Below, one piece after another: positions 1 to 64,000 of a DNA stretch of 64,000 nucleotides (positions are counted from its first letter, which is position 1; the number at the start of each line of letters is the position of its first letter). A program made the position numbers and the translations under genes. The notes below the pieces were generated by a model, which saw nothing but the letters and a program-made list of their open reading frames with translations, ran no database searches and had not been told where the DNA came from. The stretch lies in the NCBI RefSeq assembly GCF_003626975.1, contig NZ_CP032616.1:4130001-4194000 (forward strand), in the 5' to 3' direction. The DNA is from Pseudomonas sp. DY-1. Its GTDB lineage: Bacteria; Pseudomonadota; Gammaproteobacteria; Pseudomonadales; Pseudomonadaceae.

Positions 1-3
1 CGG

Positions 4-1227
4 TTAGATAACTTCCTCCTTGCGTAGGGCCTCCACCTGTTCCGCCGCCAAGCCCAGTACGCGCTGCAGCACTTCCTGAGTGTGCTCGCCGAGAAGGGGT
101 GGAGGCATGCGGTATTCCACAGGCGTTTCGGAAAGGCGCAATGGACTGGCAACTTGGGGGACGACACCTGCCAAGGGATGTTCTAGTTCGACACGAAGAC
201 CACGCGCTAGAACTTGGGGATCGGAGAAGACTGCCGCCAGGTCGTTGATTGGCCCACAGGGAACACCGACTTCTTCCAGTGCGCTGACCCACTGAGCCGT
301 CGTCTTGAAGACAGTGGCCTGGCGAATGAGCGGAATCAGCTCGGCGCGATGTGCCACGCGAGCCTTGTTGGTTGAAAAACGCGAGTCGTCCGCCCACTCC
401 CGATGACCGGCGACCTCGCAAAACTTTCGGAACTGGCTGTCGTTACCCACGGTGAGAATGAAGTCCCCATCCGCAGTCGGGAAGTCCTGATAGGGCACGA
501 TGTTCGGGTGGGCATTACCCAGACGCTTGGGCGGATTGCCCGTGGTCAGGTAGTTCATCGCCTGGTTGGCGAGGCAGGCCACTTGTACGTCGAGCAAGGC
601 CATGTCGATGTGTTGGCCCTTGCCGCTGATATCCCGGGAGGACAGTGCAGCCAGCATCGCCACCGAGGAATAGAGCCCGGTGAGAATGTCGGTTAGCGCT
701 ACACCCACCTTGACCGGACCGGCACCATCTTCCTGATCGGAGCGGCCGGTAATGCTCATCAACCCGCCCAAACCCTGGATCATGAAGTCGTAGCCGGCAC
801 GCTTGGCATAGGGGCCAAACTGGCCAAACCCGGTGATCGAGCAATAGATGAGGCGTGGGTTGATGGCTTTCAGCGACTCATAGTCCAGCCCGTAGGCCGC
901 CAAGCCGCCTACCTTGAAGTTCTCAATGAGAATGTCGGACTTTGCCGCCAGTTCACGAACCAGCTTCTGGCCTTCGGGGCGCGTGAAGTCGACAGTAATC
1001 GACTGCTTGTTGCGGTTGGCCGAAAGAAAGTAAGCCGCTTCACTGGTGTCCCGGCCATCGGCTCCCTTGAGGAAGGGCGGCCCCCAGGCACGGGTGTCAT
1101 CACCGGAGCCTGGTCGTTCGACCTTGATTACCTCGGCCCCCAGGTCCGCGAGGATCTGGCCGGACCAGGGTCCGGCCAACACGCGAGAGAGATCGAGCAC
1201 ACGGATATGGGAGAGAGCGCCAGCCAT
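4..1227 (-). CDS. gcdG: CaiB/BaiF family III CoA-transferase of glutarate catabolism
   Basis: This 407-residue protein is a family III acyl-CoA transferase, expected to move CoA between a donor such as succinyl-CoA and a dicarboxylate such as glutarate. The N-terminal block (LSHIRVLDLSRVLAGP, near residue 5) and the YDFMIQG motif are typical of the family; Asp147 in that motif is the likely catalytic aspartate. The ATG at 1227 is preceded by an AGGTGA ribosome site. It lies directly downstream of gcdH on the same strand, 63 bases away, and a perfect hairpin occupies the gap. The pairing with glutaryl-CoA dehydrogenase supports the glutarate-activating role; the exact substrate is inferred from context. 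Confidence 0.85.
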   Translation of the reverse strand: MAGALSHIRVLDLSRVLAGPWSGQILADLGAEVIKVERPGSGDDTRAWGPPFLKGADGRDTSEAAYFLSANRNKQSITVDFTRPEGQKLVRELAAKSDILIENFKVGGLAAYGLDYESLKAINPRLIYCSITGFGQFGPYAKRAGYDFMIQGLGGLMSITGRSDQEDGAGPVKVGVALTDILTGLYSSVAMLAALSSRDISGKGQHIDMALLDVQVACLANQAMNYLTTGNPPKRLGNAHPNIVPYQDFPTADGDFILTVGNDSQFRKFCEVAGHREWADDSRFSTNKARVAHRAELIPLIRQATVFKTTAQWVSALEEVGVPCGPINDLAAVFSDPQVLARGLRVELEHPLAGVVPQVASPLRLSETPVEYRMPPPLLGEHTQEVLQRVLGLAAEQVEALRKEEVI

Positions 1228-1254
1228 GGTGTCACCTGAGTTCGTGAAGGGACT

Positions 1255-1282
1255 CGGGCCTCTCTATATATAGAGAGGCCCG
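1255..1282. repeat. Perfect 28-bp palindrome in the gcdH-gcdG gap
   Basis: A perfect 14+14 inverted repeat with no spacer (CGGGCCTCTCTATA and its complement) sits between the gcdH stop and the gcdG start. In mRNA it would form a stable hairpin. No T run follows on the minus strand, so it is not a standard terminator; an intercistronic stabilising or processing hairpin is the likelier role. Confidence 0.7.
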
Positions 1283-1290
1283 GCCTGAGG

Positions 1291-2472
<1,182 letters not shown>

Positions 2473-2544
2473 GGGGAGTGTCCTCGGTAAGCGGAGTTCA
2501 GGGGCGGGCCATCGCGGGCCACTGCCTTATTAGTGTTGACGCAT

Positions 2545-2559
2545 CCTAGACAGCCTAGG
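2545..2559. promoter_or_regulatory. Candidate LysR operator between gcdH and its regulator
   Basis: A short dyad, CCTAG-ACAGC-CTAGG, lies in the 192-bp divergent gap, about 75 bp upstream of gcdH and 105 bp upstream of the regulator. LysR-type regulators commonly bind such interrupted dyads between themselves and their target. The assignment rests on position and symmetry only. Confidence 0.35.
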
Positions 2560-2664
2560 TCGGATCAGACAAACGAGGATTTCGCATGCTGTTGTGCTAA
2601 TTTCTCACTCCGAAAAGCCAAAGCACCCTATTTCAAGCCATCACTTGTGATGCAGAGGTACAGT

Positions 2665-3573
2665 ATGCGTCGGAAGATCCCCAGCACTGCCGCCCTGGTC
2701 GCCTTCGAATCCGCTGCCCGCCATCAGAGTTTCACCAAGGCCGCCGATGAGCTGGCACTGACCCAGAGTGCAATCTGTCGTCAGGTCGCAGGACTGGAGG
2801 AATTCCTGGGACTGGAGCTGTTCCGGCGCTCCCGGCGTGGCGTGAAGCTCACTGAAGCCGGCCTGGCCTATTCCCGTCGCATCGCCGCCCAGCTCGATGC
2901 GGTGGAGCGCGACACCCTCGCGGTAATGGGCCAGCAGGGCGCGATGACGGTGGAGCTGGCCATCGTGCCGACGTTCGGTACCCAGTGGCTGGTTCCCAGG
3001 CTGAAGGGCTTCCAGCGCCTGCACCCGGAGGTAACGGTCAACCTGACCAACCGCACCCGCCCCTTCCTCTTCGCCGACACTGATTTCGATGCCGCTCTCT
3101 ACTTTGGCGATGCCGAATGGTCAGGCACTCGCGCCGATTTCCTGATGCACGAACACTCGGTTCCGGTGTGCAGCCCGGCCTTGCTTGAAGGACACGGCAG
3201 CCTGGAACCCGATGCCATCGCCCGCCTGCCCCTGTTGCAGCAGACTACGCGCCCCTATGCATGGCGCCAGTGGTTCAGCTCCCAGGGTATGAATGTCGCC
3301 CGCGATCTCAGCGGCCCGCGCTACGAGCTTTTCTCGATGCTTGCCCAGGCCGCCATGCATGAAATGGGGGTGGCGCTGATCCCACCCTTCCTGATCCAGC
3401 GCGAACTGGCCGACGGTCGCCTGGTAATTGCCCATCCCCACAGTTTCCGCAGCGACAAGGCCTATTACCTGATCATTCCCGAGCGCAAGCTCGAATCCGC
3501 CGCCCTCGGCGCCTTCCGCGACTGGCTGGTTGAAGCCGCCCGTACGTATCGAAGCGGGGCCGGTCTGGAGTGA
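2665..3573 (+). CDS. gcdR: LysR-family regulator of glutarate catabolism
   Basis: A LysR-type regulator of about 302 residues. The N-terminal winged helix-turn-helix (ALVAFESAARHQSFTKAADE onward) is followed by the LysR substrate-binding domain. I chose the ATG at 2665 because AGAGGT lies about 6 bases upstream and the protein then begins MRRKIPSTAALVAFE, as in GcvA-like family members; a longer reading from 2533 adds an unconserved stretch. Divergence from gcdH and gcdG suggests it activates them, probably in response to glutarate. Confidence 0.85.
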   Translation: MRRKIPSTAALVAFESAARHQSFTKAADELALTQSAICRQVAGLEEFLGLELFRRSRRGVKLTEAGLAYSRRIAAQLDAVERDTLAVMGQQGAMTVELAIVPTFGTQWLVPRLKGFQRLHPEVTVNLTNRTRPFLFADTDFDAALYFGDAEWSGTRADFLMHEHSVPVCSPALLEGHGSLEPDAIARLPLLQQTTRPYAWRQWFSSQGMNVARDLSGPRYELFSMLAQAAMHEMGVALIPPFLIQRELADGRLVIAHPHSFRSDKAYYLIIPERKLESAALGAFRDWLVEAARTYRSGAGLE

Positions 3574-3761
3574 GCTGTAACCACCAGTAGCACCGACCAA
3601 CCATCTCCCGCACGTCGAACGACCTAAAGCCCTTCCCTGCCCCTCGCACAGCGTCCGCATCACCCACTCGGGTGATGGATGAAATCGCCCGTTCAGGCAG
3701 TTATGGCGGGAGGTAGCGCTGATTAGCATGAGGCCTCCCAAGACCCGCTCTGGAGAGCCGC

Positions 3762-5528
3762 ATGACAACAAGAACAATGCGCGGAATCTTCCGGCCGCAC
3801 ACGCTGGCCGCCGCCATCGCCCTGGGCTGCAGCGCCCAGGCCTCTGCCATCACATTCAACATTGGTGAAATCGAAGCCCAGTTCGACTCCTCCCTCTCGG
3901 TCGGCGCCAGTTGGGCAGTGCGCTCACCGGACCCGGAATTCATCTCCACCGCCAGCGGTGGCGAGGCACTTTCGCGTACCTCGGACGACGGCCGCCTGAA
4001 CTTCAAGAAAGGGGAGACTTTCTCGAAGATCTTCAAGGGCATTCACGACCTGGAGCTGAAATACGGCGATACCGGCGTCTTCCTTCGCGGCAAGTACTGG
4101 TATGACTTCGAGCTGAAGGACGAACACCGACTCTTCTACGACATCGACGACCACAACCGCAAAGAGGGCGCCAAGTCCTCCGGTGCGCAGCTGCTCGATG
4201 CCTTCCTCTATCACAACTACAACCTGGGCGACCTGCCGGGGAGCTTCCGTGTCGGCAAGCAGGTGGTGAGCTGGGGTGAAAGCACCTTCATCGGCAACAG
4301 CATCAACTCGATCAACCCGATCGACGTGGCCGCCTTCCGCCGTCCCGGCGCCGAGATCAAGGAAGGCCTCATCCCGGTCAACATGATCTATGTGTCGCAG
4401 AGCCTGACCGACAGCCTCTCCGCCGAGGCCTTCTATCAACTGGAATGGGACCAGACGGTGGCCGACAACTGCGGCACCTTCTTCTCCACCTCGGACGTGG
4501 TGGCCGATGGTTGCGTCGACCGCCTGGTAGTCAACGGCCCCGATCTGCCGCCCGGCGTTTCAACCAACACCGGCGCCACGCTCTACATCCCCCGCGCCGG
4601 AGACCGTGACGCCCGGGACAGTGGCCAATTCGGCGTCGCCCTGCGCTGGTTCGTGCCGGAGATGAACGATACCGAGTTCGGCGCCTACGCGATGAACTAC
4701 CACAGCCGCGGCCCGATCTTCAGCACCATACGCACCCGAACGCCAAGCGCGGCGATCATTCCCGGCGCCCCCGGCGCGCGCTACTTCATCGAGTACCCGG
4801 AAGACATCCGCCTCTATGGCCTGAGCTTCCAGACCAACGTCGAAGGCACTTCGCTGGCCGGCGAAGTCAGCTTCCGGCCGAACATGCCATTGCAGCTCAA
4901 CAGTACCGACCTCTCCTTCGCCGCCCTTGGCGTGCCCAACTCACCAATCTTCGAAAGCGGCCATTCCCGCAATCGTGCAGGTGAAGAGCTGCATGGATAT
5001 GTGCGTAAACCGGTTACCCAGGCCCAGGTCACTGCCACCCAGTTCATCGACCAGGTCATGGGCGCAAGCCGTCTGACCCTGGTAGGCGAGGTGGGCTACA
5101 ACCACATCGGCGGCCTGAATGACGACATCGGCGAACTGCGCTACGGCCGCGACCCCATCTACGGCCCCGGCCAGCTGTCCTCCCGGGCCGTGTGCCTGGC
5201 GCTCACCGCCGCCAGCCCCCAGCAACGCGAGTGCAACGACAAGGGTTTCTACACCAGCAGCTCCTGGGGCTACCGCGCCCGCGCCAGCCTTGAGTACAGC
5301 AACGTCATCGCCGGTATCAACCTGACCCCGAGCGTCGCCTGGTCTCACGACGTCGACGGCTACGGCCCGAACTTCAACGAAGGCTCCAAGGCCATCAGCG
5401 TCGGCCTCAATGCCGAGTACGCGAACACCTATACCGCCAGCCTGTCGTACACCGACTTCTTCGGCGGCCACTACAACGTGACCACTGACCGCGACTTCGT
5501 CGCCCTCAGCTTCGGCCTCAACTTCTGA
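3762..5528 (+). CDS. DUF1302 family outer-membrane protein
   Basis: A 588-residue DUF1302 protein with a signal peptide (cleavage expected after CSAQASA near residue 29). The alternating pattern, the many aromatic residues and a C terminus ending in an aromatic (FVALSFGLNF) fit an outer-membrane beta-barrel. The ATG follows GGAGAG. It is followed 17 bases later by a DUF1329 gene and then by a LuxR-type regulator; DUF1302/DUF1329 pairs recur in Pseudomonas and are thought to handle hydrophobic substrates or their export. No specific substrate can be read from the sequence. The start codon overlaps an AAnAAnAAnAA stretch (3767-3777) resembling Hfq/Crc targets. Confidence 0.85.
   Translation: MTTRTMRGIFRPHTLAAAIALGCSAQASAITFNIGEIEAQFDSSLSVGASWAVRSPDPEFISTASGGEALSRTSDDGRLNFKKGETFSKIFKGIHDLELKYGDTGVFLRGKYWYDFELKDEHRLFYDIDDHNRKEGAKSSGAQLLDAFLYHNYNLGDLPGSFRVGKQVVSWGESTFIGNSINSINPIDVAAFRRPGAEIKEGLIPVNMIYVSQSLTDSLSAEAFYQLEWDQTVADNCGTFFSTSDVVADGCVDRLVVNGPDLPPGVSTNTGATLYIPRAGDRDARDSGQFGVALRWFVPEMNDTEFGAYAMNYHSRGPIFSTIRTRTPSAAIIPGAPGARYFIEYPEDIRLYGLSFQTNVEGTSLAGEVSFRPNMPLQLNSTDLSFAALGVPNSPIFESGHSRNRAGEELHGYVRKPVTQAQVTATQFIDQVMGASRLTLVGEVGYNHIGGLNDDIGELRYGRDPIYGPGQLSSRAVCLALTAASPQQRECNDKGFYTSSSWGYRARASLEYSNVIAGINLTPSVAWSHDVDGYGPNFNEGSKAISVGLNAEYANTYTASLSYTDFFGGHYNVTTDRDFVALSFGLNF
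3767..3777 (+). promoter_or_regulatory. CA motif (Hfq/Crc-type) at the DUF1302 start
   Basis: AACAAGAACAA starts at the sixth base of the coding region and matches the AAnAAnAA pattern bound by Hfq with Crc in Pseudomonas catabolite repression. Overlap with the translation initiation region is the usual location for repression. Confidence 0.5.
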
Positions 5529-5545
5529 TCACAAGGATTCCCGCA

Positions 5546-6913
5546 ATGAAGAGAAGCATCCTGCAAAGTGGCGTCCTGGTCCTCAGCCTGCTCGCCGCCA
5601 ACGTCATGGCCGCCGTCAGCCAGGAAGAGGCAGCGCAGCTCGGCAACAGCCTCACTCCGCTGGGCGCGGAGAAAGTCGGCAATGCCGATGGCAGCATTCC
5701 GGCCTGGACCGGTGGCCTGCCCACCAACGCTGCAGTGGTCGACGCCAACGGCTTCGTCGGCAACCCCTATGCCAGCGAGCAGCCGCTGTTCACCATCACT
5801 GCCGCCAACGCCGAGCAGTACAAGGACAAGCTGTCCCCCGGGCAGATGGCGATGTTCAAGCGCTACGCCAGCACCTACAAGATTCCGGTCTACCCCAGCC
5901 ATCGCAGCGCCGCCGCGCCCCAGGCGATCTACGACGCGGCGAAGCAGAGCGCCATCAATACGCAGCCGGTGGATGGCGGCAACGGCTTGTCCAACTTCGC
6001 CGACAGCCACTACTACGCGTTCCCGATTCCCAAAGATGGCGTGCAGGTCCTGTGGAACCACATCACCCGCTACCGGGGCGGCAACGCCCGGCGCCTGGTG
6101 GTCCAGGCCACGCCGCAAACCAACGGTTCCTTCACGCCGGTGCAGTTCCAGGACGAGGTCGCCTTCCCCGCGGACATGAACGAGCTGGACAAGGCGAAGT
6201 CGGCCAACGTGCTGCTCTACTTCAAGCAGCGCGTGCTGGCACCATCGCGCCTCGCCGGTAACGTACTGCTGGTCCACGAGACCATCGACCAGGTCAAGGA
6301 ACCGCGTCTGGCCTGGCTCTACAACGCCGGCCAGCGCCGCGTGCGTCGTGCCCCGCAGGTCGCCTACGACGGTCCGGGCACCGCCGCCGACGGCATGCGC
6401 ACTGCCGACAACTTCGACATGTTCTCCGGTGCACCGGATCGCTACGACTGGAAGCTGATCGGCAAGAAGGAGATGTACATCCCCTACAACAGCTACAAAC
6501 TGGAATCGCCCAATCTCAAGTACAAGGAGATCATCCAGCCGGGCCACCTGAACCAGGACCTGACGCGCTACGAGCTGCACCGTGTGTGGGAAGTGGTCGC
6601 CACCCTGAAACCCAACGAGCGGCACATCTACGCCAAGCGTCACTACTTCATCGACGAAGATAGCTGGCAGATCGCCTATGCCGATCATTACGACGGCCGC
6701 GGCCAGCTCTGGCGCGTAGGTGAAGGTCATGCCAGCTACCACTACCAGCGCCAGGTCAGCACCTACGCGGTGGAGGCTCTCTACGACATCATCGCCGGAC
6801 GCTACATCGCTCTCGGGCTGAAGAACGAAGAGAAGCACGGCATCGAGTTCGGATTCGCCGCCACCGGCGCCGACTACACCCCCGCCGCCCTGCGCAACGC
6901 AGGCATCCGCTGA
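5546..6913 (+). CDS. DUF1329 family protein
   Basis: A 455-residue DUF1329 protein with a signal peptide (MKRSILQSGVLVLSLLAANV, cleavage near residue 22), so it acts in the periplasm or at the outer membrane. The body matches the family throughout: GSIPAWTGGLP near residue 50 and RHYFIDEDSWQIAYADHYD near 370. DUF1329 proteins are treated as lipoprotein-sorting-like folds, but their biochemical role is not established. It is co-transcribed with the DUF1302 gene, and a strong hairpin terminator follows the stop. Confidence 0.85.
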   Translation: MKRSILQSGVLVLSLLAANVMAAVSQEEAAQLGNSLTPLGAEKVGNADGSIPAWTGGLPTNAAVVDANGFVGNPYASEQPLFTITAANAEQYKDKLSPGQMAMFKRYASTYKIPVYPSHRSAAAPQAIYDAAKQSAINTQPVDGGNGLSNFADSHYYAFPIPKDGVQVLWNHITRYRGGNARRLVVQATPQTNGSFTPVQFQDEVAFPADMNELDKAKSANVLLYFKQRVLAPSRLAGNVLLVHETIDQVKEPRLAWLYNAGQRRVRRAPQVAYDGPGTAADGMRTADNFDMFSGAPDRYDWKLIGKKEMYIPYNSYKLESPNLKYKEIIQPGHLNQDLTRYELHRVWEVVATLKPNERHIYAKRHYFIDEDSWQIAYADHYDGRGQLWRVGEGHASYHYQRQVSTYAVEALYDIIAGRYIALGLKNEEKHGIEFGFAATGADYTPAALRNAGIR

Positions 6914-6920
6914 GCACTTC

Positions 6921-6949
6921 GGACGCCCCGCCAAGCGGGGCGTCCGTTT
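6921..6949 (+). terminator. Rho-independent terminator after the DUF1329 gene
   Basis: A GGACGCCCCGC stem with CCAA loop and its complement, followed by a short T-rich tail, 8 bases after the DUF1329 stop. It separates the DUF1302-DUF1329 unit from the LuxR gene. Confidence 0.75.
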
Positions 6950-7045
6950 CCTGCCCATGCCCGTTATGGCGCTGCATAAGCGCTGTCCATGCTGCTTCTA
7001 GCCCACCGATTGGCCAACTAGTCTGCGAGGGTCCGGTTCATCCAT

Positions 7046-7053
7046 AACAACAA
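7046..7053 (+). promoter_or_regulatory. CA motif upstream of the LuxR regulator
   Basis: AACAACAA lies 18 bases ahead of the ATG at 7072, in the region a ribosome would cover. It matches the Hfq/Crc recognition pattern AAnAAnAA. Confidence 0.5.
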
Positions 7054-7071
7054 CGCAGTGAGAACCGCCCC

Positions 7072-9591
7072 ATGCCCCGCTCCGGCCAGACATCGCCTGT
7101 CCTTCCGTCTCGCCTGCCGCGACTGCCGCCGGCCCACGTTCCACGCCCCAGGCTGGTCGACAGCCTAGCCGCCCAAGATGCCCAGCTGCGCCTACTCTGC
7201 GCTCCCGCCGGCTTCGGCAAGAGCGTCCTGCTCAACGAATTCCTCCGTGCCCAGACCGAACCCGGCCTGATCATCTGGATCAACCTCGCCGGCCAACCAC
7301 TTACCCCGGAACAGCTGCTCGCCGAGCTCGCCACCGAACTCGGCGAAGGTGTTCCCGCGCTGCCTGCCGCCCAGGCACTGCAACAACTGCTGGCCCATCG
7401 CGGCGAATGCACCTGGCTGGTCCTGGACGACTACCCGGGCCATCCGCCGGCCGGCCTCGATGACTGCATCGACCAACTCCTCGCTCGCGCCCTGCCGGGA
7501 CTACGCCTCCTGGTCAGCGTGCGCCAGCGTCCAGCCTGGAACCTTCCGCGCCTGCTGCTGGCGGGCGAGCTGCTGGAACTGGACGCACCCCAACTGGCGC
7601 TCGATCGCCAGCAACACGAGCAACTGGTGGATCAGCTCGCACCGCAGACCAGCGCCGCCCTGCGCGAGGAGCTCTGGCAAGAAACCGAAGGCTGGTGCGC
7701 CGGTGTACGCCTGCACCTGTCCGGCAAGGCACCGTCCAGCGCCAGTGGCAATCACTGCTGGCTCAAGGAATACCTGGACCACGAACTGCTTAACCGCCTG
7801 AGCCCGGAAGAAGCGGCCTGTCTGTTCGCCCTGGCACACCTGCCGAAGGTTTCCGCCGAGCTTTGCCAGCACCTCTGGGAGGACAGCGACGGCGCCGAGC
7901 TCTTCGAGCGTCTGCTGGCGCGCCAAGCCTTCTGCATGCCCCTGGACGAACACGGCACTTGGTACCGGGTGCTCCCCGCCGTAGCACGCACCCTGCGCAA
8001 CCGCATCAGCGAAGCGGCAGCTACACGCCTGCATCTCAGCGCCTGTCGCATGTTCATCGCCGCCGGCCAGGTGGAAGACGCAATCGAACAGGCGCTCTGC
8101 GCTGGCCAGCCGGAAGCGGCGGCCAACTACCTGGAACGCCTCGGCCAGGAATGGCTGACCGGCGAACAGCACCTGGCCCACCTCCTGGAATGGCGTGCGC
8201 GCCTTCCCGCCGCGCTGCTGGAGAGCACCCCGCGCCTGCTCAGCCTGAACGCCTGGGGACTGCTGATTTCCTGGCGCCTGGACGAAGCCGAAGCCTGCAT
8301 CACCAAGCTCGGCCACTTCCTGCCGCAGCCAACCGCCCTGCGCAACCGCAAGTTGCTGGCCAACAGTCAGGCCCTGCATGGCGTGCTCGCGGCCCTGCGC
8401 AGCCAGGACATAACCAGTGCGCGGCAACACTGCCGCGAGGCCCTGGCACACCTGCCCGAGCACGACTGGATGCCCATTCTGTTCTGCTACTCCAGCCTGG
8501 CGCGGGTGGCCATGGCCAGTGGTGCTCCCGAGGATGCACCGCAATATCTGCACAAGGCCCTGGAGATTGCCCGCCGCCACGGCAGCCTGCTCTTCGAAGT
8601 GCTGATCAACCTCGACCGCATTCGTCTGCTCCTTCTGCGCGGCGAGTTCGGCCGCGCGCAGACTCTGCTGCAGCAGAGTTTCGCGTTGATCGGCCAGCGC
8701 AAGCAGGTCGACAGCCTGATGCTCGGGCGCCTGTATCTGATCCAGGCCGAGCTGCACCTGGTCGCCGACCGCCTGGACGACGCCGAGCGCACCTTGCATG
8801 CAGGCCTGGAGCAGGCCCAGGGCTGTCTCGACCCTTTCGCCTTGCACGGTTTCCTCGGCCTCGCGGAGCTCCGTGCCCGCCGCGGGCAGTTCGACCAGTC
8901 CTATCAGGAACTGCGCGAGGCCGAACGGCAGATGCATTGCCGCCAGGTCTGGCGCTACGCATACAGCGGCGTGTTGAACCTGCAAGGCATGCGTGTGCTT
9001 GCGCGCCAAGGCCGCTGGGATCGAATCGAACCTGTCGCCCTGCGCATTCAGCGCTACTTCGTCGGCGACTGCGCTTGGATGGCGCCACTCGACTACCCCA
9101 CCCTACCCCTGCGTAATCAATTGCTGCTGGCTCGTGCGCAACTGGAGTCCGGTCGCGCCGAGCAGGCCGAAGCCCTGCTGCAGCCATTGCTGGAGCGCTG
9201 TCAGGCGCTCCAGTTCGCGCCATTGGCTTGCGAAGTACGCCTGGCCCTGGCCGCCGCCTGGCGCGCGCTCGACCGCGCCGACGCGGGCTCGCTGCAACGC
9301 CAGGCATTGGAACAGGCCGAACGCCTGGGTATGCATGGGCTGCTGCGCGACTATCCGCGCTGTGACAACGCAGCGACCATCGACGGCGACCCGGTGAGCC
9401 TGCTCAGCCAGCGCGAGCGCGCCGTGCTGCAGCTGCTGGCCGAGGGCTTTTCCAACCAGGAGATCGGCGGCTACCTGTTCATCTCGGTCAATACGGTGAA
9501 AACCCATACCAAGAAGATCAACAGCAAACTCGGCGTGAAACGCCGTACCCAGGCAGTGATGCGCGCCAAGACCCTCGGTTTGCTGGTGTGA
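7072..9591 (+). CDS. MalT-like LuxR-family transcriptional regulator
   Basis: An 839-residue LAL-type regulator. A Walker A motif (APAGFGKS, 44-51) and a Walker B-like WLVLDDY near 115 mark the N-terminal STAND ATPase. A long helical-repeat middle, probably TPR-like, is followed by a C-terminal LuxR helix-turn-helix (LSQRERAVLQLLAEGFSNQE, from about 777). This is the MalT architecture, in which inducer and ATP binding drive assembly and activation. It lies downstream of the DUF1302-DUF1329 pair on the same strand behind a terminator, so it probably controls that pair. The inducer is unknown. Confidence 0.85.
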   Translation: MPRSGQTSPVLPSRLPRLPPAHVPRPRLVDSLAAQDAQLRLLCAPAGFGKSVLLNEFLRAQTEPGLIIWINLAGQPLTPEQLLAELATELGEGVPALPAAQALQQLLAHRGECTWLVLDDYPGHPPAGLDDCIDQLLARALPGLRLLVSVRQRPAWNLPRLLLAGELLELDAPQLALDRQQHEQLVDQLAPQTSAALREELWQETEGWCAGVRLHLSGKAPSSASGNHCWLKEYLDHELLNRLSPEEAACLFALAHLPKVSAELCQHLWEDSDGAELFERLLARQAFCMPLDEHGTWYRVLPAVARTLRNRISEAAATRLHLSACRMFIAAGQVEDAIEQALCAGQPEAAANYLERLGQEWLTGEQHLAHLLEWRARLPAALLESTPRLLSLNAWGLLISWRLDEAEACITKLGHFLPQPTALRNRKLLANSQALHGVLAALRSQDITSARQHCREALAHLPEHDWMPILFCYSSLARVAMASGAPEDAPQYLHKALEIARRHGSLLFEVLINLDRIRLLLLRGEFGRAQTLLQQSFALIGQRKQVDSLMLGRLYLIQAELHLVADRLDDAERTLHAGLEQAQGCLDPFALHGFLGLAELRARRGQFDQSYQELREAERQMHCRQVWRYAYSGVLNLQGMRVLARQGRWDRIEPVALRIQRYFVGDCAWMAPLDYPTLPLRNQLLLARAQLESGRAEQAEALLQPLLERCQALQFAPLACEVRLALAAAWRALDRADAGSLQRQALEQAERLGMHGLLRDYPRCDNAATIDGDPVSLLSQRERAVLQLLAEGFSNQEIGGYLFISVNTVKTHTKKINSKLGVKRRTQAVMRAKTLGLLV

Positions 9592-10211
9592 GCCCCCCGG
9601 TAGCGTGCGCCGCGCGCATCGGAACCCCGCTGGTGCGCATAGTGCCCCCTACGGCCAGCCCCAGGGTCTGGACTGACGACCCCGCGACAATATGGCGCAG
9701 CCCGCGAGGCGACTGGCCTGTGCGCGGACTACGCTTCTCCTGGAAAACAGCAAAAATCCAATTCCTGACTCTGTAGTCAACCATTCTAAAAAACTACAGA
9801 ACGCCCATTTTCCGCAGCCTTATGGCAACTATTAAAAAGTCTGATTAACAGTGCTCCAGCCATTAACGGCAGGATGTTGCGGACTGAAAGCCCGTACTGA
9901 CGCTGCTTTGATGGAAAGTCATTCAGGACCGGGATACGACTCGACCCTGTCTCGACCGACCAAACGACCTCCTCACTTAGGGTGACGGGGCCTGGAACAG
10001 AAACCAGGGGCAGGTGGTCGCAATGTGACTTGTAGTTATTTTATCGTTTGACTCCAGAACTGCTTGAAGGCCTTGCGGTTCCGATTGCAGAATGCCGCGC
10101 CACCAAGGTTTCGGCCGTTGCGGTACCAGGCTGTTGAAAGGCGGATTCGCCTCGCCAGAGCACCACACGCAGTGCACTGGTTCACCAGATCGATCACGCA
10201 GGAGATTTGAA
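9592..10211. other. 620-bp intergenic region upstream of pntAA
   Basis: No convincing gene is visible; the short open frames lack ribosome sites and conserved content. The segment from about 9780 to 9860 and around 10030 is AT-rich compared with its surroundings, so promoter elements for the transhydrogenase operon are likely here, but I could not fix a clear -35/-10 pair. Confidence 0.5.
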
Positions 10212-11333
<1,122 letters not shown>

Positions 11334-11345
11334 GGGGAAGCGGAC

Positions 11346-11660
11346 ATGGATCTGATTTCAGACGGCATCTACAACCTGATCATCTTCGTGCTGGCCATCT
11401 ATGTCGGCTACCACGTGGTGTGGAACGTCACCCCTGCCCTGCACACCCCGCTGATGGCCGTGACCAACGCCATCTCGGCGATCGTGATCGTCGGCGCCAT
11501 GCTGGCCGCCGCCCTCACCGTCACCCCGCTGGGCAAGGCCATGGGCACCCTGGCCGTGGCACTGGCCGCGGTCAACGTCTTCGGTGGCTTCCTCGTCACC
11601 CGACGCATGCTGGAAATGTTCAAGAAGAAAGCGCCGAAAGCGCAGGCGGAGAAGCACTGA
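11346..11660 (+). CDS. pntAB: NAD(P) transhydrogenase subunit alpha, part 2
   Basis: A 104-residue membrane protein with three hydrophobic segments, the separate membrane part of the alpha subunit found in split transhydrogenases. It supplies part of the proton channel (domain II) beside PntB. It starts 12 bases after pntAA behind a GGGGAAG site and ends 2 bases before pntB, so the three genes are translated as one unit. Confidence 0.93.
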
Positions 11661-11662
11661 CC

Positions 11663-13099
11663 ATGAGCATGAACCTGATCACTGTTCTCTACCTCGTCGC
11701 CTCGGTGTGCTTCATCCAGGCGCTCAAGGGCCTGTCGCACCCGACTTCGTCGCGTCGCGGCAACCTGTTCGGCATGGTCGGCATGGCCATCGCCGTGCTC
11801 ACCACTGTCGGCCTCATCTATAAGCTCGGCGCCGAGCTGGCCACCCAGGGCATCGGCTACGTGATCGTCGGCCTGCTGGTCGGCGGCACCGCCGGTTCGA
11901 TCATGGCCAAGCGCGTCGAAATGACCAAGATGCCGGAGCTGGTTGCCTTCATGCACAGCATGATCGGCCTCGCCGCGGTGTTCATCGCCATCGCCGCCGT
12001 GGTCGAGCCGCAGTCGCTCGGCATCGTGGCTGCCCTGGGAGACGCCATCCCGGCCGGTAACCGCCTGGAACTGTTCCTCGGCGCAGCCATCGGTGCCGTC
12101 ACCTTCTCCGGTTCGGTAATCGCCTTCGGGAAGCTGTCCGGCAAGTACAAGTTCCGCCTGTTCCAGGGTGCCCCGGTGCAGTTCGCCGGCCAGCACAAGC
12201 TGAACCTGGTGGTCGGCCTGGCCATCATCGGTCTGGGCCTGTACTTCACCTTCACTGGCAACATCGCAGCCTTCGCCCTGCTGGTGGCGCTCGCCTTCGT
12301 CATCGGCGTGCTGATCATCATCCCGATCGGCGGCGCCGACATGCCGGTGGTGGTGTCGATGCTGAACAGCTACTCGGGCTGGGCCGCAGCTGGTATCGGC
12401 TTCTCGCTGAACAACTCGATGCTGATCATCGCCGGCTCCCTCGTGGGCTCCTCGGGCGCGATCCTCTCCTACATCATGTGCAAGGCGATGAACCGCTCCT
12501 TCTTCAACGTCATCCTCGGTGGCTTTGGTGCCGAAGCTGACGCTGGTGCCTCGAGCGGCAGCAAGGAACAGCGTCCGGTGAAGTCCGGTTCGTCCGACGA
12601 CGCCGCCTTCCTGCTGACCAACGCCGACAGCGTGATCATCGTCCCCGGCTACGGCCTGGCGGTGGCCCGTGCCCAGCACGCGCTGATGGAGCTGTCCGAG
12701 AAGCTGAGCCACCGTGGCGTGAACGTGAAGTACGCGATCCACCCGGTTGCCGGCCGTATGCCGGGCCACATGAACGTCCTGCTGGCCGAGGCCGAAGTGC
12801 CGTACGAGCAGGTGTTCGAGATGGAAGACATCAACTCCGAGTTCGGCCAGGCCGACGTGGTACTGGTGCTCGGTGCCAACGACGTGGTCAACCCGGCCGC
12901 GAAGAACGATCCGAAGTCGCCCATCGCCGGCATGCCGATTCTGGAAGCCTTCAAGGCCAAGACCATCATCGTGAACAAGCGTTCCATGGCCAGCGGCTAC
13001 GCCGGCCTGGACAACGAACTGTTCTACATGGACAAGACCATGATGGTGTTTGGCGATGCCAAGAAGGTGATCGAGGACATGGTCAAGGCTGTCGACTGA
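11663..13099 (+). CDS. pntB: NAD(P) transhydrogenase subunit beta
   Basis: A 478-residue protein with about eight to nine membrane helices followed by the NADP(H)-binding domain III (IIVPGYGLAVARAQHALMEL, about 325-345; VVLVLGANDVVNPAA, about 400). It completes the transhydrogenase that supplies NADPH at the expense of the proton gradient. I chose the ATG at 11663, two bases after pntAB, because it begins MSMNLITVLYLVASVCFIQA, the normal family start. A strong terminator follows. Confidence 0.95.
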   Translation: MSMNLITVLYLVASVCFIQALKGLSHPTSSRRGNLFGMVGMAIAVLTTVGLIYKLGAELATQGIGYVIVGLLVGGTAGSIMAKRVEMTKMPELVAFMHSMIGLAAVFIAIAAVVEPQSLGIVAALGDAIPAGNRLELFLGAAIGAVTFSGSVIAFGKLSGKYKFRLFQGAPVQFAGQHKLNLVVGLAIIGLGLYFTFTGNIAAFALLVALAFVIGVLIIIPIGGADMPVVVSMLNSYSGWAAAGIGFSLNNSMLIIAGSLVGSSGAILSYIMCKAMNRSFFNVILGGFGAEADAGASSGSKEQRPVKSGSSDDAAFLLTNADSVIIVPGYGLAVARAQHALMELSEKLSHRGVNVKYAIHPVAGRMPGHMNVLLAEAEVPYEQVFEMEDINSEFGQADVVLVLGANDVVNPAAKNDPKSPIAGMPILEAFKAKTIIVNKRSMASGYAGLDNELFYMDKTMMVFGDAKKVIEDMVKAVD

Positions 13100-13118
13100 T
13101 CCTGTTCCGCGATATCAG

Positions 13119-13146
13119 GAACCCCGGCCTTGTGCCGGGGTTTTTG
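13119..13146 (+). terminator. Rho-independent terminator after pntB
   Basis: An AACCCCGGC stem with its complement and a TTTTTGTTT tail begins about 20 bases after the pntB stop. It ends the pnt operon. Confidence 0.85.
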
Positions 13147-13166
13147 TTTACCTGGCGCATACCTTT

Positions 13167-13208
13167 TTGTGGGAGCGAATTCATTCGCGAATGAATTCGC
13201 TCCCACAA
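13167..13208. repeat. REP-type element, 42-bp perfect palindrome
   Basis: Two 21-base arms (TTGTGGGAGCGAATTCATTCG and complement) meet with no spacer. The GGGGCGAATTCATTCG-like core recurs through the window, near 22.8, 25.5, 31.0-31.2, 37.6, 42.7, 45.1, 50.1 and 63.1 kb, always between genes. This is the behaviour of Pseudomonas REP sequences mobilised by RAYT transposases; no RAYT gene is in the window. Confidence 0.85.
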
Positions 13209-13343
13209 GGATTAACACGGCTCGGCAAGCGAACCGACAAAAGGCCCTGAATAGAGCCATCTCTTCGACCTTGGTATAGAAGTCGGGCGCCCCGCCAGCC
13301 CCTAGACTGCGCGGCTCCTACCCCGTTGCCCGAGGTTTTCCCG

Positions 13344-14837
13344 ATGTACTCTGATCGCGTGCGCCTGTCCTCCCTGCTGGGCAAGGTGATGAGTGCGGCC
13401 GAGGCCGCTGCCCTGATCGAAGACGGCATGACCGTTGGCATGAGCGGCTTCACCCGTGCCGGTGAAGCCAAGGCCGTGCCGCAGGCGCTGGCCGTGCGCG
13501 CCAAGGAGCAGCCCCTGCGGATCAGCCTGATGACCGGCGCGAGCCTCGGCAACGACCTCGACAAGCAGCTCACCGAAGCCGGTGTGCTCGCCCGGCGCAT
13601 GCCGTTCCAGGTGGACGGCACCCTGCGCAAGGCGATCAACGCCGGCGAGGTGATGTTCATCGACCAGCACCTGTCGGAAACCGTCGAGCAGCTGCGCAAC
13701 CACCAGCTCAAGCTGCCGGACATCGCAGTCATCGAAGCTGTGGCCATTACCGAAGAAGGCCACATCGTGCCGACCACTTCCGTGGGCAACTCCGCCAGCT
13801 TTGCGATCTTCGCCAAGCGCGTGATCGTCGAGATCAACCTGGCGCACAACCCCAACCTGGAGGGCCTGCACGACATCTATATCCCGACCTACCGGCCGAC
13901 CCGCACACCCATTCCGCTGACCCGCGTGGACGACCGCATCGGTGGCACCGCAATTCCGATCGACCCGGCGAAAATCGCCGCCATCGTCATCACCGAACAG
14001 CCGGATTCCCTGTCCACCGTGCTGCCGCCGGATCACGAAACCCAGGCCATCGCCGACCACCTGATCGACTTTTTCAAGCGTGAAGTGGAAGCCGGGCGCA
14101 TGAGCAACAACCTGGCGCCGCTGCAGGCCGGCATCGGCAGCATCGCCAACGCCGTGATGTGCGGCCTGATCGAGTCGCCCTTCCAGGACCTCACCATGTA
14201 TTCCGAGGTGCTGCAGGACTCCACCTTCGACCTGATCGACGCCGGTAAGCTGCGCTTTGCCTCCGGCAGCTCCATCACGCTGTCCGCGCGCCGCAACAGC
14301 GATGTCTTCGGCAACCTGGAGCGCTACAAGGACAAGCTGGTACTGCGCCCGCAAGAAATCTCCAACCACCCGGAAGTGGTAAGGCGCCTGGGAATAATCG
14401 GCATCAACACCGCGCTCGAGTTCGACATCTACGGCAACGTCAATTCGACCCACGTGGGCGGCACGAAAATGATGAACGGTATCGGCGGCTCCGGCGATTT
14501 CGCCCGCAACGCCCACCTCGCCATCTTCGTCACCAAGTCCATCGCCAAGGGCGGTGCCATTTCCAGCGTGGTGCCCATGGTCAGCCATGTGGACCACACC
14601 GAGCACGATGTGGACATCCTCGTCACCGAGCAGGGGCTGGCCGACTTGCGTGGCCTGGCGCCCCGCGAGCGTGCGCGGGCGATCATCGACAACTGTGTGC
14701 ACCCGGATTTCCGTCAACCGCTACAGAACTACTTCAGCGCGGCTTGCGCCAAGGGCGGCCATACCCCACATCTGCTGCGCGAAGCCATGTCCTGGCATAT
14801 CAATCTGGAAGAAACCGGGCGGATGCTGGCCAACTGA
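13344..14837 (+). CDS. Acetyl-CoA hydrolase / CoA-transferase family protein
   Basis: A 497-residue protein of the acetyl-CoA hydrolase/transferase family (Ach1-like, succinyl-CoA:acetate CoA-transferase relatives). It carries the N-terminal half (GMTVGMSGFTRAGEAKAVPQ near 30) and the C-terminal domain with GGSGDFARNAHLAI (near 385) and the EQGLADLRGL motif. A role in moving CoA between succinyl-CoA and acetate or another short acid is expected. The ATG at 13344 starts MYSDRVRLSSLLGKV; an upstream TTG at 13326 is less likely. It stands alone between the pnt terminator and the DUF1127 region. Confidence 0.88.
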   Translation: MYSDRVRLSSLLGKVMSAAEAAALIEDGMTVGMSGFTRAGEAKAVPQALAVRAKEQPLRISLMTGASLGNDLDKQLTEAGVLARRMPFQVDGTLRKAINAGEVMFIDQHLSETVEQLRNHQLKLPDIAVIEAVAITEEGHIVPTTSVGNSASFAIFAKRVIVEINLAHNPNLEGLHDIYIPTYRPTRTPIPLTRVDDRIGGTAIPIDPAKIAAIVITEQPDSLSTVLPPDHETQAIADHLIDFFKREVEAGRMSNNLAPLQAGIGSIANAVMCGLIESPFQDLTMYSEVLQDSTFDLIDAGKLRFASGSSITLSARRNSDVFGNLERYKDKLVLRPQEISNHPEVVRRLGIIGINTALEFDIYGNVNSTHVGGTKMMNGIGGSGDFARNAHLAIFVTKSIAKGGAISSVVPMVSHVDHTEHDVDILVTEQGLADLRGLAPRERARAIIDNCVHPDFRQPLQNYFSAACAKGGHTPHLLREAMSWHINLEETGRMLAN

Positions 14838-15166
14838 TCTGGTATGAGCAAAACAGTTATGGGCTTGTAACCTTTGATTCTGACAAAAAGGTCAAAAAAC
14901 AGTTTCTAAAAAACCGGAACTGTACCGTTCAAAAAGCCTGCCTTTCGTTTATTACACAGGAAAAACTACGGTTTCCCGTTGGATCACGAGCGATTCAACG
15001 GGATACCCATACAGTTGCGCTCAATTTCAGCAAAACAGTTGATAAGCATGCTAATAAAGACCAACACAATTTAGAGCAACTGTGACTACAGTCGCGGCTG
15101 TTCCGGGTAGATCATAGGCACCAGTTGATAACCAAGCCCCGTCACAAGCGGGAAGGACCTGCCGCC
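14838..15166. promoter_or_regulatory. AT-rich leader with repeated ACAGTT/AACTGT motifs before the first DUF1127 gene
   Basis: This 329-bp gene-free stretch is strikingly AT-rich. ACAGTT occurs at 14853-14858, 14899-14904, 15011-15016 and 15035-15040. Its complement AACTGT occurs at 14918-14923 and 15078-15083, the last forming the dyad ACTGTGACTACAGT (15079-15092), 75 bp before the DUF1127 ATG. A nearly identical dyad precedes the second DUF1127 gene. Repeated half-sites suggest a cooperative regulator, perhaps of the GntR/MocR type; no such gene is in the window. Confidence 0.45.
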
Positions 15167-15382
15167 ATGGAACGTACCCTCAGTTCCGACCTGATTTTCG
15201 AAAGCGCCGAACAATCCCCGAAATCCTCGTGGGCCCTGCGCACTATCTCCACCCTGCTGCTGTGGCAGCGCCGCATCGCCAGCCGTCATCAACTGGCCAT
15301 GCTGGACCACCGCCTGCTGGCTGACGCTGGCATCAGCGAAGCCCAGCGCGAAGCCGAACTGAACAAGCCCTTCTGGCGCTAA
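15167..15382 (+). CDS. DUF1127 domain small protein
   Basis: A 71-residue arginine-rich protein ending in the DUF1127 signature: WQRRIASRHQLAMLDHRLLA, then DAGIS, then a terminal PFWR. DUF1127 proteins of alphaproteobacteria have been linked to RNA or phosphate metabolism and stress, but the Pseudomonas members are poorly characterised. The ATG at 15167 follows GGGAAGGA; an earlier in-frame start at 15125 lacks support. A terminator lies just after the gene. A paralogue sits 335 bp downstream with the same kind of upstream motif. Confidence 0.85.
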   Translation: MERTLSSDLIFESAEQSPKSSWALRTISTLLLWQRRIASRHQLAMLDHRLLADAGISEAQREAELNKPFWR

Positions 15383-15427
15383 GCAGTTCACCGGGCCAAG
15401 CGGCCCGACAGCAACACCCCAGACAGA

Positions 15428-15460
15428 ACCCGTCGCCGCCCGCGACGGGTTTCGTCGTTT
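15428..15460 (+). terminator. Terminator after the first DUF1127 gene
   Basis: ACCCGTCG and its complement around CCGCCCG form a hairpin followed by a T-rich tail, about 45 bases after the stop. Confidence 0.6.
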
Positions 15461-15633
15461 CTGGACCCTGGAATTTTCAATTTTTGCCGGGTGCGCCATG
15501 CGCGGCAGTGCAGGAATGTCAGTCTGTACATCGCGCCCTACGCTCGGCCCTTCAGTGGTTTCGACACAGCTGACGCGAATCAGACCAATACAGTTCACAA
15601 CAAGAGCAATCTGATGCAGCACAATTCAATCTC

Positions 15634-15650
15634 ACTGTGACTGCACAGTT
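15634..15650. promoter_or_regulatory. ACTGT...ACAGT dyad before the second DUF1127 gene
   Basis: ACTGTGACTGCACAGTT lies 68 bp upstream of the second DUF1127 ATG, with another ACAGTT at 15590-15595. It matches the dyad at 15079-15092 before the first paralogue in both sequence and position, so both genes are probably controlled by one regulator. Confidence 0.5.
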
Positions 15651-15717
15651 TTCCTGCGGGACGTGATCATGTCATTCCATAACCCATCCCCGCCCTGCCG
15701 CGGGAAGGACAAGCGCC

Positions 15718-15927
15718 ATGGACCGCACCCTCACTGCCTCCGCCCAGTTCCAGACCATCAGCCCGCGTACGCATTGGTACCTGCGACTGTTCGCTACCAT
15801 CGCCCTGTGGCGGCGCAACGCCCGCACGCGGCACCAGCTCGCGCAGCTGGATTCCCGAGCGCTGGCAGATGTGGGTATCAGTCCGAGCGACCGCTATCAG
15901 GAACTGGAGCGCCCCTTCTGGCGCTAG
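15718..15927 (+). CDS. DUF1127 domain small protein, paralogue
   Basis: A 69-residue DUF1127 protein: WRRNARTRHQLAQLDSRALA, then DVGIS, and the same terminal RPFWR pattern as its neighbour. The two N-terminal halves differ more than the C-terminal domains, as expected of an old tandem duplication. GGGAAGGACAAGCGCC gives a ribosome site. Function unknown; high arginine content suggests nucleic-acid contact. Confidence 0.85.
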   Translation: MDRTLTASAQFQTISPRTHWYLRLFATIALWRRNARTRHQLAQLDSRALADVGISPSDRYQELERPFWR

Positions 15928-16032
15928 CACACGCACCTGGCCAGTACTGGCCCGCAAGCTTCACTTTGACTAGGCTTTCCCCCAGCCGGCAGCGCTTCTC
16001 GTGCTGCCGCACTGGTCTAAAAGGAGCCCCCC

Positions 16033-16350
16033 ATGACCTCACTTCGCCTGCTCAGTGCCGCAGCCCTGCTGGCGCTCGCCACCAGCGCATCCGCTACCAG
16101 CTTCGTGGTGACCACTGACGCCGTGGTTGGCGCCATCAAGGCCACCTCGGATGCCACCTCGGACATCACCTCTTCCTTCAACGACGACAAGATCGTGCTC
16201 GCCGCGCGTGAAGACGCTGCCAGCTTCGTCGCCAGCGACGGTGACATCCGCGGGGCCCGGCTGGAGGCCGCGTTCAAGCACATCCGTGGCCTGCAACCCC
16301 AACTGGCTGCTAGCGACCTACAACTGGCCCAGGCCATTCTCACCCTCTGA
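16033..16350 (+). CDS. DUF2388 family small secreted protein
   Basis: A 105-residue protein with a signal peptide (cleavage near ALATSASA, residue 22). The mature part matches DUF2388: TSFVVTTDAVVGAIKATSDA, then AAREDAASFVASDGDIRGA. The family is pseudomonad-centred and its function unknown. It has an AAGGAG site 6 bases from the ATG and a related gene 166 bases downstream. Confidence 0.85.
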   Translation: MTSLRLLSAAALLALATSASATSFVVTTDAVVGAIKATSDATSDITSSFNDDKIVLAAREDAASFVASDGDIRGARLEAAFKHIRGLQPQLAASDLQLAQAILTL

Positions 16351-16358
16351 CCCCGCCT

Positions 16359-16387
16359 TCCGGGCCGTGCACTGCGCGGCCCTTTGG
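16359..16387 (+). terminator. Terminator after the first DUF2388 gene
   Basis: GGGCCGTGCACTGCGCGGCCC with TTTGGG after it forms a GC-rich stem about 10 bases past the stop. The T tail is short. Confidence 0.5.
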
Positions 16388-16516
16388 GCTGCATGCCCCG
16401 CAGCGCTTGGCCCTCACCCGCCCATTCCGCTAACCTTCGCGCCCTGTGCCCGCGGCAGAGAACTGCCGTAGGGTATTTCCGTCCAATACCTTAGAAATTT
16501 CCTTCGGAGAGCTTCC

Positions 16517-16837
16517 ATGCGCCGCTCGCTGTCTGTCGCAGCCATCGCCCTTTCCCTCGTAGCCGGTGCCGCCCAGGCCCAGACCCTGGTGGCGACCAGC
16601 AACATCATCGTCCGCGCGCTGGAGCGCACTCTCGACTTCACCTCAGACACCACGACTTCGATCCGCGACATGAAAGTGGTCGTGGCCGCCCGCGACGACG
16701 CCGCCAGCTTCGTCGCCAGCGCCGGTGAGATTCGTGGCGCCCAGCTCGAGGCCGCTTTCGCCGCCCTGCGCGATCAGTTCCCGCAAGCCCGCGAGGCCAG
16801 CGATCTGGCGCTGGCGGAAACCATCGTCGCCCTCTGA
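16517..16837 (+). CDS. DUF2388 family small secreted protein, paralogue
   Basis: A 106-residue protein with a signal peptide (cleavage near AGAAQA, residue 22). The mature part, containing TSNIIVRALERTLDFTSDTT and ARDDAASFVASAGEIRGAQL, is clearly homologous to the preceding gene. It has its own upstream region and GGAGAG ribosome site, and ends 31 bases before the DUF4105 gene, with which it is probably co-transcribed. Function unknown. Confidence 0.85.
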   Translation: MRRSLSVAAIALSLVAGAAQAQTLVATSNIIVRALERTLDFTSDTTTSIRDMKVVVAARDDAASFVASAGEIRGAQLEAAFAALRDQFPQAREASDLALAETIVAL

Positions 16838-16868
16838 CCTACGCGAGCATCAGCCCCTGAACACCTGG

Positions 16869-18815
16869 TTGCGCCTGATCGGCCTGGGCGTCCTGCTATT
16901 GGCGGGCACTGCCCAGGCCGAGTTGCGCCTGTTGCTGGATGACGAGGGACTTACCACGGCTCAGCGTCAGGCCAGCCAGCAGCTTCTCGATGAAGCTCTC
17001 GCAGCCCTGCCACCGACCTTCGTCCACCGACTGGACCGGGACGTTACCGTGGGTTGGAGCGATGACCTGCCCGAGAACGGTTACGGCCGCGCGACACGTT
17101 TCGATGCCCTGGTGCTCAACCGCGACCTGTTGACCGGCCTCACCGACGGCACAGCGGCCACGCAGAAGACCGCTCGCGTTCACGGAACGGTGCGCCGCGA
17201 AATGCTCGCCACCGTGCTTCACGAGCTGACGCACATCTACGACCGCGCCCGCCTCTGGTCCCCCGCCGAGAAGACGCAACAGTTCCGCTGTCGCAACCAG
17301 GCTTCCAGCAACGGCCGTATAGGCCTGCCTGGCGACTGCCGGGGTCAGACCGAGCGCCGCTTCACCTTGAGCGACGATCCGCGCCTTCTCGACCTTGCCG
17401 GCTGGCCGCAGTACGTCGGCAAGCGCGGTCAGCGCGAGCAGGAAAACCACCAAGTGGCGCGAAGCCCGGATATCTACGAGCTGAAGAACGCCCGCGAGTT
17501 CGTTGCCGTGAACATGGAGTACTTCCTCCTCGATCCGGCCTACGCCTGCCGCCGCCCGGCGCTATACCGCTATTACCGCGAACATTTCGGCTGGGGCCCT
17601 GAACTGCAGGCCCCCTGCAACGACGGCTACGCCTACCTCAATGCCGGCCGCGACTTCGGCAAGCAGCCCCTGGGCAAACTCGACCCGGACCGGGTCTACG
17701 AAGTCGACTACCTGTTCGCCGAGGCCAACCAGAACTGGGTCAGCCGCTGGGGCCACAGCATGCTGCGCCTGGTGATCTGCGCCCCCGGCCGACCGCGCGG
17801 GCCGGACTGCCGCCTCGACCTCGACCAGCATCTGGTGCTGTCCTACCGCGCCTTCGTCGGGGACGTGCAGCTATCGAGCTGGGACGGCCTCACCGGCGCC
17901 TATCCCTCGCGCCTGTTCGTGCTGCCGCTGCATCAGGTGATCGAGGAATACACCAAGGTGGAGCTGCGCAGCCTCGCCTCGGTGCCGCTCAAGCTCAGCC
18001 GCGAGGAAGTAGAAGCCCTGGTGGAGCGCGCTGCCGAGATGCACTGGAGCTACGACGGCGACTACTGGTTCCTCTCCAATAACTGCGCGGTAGAAACGCT
18101 CAAGCTGCTGCGCAGCGGTACTGACCACCCGGCGCTGCGTGATCTCGACAGCATCATGCCCAACGGCCTGCTCAAGCTGCTGGAGGGGCGTGGAGTGGCC
18201 GACCGCACGCCACTGGACGATCCCAAGGAAGCGCTACGCCTGGGGTATCGCTTCGATTCCTTCCGCGACCGCTACCAGGCCATGTTCAAGATCCTTCGCG
18301 AGCGCCTGAAGGTGCCCCAGGAAGAGGTCGAGGACTGGCTTCAACTCACCGCCGAGCAACGCCGGCCCTGGTTCGACAAGGCCGACCTGCGCGCCAGCGC
18401 CGCCCTGCTCCTGCTGGAACAGGCCGCCCAGCGCCGCCAACTCTTGCTGGCCCAGGACGAGCTCAAGCGCAATTACCTCAGCTCCCGCGAGCAGGCCGGG
18501 CAAACCCGCTTCGCCAAGGCCGGCGGCACCCTGGAGCAAATGCTCGCCAACAGCGGATTCCTCAGCCGCCCGGCTGAGCTGCTGCAGGGTGGTTACGGCC
18601 TGCCGCAGAGTGCGGAGTGGCAGCGCCTGGAATCCGAAAGCAGCACCCGCCAGCAGACCATGCGCAAACTCAGCGACGACCTCGACCGCGAAGTTCGCAG
18701 CCTGCTGGAGCCCCAGCGCATGGCTGAGCTGAACGCCACCGAGGCCAACCTCAAGGCCATCGGTGCGCACCTGCGCCAATTGCACAAGGACGCCGGAGGG
18801 CTCGTGCTTCCCTGA
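16869..18815 (+). CDS. DUF4105 family envelope protein
   Basis: A protein of about 648 residues. It begins with a signal peptide (RLIGLGVLLLAGTAQA) and carries the DUF4105 domain in its middle, with EVDYLFAEANQNWVSRWGHS and YWFLSNNCAVETLKLLRS as conserved blocks, plus an HELTH zinc-protease-like motif near residue 120. The C-terminal third is helical. The start is uncertain: no ATG fits, so I use TTG at 16869; CTG at 16857 is possible, and an upstream ATG at 16725 would overlap the previous gene heavily. It probably acts in the periplasm; no enzymatic role is established. Confidence 0.75.
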   Translation: MRLIGLGVLLLAGTAQAELRLLLDDEGLTTAQRQASQQLLDEALAALPPTFVHRLDRDVTVGWSDDLPENGYGRATRFDALVLNRDLLTGLTDGTAATQKTARVHGTVRREMLATVLHELTHIYDRARLWSPAEKTQQFRCRNQASSNGRIGLPGDCRGQTERRFTLSDDPRLLDLAGWPQYVGKRGQREQENHQVARSPDIYELKNAREFVAVNMEYFLLDPAYACRRPALYRYYREHFGWGPELQAPCNDGYAYLNAGRDFGKQPLGKLDPDRVYEVDYLFAEANQNWVSRWGHSMLRLVICAPGRPRGPDCRLDLDQHLVLSYRAFVGDVQLSSWDGLTGAYPSRLFVLPLHQVIEEYTKVELRSLASVPLKLSREEVEALVERAAEMHWSYDGDYWFLSNNCAVETLKLLRSGTDHPALRDLDSIMPNGLLKLLEGRGVADRTPLDDPKEALRLGYRFDSFRDRYQAMFKILRERLKVPQEEVEDWLQLTAEQRRPWFDKADLRASAALLLLEQAAQRRQLLLAQDELKRNYLSSREQAGQTRFAKAGGTLEQMLANSGFLSRPAELLQGGYGLPQSAEWQRLESESSTRQQTMRKLSDDLDREVRSLLEPQRMAELNATEANLKAIGAHLRQLHKDAGGLVLP

Positions 18816-18933
18816 GCCTTTGTAGCTAGCAGAGTGGAGCCCAACGATCCTGCACTCGGGCCGTCGGGTTTCGCGGAGCCCTACCCAACCTACGAATTGA
18901 TTGAAATCCCTTTACGTAGGGTACGGCCTCGAT

Positions 18934-19335
18934 TCACAACTGTTCCTCATCCTCCTCCGGCAACTGCGGGTCCAGATGCAGCCAGGGCAAGCGGCTGCTC
19001 ACCCAGATGTGCCGATCCGCCGGAACGGCCTCCGGATGGTCCAGGGTGGCGATGGTGAGGTCCAGGGTGCTGGGACTGAGGCTGGTAAGCAGCGCCAACT
19101 GGCTGCTGCAATGCGGACAGAAGTATCGGATGCAGGTCGCAGATGAGGTGTACTCGGCTGGTGTTCCGGTCGTCCAGCGGAAGCTCGCCAGTGGTACGGT
19201 CGCCCAAGTTGTGACTATGCCGCCGGTAGTGCGCCGGCAGATCGAGCAATGGCAATGGGCGACATCGCGCAGCGGTGCTTCAACGACGTAGCGCAGCTGC
19301 CCGCAATGACAGCCGCCGGTATGGTGTTCGGCCAT
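18934..19335 (-). CDS. GFA family zinc-binding protein
   Basis: A 133-residue protein of the GFA (glutathione-dependent formaldehyde-activating, Mss4-like) family. The zinc-binding cysteines lie in GGCHCGQLRY (C9, C11), AHCHCSICRR and FCPHCSS, the standard spacing. GFA proteins are small single-domain zinc proteins; most have no proven glutathione-formaldehyde activity. It is convergent with the DUF4105 gene and divergent from the AEC transporter. Confidence 0.85.
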   Translation of the reverse strand: MAEHHTGGCHCGQLRYVVEAPLRDVAHCHCSICRRTTGGIVTTWATVPLASFRWTTGTPAEYTSSATCIRYFCPHCSSQLALLTSLSPSTLDLTIATLDHPEAVPADRHIWVSSRLPWLHLDPQLPEEDEEQL

Positions 19336-19437
19336 GGGGTTCTCCGGCTTGAGCTCTGCCTTTCACCCTAGCAGGCGGTTGCATGCCACCGAGCCGGAAC
19401 TGAAGATAGAGCGTCCCCAGCTGACCCGGATGTCGCC

Positions 19438-20346
19438 GTGCTGACCCTTCTCGAAGCCCTCTGGCCGCTCTTTGCCCTGATCGTCGGCGGCTACCTGCTA
19501 CGCCGCTGGGACTTTCCCGGCGAAGTCTTCTGGCCCGCAGCCGAGCGCCTGAACTACTTCATCCTGTTCCCCGCCCTGCTCTTCAGCAGCCTGGCCACAG
19601 CGCCGCTCGACAACCCGGCACTGCCACGCCTTGCCCTGGCGGTTTTCCTCGGCCTCGGGGCCGGTTGGGCCGCCCTGCTTCTGGCGCGGCGCCTGCTGGG
19701 CTGGCCGACGACGCGCTTCGGCGCGATCACCCAGGGCATCCTGCGCTTCAACACCTATCTCGGCCTCGCGGCCATCGGCAGCCTCTACGGCAAGGACGGC
19801 CTGGCGATGGCCGCGCTGATGCTGGCGCTGATGGTTCCCACGGTGAACCTGATGTCGGTCTGGGCCCTGACCGCAGAGCACGGCGTGAGCCTGCGCGGCC
19901 TGTTGCTGCCAATGGGGAAGAACCCGCTGATCCTCGCCTGCCTGGCCGGTGCCCTGGTCAATCTCGCCGGGTTCGGCCTGCCCGGCGGCACCGACCGCCT
20001 GCTAAACCTGTTGGCGGTAGCCAGCCTGCCGCTGGGCCTGCTCTGCGTCGGCGCCGCGCTGCGTCCGCAGGAGCTGGCCGGTGAAGTTCCGGCCCTGGCC
20101 TGGAACTGCGCCTTGCGCCTGCTGGCCATGCCCGTACTCGCCTTCGCAGTGGCCCGCCTGCTCGACCTGCCCGCCATGGAAAGCAGCATCCTGGTACTGT
20201 TCTTCGCCCTGCCCACCGCACCCACGGCCTATGTGCTGACCCGCCAGCTCGGCGGCGACAGCCATCTTATGGCCGGCATCATTACCCTGCAGACCCTGCT
20301 CGCCGCGGGCAGCCTGTTGCTGGTGATGCGCACGCTAGCCAGCTGA
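19438..20346 (+). CDS. AEC family transporter
   Basis: A 302-residue membrane protein with about ten hydrophobic helices in the auxin-efflux-carrier fold. Typical features are LNYFILFPALLFSSLA near residue 40 and GKNPLILACLAGALVN in the middle. AEC members export organic acids, amino acids or siderophores; the substrate here cannot be told. The start is GTG at 19438, with only a weak ribosome site. Confidence 0.8.
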   Translation: MLTLLEALWPLFALIVGGYLLRRWDFPGEVFWPAAERLNYFILFPALLFSSLATAPLDNPALPRLALAVFLGLGAGWAALLLARRLLGWPTTRFGAITQGILRFNTYLGLAAIGSLYGKDGLAMAALMLALMVPTVNLMSVWALTAEHGVSLRGLLLPMGKNPLILACLAGALVNLAGFGLPGGTDRLLNLLAVASLPLGLLCVGAALRPQELAGEVPALAWNCALRLLAMPVLAFAVARLLDLPAMESSILVLFFALPTAPTAYVLTRQLGGDSHLMAGIITLQTLLAAGSLLLVMRTLAS

Positions 20347-20476
20347 CGCCCCGGCAGTCTGGCCGCCGTTCGTCGACAAATCGCTACGTAATCGGCTCCG
20401 ATCACCGCCGAAAGCTGGCTGAAAGGTTGCGCGCTTAGCATCCGCCCCATTGCCGGCACGAGACCGGCAACCCGAC

Positions 20477-20567
20477 AACAACAAGATTGGTGATCGCCAT
20501 GTTCCGTTCCTGCTGCCGTCCCGGCACCCCTCCGCCCGTTCTCCGCACGTCTTCGGCCACGCGCTGA
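20477..20567 (+). promoter_or_regulatory. CA motif and possible leader peptide ahead of the CitMHS transporter
   Basis: AACAACAA (20477-20484) resembles an Hfq/Crc site. It is followed by GGTGAT and an ATG at 20499 opening a 22-codon frame (MFRSCCRPGTPPPVLRTSSA then TR) that stops at 20567, about 40 bases before the transporter ATG. If translated, this short frame could couple Crc control to the transporter. There is no homology evidence. Confidence 0.3.
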
Positions 20568-20608
20568 CCCGCCCCCCATCCCGCCCGAATCACGCCCGGA
20601 GAACTGCC

Positions 20609-21916
20609 ATGCTGACTCTGCTCGGCTTCGCCATGGTCATCTGCTTCATGTACCTGATCATGACCAAGCGCCTGTCCGCCCTGATCGCCCTGATCATCGT
20701 CCCCATCACCTTCGCCCTGATCGGCGGCTTCGCCGCGGGCATCGGCCCGATGATGCTGGAAGGCATCAGCAAGCTCGCCCCCACCGGCGTGATGCTGATG
20801 TTCGCCATCCTCTACTTCGCGCTGATGATCGACTCCGGCCTGTTCGACCCGGCCGTGCGCAAGATCCTCAAGCTGGTGAAGGGTGACCCGCTGAAAGTGT
20901 CGATGGGCACCGCCGCCCTGGCCCTGATCGTCTCCCTCGACGGCGACGGCGCCACCACGTACATGATCTGCGTCGCCGCCCTGCTGCCGCTGTACAGCCG
21001 CCTGGGCATGAGCCCGCTGATCATGGCCGGGCTGATCATCCTCGCCGGCGGGATCATGAACATGACCCCCTGGGGCGGCCCCACCGCTCGCGCCGCCAGC
21101 GCCCTGCACGTGGATCCGTCGGATATCTTCGTGCCAATGATCCCAGCCATGATCGCTGGCGCCGTCGCCCTGTTCGGCCTGGCCTGGGCCTATGGCAAAC
21201 GCGAGCGCGCCCGCCTCGGCGTGCTGCACCTGCCGGATGACCAGCTCAACCATGACGAAATCAGCGTTTCGCAGTTCCCGGAAGCCCGCCGGCCCAAGCT
21301 GCTGTGGGTGAACGGCGCGCTGACCGCCGCTCTGATGGTGACCCTGATTACCGGTCTGCTGCCGTTGCCGGTGCTGTTCATGATCGCTTTCAGCATCGCC
21401 ATGATCATCAACTACCCCTGCCTGCAGCAGCAGAAGGAAAGGGTCGCGGCCCATGCCGGCAACGTGTTGGCGGTAGTCGGCCTGATCTTCGCTGCGGGCA
21501 TCTTCACCGGCATCCTGTCCGGCACCGGCATGGTGGAAGCCATGTCCAAGAGCCTGCTGGCGGTCATCCCGCCGTCCATGGGCCCTTACATGGCGGTGAT
21601 CACCGCGATCGTGAGCATGCCGTTCACCTTCTTCATGTCCAACGACGCTTTTTATTACGGCGTGTTACCGGTTCTGGCCGAGGCTGCGAGCCATTACGGC
21701 ATCAGCCCGGTGGAGATGGCGCGAGCGTCTATCGTAGGCCAGCCGGTGCATCTGCTCAGTCCACTGGTACCGTCCACCTACCTGCTGGTGGGGCTGGCCA
21801 AAGTGGAGTTCGGTGACCACCAGCGCTTCACGTTGAAGTGGGCGGTGATGATTTGTCTGTGTATCCTCCTCGCCGCCTTGTTGCTGGGTGTGTTCCCGCT
21901 CTTCGGATCGCACTGA
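20609..21916 (+). CDS. CitMHS family citrate-metal:proton symporter
   Basis: A 435-residue membrane protein with about twelve helices of the CitMHS family, which takes up citrate complexed to Mg2+ or Ca2+ with protons. Hallmarks are SLDGDGATTYMICVAALLPL (near 110) and GGIMNMTPWGGPTARAASAL (near 150), plus MSNDAFYYGVLPVLAE near 350. The ATG at 20609 follows CGGAGAA and begins MLTLLGFAMVICFMYL; the longer reading from 20450 is not hydrophobic. No CitAB-type two-component system adjoins it here. A hairpin follows. Confidence 0.88.
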   Translation: MLTLLGFAMVICFMYLIMTKRLSALIALIIVPITFALIGGFAAGIGPMMLEGISKLAPTGVMLMFAILYFALMIDSGLFDPAVRKILKLVKGDPLKVSMGTAALALIVSLDGDGATTYMICVAALLPLYSRLGMSPLIMAGLIILAGGIMNMTPWGGPTARAASALHVDPSDIFVPMIPAMIAGAVALFGLAWAYGKRERARLGVLHLPDDQLNHDEISVSQFPEARRPKLLWVNGALTAALMVTLITGLLPLPVLFMIAFSIAMIINYPCLQQQKERVAAHAGNVLAVVGLIFAAGIFTGILSGTGMVEAMSKSLLAVIPPSMGPYMAVITAIVSMPFTFFMSNDAFYYGVLPVLAEAASHYGISPVEMARASIVGQPVHLLSPLVPSTYLLVGLAKVEFGDHQRFTLKWAVMICLCILLAALLLGVFPLFGSH

Positions 21917-21940
21917 CAGCCGCTGAATGACACCCCGATC

Positions 21941-21976
21941 AAGCCGGAATCTGCGTAAGCTCTTTCCGGCTTGTTC
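21941..21976 (+). terminator. Hairpin after the CitMHS gene
   Basis: AAGCCGGAA and TTCCGGCTT flank a 14-base loop, followed by TTGTTCG. It lies 24 bases after the stop and 43 bases before the terC-like start. Confidence 0.55.
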
Positions 21977-22018
21977 GTACTCTCCCCAAACCAAGAAACT
22001 CACGAGGATCAACGCATC

Positions 22019-22777
22019 ATGGAATGGCTGACCAGCCCGGAAATCTGGGTCGCCTTCTTCACCCTGACCGCCCTGGAGATCGTCCTGGGCATCGACAACA
22101 TCATCATGATCGCCATCCTCGTTGGCCGTATGCCGCCGCACATGCAGGCACGCACCCGCCTCTTCGGCCTGGCCCTGGCGATGATCACCCGCATCCTGCT
22201 GCTGCTCTCCATCACCTGGATCATGCGGCTCACCACTGACCTGTTCCACCTGTTCGGCCAGGGCATCTCCGGCCGTGACCTGATCCTGTTCTTCGGCGGC
22301 CTGTTCCTGCTATGGAAAAGCACCACCGAGATGTACCACAGCCTGGAAGGCGAAGATGAGACCGACGCGGCGCCCTCCGGCGCGGCGCGCAACTTCATCG
22401 GCACCATCATCCAGATCGCCATCATCGACATCGTGTTCTCCCTGGACTCGGTGATCACCGCCGTCGGCATGGTGTCCCACGTGCCGGTCATGGTCGCCGC
22501 GATCATCGTCGCCGTCCTGGTGATGATGCTGGCCGCCGGTACCATCAGCGACTTCATCGACAAGCACCCGAGCCTGAAGATGCTGGCCCTGGCCTTCCTG
22601 GTAGTGGTCGGTACCGTGCTGATCGCCGAATCCTTCGAAGTCCACGTGCCGAAGGGTTACGTCTACTTCGCCATGGCCTTCTCCCTGGCCGTGGAGGCGC
22701 TCAACATCCGCATGCGCATCGCGCGTGGTCGCAAGGAAGATCCGGTGAAACTGCGCAAGGACATTCCTGGGCAGTAA
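22019..22777 (+). CDS. TerC family integral membrane protein
   Basis: A 252-residue TerC-family protein with seven to eight hydrophobic segments. The conserved ALEIVLGIDNIIMIAILVGR block (near 20) and its internal repeat DIVFSLDSVITAVGMV (near 137) carry the acidic residues characteristic of the family. TerC-like proteins are associated with tellurite resistance and, in several bacteria, with manganese efflux and protein metalation. I found no yybP-ykoY type manganese riboswitch in the leader. The ATG at 22019 follows CGAGGA. Confidence 0.88.
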   Translation: MEWLTSPEIWVAFFTLTALEIVLGIDNIIMIAILVGRMPPHMQARTRLFGLALAMITRILLLLSITWIMRLTTDLFHLFGQGISGRDLILFFGGLFLLWKSTTEMYHSLEGEDETDAAPSGAARNFIGTIIQIAIIDIVFSLDSVITAVGMVSHVPVMVAAIIVAVLVMMLAAGTISDFIDKHPSLKMLALAFLVVVGTVLIAESFEVHVPKGYVYFAMAFSLAVEALNIRMRIARGRKEDPVKLRKDIPGQ

Positions 22778-22794
22778 GCCGAAGCAATGAAGAA

Positions 22795-22818
22795 CGGGGC
22801 CGATTGGCCCCGTTTTTC
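22795..22818 (+). terminator. Rho-independent terminator after the TerC gene
   Basis: ACGGGGCC and its complement around GATT, with a TTTTTC tail, start about 17 bases after the stop. Confidence 0.85.
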
Positions 22819-22834
22819 ATTGCTCACGGTTTAC

Positions 22835-22927
22835 TTGTAGGGGCGAATTCATTCGCCAAGGGCTGCGCAGCTGCCCCCCCCCGCGGTCCAAGGGCAGGCC
22901 TTCGGCCTGCCTGGCGAATGAATTCAA
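22835..22927. repeat. REP-type inverted pair
   Basis: TAGGGGCGAATTCATTCGCC at the left and CTGGCGAATGAATTC at the right bracket a GC-rich middle containing GGCAGGCCTTCGGCCTGCC. The right end abuts the stop of the minus-strand gene that begins at 24772. The pair has the form of a BIME made of two REPs. Confidence 0.75.
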
Positions 22928-22930
22928 TAT

Positions 22931-24772
22931 TCAATACCCCTTCAATTCCTCCGCCTTGAAGCCACGGAAGCTGCCACCGCCCAGCAGCAGTCTCAGCAGG
23001 CTGTCCATGGTCTGCAGGTCGTTGTCGAAACCGCCATGGCTGGTGCTCCGGCTGGCCGGGCTGCCGGTGTCGGCCACCACCAGGGAACTGCCGGGCGGCT
23101 GCTGGGGCGGCTGGAACTTCTGCATACCGAGCAGCGGTACCCGCCGCTGCTTGTCTTCCAGCGCATTGGAAACCAGGTAGAGCAGCGACTTGCGGTAAGC
23201 CCCGGCAACGTTGTCCTCCTGCTCAGCCTGATCTGACAGGATGAACAGAGTCTGCTGGCGAATGCCCTTGCCCAGCGCCTTGAGGAAGGTCGACTGGTAT
23301 AGCTCCAGGGTGCAGGCCGGGGCAAACAGCACGAGATTGTCGATGACAGGACCATTCAGCGCCTGCCAGACCTGCAACAGACGGGCATGCCAGATGGAGC
23401 CGGCGCTGTGCCCAACCAGATGCACCTTGGGCGCCTGCGCCCCCTGGGCCGCCAACCAGCCGACCAGGCGTTGCAGCGCCAGCGTGCCCGCCGCACCCTT
23501 GCGGAAGGCCCGCTCGACGTCCAGCTTCATTTCCTGCCAGAGTGCGAACCCGGCCGGCTGCACCAGGCTCTCCATCTGGTTATCCCACCACGAGCTCACC
23601 GATCCCACGCGTTCCCCCACCAGCGGCAGCTTGCGGAGCAGGATGTCGCCCAACTCGGCCAGCAGCCCGGTTTCCCAGATGAAATGCAGTTCGTGGATCT
23701 CGTTATCGCGACACGCCGGTCGCCACTTGAAGGCGCGCATGGCCGAGCCGTTCACGCTGTTCAGGCCGCCATGGGCATAGAGCAGCAAGTGCTGCGGCCG
23801 GCTGTGCTGCAGCTCTTCGATGATGGCGTCCAACTGGGTCAGGTCCGAGGCGTACTGGCCCAGGCCGTCGAAGTGGCCATCGTCGATGTGCAGGTAATGC
23901 AGGTAGATGGCCTCCTGGGGCGGGCCCTGCAAGGCCAGGCGCGCGGTGCCGCCATCGGACACGTATCGGGTCGCGGTATCGGTGACGCCATGGTTCACCG
24001 CAACGCCCAGCTGGGCGACCCAGACATCCCAGACATTGGCCTCGAAATCGGCATAGCTCCACAGCGCCACACCGGCGTACACGGCCTTGCCCTGACGGTA
24101 GCCGCCCCAATCAGGCCCCCAGGAGTTCTGCACCAGGAAGCCGTCACGGGTGTAGCCGACGATGGCGAAGGCGTGCCCACCGCCAACGTCCAGCGCATCC
24201 GGCTTCCAGTCGATCACCCCGCGCCGTGGCGAGCGCCAGCCCTCGTGGGTACGCGCCGAGGCGAACAGCACGCCGACGTCACGCAAGGCCGCCTGGACGT
24301 CGTTGATCCGCGAGAAGACCCGGAAATACGCGCCCAGCGGCATATCCAACGCCTCCTGCTGAATCGCCGGGGTCAGGCCGCCGCCACCAGCCCAGCTGTC
24401 TTCCTGGCAGACACCGTGCTTGTGCCAGCCCTTCATCGCGCCCCGGGCGCTGCTGAAGTCGTAGTTCTCACCTGGCCACTGGTCGTAGCGCCTGGCCATG
24501 GCGAAGAGCATCGCCGGGCTGGCCCGGCCGGGCAGCGCGCACCGGCTACGCAGGTAATTGACCGCCGCAGCCAGGCCGAAGCCCGTGCAGGCACCTTCCT
24601 CGCCCTGGTCGAGGATGTGCAGCAGTTGCCAGTCCGGGAATAGCTCGTCGGGGAGTGGCGCCAGGGATGCGGAATAGGTGAGGTCGCGAAAATCCATGGA
24701 GTCGCGGCGGACATCCAGCTGCCTGGGCGCAGCCCTCCTGCGGGACTTTGTCGTGGCGGTACGCTTGGCCAT
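22931..24772 (-). CDS. Papain-like cysteine protease fused to an alpha/beta-hydrolase domain
   Basis: A 613-residue two-domain protein. Residues 45-250 match the C1A papain fold: Gln56 and Cys62 in LDQGEEGACTGFG, His200 in GGGHAFAIVGY and Asn216 in QNSWG give a complete catalytic set. Residues 280-600 look like an alpha/beta hydrolase: YAHGGL (334) for the oxyanion hole and VHLVGHSAGS with nucleophile Ser456. No signal peptide is seen; the N terminus is basic (MAKRTATTKSRRRAAPRQ). The ATG follows GGGAGG. It stands alone, followed by a REP pair. Targets are unknown; the fusion suggests an enzyme acting on both peptide and ester bonds, or a protease with a lipase-like partner domain. Confidence 0.8.
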   Translation of the reverse strand: MAKRTATTKSRRRAAPRQLDVRRDSMDFRDLTYSASLAPLPDELFPDWQLLHILDQGEEGACTGFGLAAAVNYLRSRCALPGRASPAMLFAMARRYDQWPGENYDFSSARGAMKGWHKHGVCQEDSWAGGGGLTPAIQQEALDMPLGAYFRVFSRINDVQAALRDVGVLFASARTHEGWRSPRRGVIDWKPDALDVGGGHAFAIVGYTRDGFLVQNSWGPDWGGYRQGKAVYAGVALWSYADFEANVWDVWVAQLGVAVNHGVTDTATRYVSDGGTARLALQGPPQEAIYLHYLHIDDGHFDGLGQYASDLTQLDAIIEELQHSRPQHLLLYAHGGLNSVNGSAMRAFKWRPACRDNEIHELHFIWETGLLAELGDILLRKLPLVGERVGSVSSWWDNQMESLVQPAGFALWQEMKLDVERAFRKGAAGTLALQRLVGWLAAQGAQAPKVHLVGHSAGSIWHARLLQVWQALNGPVIDNLVLFAPACTLELYQSTFLKALGKGIRQQTLFILSDQAEQEDNVAGAYRKSLLYLVSNALEDKQRRVPLLGMQKFQPPQQPPGSSLVVADTGSPASRSTSHGGFDNDLQTMDSLLRLLLGGGSFRGFKAEELKGY

Positions 24773-25044
24773 GCTGACCTCCCTGTGCGGGTCCGGGCGA
24801 CAAAGGAAGGATTGACCGCTTTCAACGCCTGGGAGGGATTGCTGACGAATGGCGACATGGGTCGGTCGCTCGCCACGCGGCCATTGGCGGCCTCAACTGC
24901 CTATATGCAACTGATTCAGAACGACTTTTCATACCATCAACAGCGTTGATGTTCTCTATCTAGAGTGATCACTTTTTAATCGCACCCCCGTCCGTAAGAT
25001 TGGCTCCGTACCCAGTTTCCAGCCCCCTTGAGGAGCCCCCGATC

Positions 25045-25416
25045 ATGAAAACCCAAGCCTTCGCCGCCCTGTTCATCGCCAGCCTGAGCACCAGTGTCTT
25101 CGCCCTGCCGTCCGACTCCCAACCGGTACTGGGCGAGTCGAAGGACGGCGCCTACATCCAGGTCATCGAGCCGGTTGCGGCCGAAGGCAGCTTCATGGTG
25201 CTGGACCGCGTAGCCGAAGGCGGTTCCGATCGCACGGGCGCCAACCGCATTGCTGAAGGTGGCTCTGACCGCACCGGTGCCAACCGTATTGCTGAAAGTG
25301 GTTCCGACCGCACCAATGGCTTCCGCGTAGCTGAAGGCGGTTCCGACCGTACCAACGCTATCCGTGTAGCCGAAGGTGGCTCCGATCGCCTGCCGCAAGC
25401 CCAGCACATCAGCTGA
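25045..25416 (+). CDS. Secreted 13-residue tandem-repeat protein
   Basis: A 123-residue protein with a signal peptide (cleavage after SVFA, residue 20). After a short linker it carries five consecutive 13-residue units of the form R-V/I-A-E-G-G-S-D-R-T-x-x-x from residue 55 to 119. The ATG at 25045 follows GAGGAG. Similar AEGGSDR-repeat proteins occur in Pseudomonas, some labelled phage infection protein, but the evidence for that label is unclear to me. Repeated Ser-Asp-Arg with Glu suggests a soluble, possibly metal- or surface-binding periplasmic or exported protein. A terminator follows. Confidence 0.75.
   Translation: MKTQAFAALFIASLSTSVFALPSDSQPVLGESKDGAYIQVIEPVAAEGSFMVLDRVAEGGSDRTGANRIAEGGSDRTGANRIAESGSDRTNGFRVAEGGSDRTNAIRVAEGGSDRLPQAQHIS
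25207..25401 (+). repeat. Five 39-bp in-frame tandem repeats
   Basis: Five 39-base units encode RVAEGGSDRTGAN and its variants in the preceding gene. The third unit has ESGSDR in place of EGGSDR and the last ends in LPQA. Unit-to-unit DNA divergence at third positions shows the array is maintained for its protein sequence rather than being freshly expanded. Confidence 0.85.
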
Positions 25417-25438
25417 TCGCAACTCGCTGTAAACCCTC

Positions 25439-25468
25439 AAAGCCCGGCGGATGCCGGGCTTGTTGTTT
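25439..25468 (+). terminator. Terminator after the repeat-protein gene
   Basis: AAGCCCGGC and its complement around GGAT with a TTGTTGTTT tail, about 23 bases after the stop. A partial REP half (GGGGCGAATTCTTTCGC) follows immediately at about 25471-25487. Confidence 0.8.
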
Positions 25469-25636
25469 ATGGGGCGAATTCTTTCGCAACTGGCCGCCCA
25501 GCGGCCCGTAGCCCGTACGCTGGTCCGGGCCAGGCTGGTCGAGCGGAGCTCGGCCTAACGAAGAAACACCCCACCCCGCACCGTTTGGCTTCGTTCCTCT
25601 GCCCAACCTACAAGGGCGGTTCCAGCCGCGTCTTGA

Positions 25637-27481
25637 TCAGAACAGGCTCAACTGATCCTGTCCCTTGTCCGCTATGGGTGCCGCCGCTGGTGGGCTGTCG
25701 GCCTGCGGCATGAATTTCAGGCGCTCTGCCAATCCTGCTGCTCGCTCGGCGCGAGTCGAGACCGCCTCAGCCAGGCGTGCCGGCAGGCCCCAGATCTCTA
25801 CCTTCTTCTTCGCCCGGGTGATGCCGGTGTAGAACAGCGCGCGGCTGAGCAACGGGCTGGGCTGTTCCGGCAACGCCAACAACACCTCGGTGAACTCCGA
25901 CCCCTGGCTCTTGTGAACCGTCATGGCGAAGGCACTGTCGTGGCTGGGCAGGCGGGCCGGGGCGAAGGGGCGATAGCCCTCGTCGCCTTCAAAGAACACC
26001 CGCAGGCCATGGGGCGTGGCCAGGCACAGGCCGATATCGCCATTGAACAGACCAAGGGCGTAATCGTTCTGCCGCACCATCACCGCCCGACCGGGGTACC
26101 AGCGCTCGCGGGAAGGCACGCCCAGCCGTCGCTTGATGCGCGCCTCGAAGGTTTCGTTGATGCCACTGACACCCCAGGGGCCTTCACGCTGGGCGGTCAG
26201 GGCGCGGAAACCGTTGAAGGCGGCGAACGCCGACTCGGGGTCGGCAGTGCGTACAGCAGCGAAGTAGGGGGCATAACCCGCCTCCAGCCGCTCCAGCAAG
26301 GCAGTCGGGGTAGGGCCAGCGTTCCAGACCAGGTCCGGATGGCCGCCACGTAGCAATTCCTGAGTGCCGCGAGCATCACCGCCGTTGATGCGCCGCGCCA
26401 GTTCGCCAATGCCGCTGTCGCCCGCGAAACGATGGCTATGGGTCAGCAGCACCACGGCATCGCCCAGGCGCGAACGGGGTTGCTCCACCGGCACTGGCTG
26501 GCCGGTGATACGCGTGAGGTCTGCCGCCGCCACGGAGTCCAGGCCACGGCCTTCGCAAAGCTCAGCGAACACCGCGCCAGCCTCCACCGCCGCCAGTTGG
26601 TCCTTGTCACCCAGCAGGATCAGCCGGGCATTGGGAGGCAGGGCGTCAAGCAGCTTGGCCATCAGCGCCAGGTCGACCATGGAGGCTTCGTCCACCACCA
26701 GCACATCCAGCGGCAGCGGGTTATCAGCGTGATGGCGAACCTTTGGCGTGTCGCCACGGCTGCCGAGGAGCCGGTGCAGGGTGCGTGCCTCTTCGGGCAG
26801 GACTGCCTTGATAGTGTCGCTCACCGGCAGTTCGGCCTTGGCGTTGCGGATGGCCTCGGCCATGCGCGCGGCGGCCTTGCCGGTGGGCGCAGCCAGGCCG
26901 ATAGCCAGCCGCTCACCGCCCGGCTGTTCCAGCAAGGCCGCGAGCAGGCGCACCACGGTGGTGGTCTTGCCGGTGCCGGGGCCACCGGAGATCACCGCGA
27001 GGTTGCGGCGCACGGCCTGAGCCGCTGCCAGGCGCTGCCAATCCGGCTGCTGGGTATTGCGGGCGAACAGCCGCTGCAAGGATTCGCCCAATTGCACTTC
27101 GTCCACCACAGGTCGGGCCAGCGCGCGTTGCAGCAGGTTGTCCGCCAGATGCGCCTCATAGGCGTGGTAGCGGCTCAGGTAGAGCCGGGCGCCATCCAGG
27201 GTCAGCGGCGCATAGCCGCCGGGCGGCGCCACCAGGGGCGATGCCTGCAGTGCGGTCAGCCAGACGGGCAGGGTGGGGGCCTGTACACCGGAGCCTCCCT
27301 CGACAAACAGCGATTGTCCGGCCCAGCGCGCCAGGGGCAGGCAGACATCACCAGCTCCCAGCGCCTGGCAGCACAGGGCAGCGGCGGCCAGCACAGAGTC
27401 CGCCGCCTGCGGATCGAGGCGTTGCAGGCTCTCGGTGAAATGGCGCTCCAGCGGTCCCAGGGACCAGTCGGCCAGGCCCAT
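25637..27481 (-). CDS. recD: Exodeoxyribonuclease V alpha subunit
   Basis: RecD, 614 residues, the 5'-3' helicase subunit of RecBCD that processes double-strand ends for recombination repair and degrades foreign linear DNA. Walker A is GGPGTGKT (166-173); DVLVVDEASMVD is the Walker B region and AMTVHKSQGSEF the helicase motif near the C terminus. Its ATG overlaps the recB stop in a TGATG arrangement, showing translational coupling. Order on the strand is recC-recB-recD. Confidence 0.95.
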   Translation of the reverse strand: MGLADWSLGPLERHFTESLQRLDPQAADSVLAAAALCCQALGAGDVCLPLARWAGQSLFVEGGSGVQAPTLPVWLTALQASPLVAPPGGYAPLTLDGARLYLSRYHAYEAHLADNLLQRALARPVVDEVQLGESLQRLFARNTQQPDWQRLAAAQAVRRNLAVISGGPGTGKTTTVVRLLAALLEQPGGERLAIGLAAPTGKAAARMAEAIRNAKAELPVSDTIKAVLPEEARTLHRLLGSRGDTPKVRHHADNPLPLDVLVVDEASMVDLALMAKLLDALPPNARLILLGDKDQLAAVEAGAVFAELCEGRGLDSVAAADLTRITGQPVPVEQPRSRLGDAVVLLTHSHRFAGDSGIGELARRINGGDARGTQELLRGGHPDLVWNAGPTPTALLERLEAGYAPYFAAVRTADPESAFAAFNGFRALTAQREGPWGVSGINETFEARIKRRLGVPSRERWYPGRAVMVRQNDYALGLFNGDIGLCLATPHGLRVFFEGDEGYRPFAPARLPSHDSAFAMTVHKSQGSEFTEVLLALPEQPSPLLSRALFYTGITRAKKKVEIWGLPARLAEAVSTRAERAAGLAERLKFMPQADSPPAAAPIADKGQDQLSLF

Positions 27482-30400
27482 CAGTGGCCCTCCTCGAACA
27501 ACAGGTCCAGCGCATCCAGCAAGCTGTCGGCAGGACGATGGAAGAACACACCCGCGTCCGGCATGCCGCGCAGGAACAGGTACCAGGCACCGCCCAGTTG
27601 CTCGCTGGAGAAACCGTCCAGGCGCTGGCGCAGGAAGCGCCGCAGCGCTACGAGATAGATCAGGTACTGCAGGTGATAGTGCTCGGCGGCGATGGCTTGC
27701 GTCAGGCGATCGCCGCCGTAGTAGCTGGCATCCGGGCCAAGCCAGTTGGACTTGTAGTCGGCGATGTACCAGCGCCCGTCATGCTCGAAAGTCAGGTCGA
27801 TGAAGCCCTTCATGAAGCCCTTGAGGGTGTCGAACTCCAGACGCTCGGCGGCCGCGCGCATGGCATCCGGCAGTGCGTGGACAGGATCGGTGAGGATCGC
27901 CCGCAGACGGCCGACATCCAGCCCGGCCACCGGGAAAGTGAAACCCAGCTCCGGCAACCGTCGGTGAGCGGCGAGGGCGGACAGACTCAGCCCCTGGCCA
28001 TCCAGGTCGGTATCCAGCACCAGTTGCAGGTGGGCGCTGGCGATGTCCGTCCAGCTGTCCGGCAGGCCGTGGCCCTGCAAATGCTTCTGCACCAGCGCCG
28101 ACAACTCGCCCTCGCCGCGCATCCAGTCTTCCAGCACCGCGTGCAGGCAGGTACCGGCGCGGGCGCCGCGGGGGAAAGCGAAGAAGCCGCTGCCCGGCTC
28201 GGTGGCCGGCGGTATCACCAGACCGTCACGGTCAGGCGCTTCCATATGCAGGCCGGCGGCCAGGCCAGAGAAACTACCCACCCGCCAGGCGCTGGCCAGG
28301 GTCCGCTCCAGCGTGGCGAGACCGGCCGGGGGCAGCGCGCGGGATTCGCCTTGCGCACTGGCTTCCTCGGCCTGCAGTTCGACAACCGCAATCTGACCTT
28401 CGCTGGCGTTGGCCAGGGTTTCCAGCTCGGCGCGCAGGGCGACGCCATCGCGGCTGGCCAGGTGCCGGGCGAGGGCGGCCAGTACATCGGCCTCGTCCAG
28501 TTCGCGGCCATGCAGCAGCCAGGCGAGGGCGCAACTGTGCAGGCCATCCTCCGGAAGCTCGCCATCCTTCTTCGCCTTGGGCAGGGCCACGGGGCCCCAG
28601 TGCAGCCAGAGACGGTCGCGGGCACGGGTCAAGGCCACATAGGCCAGGCGCAAGCGTTCGGCAAAGCGTTCGCGGCGGGCAGTTGCGCGATGGTTGTCGT
28701 AATCCTCTCCGCCGAGATCGAGCAACGGCGTTCCGTCCTCGGCGTGGCAGGTGATGTCCTCTTCGCGGCGCAACAACGCGCCGTCCCAGAGGTAGGGGCA
28801 GAACACCAGCGGGTACTCCAGGCCCTTGCTGGTGTGCACGGTGACGATCTGCACCCGCTCGGCATCGCTTTCCAGGCGCAGCAACGCATCGTCGCCATGG
28901 CTCTCGGCGGCACGCTGGGCGTTGAACCAGGTCAGCAGCGGTTCCAGGCCAGGCCGCTGGAGGCTTTCGGTTTGCAGCAGTTCGGCCAGGTGGAGGAGGT
29001 TGGTCAGCCGTCGCTCGCCATCGGGCAGGGCAATCAGACGCTCGGCCACGCCTTGCTCATCGAGCCAGGCGCGGAAGGCCCGCATGAAGCCCTGCTGTTG
29101 CCAGAGCTGGTGATAACGCTCGGCATTCTCGCGCTCTTCGTCCCAGGCGTGTTCGTCATCCTGGCAGCGCGCCAGTTGCTGCGCGTCCCGGCCCAGCAGG
29201 CGGGTGGACAGGGCATAGCGCAGCACGCCTTCACGACCGGGCTCGGCGTAGGCCGCCAGTACTGCCGCCAGTTCCGCAGCCTCTTCGCTGTGCCAGACGC
29301 TGTCTCGCCCCCGACGCACGCTGGGTACACCACGGTCGGCCAGCTCGGCAGCCACATCACCGGCCTGACGGTGGCTGGCCACCAGCACAGCGATGTCCCC
29401 GCCCTTGAGTGGCGAACGTACGCCATCTTCTTCGAAATATGCCTCTCCACGCGCACTGGCGGCCAGCAGACCGGCAATGCGGCGCGCGGTATCCGTGGCC
29501 ACCGCACCGCCCGCTTCGCCCTTGCCAAGCGGTTCATCCCCCAGCCACACCAGTTCCAGCGGCGCAACGGCTTCAGGCAGCACCAGCCGCGCGCGAGCCT
29601 TGCTGCTGGCTCCCACGGGCGGGTAGTCGAGGCCGGGTTCGGCGAATGGCAGGGGGCGGTCGAAGACCTGATTGAGGGCTGCGATCAGCTGCGGTGTGGA
29701 ACGGTGGTTGGTGTCCAGGCTGTACTGTCGCGCGGCCTCGTCGCGGGCCTTGAGGTAGGTGGCGAGGTCGGCGCCACGGAAGGCGTAGATGGCCTGCTTG
29801 GGATCGCCGACGAAACACAGGTCGCCCCGTTCTTCGTATACCCGGTGGAAGATCGCGTATTGCACCGGGTCGGTGTCCTGGAACTCGTCGATCAGCGCCA
29901 CCGGATAGCGCTCGCGCAAGGCCTCGCCCAGCGCATCGCCTGCCGGTCCGCACAAGGCGTCGTCAAGGCGATTGAGCAGATCGTCGAAGGCCAGCAGACG
30001 CTGGGCAGCCTTGCGTGCCGGCAGCTCTCGGTTGAGGGTGTCCAGCAGGCGTACCTGCAGGTCGATCAGACGGGCCTCACCCGCGGGAGCGGCTTCTGCC
30101 AGGGCGTCGAAGAGCCTTTGCAGCGCGGCACAGAGGGCATGGTCCGGCGCATCGAAGCCCTTCTTGGTGGCCTTGGCCAGCGCCTCGGTGCCGAGCTTCT
30201 CCAGGCCCGTTGGCGGCGCGAAGAGGGCGGCGGGGTCGGCGAAGTAGGCATCCAGTTCGGTCTGCCATATCGCAAATTTGGCGGCGTCGTAGCTGCGCTT
30301 GTTGAGGCCATCGAGCTGGGCGAGCTGGGCCACGCACTCGGCACCCTGGCGTTGCCAGAAAGCCTGGGCGTGGGTCCAGGCTTCGCTGGCAGCGGACAGA

Positions 30401-31008
30401 TCGCCAGCCTTCAGCTCACGCGGTTCGACACGCAGGTAAGGCTTGCCCAGGTGCGAACGCAGGCGCTGGCGCAGCGAGACCGGGGTGATGCGCTTCTGCG
30501 CCAGGAAGCGCGCCCAGGCCGGTTCGGCTTCCGCCAGCTCGCGCCGCCAGAGATCGGCGAGCAGCGCATCCAGCACTTCACGGTCGTCGGTTGCCAGTTC
30601 GCTGTCGAAGTCGCCTCCGGCCTCGAACGCGGCATCCTGAAGCGCGCGTTGGCAGAAGCCGTGGATGGTGAAGATGGCCGCCTCGTCGAAACCATGCACC
30701 GCCAGCAACAGGCGGCGATGGGCGTCTTCACCGGGGTACTGGGCATACAGCCCGGCCAGCACCGGATCGGGCGCCAGCGCGCCCTCGTACATGGCGAGCA
30801 ATGCCGCCAACCGCGCGCGAATGCGCTCGCGCAGCTCGGCGGTAGCGGCCGTGGTGTAGGTCACCACCAGGATCTGCCCGACGCCGAGCTGGCGCTCCAG
30901 CAACAAGCGCGCATACAGGGCGGTCAGGGTCCAGGTCTTGCCGGTACCGGCGCTGGCCTCGATCAGGCTGCGGCCGGTGAAGGGGTCCTTGAGCAGGTCG
31001 AGGCTCAT
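27481..31008 (-). CDS. recB: Exodeoxyribonuclease V beta subunit
   Basis: RecB, about 1175 residues, the 3'-5' helicase and nuclease subunit. Walker A is ASAGTGKT (18-25), [15 protein letters not shown] the UvrD-type motif II, and the C-terminal nuclease carries [12 protein letters not shown] (near 1085), containing the catalytic Asp-Tyr-Lys. I start at the ATG at 31008 ([20 protein letters not shown]) because the in-frame extension to 31083 is read out of a REP element (CRSEFIRE). A GGAGCAGCC site precedes it. Confidence 0.95.
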
Positions 31009-31039
31009 GGCTGCTCCTTGTCGGTCAGGCAGGTGACCG

Positions 31040-31215
31040 GTTTCGCGAATGAACTCGCTCCGACAGGGAGTTCGGGACGGCACCGGACAAACCCCCTCTC
31101 CCTCTGGGAGAGGGTTGGGGTGAGGGAAATCAACGCCGCTGCCTGGTTTCGACAGGCAGACCTGCGGTCTGCTTGGCGAATGAATTCGCCCCTACAGATG
31201 AATTCGCCCCCAGAA
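31040..31215. repeat. REP cluster between recC and recB
   Basis: At least two REP-type units fill most of the 237-bp gap: a left one with TTTCGCGAATGAACTCGCTCC near 31044-31064, and a right one with CTGCGGTCTGCTTGGCGAAT ending in a duplicated TGAATTCGCCCC near 31145-31212. They interrupt an operon that is otherwise tightly packed, and could reduce recB-recD expression relative to recC or stabilise mRNA ends. Confidence 0.75.
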
Positions 31216-31245
31216 GTGAATTGGCACCTGCTGGGGTACACGGCG

Positions 31246-34200
31246 TCATTCCTCATCGTCATCTCCCGCCAGGGCATCCAGTGCCGGGCCGAACAGGGTT
31301 TCGGCCAGTTGTTCGAAGCGCTCGTCCAGGGGTTCACGATCGCGGAAGGCGAGGGCGTACCAGGGGTCATGGGATTCGCCGAGCGGGCCGAAGTCGATGC
31401 CTTCCCAGGCCACACGCGCCTTGGAACGGGCAGCGTCGATCGGCTCCTTGCGACCGGGTTTGCGCAGGCCGTGGGCGAAGCCATAGCTGGCCTTGGTCAA
31501 CAGAGGCAGGGGCGCGCATAGAGCTTCGCGATAGGCGTGCAACCAGGGCTCCAGCAGTTCGCGGGCGTTCGCCAGGGGACCGGCCTGCCAGTCGCCAGCC
31601 GGCGATAGCAGGCGGCTGTCGCGCGCAATGCCGGGCGTGGCGGCGAGGTTGAGCAACAGATGGCGCAGCCAGAACGGCGCGAGCTCCCATTCGCCGAGTC
31701 GGTTCAGGCGCCAGCCAAACAGGCCGTCGGGCGTCACCCCATCGAGCCAGCCGTGAATGCGTACACCGGCCAGTTCGATATCCACCAGCAACGGCTGCGG
31801 CACCGCCTCCGGTCGCGCCTCAAACAGGCGCGGGGCGAAGGCACGTACCGGGCCACGCAGCTGGCCCCAGAGGGCGTGGCCCAGCTCGCCGACCGGTAGC
31901 CAGCCAGCGGCACGGGCAATGCGTCGTTCGTCAGTCTCAGACCAGTCGCGTTCCACGGCGTCCAGGGCGAGCTGGCGCAGGCCGCGCCAGGCCGGGCCTT
32001 CAAGGCTGAAAGGCTCGTCGCTGGCCAGGGCTTCCTCGGTGTCCGCCAGACGCAGGCCAAGGCGCTGTTCGAGGAGAAAGCGCGCCGGATGGCGGAAGCA
32101 CTGGATCAACTGCGAGGGCTCGAGGGTCAGCCAGTCGGCATCGGGCTCCGGTAGCGGCAAGGCGAAGGGCGCCGCGGCGGCCTGGGGCGTTTCCGCCAGA
32201 CGTTGAGCCGCGCGGAACCAAGGCGCGGCAAAGCCGGCCTGCTGGCCACCGACGAAGTTGCCCGAGGCGAAAGGTTGCAGCGGATGCATCACCAGCACCC
32301 GCTCGCTTGCCTTGTGCGCACCGGCAATAGCGGTGAGGTCGATGGTTTCCAGCAGCTCGCTGACCAGCACGGAAGGCGGCAGGTGCGCGTTATCCCGTGG
32401 GTCGCGTCCGACAAAACTGAGATAAAGCCCGTCGCGTGCCGATTGCAGGGTTTCCAGCAACAGGTAACGGTCGTCCAGGCGCCGGGCGCGATCACCGCGC
32501 CGGGGTTTGCGGCTTATCAGGTCGAAACCGGCCGCCGGGGTACGACGCGGGAAGGCGCCGTCGTCCAGTCCAAGCAAACAGACCTGGCGGAACGGCAGGC
32601 TGCGCATGGGCACCATGGTGCAAAAGGTCACCGCGCCGGTCAGGAAGCCCGAAGCGCCGCTGCCCTGGTCCAGGGCTGCCACCAGATGCTGGCGTACCAG
32701 GGCCAGTTCCAGCGGGCGCTCGATGCCGGCGGCCTCGGCCTGTTCGCGCAAGGCACCGCAGGCCTGGGACAGCAGCAACAGGGTGTCGCCGGCCTCGCGC
32801 TCGTCGAACAGCAGGTCGATCAGGCCCTGCAGGGTTTCCGCCCACTCCGCCAGTGGACGCGGCCGGGCCATGTCGTCGGCCAGGACACCAAGGCGCTGGA
32901 CGAAGCCGGCGAGACGGCCGAGCAACTGCGCACGAGCGCCCTCCAGGGCATCCAGCGGCCAGTTGTCGCCGAGCAGGGGCGGGGAGTCACCGGCCAGTTG
33001 CGGCGGCGCGGCGAAGCCCAGCAGCAGGCGGTCCAGCCCCTGCCTCCAGCTGAAGGCGCCTTCCTCGGGCAGGCCAAGGCGCGCGCGGTGGGCGCCATCA
33101 CGCCCCCAGCGCACGCCGGCGTCACGCAGCCAGTCGCGCAGCAGCGGAAGGTCTTCGTTCTCGATACCGGCGCGAGCGGCCAGGGCCGGCTGTTCCAGCC
33201 AGGCCAGGAGTTCTTCGGCGGCGAAGCGGCTTTGGGGAAGCTCCAGCAGGGCGAGGAAGGCTTCCACCAACGGCAACTCGGCGCGCAGGCTGCGGTCGGC
33301 CAGGCTGAAGGGGATGCGCGGCACGCCTTCGCGGGGGGCGAAGACCGCTTCGATATAGGGGGCATAACGCTCGATGTCCGGCGTCAGCACTACCACCTGG
33401 TCGGGGGTGAGTGCGGGGTCGGCCTTGAAGCGCGCCAGCAGCTGGTCGTGCAGCACCTCCACTTCGCGCAGGGGCGAGTGGCAAAGGTGGACTTCCAGGG
33501 AGCGATCATCCTCGCGCAGGCTCATGCGCTCTTCGGGACGACGGGTGCGCAGGCGCAGGATGTCGTTCTGCACGGCGCGCAGCAGACTGCTGTCATGCAG
33601 GTCGTCGTCCTCGGCATAAACGCCGATGTCCTGGCCGCCCAGAGTGAACAACGCATCGAAAAAATCGCGGCCCTGCTTGCCGAGGCTGGCCAGCAGCGGA
33701 TGGCCGACGTCCAGGTACCAGTCGTCGATGCCCGGCTCCGGCAACCGCGCCAACTCGCGGATATCGCGGATGTCGCCCCATGCCTCGCGGCACGGGTTGA
33801 GCGCGAAGAGGATCACCTCGCAATGCCGCGCCAGGCCTTCCAGTACGCGCATGTGATGCGGCGGCAGGCTGCTGATGCCGAACACCACCAGGCGTTCCGG
33901 CAGACCTGCAATGCCTTCGCCTGCGTGCAGTCGCGCCAGCAGGTCACCCAGCAGGCGCGCACGATGCGGATGGCCATCGGCAGTGAGTTCGCGCCAGAGC
34001 AGCGCCTGCCACTCCTCGTCCGCGCCCAGTCCCAGCAATTCGCCACGCTCCCAGGTGTCGAGCCAGTCGTCGCGGTAGAGCAGGTACTGGTCGAAGACGT
34101 CGGCGATGCGTGAGCCGAGGGTCAGGCGGCGGCGTTCGTCGCCGCCTCCCAGGTACTGCGCCAGACGAGGTGCACGGGCTAGGTTGTCGGGTTCGCAGAG

Positions 34201-34491
34201 CCAGTCGTAGAGGCGCCAGCCCAGGGTCACGGGGTTGAAGGCCGATTGCGGCGGCAACTCGCCCAGCACAAGGCGTGTGACATCCCAGACGAAGCGCGCG
34301 GGCAGCTGGATATCCAGATGCATGGCAATGCCTTGCTTGCGCGCCAGTTGCAAGGTCAGCCAACGCCCCATGCCCTGGCTCGGCACTACGACCCGAGCAG
34401 GCGCCAGCGGGTCGCGCTGGGGTTGTGCGAGCAGGGTGCAGGCCAGCTCGCCGAGGCTTTCCAGGTCGTTGGCGTGGTAGAGGTTGAGCAT
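31246..34491 (-). CDS. recC: Exodeoxyribonuclease V gamma subunit
   Basis: RecC, 1081 residues, the subunit that splits the duplex and recognises Chi in RecBCD. It begins MLNLYHANDLESLGELACTL with PARVVVPSQGMGRWL after it, the standard RecC start, and shows the inactivated helicase-like domains of the family. It is first in the minus-strand recC-recB-recD order, separated from recB by REP elements. No strong ribosome site precedes the ATG. Confidence 0.93.
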   Translation of the reverse strand: MLNLYHANDLESLGELACTLLAQPQRDPLAPARVVVPSQGMGRWLTLQLARKQGIAMHLDIQLPARFVWDVTRLVLGELPPQSAFNPVTLGWRLYDWLCEPDNLARAPRLAQYLGGGDERRRLTLGSRIADVFDQYLLYRDDWLDTWERGELLGLGADEEWQALLWRELTADGHPHRARLLGDLLARLHAGEGIAGLPERLVVFGISSLPPHHMRVLEGLARHCEVILFALNPCREAWGDIRDIRELARLPEPGIDDWYLDVGHPLLASLGKQGRDFFDALFTLGGQDIGVYAEDDDLHDSSLLRAVQNDILRLRTRRPEERMSLREDDRSLEVHLCHSPLREVEVLHDQLLARFKADPALTPDQVVVLTPDIERYAPYIEAVFAPREGVPRIPFSLADRSLRAELPLVEAFLALLELPQSRFAAEELLAWLEQPALAARAGIENEDLPLLRDWLRDAGVRWGRDGAHRARLGLPEEGAFSWRQGLDRLLLGFAAPPQLAGDSPPLLGDNWPLDALEGARAQLLGRLAGFVQRLGVLADDMARPRPLAEWAETLQGLIDLLFDEREAGDTLLLLSQACGALREQAEAAGIERPLELALVRQHLVAALDQGSGASGFLTGAVTFCTMVPMRSLPFRQVCLLGLDDGAFPRRTPAAGFDLISRKPRRGDRARRLDDRYLLLETLQSARDGLYLSFVGRDPRDNAHLPPSVLVSELLETIDLTAIAGAHKASERVLVMHPLQPFASGNFVGGQQAGFAAPWFRAAQRLAETPQAAAAPFALPLPEPDADWLTLEPSQLIQCFRHPARFLLEQRLGLRLADTEEALASDEPFSLEGPAWRGLRQLALDAVERDWSETDERRIARAAGWLPVGELGHALWGQLRGPVRAFAPRLFEARPEAVPQPLLVDIELAGVRIHGWLDGVTPDGLFGWRLNRLGEWELAPFWLRHLLLNLAATPGIARDSRLLSPAGDWQAGPLANARELLEPWLHAYREALCAPLPLLTKASYGFAHGLRKPGRKEPIDAARSKARVAWEGIDFGPLGESHDPWYALAFRDREPLDERFEQLAETLFGPALDALAGDDDEE

Positions 34492-34809
34492 GGGAGCGCC
34501 GATGTCTGAAGGTCGGCACAGGTTAGCAGCCGATCCGGCCGCAGGTCGCCCCCGTTACAGGGTTCGCAGCATGAGGAAGACCACGCGGAAACCACCTCAG
34601 CTTCATGCGCCAAGCCATTGATCGGTAATGAGCAGAATCGCCGAGAAGCGTCTTTAATTGTCATCAGGTGCCATACCAGTCAGGCGACTCGCTGAAATCA
34701 GCCAGGACCATGAAGGTCTAACGACAATCGTGTTACACAACGCCTGACCGCGCCGCTGTCTTCCTGCGCATGGATACGGCGGCCTTTCAAGATCGCCAGG
34801 AGGGCCACC
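34492..34809. other. 318-bp divergent intergenic region
   Basis: The gap between divergently transcribed recC and the Na/Pi cotransporter gene must hold both promoters. I see no gene, no hairpin terminator and no clear regulator box; a ribosome site (CAGGAGGG) lies just before 34810. Confidence 0.5.
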
Positions 34810-36507
34810 ATGCTGACGTTGCTCAATCTCCTCTCGGCCGTCGCCTTGCTCATCTGGGGCACGCATATCGTGCGAACGGGCATCCTCCGCGTGTACGGCG
34901 CCAACCTGCGCCGCCTGCTCAGTCGCAGCGTCCGCCGTCCGCCCCTGGCCTTCGCCGCTGGCATTGGCGTCACGGCCCTCGTGCAAAGCAGCAACGCCAC
35001 TGCACTGCTGGTCAGCTCCTTTGTCTCCCAAGGGTTGATGCTACTGGCTCCGGCGCTGGCCATCATGCTCGGCGCCGACGTCGGCACGGCCCTGATGGCG
35101 CGGGTGCTGACCCTGGACCTGTCGTGGCTGTCGCCACTGCTGATCTTCTTCGGGGTGATCTTCTTCCTCTCCCGCAAGCAGACCCGCCTGGGGCAGCTCG
35201 GGCGGGTAGGCATCGGACTCGGGCTGATCATCCTCGCCCTGCAATTGATCATCGCTGCCGCCGAGCCCATCACCACCGCCAAGGGCGTGAAGGTGCTGTT
35301 CTCTTCGCTGACCGGTGATGTGCTGCTGGACGCCCTGACCGGCGCGCTGTTCGCGATGATTTCTTACTCCAGCCTGGCCGCCGTTCTGCTCACCGCCACG
35401 CTGGCCGCGTCCAAGGTAATCTCCCTCAAGGTGGCGCTCTGCCTGGTGATCGGCGCCAACCTCGGCAGCGGCATCCTCGCCCTGCTCAGCAGCAGCCTGC
35501 AGAACCCCGCCGGACGCCGCGTGGCCCTGGGCAGCCTGGCCTTCAAGCTGGCCGGCTGCATCCTCGTACTGCCGCTGGTGGGCCCCCTGGCCAGCTGGAT
35601 CGACACCTGGCCCATTTCCAACGCCGAACTGGTGATCGCCTTCCACCTGCTCTACAACAGCGTGCGCTGCACTCTCTGCCTACCCCTGACGGTACCCATG
35701 GCGCGACTGTGCAACTGGTTGCTGCCGGACCGACCGCAGCCAGACGATGTCGCCAAGCCGCGCCATCTCGATCCAGCCGCCCTGGATACTCCGAGCCTCG
35801 CCCTGGCCAACGCCGTGCGCGAGACCCTGCGCATGGGCGATATCGTCGAGCAGATGCTGAACAACCTGTTGCATCTGCTGCGCGGCGGCGACCCGGTGCT
35901 GGGCAAGGACATCCACCGCCTGGATGACGACATCGATGCGCTCTACACCGCCATCAAGCTTTACCTGGCGCGCATGCCGCGCGATGACCTGGGTGAGCGC
36001 GACAGCCGGCGCTGGGCCGAAATCATCGAGCTGACCATCAATCTGGAGCAGGCCGGCGACATCATCGAGCGCATGCTCGATGACGTGCAGAGCAAGAACA
36101 GGGCCCAGGGCCGCGCCTTCTCCGAAGAAGGGCTGGGAGAGATCGTCAATCTTCACGACCAGTTGGTGGAAAACCTGCGCCTGTCGCTGTCGGTGTTTCT
36201 CAACGGCGATCAGGAAAACGCCAAGCGGCTGCGTCGGGCCAAGCAGCGCTTCCGCATCCTCGAACGCCGCTACGCCCACGCCCACGTCTCGCGGCTGCAC
36301 CAGCAGGTGGTGCAGAGCATCGAGACCAGCGCCCTGCACCTTGGCCTGATCAGCGACATGAAGCGCATCAACTCGCTGTTCTGCGCCATCGCCTATGCGG
36401 TGCTGGACAACCCGGATGCCCCGGACTCCCTGGAAATCCCGGAGGAAAAACACCCGCAGGAAGAGCCGCAGCGCTATTTCGAACCGGAGATCGGCTCCCA
36501 TCGTTGA
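34810..36507 (+). CDS. Na/Pi cotransporter family protein with PhoU-like domain
   Basis: A 565-residue protein of the Na+/phosphate cotransporter II family. Two repeated membrane units are seen, the first with the QSSNATALL motif (Gln59-Asn62) essential in this family and the second with SYSSLAAVLLTATLAAS near 185. Residues from about 345 form a helical PhoU-like regulatory domain (MGDIVEQMLNNLLHLLRGGD). The ATG has a strong AGGAGGG site. It may carry phosphate inward or act in phosphate homeostasis; direction is not proven by sequence. Confidence 0.88.
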   Translation: MLTLLNLLSAVALLIWGTHIVRTGILRVYGANLRRLLSRSVRRPPLAFAAGIGVTALVQSSNATALLVSSFVSQGLMLLAPALAIMLGADVGTALMARVLTLDLSWLSPLLIFFGVIFFLSRKQTRLGQLGRVGIGLGLIILALQLIIAAAEPITTAKGVKVLFSSLTGDVLLDALTGALFAMISYSSLAAVLLTATLAASKVISLKVALCLVIGANLGSGILALLSSSLQNPAGRRVALGSLAFKLAGCILVLPLVGPLASWIDTWPISNAELVIAFHLLYNSVRCTLCLPLTVPMARLCNWLLPDRPQPDDVAKPRHLDPAALDTPSLALANAVRETLRMGDIVEQMLNNLLHLLRGGDPVLGKDIHRLDDDIDALYTAIKLYLARMPRDDLGERDSRRWAEIIELTINLEQAGDIIERMLDDVQSKNRAQGRAFSEEGLGEIVNLHDQLVENLRLSLSVFLNGDQENAKRLRRAKQRFRILERRYAHAHVSRLHQQVVQSIETSALHLGLISDMKRINSLFCAIAYAVLDNPDAPDSLEIPEEKHPQEEPQRYFEPEIGSHR

Positions 36508-36552
36508 GAATCGCTCTTCCCAGTGAGCAGGCCGCGTGGGCAGAATCCGGGG

Positions 36553-37572
36553 ATGACGCCACACGACCCCTCCAATGCCTCGGTCAGCGCCAGTCTGACC
36601 CAGGCGATCCTGCACGCCGCATCCCAGCTCGGCCTTGGCCGCGAGGAGCTGCTGCGCGCCAGCCAGCTCGACGAAAAGCGCCTGGCCGACCCGGATGCGC
36701 GTATCGCTTTCAGCACCCAGGAAGCACTCTGGGCGGCCATCCACGCCCGCCTGCCGCATCCCGAACCGGGAATCGCCATCGGCCGCGCCCTGGCCCCCGG
36801 CCAGTTCAGCGTGCTCGGCTACCTGTTGCAGAGCAGCCCCACCCTGGGCGAAGCCCTGGAAGCCGAGCTGCGCTACCAGCGTCTGGTAGGAGAGGGCGGC
36901 AGCCTGGCGCTGGAAGTACGGGGCGATGAACTCTGGACCCTGTATCGCCCGCTGCACCCGAAGTTGCCGGCCACTCGTGCAAGGGTGCTGGCGCTGATGG
37001 CGTTCTGGCTGGAGCTGATGCGGCCGTTGCTGGCCGATCTACGTCTGGTGCGGGCCTGCTTCGTACACCCGGCGCCGGCGGATACCACGCTCTACCAGCA
37101 ATGCTTCGCCTGCCCGCTGCAGTTCGAGGCGGAGGACTACGCCCTGGTACTGCCCCTGTCACTGCGCTCGGCCGCACTGAAGCAATCCAACCCGCCGCTG
37201 CAGGCAGTGCTGCGACAGCACGCCGAGGCCTTGCTCGCACGCCTGCCCAGCGAAGGGCTGCGGGCACGGGTGGTAGCGCTGCTCGGCGCCCAACTGGCGC
37301 GCGGCGAACCCGACCGCGGCGCCTTGGCGGCGGCCCTTGGCATCAGTGAACGCACCCTGCAACGGCGCCTGGCAGATGAGGGCAGCAGCTACCAGCAACT
37401 GCTCAACGACACCCGTCGTCACCTGGCCGAGCGCCACCTGCAGGAAGGCCGCTTGCCCATCGCCGATATCGCCGTGCTGCTCGGCTACTCGGAGCCCAGC
37501 GTGTTCTTCCGTGCCTTCCGCCAGTGGACCGGGCTGACGCCGGGAGAGTACCGGCAGAAGCATCGGGACTGA
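36553..37572 (+). CDS. AraC-family regulator (OruR/ArgR-like)
   Basis: A 339-residue AraC-type regulator with an N-terminal arabinose-binding-like domain (PF12625 type, about 20-200) and a C-terminal double helix-turn-helix (ALGISERTLQRRLADEGSSY then IADIAVLLGYSEPSVFFRAF). I use the ATG at 36553, which gives the normal family N terminus; a GTG 30 bases upstream is possible. It follows the Na/Pi gene by 45 bases but has no clear link to it. Such regulators often control nearby catabolic genes; the target here is unknown. Confidence 0.82.
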   Translation: MTPHDPSNASVSASLTQAILHAASQLGLGREELLRASQLDEKRLADPDARIAFSTQEALWAAIHARLPHPEPGIAIGRALAPGQFSVLGYLLQSSPTLGEALEAELRYQRLVGEGGSLALEVRGDELWTLYRPLHPKLPATRARVLALMAFWLELMRPLLADLRLVRACFVHPAPADTTLYQQCFACPLQFEAEDYALVLPLSLRSAALKQSNPPLQAVLRQHAEALLARLPSEGLRARVVALLGAQLARGEPDRGALAAALGISERTLQRRLADEGSSYQQLLNDTRRHLAERHLQEGRLPIADIAVLLGYSEPSVFFRAFRQWTGLTPGEYRQKHRD

Positions 37573-37587
37573 GCGCTTCTGCTCTTT

Positions 37588-37682
37588 GTGGGAGCGGGTG
37601 GGGCGGGATATCCAGCATCCCCGCCTGATCTCCTCAGGGCCGCCCTTCGGGCTGCTTGGCGAACGAATTCGCCCCTACAGAC
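37588..37682. repeat. REP-type element after the AraC gene
   Basis: TTTGTGGGAGCGGGTGGGGC at the left and TTGGCGAACGAATTCGCCCC at the right. The right unit overlaps the last codons of the minus-strand SDR gene (stop at 37634), so the final residues of that protein are encoded by the repeat. Confidence 0.7.
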
Positions 37683-38632
37683 GCTATCCCCCGCGCCTTG
37701 AGGAACGCCAGGAATGCCTCGCGGCTGGAGTACTTCGGCCGATAGCCGAATTCTTCCTTCAGCCGGCGATTGTCCAGCACCGGGCGGTAGCGCAGAAAAT
37801 CCAGCTGCTCGGGACCGTACTGGGTCAGGCCAAGGGGCTTGAGCAGAGCCAGGGCGGTGCGCAGCAACCCCGCAGGCAAGGGCCGGTAAGGTTTGCCGAG
37901 GATGCCGGCGATCTCGGCCATGCTCAGCGCACCATCGCCTGCCAGGTTGTAGATGCCACCGGCGCCGCGCTCCAGGCCTTCGCGGATGATCGCCACCACG
38001 TCCTGGTCCCAGATGAACACGAAGCGGCTGTCATGCCCCCTGATGCCCAGCACCGAGCGCTTCTGGAACAGCTCGGTGATCTGGTTGTTCACCTGCTCGC
38101 CGAGAATGGTGCCGGGGCGCAGGACCAGCTGGCGCAGCTGTGGATGTTGCCTGCGGGCGTCGGCCAGCAGCAGCTCCACCTCGCGTTTGTGGCGGGCATA
38201 GGCGAAGAGGTCGTGGCCGCGCAGCGGGTGCTGTTCGTCGATCCACTCCGCGTTTTCCGGGTAGTAGCCGTAGGCGGCGCCGGAGCTGGTGACGATCAGT
38301 TGGCCCACGCCGTGGGCCACAGCCGCGTCCAGCACGGCACGGGTGCCGCCGACGTCGATGGCGTGGAGGCGCGCCTCGCTCATGCCGCGCGGCGGCGTCA
38401 CCACCGAAGCCAGATGCACGATGGCATCGGGCTTCCAGCGCTGCACGCAGGCGGTCACTTCGCGGGGCAGGCTGATGTCCAGCGAAACCGGCTCGATGTT
38501 GGACTTGAGTCCTTGATGGCTCAGCGGGCGGATGTCCGCGGCCACCAGGGTCCAGTCCGGGTGGCGCGTGGCCAGGTCGTTCAATACCTGCTGGCCGATG
38601 AAACCGGCCGCACCGGTGATCAGGACGCGCAC
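37634..38632 (-). CDS. NAD-dependent epimerase/dehydratase (extended SDR)
   Basis: A 332-residue extended short-chain dehydrogenase/reductase. The nucleotide motif GAAGFIG (7-13), the acidic residue in AADIRPL, and the catalytic pair in the YARHK motif with SSGAAYG upstream are all present, so it is likely active on a sugar or related substrate. It starts with GTG behind GGAGGAAG, overlapping the end of the upstream transporter by 13 bases. The last residues (VGANSFAKQPEGRP) come from a REP element and look like a recent C-terminal extension. Confidence 0.85.
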   Translation of the reverse strand: MRVLITGAAGFIGQQVLNDLATRHPDWTLVAADIRPLSHQGLKSNIEPVSLDISLPREVTACVQRWKPDAIVHLASVVTPPRGMSEARLHAIDVGGTRAVLDAAVAHGVGQLIVTSSGAAYGYYPENAEWIDEQHPLRGHDLFAYARHKREVELLLADARRQHPQLRQLVLRPGTILGEQVNNQITELFQKRSVLGIRGHDSRFVFIWDQDVVAIIREGLERGAGGIYNLAGDGALSMAEIAGILGKPYRPLPAGLLRTALALLKPLGLTQYGPEQLDFLRYRPVLDNRRLKEEFGYRPKYSSREAFLAFLKARGIASVGANSFAKQPEGRP

Positions 38633-39534
38633 GGCACTTCCTCCTGGACGCGGGGCGCGCGGCGGCGCCAGACAGCCACCAGCAGGAGGCCGGAAACGAT
38701 GTGCCAGAGTCCCCAGAAGCCCGCCACCAGAGCCATGTCCAGCTGACCACCAAACTGGGTCAGGATCAGGCCGAGCGCGAGCCCGGAGTTCTGCATGCCG
38801 ACCTCGATGGTCAGGGCGCGGCGGTCTGCATCGGCAAGTCCGGTCAGGCGCGAGGCGCTCCAGCCCAGCAACAAGGCAGCGGCGTTGTGGCCAACCACCA
38901 CCAGCAGCACCAGGCCGGCGTTGGCCACCAGCAGTTGCCAGTTGCCCGCTGCCGCCGCAACCAGGAAAACGCCAAAAGCCAGCAGGGAAAAGCGTTTGAA
39001 CCAGGGCAGCACGCGGGCACTGAAGGCCGGCGCCAGGTTGCCCACCGCCATGCCGGCGAGCAGCGGCAGCACCAGCAGTACGACCAGGCCACCGATGATG
39101 CCGCCGGCATCGACGTCCAGACTGCTCATCTGGCCGTGCAGGAAAGCGTAGGTTTCCGGGTTGAGGCTGGCGGTGGCGGCGAAGTTGAGCGGCAGGCTGA
39201 TGATTGCCAGCAGGCTCGAGAGACTGGTGACGCTCACCGACAGCGCAGTATTACCGCGCGCCAGATGGGTGATGACGTTGGACAGGTTGCCGCCGGGGCA
39301 CGCGGCCACCAGCAACATGCCCAGCTCCAGTCCGGGGCGCAGGTCGAGGAAGAGAGTGACCACGAGGGTCATCCAGGGCAACAACAGGCACTGACAGAGC
39401 AACCCCACCAGCGCCGGCAGGGGCCGTTTCAGTACCAGGAGGAAATGGGCCAGGCGCAGCTCCAGGGCCACGCCGAACATCAGCGCGGCGAGCACCAGCC
39501 CGAGAATCAGTTGCTGACTGCTGTCGTAGTTCAT
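38620..39534 (-). CDS. Bile acid:sodium symporter (BASS) family transporter
   Basis: A 304-residue membrane protein with about nine to ten helices of the BASS/NTCP family. The GVALELRLAHF start, GGNLSNVITHLARGNTALSV (near 95) and EVGMQNSGLALGLILTQFG (near 250) are signature blocks. Members carry organic anions such as pantoate, pyruvate or sterols with sodium; the substrate here is unknown. I chose the ATG at 39534 over the upstream TTG. The start region carries AAGAACAACAA, an Hfq/Crc-type motif, and the 3' end overlaps the SDR gene, so the two form an operon. Confidence 0.85.
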   Translation of the reverse strand: MNYDSSQQLILGLVLAALMFGVALELRLAHFLLVLKRPLPALVGLLCQCLLLPWMTLVVTLFLDLRPGLELGMLLVAACPGGNLSNVITHLARGNTALSVSVTSLSSLLAIISLPLNFAATASLNPETYAFLHGQMSSLDVDAGGIIGGLVVLLVLPLLAGMAVGNLAPAFSARVLPWFKRFSLLAFGVFLVAAAAGNWQLLVANAGLVLLVVVGHNAAALLLGWSASRLTGLADADRRALTIEVGMQNSGLALGLILTQFGGQLDMALVAGFWGLWHIVSGLLLVAVWRRRAPRVQEEVPCAS

Positions 39535-39542
39535 CGATGGGT

Positions 39543-39557
39543 TCTCTTGTTGTTCTT
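39543..39557 (-). promoter_or_regulatory. CA motif upstream of the BASS transporter
   Basis: On the minus strand AAGAACAACAAGAGAA lies about 10-24 bases ahead of the ATG at 39534. It fits AAnAAnAAnAA, the Hfq/Crc recognition pattern, at a position that would block ribosome loading. Confidence 0.55.
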
Positions 39558-39723
39558 CTGCGGCCATTGGCAGGCGCAAGGCCAGAGCAGCTTAGCCGTC
39601 CGACCGGACGGCAGCAGTGGCCGACGTCGCCAGCGCGAGTGGCCAATCGCGACAGTCGCCTCCCGGTTGTCAGCCGGTGCCCCATGGGCCAGAGTGCCAG
39701 CATTCACCCAGGACAGGATGCCC

Positions 39724-40227
39724 ATGTCGATCAGGAAGCTGCGCATCAGCGATATCGAAGCCTTGCACCGGCTGTTCGCCGAGGTCAGCGCCGAAGGCGA
39801 GTACCTGCTGCGCGCGGAGGCACCGCCCCTTGAGCAGATGCGGGCGCTGTTGCTGCGCTCACTGCCGCTGGACCTGCCGCAGTTCGTCGTCGACGCCGAG
39901 GGCGATCTGGTGGGCTCCATTGAAATATTCCCGGCCAGCCTGTGCCAGATGGAGGACGCCTCCGGGGAAGACTTCGGCGTGCTCGGCATGCAGGTGAGGA
40001 AGACCCATCGCGGCCGGGGCCTGGGCAGTCAATTGATGGAGGCAGCGCTCGAACATTGCCGTCGGCAGGATATGCGCCGGGTGGAACTTACCGTGCTGAA
40101 ATCCAACGAAGCAGCGATCCGCCTTTACCAGCGTTTTGCCTTCCATTGGGTGGAGGACCTGCCGCCCGTCACCCTGCCCAACGGCCGCCCCGACCAGCCA
40201 CAGAAGATGCGCCTGCTGCTGGACTGA
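39724..40227 (+). CDS. GNAT family N-acetyltransferase
   Basis: A GNAT acetyltransferase of about 167 residues. The acetyl-CoA motif is VRKTHRGRGLGSQLM (near 90) and the later KSNEAAIRLYQRFAF block is the typical motif B. The start could be the ATG at 39718 or 39724; I prefer 39724 because AGGA then lies at a suitable distance. It is divergent from the BASS-SDR pair. The acceptor substrate cannot be predicted. Confidence 0.83.
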   Translation: MSIRKLRISDIEALHRLFAEVSAEGEYLLRAEAPPLEQMRALLLRSLPLDLPQFVVDAEGDLVGSIEIFPASLCQMEDASGEDFGVLGMQVRKTHRGRGLGSQLMEAALEHCRRQDMRRVELTVLKSNEAAIRLYQRFAFHWVEDLPPVTLPNGRPDQPQKMRLLLD

Positions 40228-40318
40228 GCGACAGGCCGTCAGCCCAGCTCCGACGCGCCTTCTCAGGGCTTCCGGTGGGCAGTATCCTGCGCGCCTCCCC
40301 CACGTCCTGTTGCGACCG

Positions 40319-41362
40319 ATGCTGCTGTCGACCTTCAAACCCCATGTGCTCAAGCTGATCGAGCTGCTGCAGCGCCACCCGAGGCTGATCGCCCTCTACG
40401 GCTTCTGCTCCGGCATGGCGAGCTTCTTCCTGGTGGAACGAGGGGCGCGGGTGGCCAAGGTGATCGCCATCCTGCTGCTGGTGAGCTGGGTCTGGCTGAT
40501 GCTGGAGAACCTGTTCCGGCGCAGTGTCGAGCGCCTCTTCGGCGTCGAGCTGCCGCCACCCCTGATGCGTTTCCTGACCCAGCTGATCCACCAGGAAAGC
40601 CTGTTCTTCGTGCTGCCGTTCTTCGCCATCACCACCAGCTGGAACAGCGGCCAGGCCCTGTTCACCGGGCTGCTGGGCGTGGCCGCGATCTGCTCGATCA
40701 CCGACCCGATCTACAACCGCCATCTGTCGTCGCGCCGCTGGCTGTTCCTCGCCTACCACACGCTTACGTTGTTCGCCGTGCTGCTGGCCGCGCTGCCACT
40801 GATCCTCCAGCAGACCACCGCGCAGAGCTATCGCTGGGCGTTGGGCATCGCCGTGGCGCTGTCCTTCGTCAGTCTGCTCGGTGTGTTCCGTGGACAGCGC
40901 TGGTGGCGCGTCCTGGGCCTGGGGGTGCTGACCCTGGCCCTCGGCGGGCTGGGCTGGGTCTCGCGGGTCTGGGTGCCGCCGGCGACGCTCTGGCTTACCG
41001 AAGTGGCGGTAACGCCCGACTTTGACAATCACCAGCGCACGCCAGGCGATGGCGTGGAAGAGGTCAGTGCCGCCGAGCTACGCAGCAAGGGGCTCTACGC
41101 CTACACGGCAATCAACGCCCCGCGCGGGCTGAACGAACGCATCTACCACGTGTGGCGCTTCAACGGCCGTGAAGTGGACCGAATTGCCCTGGACATCCAC
41201 GGCGGCCGCGAAGCCGGCTACCGCGCCTGGACCCACAAGCAGAACTTCCCGGCTGACCCGGCGGGCCGCTGGCAGGTGCAGGTACTGACCGAAGCGGGGC
41301 AGATGATCGGTACGCTGCGCTTCCGGGTGACCCCATCCGACCTGCCACCCAAGCCCCACTGA
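40319..41362 (+). CDS. DUF5924/DUF2914 membrane protein
   Basis: A 347-residue protein with about six to eight membrane helices (residues 20-220) followed by a periplasmic DUF2914 domain. In that domain, AYTAINAPRGLNERIYHVWR then FNGREVDRIALDIHGGREAG are the conserved blocks. DUF2914 is a small beta-rich domain of unknown function. I use the ATG at 40319, which gives MLLSTFKPHVLKLIELLQRH; the longer frame overlaps the GNAT gene. It lies 91 bases after that gene. Confidence 0.82.
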   Translation: MLLSTFKPHVLKLIELLQRHPRLIALYGFCSGMASFFLVERGARVAKVIAILLLVSWVWLMLENLFRRSVERLFGVELPPPLMRFLTQLIHQESLFFVLPFFAITTSWNSGQALFTGLLGVAAICSITDPIYNRHLSSRRWLFLAYHTLTLFAVLLAALPLILQQTTAQSYRWALGIAVALSFVSLLGVFRGQRWWRVLGLGVLTLALGGLGWVSRVWVPPATLWLTEVAVTPDFDNHQRTPGDGVEEVSAAELRSKGLYAYTAINAPRGLNERIYHVWRFNGREVDRIALDIHGGREAGYRAWTHKQNFPADPAGRWQVQVLTEAGQMIGTLRFRVTPSDLPPKPH

Positions 41363-41404
41363 GCACCAAGGTTGTTGGAGCAAGGGGAACGCCGAGTTAT
41401 TGCT

Positions 41405-41455
41405 CGCGCAACCATCCGAGCGCGATCTTTTGCGAGCAAGCTCGCTCCTACACAA
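41405..41455. repeat. REP-like element of a second type
   Basis: TTTTGCGAGCAAGCTCGCTC followed by CTACACAAA sits between convergent genes. Its core (GCGAGCAAGCTCGC) differs from the GCGAATTCATTCGC family elsewhere in the window, so two REP classes are present. Confidence 0.6.
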
Positions 41456-41464
41456 AGCGGTGAC

Positions 41465-42691
41465 TCAACCGAAGAACCAGTAGCAGACGATGATGGACGC
41501 GATTACGCCGGCCAGGTCCGCCAACAGGGCGCAGCCCACGGCGTGGCGGGCGCGCTGGATGCCCACCGAACCGAAGTAGACCGCCAGCACGTAGAAGGTG
41601 GTTTCGGTGCTGCCCTGCATGGTGGCGGCCACCAGCGCCGGGAAGCTGTCGACGCCCTGGGTCTGGATCGTCTCGATCAGCATGGCGCGGGCGGCACTGC
41701 CGGAGAAAGGTTTGACCAGCCCTGTCGGCAGTGCCTCGACGAAACGGCTGTCCAGTCCCAGGCCTTCGACTACCCAGCGGATGACGTCGAGCAGCTGATC
41801 CAGCGCACCCGAAGCACGCAGGGCACCCACAGCGCAGAGCATGGCGACCAGGTATGGCAGGAGGTTCTTCGCCACATCGAAGCCTTCCTTGGCACCTTCC
41901 ACGAATGCCTCGTAGATCGGCACCTTCCGCAGCGCCCCCATCACCAGGAAACCGAGGATCAGCGCGAACAGGGTGAGGTTGCCGAGCAGGGAGGAGAGGG
42001 CAGTCAACGCGGTCGCCGAAAGACCGGCCAGCACTGCCATGAAGCCACCAAGCAGCAACGCGGCGCCGCCGAACCAGGCGAGCAGTACCGGGTCCGTCAG
42101 CCTGATCCGCTGCATGAACGCCACCGAAAGCAGCGCCGTCATGGTGGAAATCGCGTTGGCCAGGAGGATCGGCAGGAACACCAGGGCGGGATCGCTCGCA
42201 CCGGCCTGGGCGCGGTACATGAAGATGGTCACCGGCAGCAGCACGAAGGAGGACGCGTTCATCACCATGAACAGCACCTGGGCGTTGCTCGCCGACGTGC
42301 TGCTGGGATTGAGCTCTTGCAGTGCCTTCATCGCCTTCAGGCCGATGGGCGTGGCGGCGTTGTCCAGGCCGAGGCCGTTGGCGGTGAAACTCAAGGTGAC
42401 CAGACCGAGCGCCGGGTGACCACGTGGAACCTCGGGCATCAGGCGGGCGAACAGTGGCCCGAGCAGACGCGCGAGGATATCCACAAGACCGGCCCGTTCG
42501 GCGATGCGCAGGAAACCCAGCCACAAGGTCAGGGTCCCGAATAGCAGGATCATCACATCCACCGAGAGCTTGGCCATGGCGAACAGGCTCTCCACCATCG
42601 CCGCCCAGACACCCGGGTCCCCCCCGATCCAACGCACCAGCGCGGCCACCGCCGCCACCAGGAAGAAGCTCAGCCACAGGCCGTTGAGCAT
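41465..42691 (-). CDS. Nucleoside-recognition (SpmA/SpmB-like) membrane protein
   Basis: A 408-residue membrane protein with two Gate (nucleoside recognition) domains, equivalent to a SpmA-SpmB fusion. The first half carries GLVTLSFTANGLGLDNAATP (near 115) and the second STETTFYVLAVYFGSVG (near 365), both typical. Proteins of this kind are found in non-sporulating bacteria, and their substrate is unknown; a nucleoside or ion is suspected. The ATG follows a GGGGGA site. Confidence 0.82.
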   Translation of the reverse strand: MLNGLWLSFFLVAAVAALVRWIGGDPGVWAAMVESLFAMAKLSVDVMILLFGTLTLWLGFLRIAERAGLVDILARLLGPLFARLMPEVPRGHPALGLVTLSFTANGLGLDNAATPIGLKAMKALQELNPSSTSASNAQVLFMVMNASSFVLLPVTIFMYRAQAGASDPALVFLPILLANAISTMTALLSVAFMQRIRLTDPVLLAWFGGAALLLGGFMAVLAGLSATALTALSSLLGNLTLFALILGFLVMGALRKVPIYEAFVEGAKEGFDVAKNLLPYLVAMLCAVGALRASGALDQLLDVIRWVVEGLGLDSRFVEALPTGLVKPFSGSAARAMLIETIQTQGVDSFPALVAATMQGSTETTFYVLAVYFGSVGIQRARHAVGCALLADLAGVIASIIVCYWFFG

Positions 42692-42740
42692 TTGCAGTCC
42701 CCCAGAAAACAGTGAGGCGGATTCTAGCGGGGGTGTAGCC

Positions 42741-42760
42741 GCAGGGGCGAATTCAATCTG
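42741..42760. repeat. Single REP half-element
   Basis: AGGGGCGAATTCAATCTGCC upstream of the nucleoside-recognition gene is one arm of the window's common REP, without a matching partner nearby. Confidence 0.5.
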
Positions 42761-42824
42761 CCCTTGAGCCCGCGTGAAATCCTGCCTCCCTCACCCCCGC
42801 AGGTGCTTGAATCAGGGCGCCAAC

Positions 42825-42853
42825 AAAAAAGCCCCGATCTGGTCGGGGCTTTC
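42825..42853. terminator. Bidirectional terminator after gltP
   Basis: AAAAAAGCCCCGA, a short loop and TCGGGGCTTT form a symmetric hairpin with T tracts on both strands. It lies about 20 bases past the gltP stop on the minus strand. Confidence 0.85.
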
Positions 42854-42873
42854 TCGTTCAGCACGGCGCGGCC

Positions 42874-44205
<1,332 letters not shown>

Positions 44206-44512
44206 AGTCGTCACCCTCTGAGTTCTTGTGGAAGTCGGGAGTACGGCACCGCCGGGATGGCCGAGCGGACCGCAAAAAAGGGGCGACATGATTCATAGGG
44301 AGCTAATGATCGTCTAATGCCGTAACCGCCTACCCTATGCCAAATCGGCATGACTAAAACCGGATGGGACCATGGTTCCAGCGCTTCCTAGATAGCATTT
44401 CCGGCATGGGAATTTTCCCGGAAGCGGCGACAGCAAAGTCTGTGAGCGCCATCTAGGCTGACAGGGTCCGGCCCGGTCGGGCTGCCAGTTTGTAGATGAA
44501 TGGAGAGCGGCG
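44206..44512. other. 307-bp divergent gap between gltP and wrbA
   Basis: This must hold the gltP and wrbA promoters. No gene or terminator is visible, and I could not assign a clear promoter. A GGAGAG ribosome site precedes wrbA at 44513. Confidence 0.45.
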
Positions 44513-45109
44513 ATGAAGAAGGTCCTGGTGCTCTATTACTCGATGTACGGTCATATCGAACGTATGGCGGAATCCGTCGCCGAAGGCGCGCGCAGCGTGC
44601 CCGGCGTGGAAGTGACCCTCAAGCGTGTGCCGGAAACCATGCCTGAGGATGTGGCCCGTAAAGCCGGCGCCAAGCTGGATCAGGCCGCGCCCGTGGCCAG
44701 CCCGCAGGAGCTGGAGGACTACGACGCCATCCTGTTCGGCACGCCGACTCGCTTTGGCAACATGAGCGCACAGATGCGCAGCTTCCTCGACCAGACTGGC
44801 GGGCTTTGGGTGAAGGGCGCGCTGATCGGCAAGATCGGCAGCGTCTTCACCTCAACCGGCACCGGCGGCGGTTCGGAAACCACCATCACTTCGTTCTGGC
44901 ACACGCTGGCGCATCACGGAATGCTGCTTGCCGGACTGCCCTATTCGGCACCGGAACTGACCGATATCAGTGAGCTGCGAGGGGGCTCACCCTATGGCGC
45001 GGCTACCGTGGCCGGCAGCGATGGCTCGCGCCAGCCCAGCGCCAAGGAGCTATCCCTGGCGAAATTCCAGGGCGCGCACGTGGCGACTTTGGTCAGCAGG
45101 ATGAAATGA
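44513..45109 (+). CDS. wrbA: NAD(P)H:quinone oxidoreductase, WrbA type
   Basis: A 198-residue flavodoxin-fold quinone reductase that reduces quinones by two electrons and so limits oxidative cycling. [19 protein letters not shown] (residues 8-26) is the FMN phosphate loop, and [20 protein letters not shown] plus [11 protein letters not shown] complete the flavin site. The ATG follows GGAGAG. It is convergent with the Ivy-family operon, with a large inverted repeat in the gap. Confidence 0.92.
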
Positions 45110-45421
45110 GGGGAGACCCTTGTGGGGGCGATTTCAATCGCTATGCAGGCCGAAGGACTGCTCGACAAGGTCCCAGGGGGCAACCCTGTCGCCATTCGCG
45201 AATAAATTCGCCCCCACAAAAGAAGCATTCATTACTGACGAGCAAATGTTTCTGCTGCCGGGAGCTGGAACTTTCCAACTCCCGGCAGCAGCTCGCCCGA
45301 CCCGGCCCACATCGTCGTGGAGGCACCCCTTCTGCCCCTAGGTCACGCCGCTCCAGACAACGCGGAACAACCCGGCCCCTTGGTCCATCGGCCCGTCGCC
45401 GGACCTTGATCCCTTGAGTCC
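45110..45421. repeat. REP pair and long inverted repeat between wrbA and the Ivy gene
   Basis: This 312-bp convergent gap holds no gene. Positions 45117-45225 form a REP pair (TTGTGGGGGCGATTTCAATC on the left, GCGAATAAATTCGCCCCCAC on the right). Positions 45252-45291 form a 19+19 inverted repeat with a 2-base loop (CTGCTGCCGGGAGCTGGAA and its near-perfect complement, one mismatch). The second hairpin lacks a T run, but may end transcription from both sides. Confidence 0.75.
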
Positions 45422-45886
45422 TCAATACCAGTTCGGGTCCGCTTTCAATTGCTCGTCGAGGATGTGCCGGACTTCTTCGTCCGGCTCGCCGAGCCAGCGA
45501 TAACTGGCATGTCGACTGGGCGACTTGTCGGATGGCAAGCCGTCCGGCAACTGCACATAGAGTGCCCAGACGTCGTCCTTGTTCCAGCTGAAGGCAACAT
45601 AGAGGCGCTGGCTGAAGCAGTTCTTGGCTTCGCAGAGCCCGCCCACCAGATACTTGTCACCCTCGTCTTCAACCGCCTTCATTGGCGGCGCAGTGCCCGA
45701 AAGATTCATGACCCACTCGGGTAGTCGGCTTTCGTCTTGCACCAGCTCCTGCCAGGTCTCCTGATACTCAGGGTCGCTGCCGAGCAGTTCGTTGAGGCGG
45801 TGCTGGGCGTCCGTGTCGGCGGCCAGCGCTTGAGCGCCGGCCAGCCCCAGGAGCAAGGCGGTAACCGCCTTGATCGAGCGATCCAT
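45422..45886 (-). CDS. Ivy family protein (inhibitor of vertebrate lysozyme-like)
   Basis: A 154-residue periplasmic protein: signal peptide to about residue 22, then the Ivy fold with GGLCEAKNCFSQRLYVAFSW near 82-101. Ivy proteins inhibit c-type lysozyme through a loop of the form CKPHDC, whose histidine enters the enzyme active site. Here the loop is C85-E-A-K-N-C90, keeping the disulfide but replacing the histidine with lysine, so direct lysozyme inhibition is doubtful. The ATG at 45886 follows GAGGAGG. It is last in a four-gene minus-strand unit of small envelope proteins. Confidence 0.82.
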   Translation of the reverse strand: MDRSIKAVTALLLGLAGAQALAADTDAQHRLNELLGSDPEYQETWQELVQDESRLPEWVMNLSGTAPPMKAVEDEGDKYLVGGLCEAKNCFSQRLYVAFSWNKDDVWALYVQLPDGLPSDKSPSRHASYRWLGEPDEEVRHILDEQLKADPNWY

Positions 45887-45896
45887 GAAAGCCTCC

Positions 45897-46058
45897 TCAG
45901 GGAGCGCGTCGGCCCATGATGAAGGACACCACGAACAGCACCAGGAAGATGACGAAAAGTATCTTCGCGATGCCCGCAGCGGTTCCGGCGATACCACCGA
46001 ATCCAAGCACGGCGGCGACGATTGCGATGACCAGGAAAGTAAGTGCCCAACTCAGCAT
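45897..46058 (-). CDS. DUF1328 small membrane protein
   Basis: A 53-residue protein made almost entirely of two hydrophobic helices ([20 protein letters not shown], then a second helix ending FIMGRRAP), the DUF1328 pattern. The ATG at 46058 has an AGGAG site, and the stop lies 10 bases before the Ivy-family start. DUF1328 proteins are common in proteobacteria and often stress-induced; function unknown. Confidence 0.88.
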
Positions 46059-46083
46059 GGCCTTTCTCCTTTTGCTTCTGTTG

Positions 46084-46218
46084 TCAGCGCGACTGCGCAG
46101 GGACCACCGGCACGACGCAGACCGCAGCGTCGGTGGGTGTTGCATACCGTTGGCAGGCGCTGCGCAACATGACGATGCCACACAGCGCGGTAGTCAGGGC
46201 GAAGGCAAGGCTCAACAT
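46084..46218 (-). CDS. Small hydrophobic protein, 44 residues
   Basis: A short frame ([20 protein letters not shown] and on) with one membrane helix and a C-terminal tail. An AGAGG site is 11 bases upstream, a little far. It sits between two better-supported small genes on the same strand with normal operon spacing, which is the main reason to accept it. No family is recognised. Confidence 0.5.
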
Positions 46219-46238
46219 GACGGCACGCCTCTGCTCGA

Positions 46239-46478
46239 TCAGAAGACCCAGCGCGGCTGGGCGCCGGCCTCGGTCCACATGTGCTGACTCACCTCATGCA
46301 GCGCGCCATCGGCACGAACCGGGGCCGTCCGGCTGCTCTGTTCCGCAGCGGGAACCTGCAGCGGCGCCGGCTGGATGCGCTCTCGCAGGTGCTGTTCGGC
46401 GAGCATGCCGAGCACCACGACCAGCCCGGTCAGAAGGACCATCAGCCATCTGGACGACCACCACTGGAAACCTTTCAT
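46239..46478 (-). CDS. Small single-span membrane protein, 79 residues
   Basis: It begins MKGFQWWSSRWLMVLLTGLV, a basic N terminus and one membrane helix, followed by a polar tail rich in Pro, Ala and Gln that ends HMWTEAGAQPRWVF. GGAGG 8 bases ahead of the ATG supports translation. It is the first gene of the unit that ends with the Ivy-family gene and lies divergent from algB. No known family is recognised. Confidence 0.6.
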   Translation of the reverse strand: MKGFQWWSSRWLMVLLTGLVVVLGMLAEQHLRERIQPAPLQVPAAEQSSRTAPVRADGALHEVSQHMWTEAGAQPRWVF

Positions 46479-46928
46479 CCTCGAATCCTCCCTTGGGGTG
46501 GATTTGTGGCCTCGTTACTTCAGATGCATGGCTCACGCCAGCCGCGGCCCTTCAAAAATCCTCACCAGCTCAATGGGTTACTTGAGAACCTCGACCACGC
46601 CCGACGGCACTTTGCACGATCAGGCTCAGCTCGCCAGGCAAATTGCATGCTCTTAAAAGGCCCGGAACCTCCCTGTTCCAGGCGGAGCTGTCCTGAAGGT
46701 GCACTGGGGTCACAAGAGGTAGAAAGACCGATGCGCCTTCAGGTATCGGGAACATCGCAAGGCCTGTGCCAGTCTTGATAATGAATAAACTTTCTTAGAA
46801 ATCAGTAAGTTATATTTTGTCTAGGCACTTCACACACTTGCATGCTGCAATGCCTGTAGGAAAAACGCGTGCAACTTGCACGACATTTCTTGGACTAACT
46901 TTCTATGACTCGGAAATGGAGTGAGAGC
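46479..46928. other. 450-bp divergent region upstream of algB
   Basis: No gene is supported. The stretch 46770-46830 is very AT-rich for this chromosome and is the likely algB promoter. GGCAC and TTGC boxes near 46823-46838 recall a sigma-54 promoter, but the 14-base spacing between GG and GC is wrong. A GGAGTGAGAG ribosome site precedes the ATG at 46929. Confidence 0.5.
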
Positions 46929-48275
46929 ATGGAACAGGTAACCGAGAACCAGGGACGAATCCTGCTGGTGGATGACGAGGCCGCCATCCTGCGTACCTTT
47001 CGCTACTGCCTGGAGGACGAAGGCTACAGCGTTGCCACGGCCGCCAGTGCGGCGCAGGCGGAGACGATCCTGCAGAGGCAGGTCTTCGACCTGTGCTTCC
47101 TCGATCTGCGTCTGGGCGAGGACAGCGGCCTCGACGTACTGGCGCAGATGCGCGTACAGGCGCCTTGGATGCGCGTGGTGATCGTGACTGCGCACTCAGC
47201 GGTCGATACGGCGGTGGATGCGATGCAGGCCGGCGCCGCCGATTACCTGGTCAAGCCCTGCAGCCCTGACCAATTGCGCATGGCCGCGGCCAAGCAGCTG
47301 GAAGTGCGCCAACTCACCGCGCGCCTGGAAGCCCTCGAAGGTGAAGTACGCCGCGCGGGTGAGGGACTGTTTTCCCAGAGCCCGCCCATGATGGCCGTGC
47401 TGGAGACCGCGAGGCAGGTGGCCGGCACCGACGCCAATATCCTCATTCTTGGTGAATCGGGCACCGGTAAGGGAGAACTGGCCCGCGCCATCCATGGCTG
47501 GAGCAAGCGCGCGAAGAAAGCTGTCGTCACCATCAATTGCCCCTCGCTGTCGGCCGACCTGATGGAAAGCGAGCTATTCGGACACAACCGGGGAGCCTTT
47601 ACCGGTGCCAGCGAAAGCACCCTGGGCCGGGTAAGCCAGGCCGATGGCGGAACGCTGTTCCTCGACGAGATTGGCGACTTCCCCCTGAGCCTCCAGCCCA
47701 AACTGCTGCGTTTCATCCAGGACAAGGAGTACGAACGGGTGGGCGACCCGGTGACCCGTCGCGCCGATGTGCGCATTCTCGCCGCCACCAACCTTGATCT
47801 GGACGAGATGGTTCGCGACGGCCGCTTCCGAGAGGACCTGCTCTATCGCATCAACGTGATTGCCTTGAGCCTGCCGCCGTTACGCGAACGCCACGAAGAC
47901 ATCCTCGACCTCGCCGAGCGCTTCCTGGCGCGCTTCGTCGGCGAGTATGCACGTCCGGCGCGGGCCTTCAGCGAAGAAGCGACGGCAGCGCTGCTCAACT
48001 ATCGCTGGCCGGGTAACGTGCGCGAACTGCGCAACGTGATCGAGCGCGCCACGATCATCTGCAACCAGGAGCGAGTCGAGGTCAGCCACCTGGGGCTGGG
48101 CGACACACCCACGGCCAATGCGCCGAGGGTAGGAGGACCGCTGAGCCTGGAAGACCTGGAACGCGCACATATCGCCGGAGTACTGGCCACTAGCGAGACG
48201 CTCGACCAGGCCGCCCGTACGCTGGGTATCGACGCTTCGACCCTGTATCGCAAACGCAAGCTTTACGGCCTCTGA
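46929..48275 (+). CDS. algB: Sigma-54-dependent response regulator AlgB
   Basis: A 448-residue NtrC-family response regulator. The receiver domain carries Asp59 as phospho-acceptor. The AAA+ domain has GESGTGK (175-181), the sigma-54-contacting GAFTGA loop (222-227) and TLFLDEIGDF as Walker B. A C-terminal Fis-type helix-turn-helix follows (LDQAARTLGIDASTLYRKRK). AlgB controls alginate synthesis and other virulence-related genes in P. aeruginosa, downstream of KinB, whose gene follows 13 bases later. I start at 46929; an ATG at 46905 would add eight residues without a good ribosome site. Confidence 0.92.
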   Translation: MEQVTENQGRILLVDDEAAILRTFRYCLEDEGYSVATAASAAQAETILQRQVFDLCFLDLRLGEDSGLDVLAQMRVQAPWMRVVIVTAHSAVDTAVDAMQAGAADYLVKPCSPDQLRMAAAKQLEVRQLTARLEALEGEVRRAGEGLFSQSPPMMAVLETARQVAGTDANILILGESGTGKGELARAIHGWSKRAKKAVVTINCPSLSADLMESELFGHNRGAFTGASESTLGRVSQADGGTLFLDEIGDFPLSLQPKLLRFIQDKEYERVGDPVTRRADVRILAATNLDLDEMVRDGRFREDLLYRINVIALSLPPLRERHEDILDLAERFLARFVGEYARPARAFSEEATAALLNYRWPGNVRELRNVIERATIICNQERVEVSHLGLGDTPTANAPRVGGPLSLEDLERAHIAGVLATSETLDQAARTLGIDASTLYRKRKLYGL

Positions 48276-48288
48276 AGGGGTCGCCGCC

Positions 48289-50064
48289 ATGCGACTGCGC
48301 ACGCGACTGTTTCTGAGCATCTCGGCACTGATCACCGTCGCCCTCCTGGGATTGCTGCTGGGCCTGGTCAGCGTGATGCAAATGGCAAGCTCCCAGGAAC
48401 GCCTGATCAACCAGTCCTTCGCCACCATCGATATCAGCCTGCGGATGCGCCAGCAGCTGGGCGACCAGATGGTCAACCTGATGGGCAGGGACCTGGACCT
48501 GCCGGCCTTGCAGGCCTCGCAGCAGAAGTTCCTTGCGGCGTTGGATGAGGGCCTGCACTCGACCACGGATGAGCAGACCCTCGCACACTTCCAGCGGATC
48601 GCCGCGTCCTACAAGATCTTCCTCGACGTCGTGCGACAGCCCGTCAGCCTGCGCTGGAGCCTGCTGGACGACGACGACTTCAGCCACTCCCTGGATATCC
48701 TGCGCACCAGCATGGTGGAGCTGCAGCGCCATTCGCTGTCCGTGGTCGGCGACGCCGAAGGCGCTGCGCGCAATCGGGCGCTGCTGGTTGCAAGCCTGCT
48801 CGGCCTGCTCGGTATAGCGGTCCTGGCGGTCGGCCTCATTACCGCCCAGGGCATGGCTCGTCGCTTCGCCGAACCCATCGACGCACTGGCCAAGGCCGCC
48901 GACCAGGTGGGCCGGGGAGATTTCAAGGTCACGCTACCCCTGTCGCCGGTGAACGAGATGTCCACGCTGATCCGTCGCTTTGGCCTGATGGCCGAGGCCC
49001 TGCGCATGTTCAAGGAAACCAATGTCGAGAAACTGCTGGCCGAGCAGCAGCGCCTGAAGGCAGTCCTCGACAGCATCGACGACGGCCTGCTGATCCTTGA
49101 TCGGCAGGGGCGCATCCAGCACGCGAACCCAGTGGCACAGCGGCAGCTCTCCTGGGAGGAGGTCGTCCCCGGCCAGCTGCTGTCGCAGGCCCTTGGCCGG
49201 CCAGAGCTGGACGAGCTGGCCCAGCGGGTGCTGCGCGGTGAAACCCTGGACGAAGCGCCCGAGGACCTGGAAGTAAACGCGGACGGCGAGCAACGCCTGC
49301 TGAACTGGCGGCTGGTGCCGGTGGCGCTTGACGCAGAGCGCCTGCAGGGTGGAGTGATGGTGCTGCGAGACGTAACTGAAGAACGTGCCTTCGAGCGGGT
49401 ACGTAACGAGTTCGTGCTGCGCGCCTCCCACGAGCTGCGGACACCGGTAACCGGCATGCAGATGGCCTTCGGTCTTCTCAACGAGCGCCTGAACTTCGAC
49501 CCCGAAGGCCGCGAGGCGGACTTGCTGAAGACGGTGGACGAGGAAATGCAGCGGCTGGTACGCCTGATCAACGACTTGCTCGACTTTTCCCGCTACCAGA
49601 GTGGCGTGCAGGTACTGGAGCGCGAGCCCTGTGACCTGGAGGAACTGCTTGTAGCTCTACGTCAGCGCTACGAGCCCCAAGCCAGCGAGCACGGTATCGA
49701 GATCGAACTGGAGCTGCACCCACCACTACCGCGGATGAGCCTCGATCGACTGCAAATCGAGCGGGTGCTGGACAACCTGGTGGGCAACGCGATTCGCCAT
49801 AGCCCGAATGGCGGGCATATCCGCTTGCAGGCCCGGCGACACGGCGAACGGGTGCTGTTGAGTGTGGCGGACGACGGCGAGGGCGTGCCCTACAGCCAGC
49901 AGTCGCGGATCTTCGAGCCATTCGTGCAGGTTGGCCACCGCAAAGGTGGTGCCGGCCTTGGCCTGGCCATGTGCAAGGAGATCGTGCAACTGCACGGCGG
50001 GCGCATCGGCCTGTATTCACGCCCTGGGCATGGCGCGCAGTTCTATATGACGTTGCCGATGTAA
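48289..50064 (+). CDS. kinB: Sensor histidine kinase KinB
   Basis: A 591-residue membrane sensor kinase, the cognate partner of AlgB. Two membrane helices (about 8-30 and 160-185) flank a periplasmic domain; then come HAMP (RRFAEPIDALAKAADQVGRG), a PAS domain (LKAVLDSIDDGLLILDRQGR), a HisKA domain with ASHELRTP (phospho-His381) and an ATPase domain with NAIRHS, DDGEG and GGAGLGLAM. KinB is best known as a phosphatase or kinase of AlgB that restrains alginate production. Its GTG/ATG spacing from algB shows an operon. Confidence 0.92.
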   Translation: MRLRTRLFLSISALITVALLGLLLGLVSVMQMASSQERLINQSFATIDISLRMRQQLGDQMVNLMGRDLDLPALQASQQKFLAALDEGLHSTTDEQTLAHFQRIAASYKIFLDVVRQPVSLRWSLLDDDDFSHSLDILRTSMVELQRHSLSVVGDAEGAARNRALLVASLLGLLGIAVLAVGLITAQGMARRFAEPIDALAKAADQVGRGDFKVTLPLSPVNEMSTLIRRFGLMAEALRMFKETNVEKLLAEQQRLKAVLDSIDDGLLILDRQGRIQHANPVAQRQLSWEEVVPGQLLSQALGRPELDELAQRVLRGETLDEAPEDLEVNADGEQRLLNWRLVPVALDAERLQGGVMVLRDVTEERAFERVRNEFVLRASHELRTPVTGMQMAFGLLNERLNFDPEGREADLLKTVDEEMQRLVRLINDLLDFSRYQSGVQVLEREPCDLEELLVALRQRYEPQASEHGIEIELELHPPLPRMSLDRLQIERVLDNLVGNAIRHSPNGGHIRLQARRHGERVLLSVADDGEGVPYSQQSRIFEPFVQVGHRKGGAGLGLAMCKEIVQLHGGRIGLYSRPGHGAQFYMTLPM

Positions 50065-50087
50065 GGGCGCGCTCGGAGCCTGCTTGC

Positions 50088-50187
50088 TTGTAGGGGCGAG
50101 TTCATTCGCCAAGCAGGCCGAAGGCATGCCCGCAAGGTTGAAAGGGTGCAGCTGCGCTGCCCTTGGCGAATGAATTCAACCCTACAG
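50088..50187. repeat. REP-type inverted pair after kinB
   Basis: TTGTAGGGGCGAGTTCATTC at the left and CTTGGCGAATGAATTC at the right bracket a middle with GCAGCTGCGCTGC. It lies between convergent kinB and ampDh2, so it may also act as a shared transcript end. Confidence 0.75.
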
Positions 50188-50227
50188 AAGAGAAGTCCGT
50201 GCACTGGGTAGATTCGCGGCTCGCCCC

Positions 50228-51007
50228 TTAACGCGGCATGCCGTTGAGCACCAGCAGCAGGGCGGCGGTCTCGGCATCGGGCTGGCCGTCGTAGAGGCGC
50301 TGGCGGTACTTCATCTGGAAGGCGGCGATGACGTTGCGGGTTTCCTTGTCCAGGACCCCGCTCTGCGGCGTGCTGTAGCCCTGGCGAATGAGCTGCTGTT
50401 GGAACCAGCCGACCGTGGGTAGAGCCGCAGCGAAACGCGCCTGTTCACGGGCCACCGCTCGCGCGTCCGGCCAGGGCAGCAGCCCGGCGTCGGCCAGGCG
50501 TTTCCAGGGGAACAGCGGGCCCGGGTCGACCTTGCGCTGGGGCGCGATATCGCTGTGGCCGATGATGCTGCCCAGTGGCAGGTTGTGGCGCTGGACGATG
50601 TCCTTGAGCAGCAGGATCAGGGCCTCGATCTGCTCCTCGCTGAACGGCTGGTAGACGCGCCCGGCTGGAGTATCGCGGTAGCCATTGTTGACCAGTTCGA
50701 TGCCAAGGGTGCTGGCGTTCAACCAGGTACGCCCCTGCCACTCGCTGACGCCCGCATGCCAGGCGCGGCGATTCTCATCCACCAGGCGATAGACCTTGGC
50801 TGGATGGTCGCCAATCAGGTAATGGCTGCTGACGCCGTCACGGGTCAGCAGGCGCAGGGAGCTCTCCATGTCGGTGGAGGTGTAGTGCAACACCACGTAC
50901 TGCACACGGCTGCTCTGGCTCACCGAACGGTGGCTATCGTCAATGCGCAGTCCGCCGGCGCAGCCACCGAGCAGAAGCAGGGCAAGGCTCAGGACAAGGG
51001 CTTTCAT
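50228..51007 (-). CDS. ampDh2: N-acetylmuramoyl-L-alanine amidase, AmpDh2 type lipoprotein
   Basis: A 259-residue amidase that cleaves the lactyl-amide bond between MurNAc and the stem peptide during wall recycling. The lipobox LLGGC puts the lipidated Cys at position 16, so it is anchored in the outer membrane facing the periplasm. Amidase-2 zinc ligands are in VVLHYTS and IIGHSDIAPQRKVDPG; a peptidoglycan-binding domain ends the protein (LIRQGYSTPQSGVLDKETRN). The start overlaps the stop of the marC-like gene by four bases. In P. aeruginosa AmpD homologues tune ampC beta-lactamase expression. Confidence 0.9.
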   Translation of the reverse strand: MKALVLSLALLLLGGCAGGLRIDDSHRSVSQSSRVQYVVLHYTSTDMESSLRLLTRDGVSSHYLIGDHPAKVYRLVDENRRAWHAGVSEWQGRTWLNASTLGIELVNNGYRDTPAGRVYQPFSEEQIEALILLLKDIVQRHNLPLGSIIGHSDIAPQRKVDPGPLFPWKRLADAGLLPWPDARAVAREQARFAAALPTVGWFQQQLIRQGYSTPQSGVLDKETRNVIAAFQMKYRQRLYDGQPDAETAALLLVLNGMPR

Positions 51008-51597
51008 GGGGTCAGGTGAAGGATGCTTTGCAGGTTGTCGAGCAGCATGTCGACGCTGAGCATGATCAGCAACATGCCGGTCAGGCGCTCCACGGCCATC
51101 AGGCCACGGTCACCGAGGAAGCGTTGCAGGAAGGCAGCCTGCAGCAGGATCAGGGCCGTGCAGGCCCAGGCCAGCAGCACCGCGACATAGAGTTCCCAGA
51201 GCGCTCCCTGGTGGGTGTTGCGCAGGGTCATCAGTACCGCGAGGGCCGACGGACCAGCTACTGCCGGGGTGGCCAGCGGCACCAGCATCGGTTCGCCGCC
51301 GGGCAGGTCGCCGAGCACGCCTTCGGGTCGCGGGAAAATCAGACGCAGAGCGATGATGAACAGGATGATGCCGCCGGCGATGGCGATGGACTCGCGGGAG
51401 AGGCCGAGGCCGCTGAGGATCTTGTCGCCAAAGGTGAGGAACAGCATCAGCAGGGCCAGCGCGAACAACAGTTCGCGCAGGGCGACCCTCAGGCGGCGCT
51501 CGGGCGCCACGCCCTTGAGTGCGGCGATGAAAATGGCGATGTTGCCGAAGGGGTCGGTGACCAGAAAGATCAGGACGGCAATGCCTAGGATTTCCAT
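51004..51597 (-). CDS. MarC family integral membrane protein
   Basis: A 197-residue MarC-family protein with six hydrophobic segments. The family block LIFLVTDPFGNIAIFIAALK is at residues 8-27, and IAGGIILFIIALRLIFP with GPSALAVLMTL follows. MarC was once tied to multidrug resistance but that link has been withdrawn, and the function is unknown. The ATG at 51597 follows GAGGGGA; ATGA overlap links it to ampDh2. Confidence 0.88.
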   Translation of the reverse strand: MEILGIAVLIFLVTDPFGNIAIFIAALKGVAPERRLRVALRELLFALALLMLFLTFGDKILSGLGLSRESIAIAGGIILFIIALRLIFPRPEGVLGDLPGGEPMLVPLATPAVAGPSALAVLMTLRNTHQGALWELYVAVLLAWACTALILLQAAFLQRFLGDRGLMAVERLTGMLLIMLSVDMLLDNLQSILHLTP

Positions 51598-51859
51598 GGG
51601 GTGTCCCCTCAAACCAATGGGCAGAAGTGTAATGGCCGGTTGCGCTGGCGTCTGCGCGCAGTCTCGGGCGCCGGGTGGCGAACCTGTTGCGAAATCTTCC
51701 CCGGACTCGTACTCCCGGAAGAAAAAGGGCGCGGATTATAGCCTGTTGCCACTGTGCTAATCGGACATGGGGCCTACAGACTGGGATGAACGGCGACGTG
51801 GAAACGGCCGCCACAGGTAATGTTGTAGGTAAGGGAAATCCCCGCCGAGGAAGACCGCC

Positions 51860-53278
51860 ATGCGCCGCGCGCTGCTCTGGTTCAAGCAGGATCTCAGGCT
51901 CGATGACCACCCGGCGCTCCAGATCGCGCTCCAGGCTGACCGCTTGCTGCCCCTGTACGTCTTCGACCCCGCGCTGCTCGGTCCTTCTCCGTTGGGGCCG
52001 CGTCGCCTGGGTGTGCATCGGGCGCGCTTCCTCCTGGAAAGCCTGGCGGCCCTGGACTCCGGCCTGCGCCAGCACGGCTCACGGCTTCTGGTGGTACAGG
52101 GCCACGCGGAGCTGGTGATACCCACCCTGGTTGAGCACCTGGGCCTGGAGGAGGTACTGACCCTGGGTGAAATAGCGCCCTACGAGCTCGATGAGGTACG
52201 CCGTGTGCGTCATGCCTTGGGCGTGCCCCTCGTCGAGATGCCGGGTAACAACCTGTTGCGTGAAGAAGATCTGCCCCGCCCGCTGATCGAACTGCCTTCA
52301 GTCTTCAACCAGTTCCGCGACCTGATGGATGAGCGCCTCTACGTCTTCCAGCCGCGTCCTGCTCCTCCCACGCTGCCACCATTGCCCAGCGGCGCGCTGA
52401 GCCTGATGGTGCCCCTGCCAACGCTGTCCCGCCTGGGCCTGGGCGAGCCCCTGGGCACACCGGCCACCGCGTTCCCTTTCGCCGGCGGCGAGCCTGCCGC
52501 CCAGGCTCGGCTGCGCGACTATCTCTGGGAATCCCGGGGCGTGCACCAGTACCAGGAAACCCGCAACGGCATGATCGGCAGCGAGTACTCGTCCAAGCTG
52601 TCGCCCTGGCTGGCCAACGGCAGCCTGTCACCACGCCGGGTCGCCGCGGAGCTACATCGTCTGGAGGCACAGCATGGCCGCAGTGAGTCGACCCAGCAGC
52701 TGTGGATGGAGTTGCTCTGGCGCGAGTTCTTCCGCTGGACCCTGCTGCGCTTTGGTGGCGCCCTGTTCCGCTCGGATGGCCTGAAAGCCACCGCGCGGGC
52801 GCCGAACAATCTCGACGAGCGCTACCTGCGTTGGTGCAACGGCCGTACCGGTATGCCGCTGGTGGACGCCAACATGCGCGAGCTGATGATGACAGGCTGG
52901 ATGTCCAGTCGTGGCCGCCAGGTGGTGGCAGCTTACCTGGTCAACGACTTGCAGCAGGATTGGCGCTATGGCGCGGCATGGTTCGAGGAGCACCTGCTGG
53001 ACTACGACCCGGCAAGCAACTGGGGCAACTGGGCCTACCTCGCTGGGGTGGCCAGCGACCCGCGTCGCGCGCGGGCCTTCAATGCGCTGCGCCAGGCCCG
53101 GCAATACGACCCGGACGCCTCCTACGTCAGTCTCTGGCTACCGGAACTGCGCGGCCTGCCGATCGAGCAGCGCCACACTCCATTCATGCTCAGCGAACTG
53201 CAGTTCGCCGGGCTGGATTACCCGCGCCTGGAGCACATTCCGGACAATTGGAAACCTTATATCTCCAGTGCCGCCTGA
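51860..53278 (+). CDS. DASH-family cryptochrome / photolyase
   Basis: A 472-residue photolyase-cryptochrome. The N-terminal antenna-cofactor domain begins LLWFKQDLRLDDHPALQIAL; the FAD-binding domain carries YQETRNGMIGSEYSSKLSPW and LDYDPASNWGNWAYLAG, the FAD-cradle blocks. The ETRNG and YSSKLSPWLA forms place it in the DASH subgroup, which repairs cyclobutane dimers mainly in single-stranded DNA and may signal blue light. The ATG follows GAGGAAG. It is a monocistronic gene convergent with dgcH. Confidence 0.88.
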   Translation: MRRALLWFKQDLRLDDHPALQIALQADRLLPLYVFDPALLGPSPLGPRRLGVHRARFLLESLAALDSGLRQHGSRLLVVQGHAELVIPTLVEHLGLEEVLTLGEIAPYELDEVRRVRHALGVPLVEMPGNNLLREEDLPRPLIELPSVFNQFRDLMDERLYVFQPRPAPPTLPPLPSGALSLMVPLPTLSRLGLGEPLGTPATAFPFAGGEPAAQARLRDYLWESRGVHQYQETRNGMIGSEYSSKLSPWLANGSLSPRRVAAELHRLEAQHGRSESTQQLWMELLWREFFRWTLLRFGGALFRSDGLKATARAPNNLDERYLRWCNGRTGMPLVDANMRELMMTGWMSSRGRQVVAAYLVNDLQQDWRYGAAWFEEHLLDYDPASNWGNWAYLAGVASDPRRARAFNALRQARQYDPDASYVSLWLPELRGLPIEQRHTPFMLSELQFAGLDYPRLEHIPDNWKPYISSAA

Positions 53279-53283
53279 CAGGT

Positions 53284-55236
53284 TCAGCCTGGTTGCGAGA
53301 GGCCTTGGGGGTCGGGCTCGCTGCGCCCAGCCGAAGGTTTCGGCAGGGCCAGCTCGATGCGGTTGCGCCCCTGGTGCTTGGCCCGGTAGAGCGCCTCGTC
53401 CGCTCGCTGAAACGCGATGTCGCTCGGCTCACCGGCAATCAGCGATGTCAGGCCGCCCGAGAGGGTGATGGAAACCCGCTCCCCCTTGAAGTGGAACGGG
53501 CAGGCTTCGATGGCCAGTCGCAGGCATTCCATCAATTGCGCGCCGCCTTCCACCGGAGTCGCAGGCAACAGGACGGCGAACTCCTCACCGCCGAAGCGTG
53601 CGATGAAGTCGGTCTTGCGCAGTCGCCGGTGGAGTTCGCCGGCAATAATCTTCAGTACCTTGTCGCCGGCCAGGTGGCCAAAGCCATCGTTGATGCGCTT
53701 GAAATGGTCGATGTCGATTACCGCCAGCAACAGGTCGCCACCGTAGCGCTGCTGCCGGGCCAGTTCGATTTCCAGTCGCTCGTTCCAGGCCGCACGGTTG
53801 GGTAGGCCAGTGAGCGGGTCCCGCAGGGCCTTCTGGCGCTGGACCTCGAGGTTGTTCTGGAAGGTCTTGGCTTCTTCTTCCATGGTCGCCACCCGCGTCA
53901 TCAGCACCTGCAGTCGCTCACCGACTTCGTGCTCGCGGGCCGAGCGCTGCTGCTGATAGCGGTTCATGGTATCGAGCAGACCGTCCAGGCGCTGTTCCAG
54001 GCTCTCCTTGAGGTGGTTGAGGTCGGTAGCGTCCTGCACGCTGGCCTGCAAGCCGCTGACCTGTGCGCGCAGCTGGTCGTCCAGGGCGCGGGCACTGTCC
54101 AGCGACTCGGAATAACCCTCATGTGCCGCGCTCAGGTGCTCGAGGAACAGCACCAGGCGCTGGTTCAGCTGTTTGAGGTAACCGGCGAATTCGCGGTGTC
54201 CGCTGTCGGTCACTGCCAGCACCAGCACTGCGAAGTCATCCAGCACGGGCACCAGTTCGTACCAGTTCAGCCCCCCTTCCAGGCGTTGGCGCAGGGCCGC
54301 TGCCTGCGGCTGGTGGTGCTCGGGAAGGTCCAGCTCGTCCAATAGTGAGCGCAGGCTGTCCGCCACATGGGGGGCGATAGCGCTGTAGCCCGGCTCCGGC
54401 AGGCCGGGCAGAGCGTACTCGGGGTTGCCGTCGCCGGTCAGAATGGAAGCGGAAAGCGGCAAGCTGTCCAGAGCGTTGCTGCGCACGGGGGCGGCGTCGA
54501 CGATTGCGTGCTCAGGTTCAACAAGGGCGTTGGCCGGCAGGGTGGCCACAGGGTCAATCGACTTCGCCGATTCCTGAGAGGCTGGAACAGGCTCGGGCGA
54601 GCTCAATTTCTGGGCGGCCTGCGCTGGCTCTGCGCGTCGATACGCTTCGGGTTTCGCGACTTCCGCCCCTGTTGCTGCCGCCGGAGTCGGATCAGCTGAC
54701 GCCTCCTCTCGGTTGCTGCCGAAAAGCCGTTGCAGCAGACCAGGCTTGGCAACTGACGCGTCGGCACTGGACAGCACTTCAAGCGCCTGCCCCTGTAGCA
54801 CACCGAGTTCGGCCAGCAGCGCCGGCAGCTCACGGGGTTGGCGCGCACGCTCATCGATGCGTCTGGCGAACTGCTTGATCCCCTTGCGCACTTCGCGCGG
54901 CAAATCGAGCGAGAGCAGGCGACTGGCGATCCCCGAGAGGGCGCTGACGTTCTGTTCCACGCGTTGCTGGCGACGCTGCTCGGAGTCCAGCACCGCCTTC
55001 TCAAGACGCGGGATCAGCGCCGAAAGACCGGCGTCCATCTGCTCACTGCGGATGATTTCCCGCAACTCCTGCATGCACTGGTCAACCGCCTTGTCTGAAC
55101 CCTCGGCCGCCAAGGAGCTGCGCACCAGGCCACGACGCAGCAGGTCGAGGCGAGCGTCCCAGCGCTTCTCGAGCTTCTCCTGCTGTTCAAGGCTTTCCAG
55201 GTATTTGGCTTTCCAACGCTGGGCGTCGTCGCTCAT
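53284..55236 (-). CDS. dgcH: Diguanylate cyclase DgcH
   Basis: A 650-residue protein that makes cyclic di-GMP. The C-terminal GGDEF domain has [13 protein letters not shown] (GGEEF near 548), [20 protein letters not shown] at its start and an intact inhibitory site RKTD five residues before GGEEF, so product feedback is expected. The N-terminal 480 residues are mostly helical with a coiled-coil stretch and no membrane span, with a Pro/Ala-rich linker near 180-250. It is third in the dsbA-endonuclease-dgcH run, 20 bases after the endonuclease gene. DgcH of P. aeruginosa is of similar length and domain order. Confidence 0.88.
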
Positions 55237-55256
55237 GCAAGGGTTCCGCGCAAGGG

Positions 55257-56111
55257 TTAGCTGAGGGCAAGGGGCAGGTCGGCCTGCAGCTCAACCGGCA
55301 GGCGAATGTCCACCGCCACGGGCAGATGGTCGGATATGGGTTGGCTGAGCACCGCCACTCGCTCCAGGGTCAGGCTGGAGCTGAGCAGGATATGGTCGAG
55401 ACAGCGTTGTGGCCGCCAGCTGGGGAAAGTCGCCTCGACCTGCGGCGCCAGCAAGCCGAGATCGCGCAGGGGCGAATGCTCCAGCAGGTCGTTGGCATGG
55501 GTGTTCATGTCGCCCATCAACACCAGGTGGCGAAAGCCACTTACCCGCTCGCGGATATAGGCCAGTTGGCGGGTACGGGTACGGGCGCCGAGCGACAGGT
55601 GCATCATCACCACGGCGAGTGCATTCTTGCCTGAACCGAAGCGCAGCAGGATCGCACCGCGGCCGGGCGGGCCGGGCAGGGGGTGGTCTTCCAGGAGACT
55701 GGGCTGCAGACGGCTGAGCAGGCCGTTGCTGTGCTGGGCGATGCGCCCGAGATTGCGGTTGAGCTGTTGATACCAGTACGGGAAGGCGCCGAGCTGGGCG
55801 AGGTGCTCGACCTGATTGATGTAGCCGGAGCGGATGCTGCCGCCGTCGACCTCCTGCAGCGCGACCAGATCGTAGTCGCCAAGCAGGTCGCCAATGCGCT
55901 GGAGGTTTCCAGCGCGGCCTGTGTGCGGCAACAGATGCTGCCAGCCGCGGGTCAGGTAATGGCGGTAACGCTCGGTGCTGATGCCGACCTGGATGTTGAA
56001 GCTGAGCAGGCGCAAGCGGCCGTCGGCAGGCAACCCGCCCCTGTCGCAGTGGGGGTTGACCCGTGCATCGCACGGGCCTGCCTCCCGCTCACCCACCCAG
56101 CGTCGAAGCAT
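55257..56111 (-). CDS. Endonuclease/exonuclease/phosphatase family protein
   Basis: A 284-residue EEP-fold protein. LSFNIQVGI (near 35), [15 protein letters not shown] (near 82), [12 protein letters not shown] (near 195) and [13 protein letters not shown] (near 260) are the metal and catalytic motifs (Asn, Glu, Asp-x-Asn, Asp-His). The family cleaves DNA, RNA or phosphoesters; the substrate is not clear here. The first 30 residues are polar and unconserved, so a start further in is possible. It lies 16 bases after dsbA and 20 before dgcH. Confidence 0.83.
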
Positions 56112-56127
56112 CGGGCGAATGCGCCGC

Positions 56128-56760
56128 TTACTTCGCGGCGCGCTCCTTCTCGATCAGGTGCTCGGCGACCTTGAGGGTCTGCTCCGGGCCACCCGAGGAG
56201 CTGATATCGAAGCGGTACTTGCCGTTGACCACCAGGGTCGGTACGCCGGTGATCTGGTAGGCCATGGCCAACTTCTTGGCTTTCTCCATCTGGCCCTTCA
56301 CCGCAAAGGAGTTGTAGGCCTTGAGGAAGGCGTCCTTGTCCACGCCCTGACCAGCGAGGAATTCAGCCATTTCCTCGGGGGTCGCGAGTTTCTTGCCTTC
56401 CTTGTGGATGGCATCGAACACGGCTTTGTGGACCTGATGCTCGACTTTCATGCTTTCGAGGGTGATGAACAGCTGGCCGTGGACATTCCAAAGGCCGCCG
56501 AACATGGCAGGAATGCGGACGAAGTTGACGTCTTCCGGCAGTTTCTCGGCCCAGGGATTGAGGGTCGGTTCGAACTGGTAGCAGTGCGGGCAGCCATACC
56601 AGAACAGCTCCACCACTTCGATCTTGCCGGGAACCGACACCGGAACCGGGCTGCTCAGCTCGACATACTGCTTGCCGGCTTCGATGTCCTCAGCCTGGAC
56701 GGCGCTCATGCCCAGCAGGCTTGCGCCGGCAAGAACGGCGGAAAGAATCAGGTTACGCAT
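56128..56760 (-). CDS. dsbA: Thiol:disulfide interchange protein DsbA
   Basis: A 210-residue periplasmic oxidase that introduces disulfide bonds into exported proteins. The signal peptide ends near VQA (residue 23); the active site is WYGCPHC (Cys57 and Cys60) and TGVPTLVVNG holds the cis-proline. Strong GGAG ribosome site. It is first of the dsbA-endonuclease-dgcH cluster and follows cytochrome c4 across a terminator. Confidence 0.95.
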   Translation of the reverse strand: MRNLILSAVLAGASLLGMSAVQAEDIEAGKQYVELSSPVPVSVPGKIEVVELFWYGCPHCYQFEPTLNPWAEKLPEDVNFVRIPAMFGGLWNVHGQLFITLESMKVEHQVHKAVFDAIHKEGKKLATPEEMAEFLAGQGVDKDAFLKAYNSFAVKGQMEKAKKLAMAYQITGVPTLVVNGKYRFDISSSGGPEQTLKVAEHLIEKERAAK

Positions 56761-56854
56761 GCTTCACTCCTTGAGGGGTAATAGGGCCGCGAAGGCCATG
56801 TTTCGACCTGCGGCGACACAGCGGGTTCCGGCCATTGTAGCGGGCCGAAGAATG

Positions 56855-56883
56855 AAAAAGGGTGGCCTAAGCCACCCTCTTTC
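56855..56883 (-). terminator. Terminator after cytochrome c4
   Basis: On the minus strand GAGGGTGGC, a TTAG loop and its complement lead to a TTTTTC tail, about 20 bases after the stop of the cytochrome gene. Confidence 0.85.
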
Positions 56884-56902
56884 ACATTCCAGACAACGGG
56901 TC

Positions 56903-57508
56903 TCAGTGCAGGCCCTGGATGTAGCTGGATACCGCTTCGATGTCCTTGTTGCTCAGCTTGGCGGCGATGCCACGCATGATCATGCTGTCGCCATCGTTGG
57001 TGCGGTTGCCTTCGCGGAAATCAGTCAGCTGCTTGGCCACGTACTGGGCATGCTGGCCACCCAGGTGCGGGAAGCCGGCTGCCGCGTTACCGGAACCATC
57101 GGGAGCGTGGCAACCCGTGCAAGCGGGCATGCCCTGTTCCAGTTTGCCGCCGCGGAAGAGCGCTTCGCCGCGTGCCACGACTTTCGGATCGGCTGCGCCG
57201 ACGCTGCCCTTCTGACTAGAGAAGTAGGCGGCGATGTCAGCCAGATCCTGATCGCTGAGGTTGTTCAGCAGGCCGGTCATTTCCAGCACGGTACGGTTAC
57301 CAGCCTTGATGTCCTTCATCTGCTTGAGCAGGTAGCGTTCGCCCTGACCAGCCAGTTTCGGGAAATTCGGGGCGGCGCTGTTGCCGTCCGGACCATGGCA
57401 GGCGCCACAAACTGCGGCCTTGGCCTGACCAGCCTTGGCGTCGCCAGCGGCGTGGGCCATGCCGGTGATGCCCAAGGTCAACAGCAGACTCACGATTACT
57501 TTGTTCAT
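56903..57508 (-). CDS. cc4: Dihaem cytochrome c4
   Basis: A 201-residue periplasmic dihaem cytochrome that passes electrons to terminal oxidases. The signal peptide ends at GMAHA (residue 20). Two CxxCH haem sites are CGACH (34-38) and CTGCH (130-134), each in a typical class I fold; methionine ligands follow each domain (TGLLNNL, MIMRGIA). It follows the c5-like gene by 51 bases, and the two probably form a respiratory pair. Confidence 0.93.
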   Translation of the reverse strand: MNKVIVSLLLTLGITGMAHAAGDAKAGQAKAAVCGACHGPDGNSAAPNFPKLAGQGERYLLKQMKDIKAGNRTVLEMTGLLNNLSDQDLADIAAYFSSQKGSVGAADPKVVARGEALFRGGKLEQGMPACTGCHAPDGSGNAAAGFPHLGGQHAQYVAKQLTDFREGNRTNDGDSMIMRGIAAKLSNKDIEAVSSYIQGLH

Positions 57509-57559
57509 CAGCTAATCCAACTACGGCTAAAGGGTAAAGGTGTTATGCACCGGGCTACT

Positions 57560-57850
57560 TTATTGGCTCATCCACTGGATGACGGCCTTGTAGTCCTCGG
57601 CACTGCAATCCATGCACAGACCTTTCGGCGGCATGGCGTTCAAACCGTTGGTGACGCTCTGTACCAGAGTGTCCATGCCCTTGGCCAGGCGCGGTTCCCA
57701 GGCAGCCTTGTCGCCCTTCTTCGGCGCCATCGGCAGCTGACCAGTATGACAGGCGCCGCAGGCCCGGTTGAAAACCGCTTCAGGATCCTGGGCCGCTTGC
57801 GCGACGAAGGACAGCGCCGCAAGGCTAGCAGCGAGCAGTACTTTCTTCAT
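57560..57850 (-). CDS. Cytochrome c5 family protein
   Basis: A 96-residue monohaem cytochrome with a signal peptide (cleavage near VAQA, residue 19). The haem site is CGACH (31-35), the axial Met is in NAMPPKGLC, and the extra CMDC pair (Cys79, Cys82) is a c5 hallmark. The ATG at 57850 gives a proper signal peptide; the frame to 57901 is an unlikely extension. Confidence 0.9.
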   Translation of the reverse strand: MKKVLLAASLAALSFVAQAAQDPEAVFNRACGACHTGQLPMAPKKGDKAAWEPRLAKGMDTLVQSVTNGLNAMPPKGLCMDCSAEDYKAVIQWMSQ

Positions 57851-58023
57851 GATCAACCTCATCGGGGGGCTTCGCCGCGCATTCTGTCGTGCGTCGGTCA
57901 TGCCGTGGACACCAGACCCTGGGGGATAAAGCGCACACTAAATCTGCGGCATTATATACTGGCGATGCATAAACGGAAACGAAACCGCCCTATGCGACAC
58001 CGCGTCGCACCCCTGGATTCCTA

Positions 58024-58665
58024 ATGTCATCGAAGAACCCGATCCTCGGCCTGTGCCAACAGGCCCGTTTTCTCATCAGTGCTGCCAAGGTCGACCAGTG
58101 CCCATCGGACACCGGACTGGAGGTGGCTTTTGCCGGGCGTTCCAACGCCGGAAAGTCCAGCGCGCTGAACACCCTTACCCATGCCAGTCTGGCGCGCACC
58201 TCGAAAACTCCGGGGCGCACCCAGTTGCTGAATTTCTTCTCCCTGGACGAAGAACGTCGCCTGGTGGACCTGCCAGGCTACGGCTACGCCAAGGTGCCGA
58301 TCCCGCTCAAGCAGCACTGGCAGCATCACCTGGAGGCCTATCTCAGCAGCCGCGAAAGCCTCGCCGGGCTGGTCCTGCTGATGGACATCCGCCACCCGCT
58401 GACCGACTTCGACCGCCTGATGCTGGACTGGTCGAGCGCGGGCAACATGCCCATGCACATCCTGCTGACCAAGGCCGACAAGCTGGCTTTCGGTGCCGCG
58501 AAAAATGCCCTGCTGAAGGTTCGCCAGGAAATCCGCAAGGGTTGGGGCGAGGGTGTCAGCATCCAGCTGTTTTCCGCGCCCAAGCGCCAGGGCATCGAGG
58601 AAGCCCATGCGGTGCTTGCGCACTGGCTGCAGCTGGATCTGCAGGATGACGAGACCGAAGCCTGA
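58024..58665 (+). CDS. engB: Ribosome biogenesis GTP-binding protein EngB (YihA)
   Basis: A 213-residue GTPase needed for large-subunit ribosome assembly. The P loop is GRSNAGKSS (38-46), with [12 protein letters not shown] (switch I), [11 protein letters not shown] (G3) and LLTKADKL (G4). It is divergent from the cytochrome genes and convergent with ersA-polA. The engB-sRNA-polA order is conserved from Escherichia (spf) to Pseudomonas. Confidence 0.95.
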
Positions 58666-58674
58666 ATTCCGGGC

Positions 58675-58805
58675 AAAAAAAACCCCGGACTTCGTATGGG
58701 GAGGGGGAAGTTCGGGGTCTAAGTCTGAACCGCTAGGGCGGGGTTCAGATATCTGCCAACACTAAACACAGCAAAAGGAGCATCGAAAGGCTTCACCAGC
58801 CATTC
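58675..58805 (-). ncRNA. ersA: ErsA small regulatory RNA
   Basis: The engB-polA gap encodes, on the minus strand, a transcript of about 131 nt. Transcription would begin near 58805 just after an AlgU-type promoter and end at an eight-base U run (58682 down to 58675) after a strong ACCCCGAACTTC/GAAGT-CGGGG hairpin with a C-rich loop. Position, strand, size and the C-rich unpaired loop match P. aeruginosa ErsA, the Spot 42-locus RNA that works with Hfq and regulates targets such as algC and oprD. The exact 5' end is a guess to within a few bases. Confidence 0.85.
58676..58722 (-). terminator. Rho-independent terminator of ersA
   Basis: On the minus strand ACCCCGAACTTC and GAAGTCCGGGG pair around a CCCCTCCCCATAC loop, followed by eight U residues. 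It points away from polA and into the end of engB, so it also insulates that convergent gene. Confidence 0.9.
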
Positions 58806-58810
58806 ATGTG

Positions 58811-58838
58811 TGTGACTCCCCCGCCTTGCAGAAAGTTC
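58811..58838 (-). promoter_or_regulatory. AlgU (sigma-22) promoter of ersA
   Basis: GAACTT (58838-58833) and TCACA (58815-58811) lie 17 bases apart on the minus strand, matching the GAACTT-N16/17-TCnnA consensus of the envelope-stress sigma factor AlgU. The predicted start lies about six bases downstream at the 5' end of ersA. This fits the known AlgU dependence of ErsA in P. aeruginosa. Confidence 0.75.
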
Positions 58839-58942
58839 AGACTGGATTTCAAAACAGTTTGCTATCAAAAGAAACTTTTTATTCGATCAGGAAATAAGAA
58901 TCTGTTTCTCTCCTGATACAGATGCCCGCCCTGAAGGCGCAC

Positions 58943-61693
58943 TCAGTGCGCCTCGTCCCAGTTGTCGCCCACGCCCACTTCCACTACCAGCGGCACATCC
59001 AGCTCGGCGGCACCGCTCATGAGCGGACGAATCTGCTCGCTTACCTGCGCGACCAGCTCCTCGCGCACTTCCAGGACCAGTTCGTCGTGAACCTGCAGGA
59101 TGACGCGAGCGTCCAGACCACTTTCCTGCAGCCAATCGTCCACCGCGACCATCGCACGCTTCATGATGTCAGCTGCGGTGCCCTGCATCGGCGCGTTGAT
59201 CGCAGTGCGCTCAGCGCCCTTGCGCATGGCCTGGTTCTTGGAGTGGATTTCCGGCAAGTAAAGGCGACGACCGAACAACGTCTCGACGAAGCCCTGCTGC
59301 GCGGCCTGCTCGCGGGTGCGCTCCATATAGGCCAGCACGCCGGGATAGCGGGCGAAGTAACGGTCAATGTAAGCCTGGGCCTCCTTGCGCTCGACGCCGA
59401 TCTGTTTGGCCAGGCCGAAGGCGCTCATGCCGTAGATCAGGCCGAAGTTGATCGCCTTGGCACTGCGTCGCTGGTTGTTGCTGACTTCCTCCAGCGCTAC
59501 GCCGAACACCTCCGATGCGGTGGCACGGTGCACGTCGCGATCATGGCGGAAGGCGTCCAGCAGGCCTTCGTCCTTGGCCAGGTGGGCCATGATGCGCAGT
59601 TCGATCTGCGAATAGTCCGCCGCCAGCAGCTTGTAGCCCTTGGGCGCGACGAAGGCCTGACGGATGCGCCGCCCTTCGGCGGTACGAATCGGGATGTTCT
59701 GCAGGTTCGGGTCAGTGGATGACAGGCGACCGGTAGCCGCCACCGCCTGGTGGTAGGAAGTGTGGATGCGCCCAGTACGCGGGTTGATCTGCTGCGGCAG
59801 CTTGTCGGTGTAGGTGCTCTTGAGCTTGCTCAGCGAACGGTACTGCATGATCACCTTGGGCAGCTCGTAGTCCTGCTCGGCAAGGTCGGCGAGCACGTTC
59901 TCGGCAGTGGAAGGCTGACCGGTAGCCGTCTTGGCCAGAACCGGCAGGCCGAGTTTTTCATAGAGGATGGCGCCTAGCTGCTTGGGCGAACCGAGGTTGA
60001 ACTCCTGTCCGGCAAGCTCATAGGCCTGACGCTCCAGTCCCACCATCTTCTCGCCCAGTTCCAGGCTCTGCTGGCCCAGCAGCTTGCCGTCGACATAGGC
60101 ACCATTGCGCTCGATTCGCGCCAGCACCGGCACCAGCGGCATCTCGATTTCCTTCAGCACCTTGGCCAGGGACGGGATGGCCTCCAGCTTCTGCCAGAGG
60201 GTCTGGTGCAGCCGCAGGGTGACGTCGGCATCCTCGGCCGCATAGGGGCCGGCCTGTTCAAGAGCGATCTGGTCGAAGGTCAGCTGCTTGGCGCCCTTGC
60301 CGGCAATGTCCTCGAATCGGATGGTGCTCTGGCCCAGGTACTTGAGGGCGAGACTGTCCATGTCGTGGCGGGTGGCGGTGGAGTCCAGCACGTAAGACTC
60401 GAGCATGGTGTCGAAGGCGATCCCCTGCACGGCGATCGGGGTGGAGGCATTGGCCAGGACGTTCATGTCGTATTTGGCGTGTTGGCCGACCTTGGCTTTG
60501 TGCGGATCTTCCAGCAGCGGCTTGAGGGCCTTGAGCACGGAATCACGATCGAGCTGCGCCGGCACACCCATATAGCTGTGGGCAAGCGGAACGTAAGCCG
60601 CCTCACCGGCTTCGACGGCGAAGGACACGCCCACTACCTGCGCCTGCTGGGCGTCGAGGCTGGTGGTCTCGGTGTCGAAGGCGAACAGCGGGGCGGCCTC
60701 GAGTTTCTTCATCCAGGCATCGAGCCGAGGTTGTTCCAGCACAACCTCATAGCGCTTCTCGGCCTCGGCAACCGGTGCTTCTTCCAGCGCCAGTTGTTCT
60801 CCGCCGGACTTGGCCGCCTGGCGCTGCAGGTCATCGAGCCAGGTTTTGAATTCCAGGGTGCGATAGAGCTCGGCCAGGGCATCACGGTCTGGTTCGCCAG
60901 GATGCAGCGCATCGATTTCGACGTTCAGTTCGACGTCGCACTTGATAGTGGCGAGCTTGTAGGACAGGTAAGCCATGTCCTTATGCTCTTCGAGCTTGGC
61001 CGGCAGGCCCTTGGCACCACGGATCGGCAGTTCCGGGACCTTGTCCAGGCTGGCGTACAGCATATCGAGGCCGCCACCCACGCCGGTGAGCAGGCCGAGG
61101 GCAGTCTTCTCGCCGACACCGGGTACTCCCGGAATGTTGTCGACCTTGTCGCCCATCAGCGCCAGGTAATCGATGATGAGTTCAGGACCGACACCGAATT
61201 TCTCCTTCACGCCATCAATGTCCAGCGTGCTACCGGTCATGGTGTTGACCAGCGTAATGTGCCCGTCGACCAGCTGCGCCATGTCCTTGTCGCCCGTGGA
61301 GATCACCACCGGCCGACCACCGGCCGCGCTCTGTCGGGCCAGGGTGCCGATCACATCATCGGCTTCCACGCCTTCCACGCAGAGCAGCGGCAGGCCGAGG
61401 GCGCGCACGCTGGCGTGCAGAGGTTCTACCTGCACCCGCAGTTCGTCCGGCATCGAGGGGCGATTGGCCTTGTACTGGGCGAACATCTCATCGCGGAAGG
61501 TCCCGCCCTTGGCGTCGAAGACCACCGCAAAGGGGCTGTCCGGATACTGCCGACGCAGGCTCTTGAGCATGTTCAGCACGCCTTTTACCGCACCCGTTGG
61601 CAAGCCGGCGGAGGTTGTCAGCGGCGGCAGGGCATGGAAGGCGCGGTACAGGTAGGAGGATCCGTCCACCAGGACGAGGGGGGCTTGGCTCAT
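58943..61693 (-). CDS. polA: DNA polymerase I
   Basis: A 916-residue polymerase with all three domains: a 5' nuclease ([20 protein letters not shown] start, residues 1-290), a DEDDy 3'-5' exonuclease ([12 protein letters not shown] near 340) and a family A polymerase ([38 protein letters not shown] and [10 protein letters not shown]). It replaces RNA primers and fills repair gaps. The ATG at 61693 starts [19 protein letters not shown]; a TTG at 61705 is less likely. It is divergent from the DUF2782-thrB pair. Confidence 0.96.
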
Positions 61694-61767
61694 GCGTGAA
61701 TTCAACCTTTATTCACCGGACCCGAAGTAGAATGGACCGATCATTGACGAGAAGGGACAAGGTTACC

Positions 61768-62049
61768 ATGCGCGCACTGAACCGCCTTTTACTGGCCAGC
61801 CTGCTGGCCATCGCTCCAGTCGCCACGTTCGCCGCCGACGAGCCATCCGCCGAGCCGGACGTCACCATCCGCCAGGAAGGCGACAAGACCATCCAGGAAT
61901 ACCGCGTCAACGGTTTCCTGTACGCCATCAAGGTGACCCCGAAGAACGGCAAGCCCTACTTCCTGGTCCGCGCCGATGGCGAAAGCAACTATGTCCGCTC
62001 GGACAACCCAGACATGCTCATCCCCGCGTGGGAAATCTTCAGCTGGTAG
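61768..62049 (+). CDS. DUF2782 family small secreted protein
   Basis: A 93-residue protein with a signal peptide (cleavage near ATFA, residue 23). The remainder matches DUF2782: EYRVNGFLYAIKVTPKNGKP and the WEIFSW end. The ATG follows GGACAAGG. It precedes thrB by 29 bases and lies opposite polA, an arrangement conserved in Pseudomonas. Function unknown. Confidence 0.85.
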   Translation: MRALNRLLLASLLAIAPVATFAADEPSAEPDVTIRQEGDKTIQEYRVNGFLYAIKVTPKNGKPYFLVRADGESNYVRSDNPDMLIPAWEIFSW

Positions 62050-62078
62050 CGCACGCAACCCCGTAACAAGGTAGTCCA

Positions 62079-63029
62079 ATGTCCGTATTCACTCCGCTCG
62101 AACGTCCGGAACTGGAAGCTTTCCTCGCCCCTTACGGGCTTGGCCGGCTGAAGGATTTCCAAGGCATCGCCGAAGGCTCCGAGAACAGCAACTTCTTCGT
62201 CAGTCTGGAGCGGGGTGAATTCGTACTGACCCTGGTGGAGCGCGGCCCCAGCCACGATTTACCGTTCTTCATCGAGCTGCTCGATGTGCTCCACGAAGCG
62301 GACCTGCCGGTTCCTTTCGCCCTGCGCACCGCGGATGGAAAAGCCCTGCGCGAACTCGCCGGCAAGCCAGCGCTGCTGCAGCCGCGCCTGCCGGGAAAGC
62401 ATGTGCACCTACCCAATGCCCACCATTGCGCGGAAGTTGGCGCCCTGCTGGCGCGCCTGCACCTGGCAACGCGCGAGCGCGTGCTGGAACGCAAGAGCGA
62501 TCGCGGCCTGGACTGGATGCTCAATGAAGGTCCGGCGCTGGCCCTGCAACTGGACGACACGGCCCTGCCGCTGATGCGTGATGCACTGCGGGAAATCGGT
62601 GAGGTGAAGGAGCGTTTCCTCGCCCTGCCGCGCGCCAACCTGCATGCCGACCTGTTCAAGGACAACGCGTTGTTCGATGGCACCCACCTATCCGGGGTGA
62701 TCGACTTCTACAACGCCTGCTCCGGGCCGATGCTCTACGACCTGGCCATCTGCCTGAACGATTGGTGCTCTGATGCCGATGGCCGCCTCGACAAGTCGCT
62801 TGCCCGCGCCTTGCTGGGCGCCTATGCCACATTGCGCCCCTTCACCGCCGCCGAGGCCGAACTCTGGCCAACGGCCCTGCGCATCGCTTGCGTACGCTTC
62901 TGGCTGTCGCGTCTGATCGCTGCCAATGCCTTCGCCGGGCAGGACGTGCTGATCCACGATCCCAATGTGTTTCAGATGCGACTGGCGCAGCGCCAGAAGG
63001 TCGAGCTTCCGCTGCCGTTTGCGCTCTGA
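62079..63029 (+). CDS. thrB: Homoserine kinase (aminoglycoside-phosphotransferase fold)
   Basis: A 316-residue kinase of the Pseudomonas type II ThrB, which phosphorylates homoserine on the way to threonine. It is unrelated to the GHMP-type enzyme and has the APH fold: EGSENSNFFV (the phosphate-binding loop, near 32), LHADLFKDNAL (the catalytic Asp region, near 187) and GVIDFYNACSG (the metal-binding Asp). A DUF2782 gene precedes it. Confidence 0.92.
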   Translation: MSVFTPLERPELEAFLAPYGLGRLKDFQGIAEGSENSNFFVSLERGEFVLTLVERGPSHDLPFFIELLDVLHEADLPVPFALRTADGKALRELAGKPALLQPRLPGKHVHLPNAHHCAEVGALLARLHLATRERVLERKSDRGLDWMLNEGPALALQLDDTALPLMRDALREIGEVKERFLALPRANLHADLFKDNALFDGTHLSGVIDFYNACSGPMLYDLAICLNDWCSDADGRLDKSLARALLGAYATLRPFTAAEAELWPTALRIACVRFWLSRLIAANAFAGQDVLIHDPNVFQMRLAQRQKVELPLPFAL

Positions 63030-63050
63030 AGTCAGGATGGATCCGCTTTT

Positions 63051-63080
63051 CGTAGGGGCGAATGAATTCGCCCCCACAAG
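63051..63080. repeat. REP half-palindrome
   Basis: GTAGGGGCGAATGAATTCGC followed by CCCCAC, a shorter version of the window's common REP, in the 59-bp convergent gap between thrB and nrdJb. Confidence 0.7.
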
Positions 63081-63088
63081 GTTTCGGC

Positions 63089-63775
63089 TCACCCGCACTT
63101 GGAATGGCCGCAATTGAGGCAGGTTGCACAGCCGTCCATCTGCACCACTGCCTGGGTGTTGCACTTGCCGCAGAGCTGGGCGCCGGGCGGAAAACCCTCT
63201 CCGGGTTCGGCCTTGGATGTGCCCAGGCTGGCTTCGTAGGCGGCGCGCTTCTCGGCGAGATAGAGCTTGTGTTCCTCGTCCAGCTTCTGGCCTTCCATCA
63301 GGCCGATGGCCACCAGATGGCGCTCCAGCACAGCGCCGATCTCAGCCACCAGTGACGGCATATAGACGCCGCCGCGCTTGAGGTAACCGCCGCGCGGATC
63401 AAATACAGCTTTCAGCTCTTCCACCAGGAAGGTGCAGTCGCCCCCCTTGCGAAACACCGCCGACATGATGCGGGTGAGGGCGACGATCCACTGGAAGTGC
63501 TCCATGCCTTTGGAGTTGATGAAGATCTCGAAGGGTCGACGCTGCTCGAAAGCGGTGCCCGGGTTGAGCACGATGTCATTGATCGTCACGTAGAGCGCGT
63601 GCTCGAACAGCGGCGACTTGATCTTGTAGGTGGCGCCTACCAGGGTCTCCGGCCGCTGCAGCGTCTCGTCCATCTGCACCACGGCGGCCGCTTCCTCGGC
63701 AGCCTTGCGCGCCTTTTCCTGGTCCAGATCGACCAGGCTGAAACCCTTGATCTTCTTCTCGATCTTGATGGTCAT
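63089..63775 (-). CDS. nrdJb: Class II ribonucleotide reductase, C-terminal subunit NrdJb
   Basis: A 228-residue protein, the separate C-terminal part of the adenosylcobalamin-dependent ribonucleotide reductase. Its end is cysteine-rich (LCGKCNTQ, CATCLNC, GHSKCG), supplying the redox swivel and a zinc-binding knot that pass electrons to the NrdJa active site. The split form is characteristic of Pseudomonas. It follows nrdJa by 16 bases on the same strand. Confidence 0.92.
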   Translation of the reverse strand: MTIKIEKKIKGFSLVDLDQEKARKAAEEAAAVVQMDETLQRPETLVGATYKIKSPLFEHALYVTINDIVLNPGTAFEQRRPFEIFINSKGMEHFQWIVALTRIMSAVFRKGGDCTFLVEELKAVFDPRGGYLKRGGVYMPSLVAEIGAVLERHLVAIGLMEGQKLDEEHKLYLAEKRAAYEASLGTSKAEPGEGFPPGAQLCGKCNTQAVVQMDGCATCLNCGHSKCG

Positions 63776-63791
63776 GACGGCCTCCGAGCAT

Positions 63792-64000
63792 TCAATACCT
63801 GCCGTAATAGCCTTCCTTCAAGGCGTCGAAGAGGTTCGCGGCGGTGTGCAGCTCACCGTCGTATTCCACCTCCTCGTTGCCGCGCAGCTCCACCAGCGTG
63901 CCGTCTTCCAGTTCGAAGCGGTAGACGGTCCTCTCCAGGTCCGAATCCTTCACCAGCACGCCCTGGAAGGCCGCCGGGTTGAAGCGGAATGTCGTGCAAC
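63792..64000 (-). CDS. nrdJa: Class II ribonucleotide reductase, catalytic subunit NrdJa (partial)
   Basis: Only the last 68 residues lie in the window, translated from the edge to a TGA at 63792-63794. They read FRFNPAAFQGVLVKDSDLER and end NLFDALKEGYYGRY. The gene runs off the right edge. Placement just upstream of nrdJb identifies it as the catalytic part of the cobalamin-dependent reductase; none of the active-site residues are visible here. Confidence 0.82.
   Translation of the reverse strand, partial: CTTFRFNPAAFQGVLVKDSDLERTVYRFELEDGTLVELRGNEEVEYDGELHTAANLFDALKEGYYGRY

Follow-up and report, generated by a model that had tools for sequence, protein, structure and literature searches.

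Prokaryotic homologues of caspases were surveyed in 2012, and the accessible portion of that survey describes four metacaspases carrying an Amidase_2 domain, links them to programmed death, and states that a Chitinophaga caspase protein with an amidase and a GDSL lipase 'seems to be a highly destructive weapon' (PMC3501461). In the accessible sections of a 2020 study, the caspases of VMAP systems are always paired with a gene for an alpha/beta-hydrolase, and another system contains lysozyme and papain-like peptidoglycan peptidase domains (PMC7159879). When the papain family was surveyed in 2023, multidomain prokaryotic C1A proteins were set aside, to judge from the part of that text at hand (PMC10380794). 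Within the open-access literature, a body outside which most subscription journals fall, we found no paper on a fusion of a papain-type protease with an alpha/beta-hydrolase. One such fusion is encoded by Pseudomonas sp. DY-1 in the window, the whole stretch of 64,000 nucleotides that was analysed. It is a real and widespread two-enzyme protein, which we regard as a variation, with papain as the protease, on the metacaspase-hydrolase theme and not as a separate kind.

The open reading frame, as read from the window, begins with ATG and encodes 613 residues (Table 1). A chance open reading frame was rejected on the ground that the sequence is conserved among homologues. Both the GC content and the third-position GC of the gene fall within the range of the neighbouring genes, and no sigma-70-type promoter was found in positions 22700-25500. 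In Pfam, Peptidase_C1 (PF00112) scores 18.8 bits against a cut-off of 20.7, Hydrolase_4 scores 18.7 against 27, and Abhydrolase_3 scores 12.9 against 25; NCBIfam and PADLOC return no match for the 613-residue protein. Most relatives among the best 120 of 6037 homologues carry PF00112, and the closest named relatives among these 120, from Metapseudomonas resinovorans, are annotated 'C1 family peptidase' (90% and 85% identity). To a sequence-only reading the fusion had seemed unfamiliar because it lacks a family model that names it; it is indeed unnamed by any such model, but the search for homologues reveals it to be widespread. The residue numbering of that reading was correct on re-check, and the absence of an export signal that it noted agrees with hydropathy, by which none is evident.

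Table 1. Features of the fusion gene, its flanking genes, and wall hydrolases adjoining relatives on plasmids. Coordinates are positions in the window; L numbers denote loci, which in this table are on plasmids. Counts out of 130 refer to aligned relatives, and counts out of 240 to papain-type and caspase-type hydrolase sequences taken together.
Feature	Position or locus	Strand or orientation	Basis
Whole CDS, C1A protease and alpha/beta-hydrolase fusion, 613 aa	22931..24772	-	ORF, homologues, models
Basic N-terminal tail, residues 1-20	24713..24772	-	Model confidence low; variable among relatives
Predicted C1A (papain/xylellain-like) domain, residues 22-258	23999..24709	-	Fold model and sequence
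Gln56, predicted oxyanion-hole residue	24605..24607	-	130/130
Cys62, predicted protease nucleophile	24587..24589	-	130/130
His200, predicted protease general base	24173..24175	-	130/130
Asn216, predicted third protease residue	24125..24127	-	129/130
Predicted alpha/beta-hydrolase, residues 280-613, family common to amidase-caspase proteins	22934..23935	-	Model and sequence
His334-Gly335-Gly336, predicted oxyanion (HGG) motif	23765..23773	-	H 238/240, both G 240/240
Ser456, predicted hydrolase nucleophile (GHSAG)	23405..23407	-	240/240
Glu517 and Asp520, candidate catalytic acid past penultimate strand	23213..23224	-	E517 240/240, D520 239/240
His579, predicted hydrolase catalytic histidine	23036..23038	-	240/240
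recD, constant upstream neighbour in genus (context)	25637..27481	-	TIGR01447, 556 bits
terC-family gene, convergent downstream neighbour (context)	21971..22777	+	PF03741, E 8.6e-49
CHAP beside fusion gene	L096, L145		Pfam
PG_binding_1 (well above cut-off) and sub-threshold CHAP (22.7 against 26 bits)	L136	divergent	
Amidase_2 with PG_binding_1 beside fusion gene	L138		Pfam
GH19 beside fusion gene	L141		Pfam

Residues 22-258 constitute a predicted C1A protease with a complete catalytic set. The structure model of this region adopts a papain fold, and the alignment with 130 relatives reveals the Gln-Cys-His-Asn order of peptidase subfamily C1A. Cys62 and His200 are both kept in every one of the aligned relatives. 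The likeness to xylellain, a C1A peptidase of Xylella fastidiosa (PDB 3ois), resides in this domain: the 291-residue 3ois chain matches the protease only, with the hydrolase representing an addition in the fusion. The stretch between the two domains, residues about 261-280, is modelled with low confidence.

Residues 280-613 model as an alpha/beta-hydrolase, with the papain domain modelled likewise confidently. The two complete catalytic domains proposed from the letters alone thereby survive scrutiny, in that both fold confidently and both active sites are kept across relatives. In the hydrolase model, the strand at 449-455 leads to Ser456, that at 504-512 to Glu517 and Asp520, and that at 562-567 to His579, an arrangement corresponding to alpha/beta-hydrolase topology. 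Asp514 was rejected as the catalytic acid, as it is not kept in the caspase-type sequences described below. Structure comparison of the model matches this fold to solved alpha/beta-hydrolases, with lipases, thioesterases and carboxylesterases tied among the top matches; the top Foldseek match, a weak one, is the DDHD domain of Nir2 (E 3.1e-4). The DDHD phospholipase domain and HSL-type carboxylesterases have the alpha/beta-hydrolase core in common with residues 280-613, but the TM-scores are only about 0.3. Pfam, searched up to E 10 with weak matches filtered, gives three families, and neither DDHD nor a carboxylesterase family is one of them. The HGG motif resembles that of HSL-type esterases. 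We designate residues 280-613 a predicted lipase-like alpha/beta-hydrolase, lying below every Pfam cut-off.

The same hydrolase occurs in proteins bearing a different protease. A 994-residue protein encoded on a plasmid of the cyanobacterium Kovacikia minuta contains Amidase_2 (PF01510) at residues 22-154 and Peptidase_C14 (PF00656) at residues 688-944, and the region between these domains is 30% identical to the DY-1 hydrolase (E 8e-40). When this region was used as the query, 1906 of 8000 scored proteins matched at E <=0.001; as read from the domain table for the best 120 of the 1906, the query included, PF00656 is present in 118 and PF01510 in 110. All 120 of the best caspase-type matches fit a hydrolase model derived from papain-type sequences, at E 4e-50 or better, and none of the 120 matches the papain model. 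In a hydrolase tree of 72 rows, the 26 caspase-type rows, one of them a duplicate, form a single clade (98/96, recovered in all 200 bootstrap trees) among the papain-type rows; the root is arbitrary, and the tree gives no order for the papain and caspase forms. Judged by sequence, the hydrolase is the unannotated middle domain of bacterial caspase proteins, its predicted catalytic residues being identical. Pfam finds no C14 match in the DY-1 protein, which is therefore a relative, and not a member, of the metacaspase-hydrolase-amidase proteins. Full amidase-hydrolase-caspase matches are rare in the class sample introduced below, where they occur in one genome (G121), split over two frames.

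Members of these families were also observed in other arrangements. A Rhizobium gallicum plasmid encodes a separate hydrolase-family frame without papain about 5 kb from the fusion gene (L144:12689-13774, minus strand), and a Mesorhizobium plasmid carries, in a row, a hydrolase-family gene, a caspase, a PLD-like and trypsin protein, and a trypsin (L104:7131-15065). In Roseivivax (L094:6912-9788), Trypsin_2 precedes a C1A domain of the fusion family that has no hydrolase match, and thus represents another protease partner.

The fusion is widespread yet patchy. Of 8000 candidates scored in the protein search, 6037 are homologues at E <=0.001, and the best 120 of these are 44-99% identical to the query and align over at least 95% of its length. 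A genome scan confirmed at least 566 of 588 matched stretches, and the 80 loci that were kept derive from proteobacteria, Nitrospinae/Nitrospirae, planctomycetes, Verrucomicrobia, Acidobacteria, Chloroflexi and others. Eight of 95 relatives possess the gene, as do seven of 18 genomes of the genus, DY-1 included. In the class sample, the protein was matched in 20 of 369 genomes, with a near-full-length single match in 13, a count that leaves out three genomes (G290, G391 and G393) in which the protein aligned in pieces. That it might in general be a phage gene was rejected, with four of 50,697 phage records matching and none covering more than 33% of the query; a plasmid gene in general was likewise rejected (29 matches in 72,556 plasmid records, 14 of them with at least 80% cover). 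A relative is encoded on three viral contigs; one of these copies is almost complete and shares its stretch with an integrase-like open reading frame recognized by eye.

Within the genus, recD adjoins the fusion gene in all seven carriers, and the order recD, fusion gene, terC holds in all six whose other side was read. The same order is found in Pseudomonas sp. GV071 (70% identity), whereas in two loci bearing the label P. viridiflava recD is present and the available stretch contains no terC match. Eleven genomes of the genus lack the fusion gene, and six of these were opened. In three, recD and terC are present with no trace of the gene between them, about 90 bp being left at one such empty site; the stretch read in the remaining three yielded no terC. 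The adjacency to recD and the empty sites therefore mark the fusion gene as a lone accessory gene that occupies one fixed position in the genus. A role as a guard of RecBCD was rejected, since the recD gene cluster is confined to two Pseudomonas groups, and the placement therefore looks positional. That the gene stands alone is true for the DY-1 genome, in which we found no GH108 gene and no caspase-type hydrolase copy.

The nine neighbours scanned (positions 16725-34491) include recC, recB, recD, terC, a PtrA-like protein, a citrate transporter, an auxin-efflux-carrier-like gene scoring below its cut-off, and two genes without an NCBIfam match. One plus-strand gene at 25000-25416 encodes a 138-residue protein with a signal-like N terminus and, by eye, about five tandem RVAEGGSDRTN-like repeats; it weakly matches the NCBIfam PtrA co-regulatory N-terminal domain, and it is also seen at the recD/terC locus in three loci with the fusion gene (L002, L003 and L135) and in one without it (L128). 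Another, at 16725-18815 on the plus strand, encodes a 696-residue protein with DUF7844 and a periplasmic Lnb_N domain in Pfam and no NCBIfam match.

To survey neighbours more broadly, 81 loci were merged by hand by species into 69 groups, and L010, with broken frames and the gene uncalled, was dropped to leave 68; genes were called with a custom gene caller, and the 25 commonest Pfam families were visible for 125 immediate neighbours. The commonest family is GH108 with PG_binding_3, in eight of the 125, followed by a family with three. In eight of the 68 groups GH108 lies directly downstream on the same strand, at a gap of -1 to 90 bp between called genes, or 8 to 117 bp when measured from the end of the match to the first ATG; the other 60 have no GH108 neighbour. 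A model built from these eight found no further GH108 in the same 80 loci at E 1e-3, and two more GH108 loci (L102 and L103) were identified. In the class sample, GH108 is present in 23 of 369 genomes, comprising three of the 13 carriers against 20 of the 356 others (one-sided Fisher p 0.04), and it adjoins the fusion gene in all three carriers having both; the surveys overlap, in that G452, one of these three, is the same as L048, and L097, L099 and L100 are likewise earlier loci. No close same-strand neighbour exists in 41 of the 68 groups. Ten such neighbours from seven other loci include no wall hydrolase; three match no family, and the remainder are rhodanese, DUF1451, CDP-alcohol phosphatidyltransferase, Peptidase_S15, UbiD, MgtC and Exo_endo_phos proteins. 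Neither a conserved sensor gene nor a holin-like one was seen near the fusion. A defence island was rejected, PADLOC giving at most three members per family among the 125 neighbours.

Wall hydrolases of other families recur on plasmids. Thirteen of the 15 matches with at least 74% cover were opened (H12 and H15 were left out), and Pfam was run on chosen neighbours. An adjacent CHAP, Amidase_2 or GH19 wall hydrolase is present in five of the 13 loci (Table 1), and the other eight have none among the genes named or scanned. The L144 neighbour, a DUF2272 and SH3_3 protein, does not enter the count of five, and no Pfam family was matched by the neighbours scanned in L137, in L143 and on the downstream side of L136. 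Caspase proteins lie near the fusion gene in three of the 13: a caspase with a GDSL-lipase match directly follows it in L096 and L145, and L092 contains a divergent cluster of a GDSL-lipase-type caspase, a trypsin and a YLATT protein. On the S. meliloti plasmid of L096 (3964-11864), one strand encodes a caspase-FGE protein, CHAP, the papain-hydrolase fusion and the GDSL-caspase, with a VapBC pair upstream. By a crude test for export, a mean hydropathy of 1.9 over a 19-residue window, the threshold was reached by none of 121 papain-type proteins, 120 caspase-type proteins and 14 neighbour proteins (13 wall hydrolases and the DUF2272 protein); hydrophobic N-terminal patches, expressed as 11-residue means, occur in the GH108 protein of L047 (2.45) and the DUF2272 protein of L144 (2.37).

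Our leading explanation, offered tentatively as one that is possible and still short of probable, is that the protein serves in the cytosol as a demolition factor with two enzymes, the papain counterpart of the metacaspase - alpha/beta-hydrolase - amidase proteins. Its basis is the two folds as models, the invariant catalytic residues, the lack of an evident export signal, the common hydrolase family and the wall hydrolases that neighbour a minority of relatives. Action would probably take place within the producing cell, in lysis or suicide. Damage, infection or a developmental cue might serve as the trigger, upon which the protease would cleave cellular or partner proteins and the hydrolase would cleave ester bonds, most likely in membrane lipid. 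The resulting injury to the inner membrane could give an endolysin-like enzyme access to the wall, and a wall hydrolase, where present, would complete lysis and the producing cell would die. The wall hydrolases next door in part of the family suggest a kit for cell breakdown. Counted against this explanation are the majority of loci that lack a wall hydrolase, the solitary DY-1 gene without GH108 or a caspase-type copy, and a patchy distribution that would suit any accessory function.

The same two enzymes might instead be protease and lipase-like warheads of an antibacterial effector, injected into other cells independently of Sec by a type VI or other contractile injection apparatus. The classic injected trio consists of a peptidoglycan hydrolase, a lipase and a protease, a correspondence that speaks for an effector and against a demolition factor, and both the lack of an evident Sec signal and the two VipA loci of the DY-1 genome are in keeping with it. 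Polymorphic toxins also use papain-like and alpha/beta-hydrolase toxin domains, according to the available part of their description (PMC3482391). However, VipA is found in two of 13 near-full-length carriers (two of 16 with G290, G391 and G393) against 68 of 356 other genomes, and this want of enrichment weakens the type VI reading; nor are immunity, VgrG, PAAR or Hcp genes among the 25 commonest Pfam families of the 125 neighbours. The recurrent immunity or secretion gene for which the sequence-only reading had advised a search was accordingly not seen among those families, and we consider an injected effector unlikely. That reading had left the role open between toxin, effector and peptide-ester processing; an effector or toxin is plausible, but the link to caspase proteins and peptidoglycan hydrolases had been missed.

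If the papain domain were instead a peptidase that processes its own chain, detaching itself and so releasing or activating the hydrolase, the latter would be the sole working part. A single chain ordered protease then enzyme, with a low-confidence stretch between the two, would accommodate such a cleavage, and releasing peptidases of papain type are described for polymorphic toxins in the portion of that account at hand (PMC3482391). Equal conservation of the two active sites argues against it, as do the position of the protease on the opposite side of the hydrolase in the caspase form and the linker columns of a 32-sequence alignment, which look variable by eye; self-release is in our judgement quite unlikely. 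An ordinary catabolic or processing enzyme encoded by an accessory gene, acting on peptide esters or a storage polymer or in detoxification, would fit a lone gene at one chromosomal site that is empty in some genomes, with GC and third-position GC like its neighbours, and the unrelated neighbours found in most relatives. It leaves unexplained, however, both the repeated pairing with several unrelated wall-hydrolase families and the company of caspase, trypsin, YLATT and FGE-caspase genes on rhizobial plasmids, and we regard it as distinctly improbable.

The demolition explanation can be extended to a modular machine built around the unnamed hydrolase, with a protease slot filled by papain or caspase and a wall slot filled by GH108, GH19, CHAP or amidase, fused or adjoining, which would together carry out a holin-free, enzymatic suicide lysis. 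In it the hydrolase would breach the membrane and thereby free an endolysin-like enzyme, with a papain taking the part played elsewhere by a caspase. This extension is rather doubtful. What is new in these results is the common unannotated hydrolase and the recurring wall hydrolases. The former provides a predicted catalytic identity for the unannotated middle of many bacterial caspase-amidase proteins, and papain and caspase have been swapped around this one common hydrolase. The lysis model, if true, would represent an enzymatic route to programmed death that can be tested with two point mutants.

Among described systems, the VMAP ternary conflict systems consistently pair a protease with an alpha/beta-hydrolase, as here, a likeness drawn from their description in the accessible sections of the source (PMC7159879); in Mesorhizobium L104, a member of the DY-1 hydrolase family likewise stands as its own gene beside a caspase gene. 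They differ in possessing MoxR, vWA and VMAP components, none of which is encoded among the nine DY-1 neighbours scanned at 16725-34491. The metacaspases with Amidase_2 (PMC3501461) share with the DY-1 family the theme of a protease and a wall hydrolase, and caspase-amidase proteins as analysed here contain the same alpha/beta-hydrolase domain, which the four proteins of the survey may also carry. In the metacaspase-amidase proteins, the protease is a caspase located C-terminal to the hydrolase, whereas in the DY-1 fusion it is a papain located N-terminal to it; and the amidase is fused in the former, whereas the wall hydrolase of the papain form is encoded by a separate gene or is absent.
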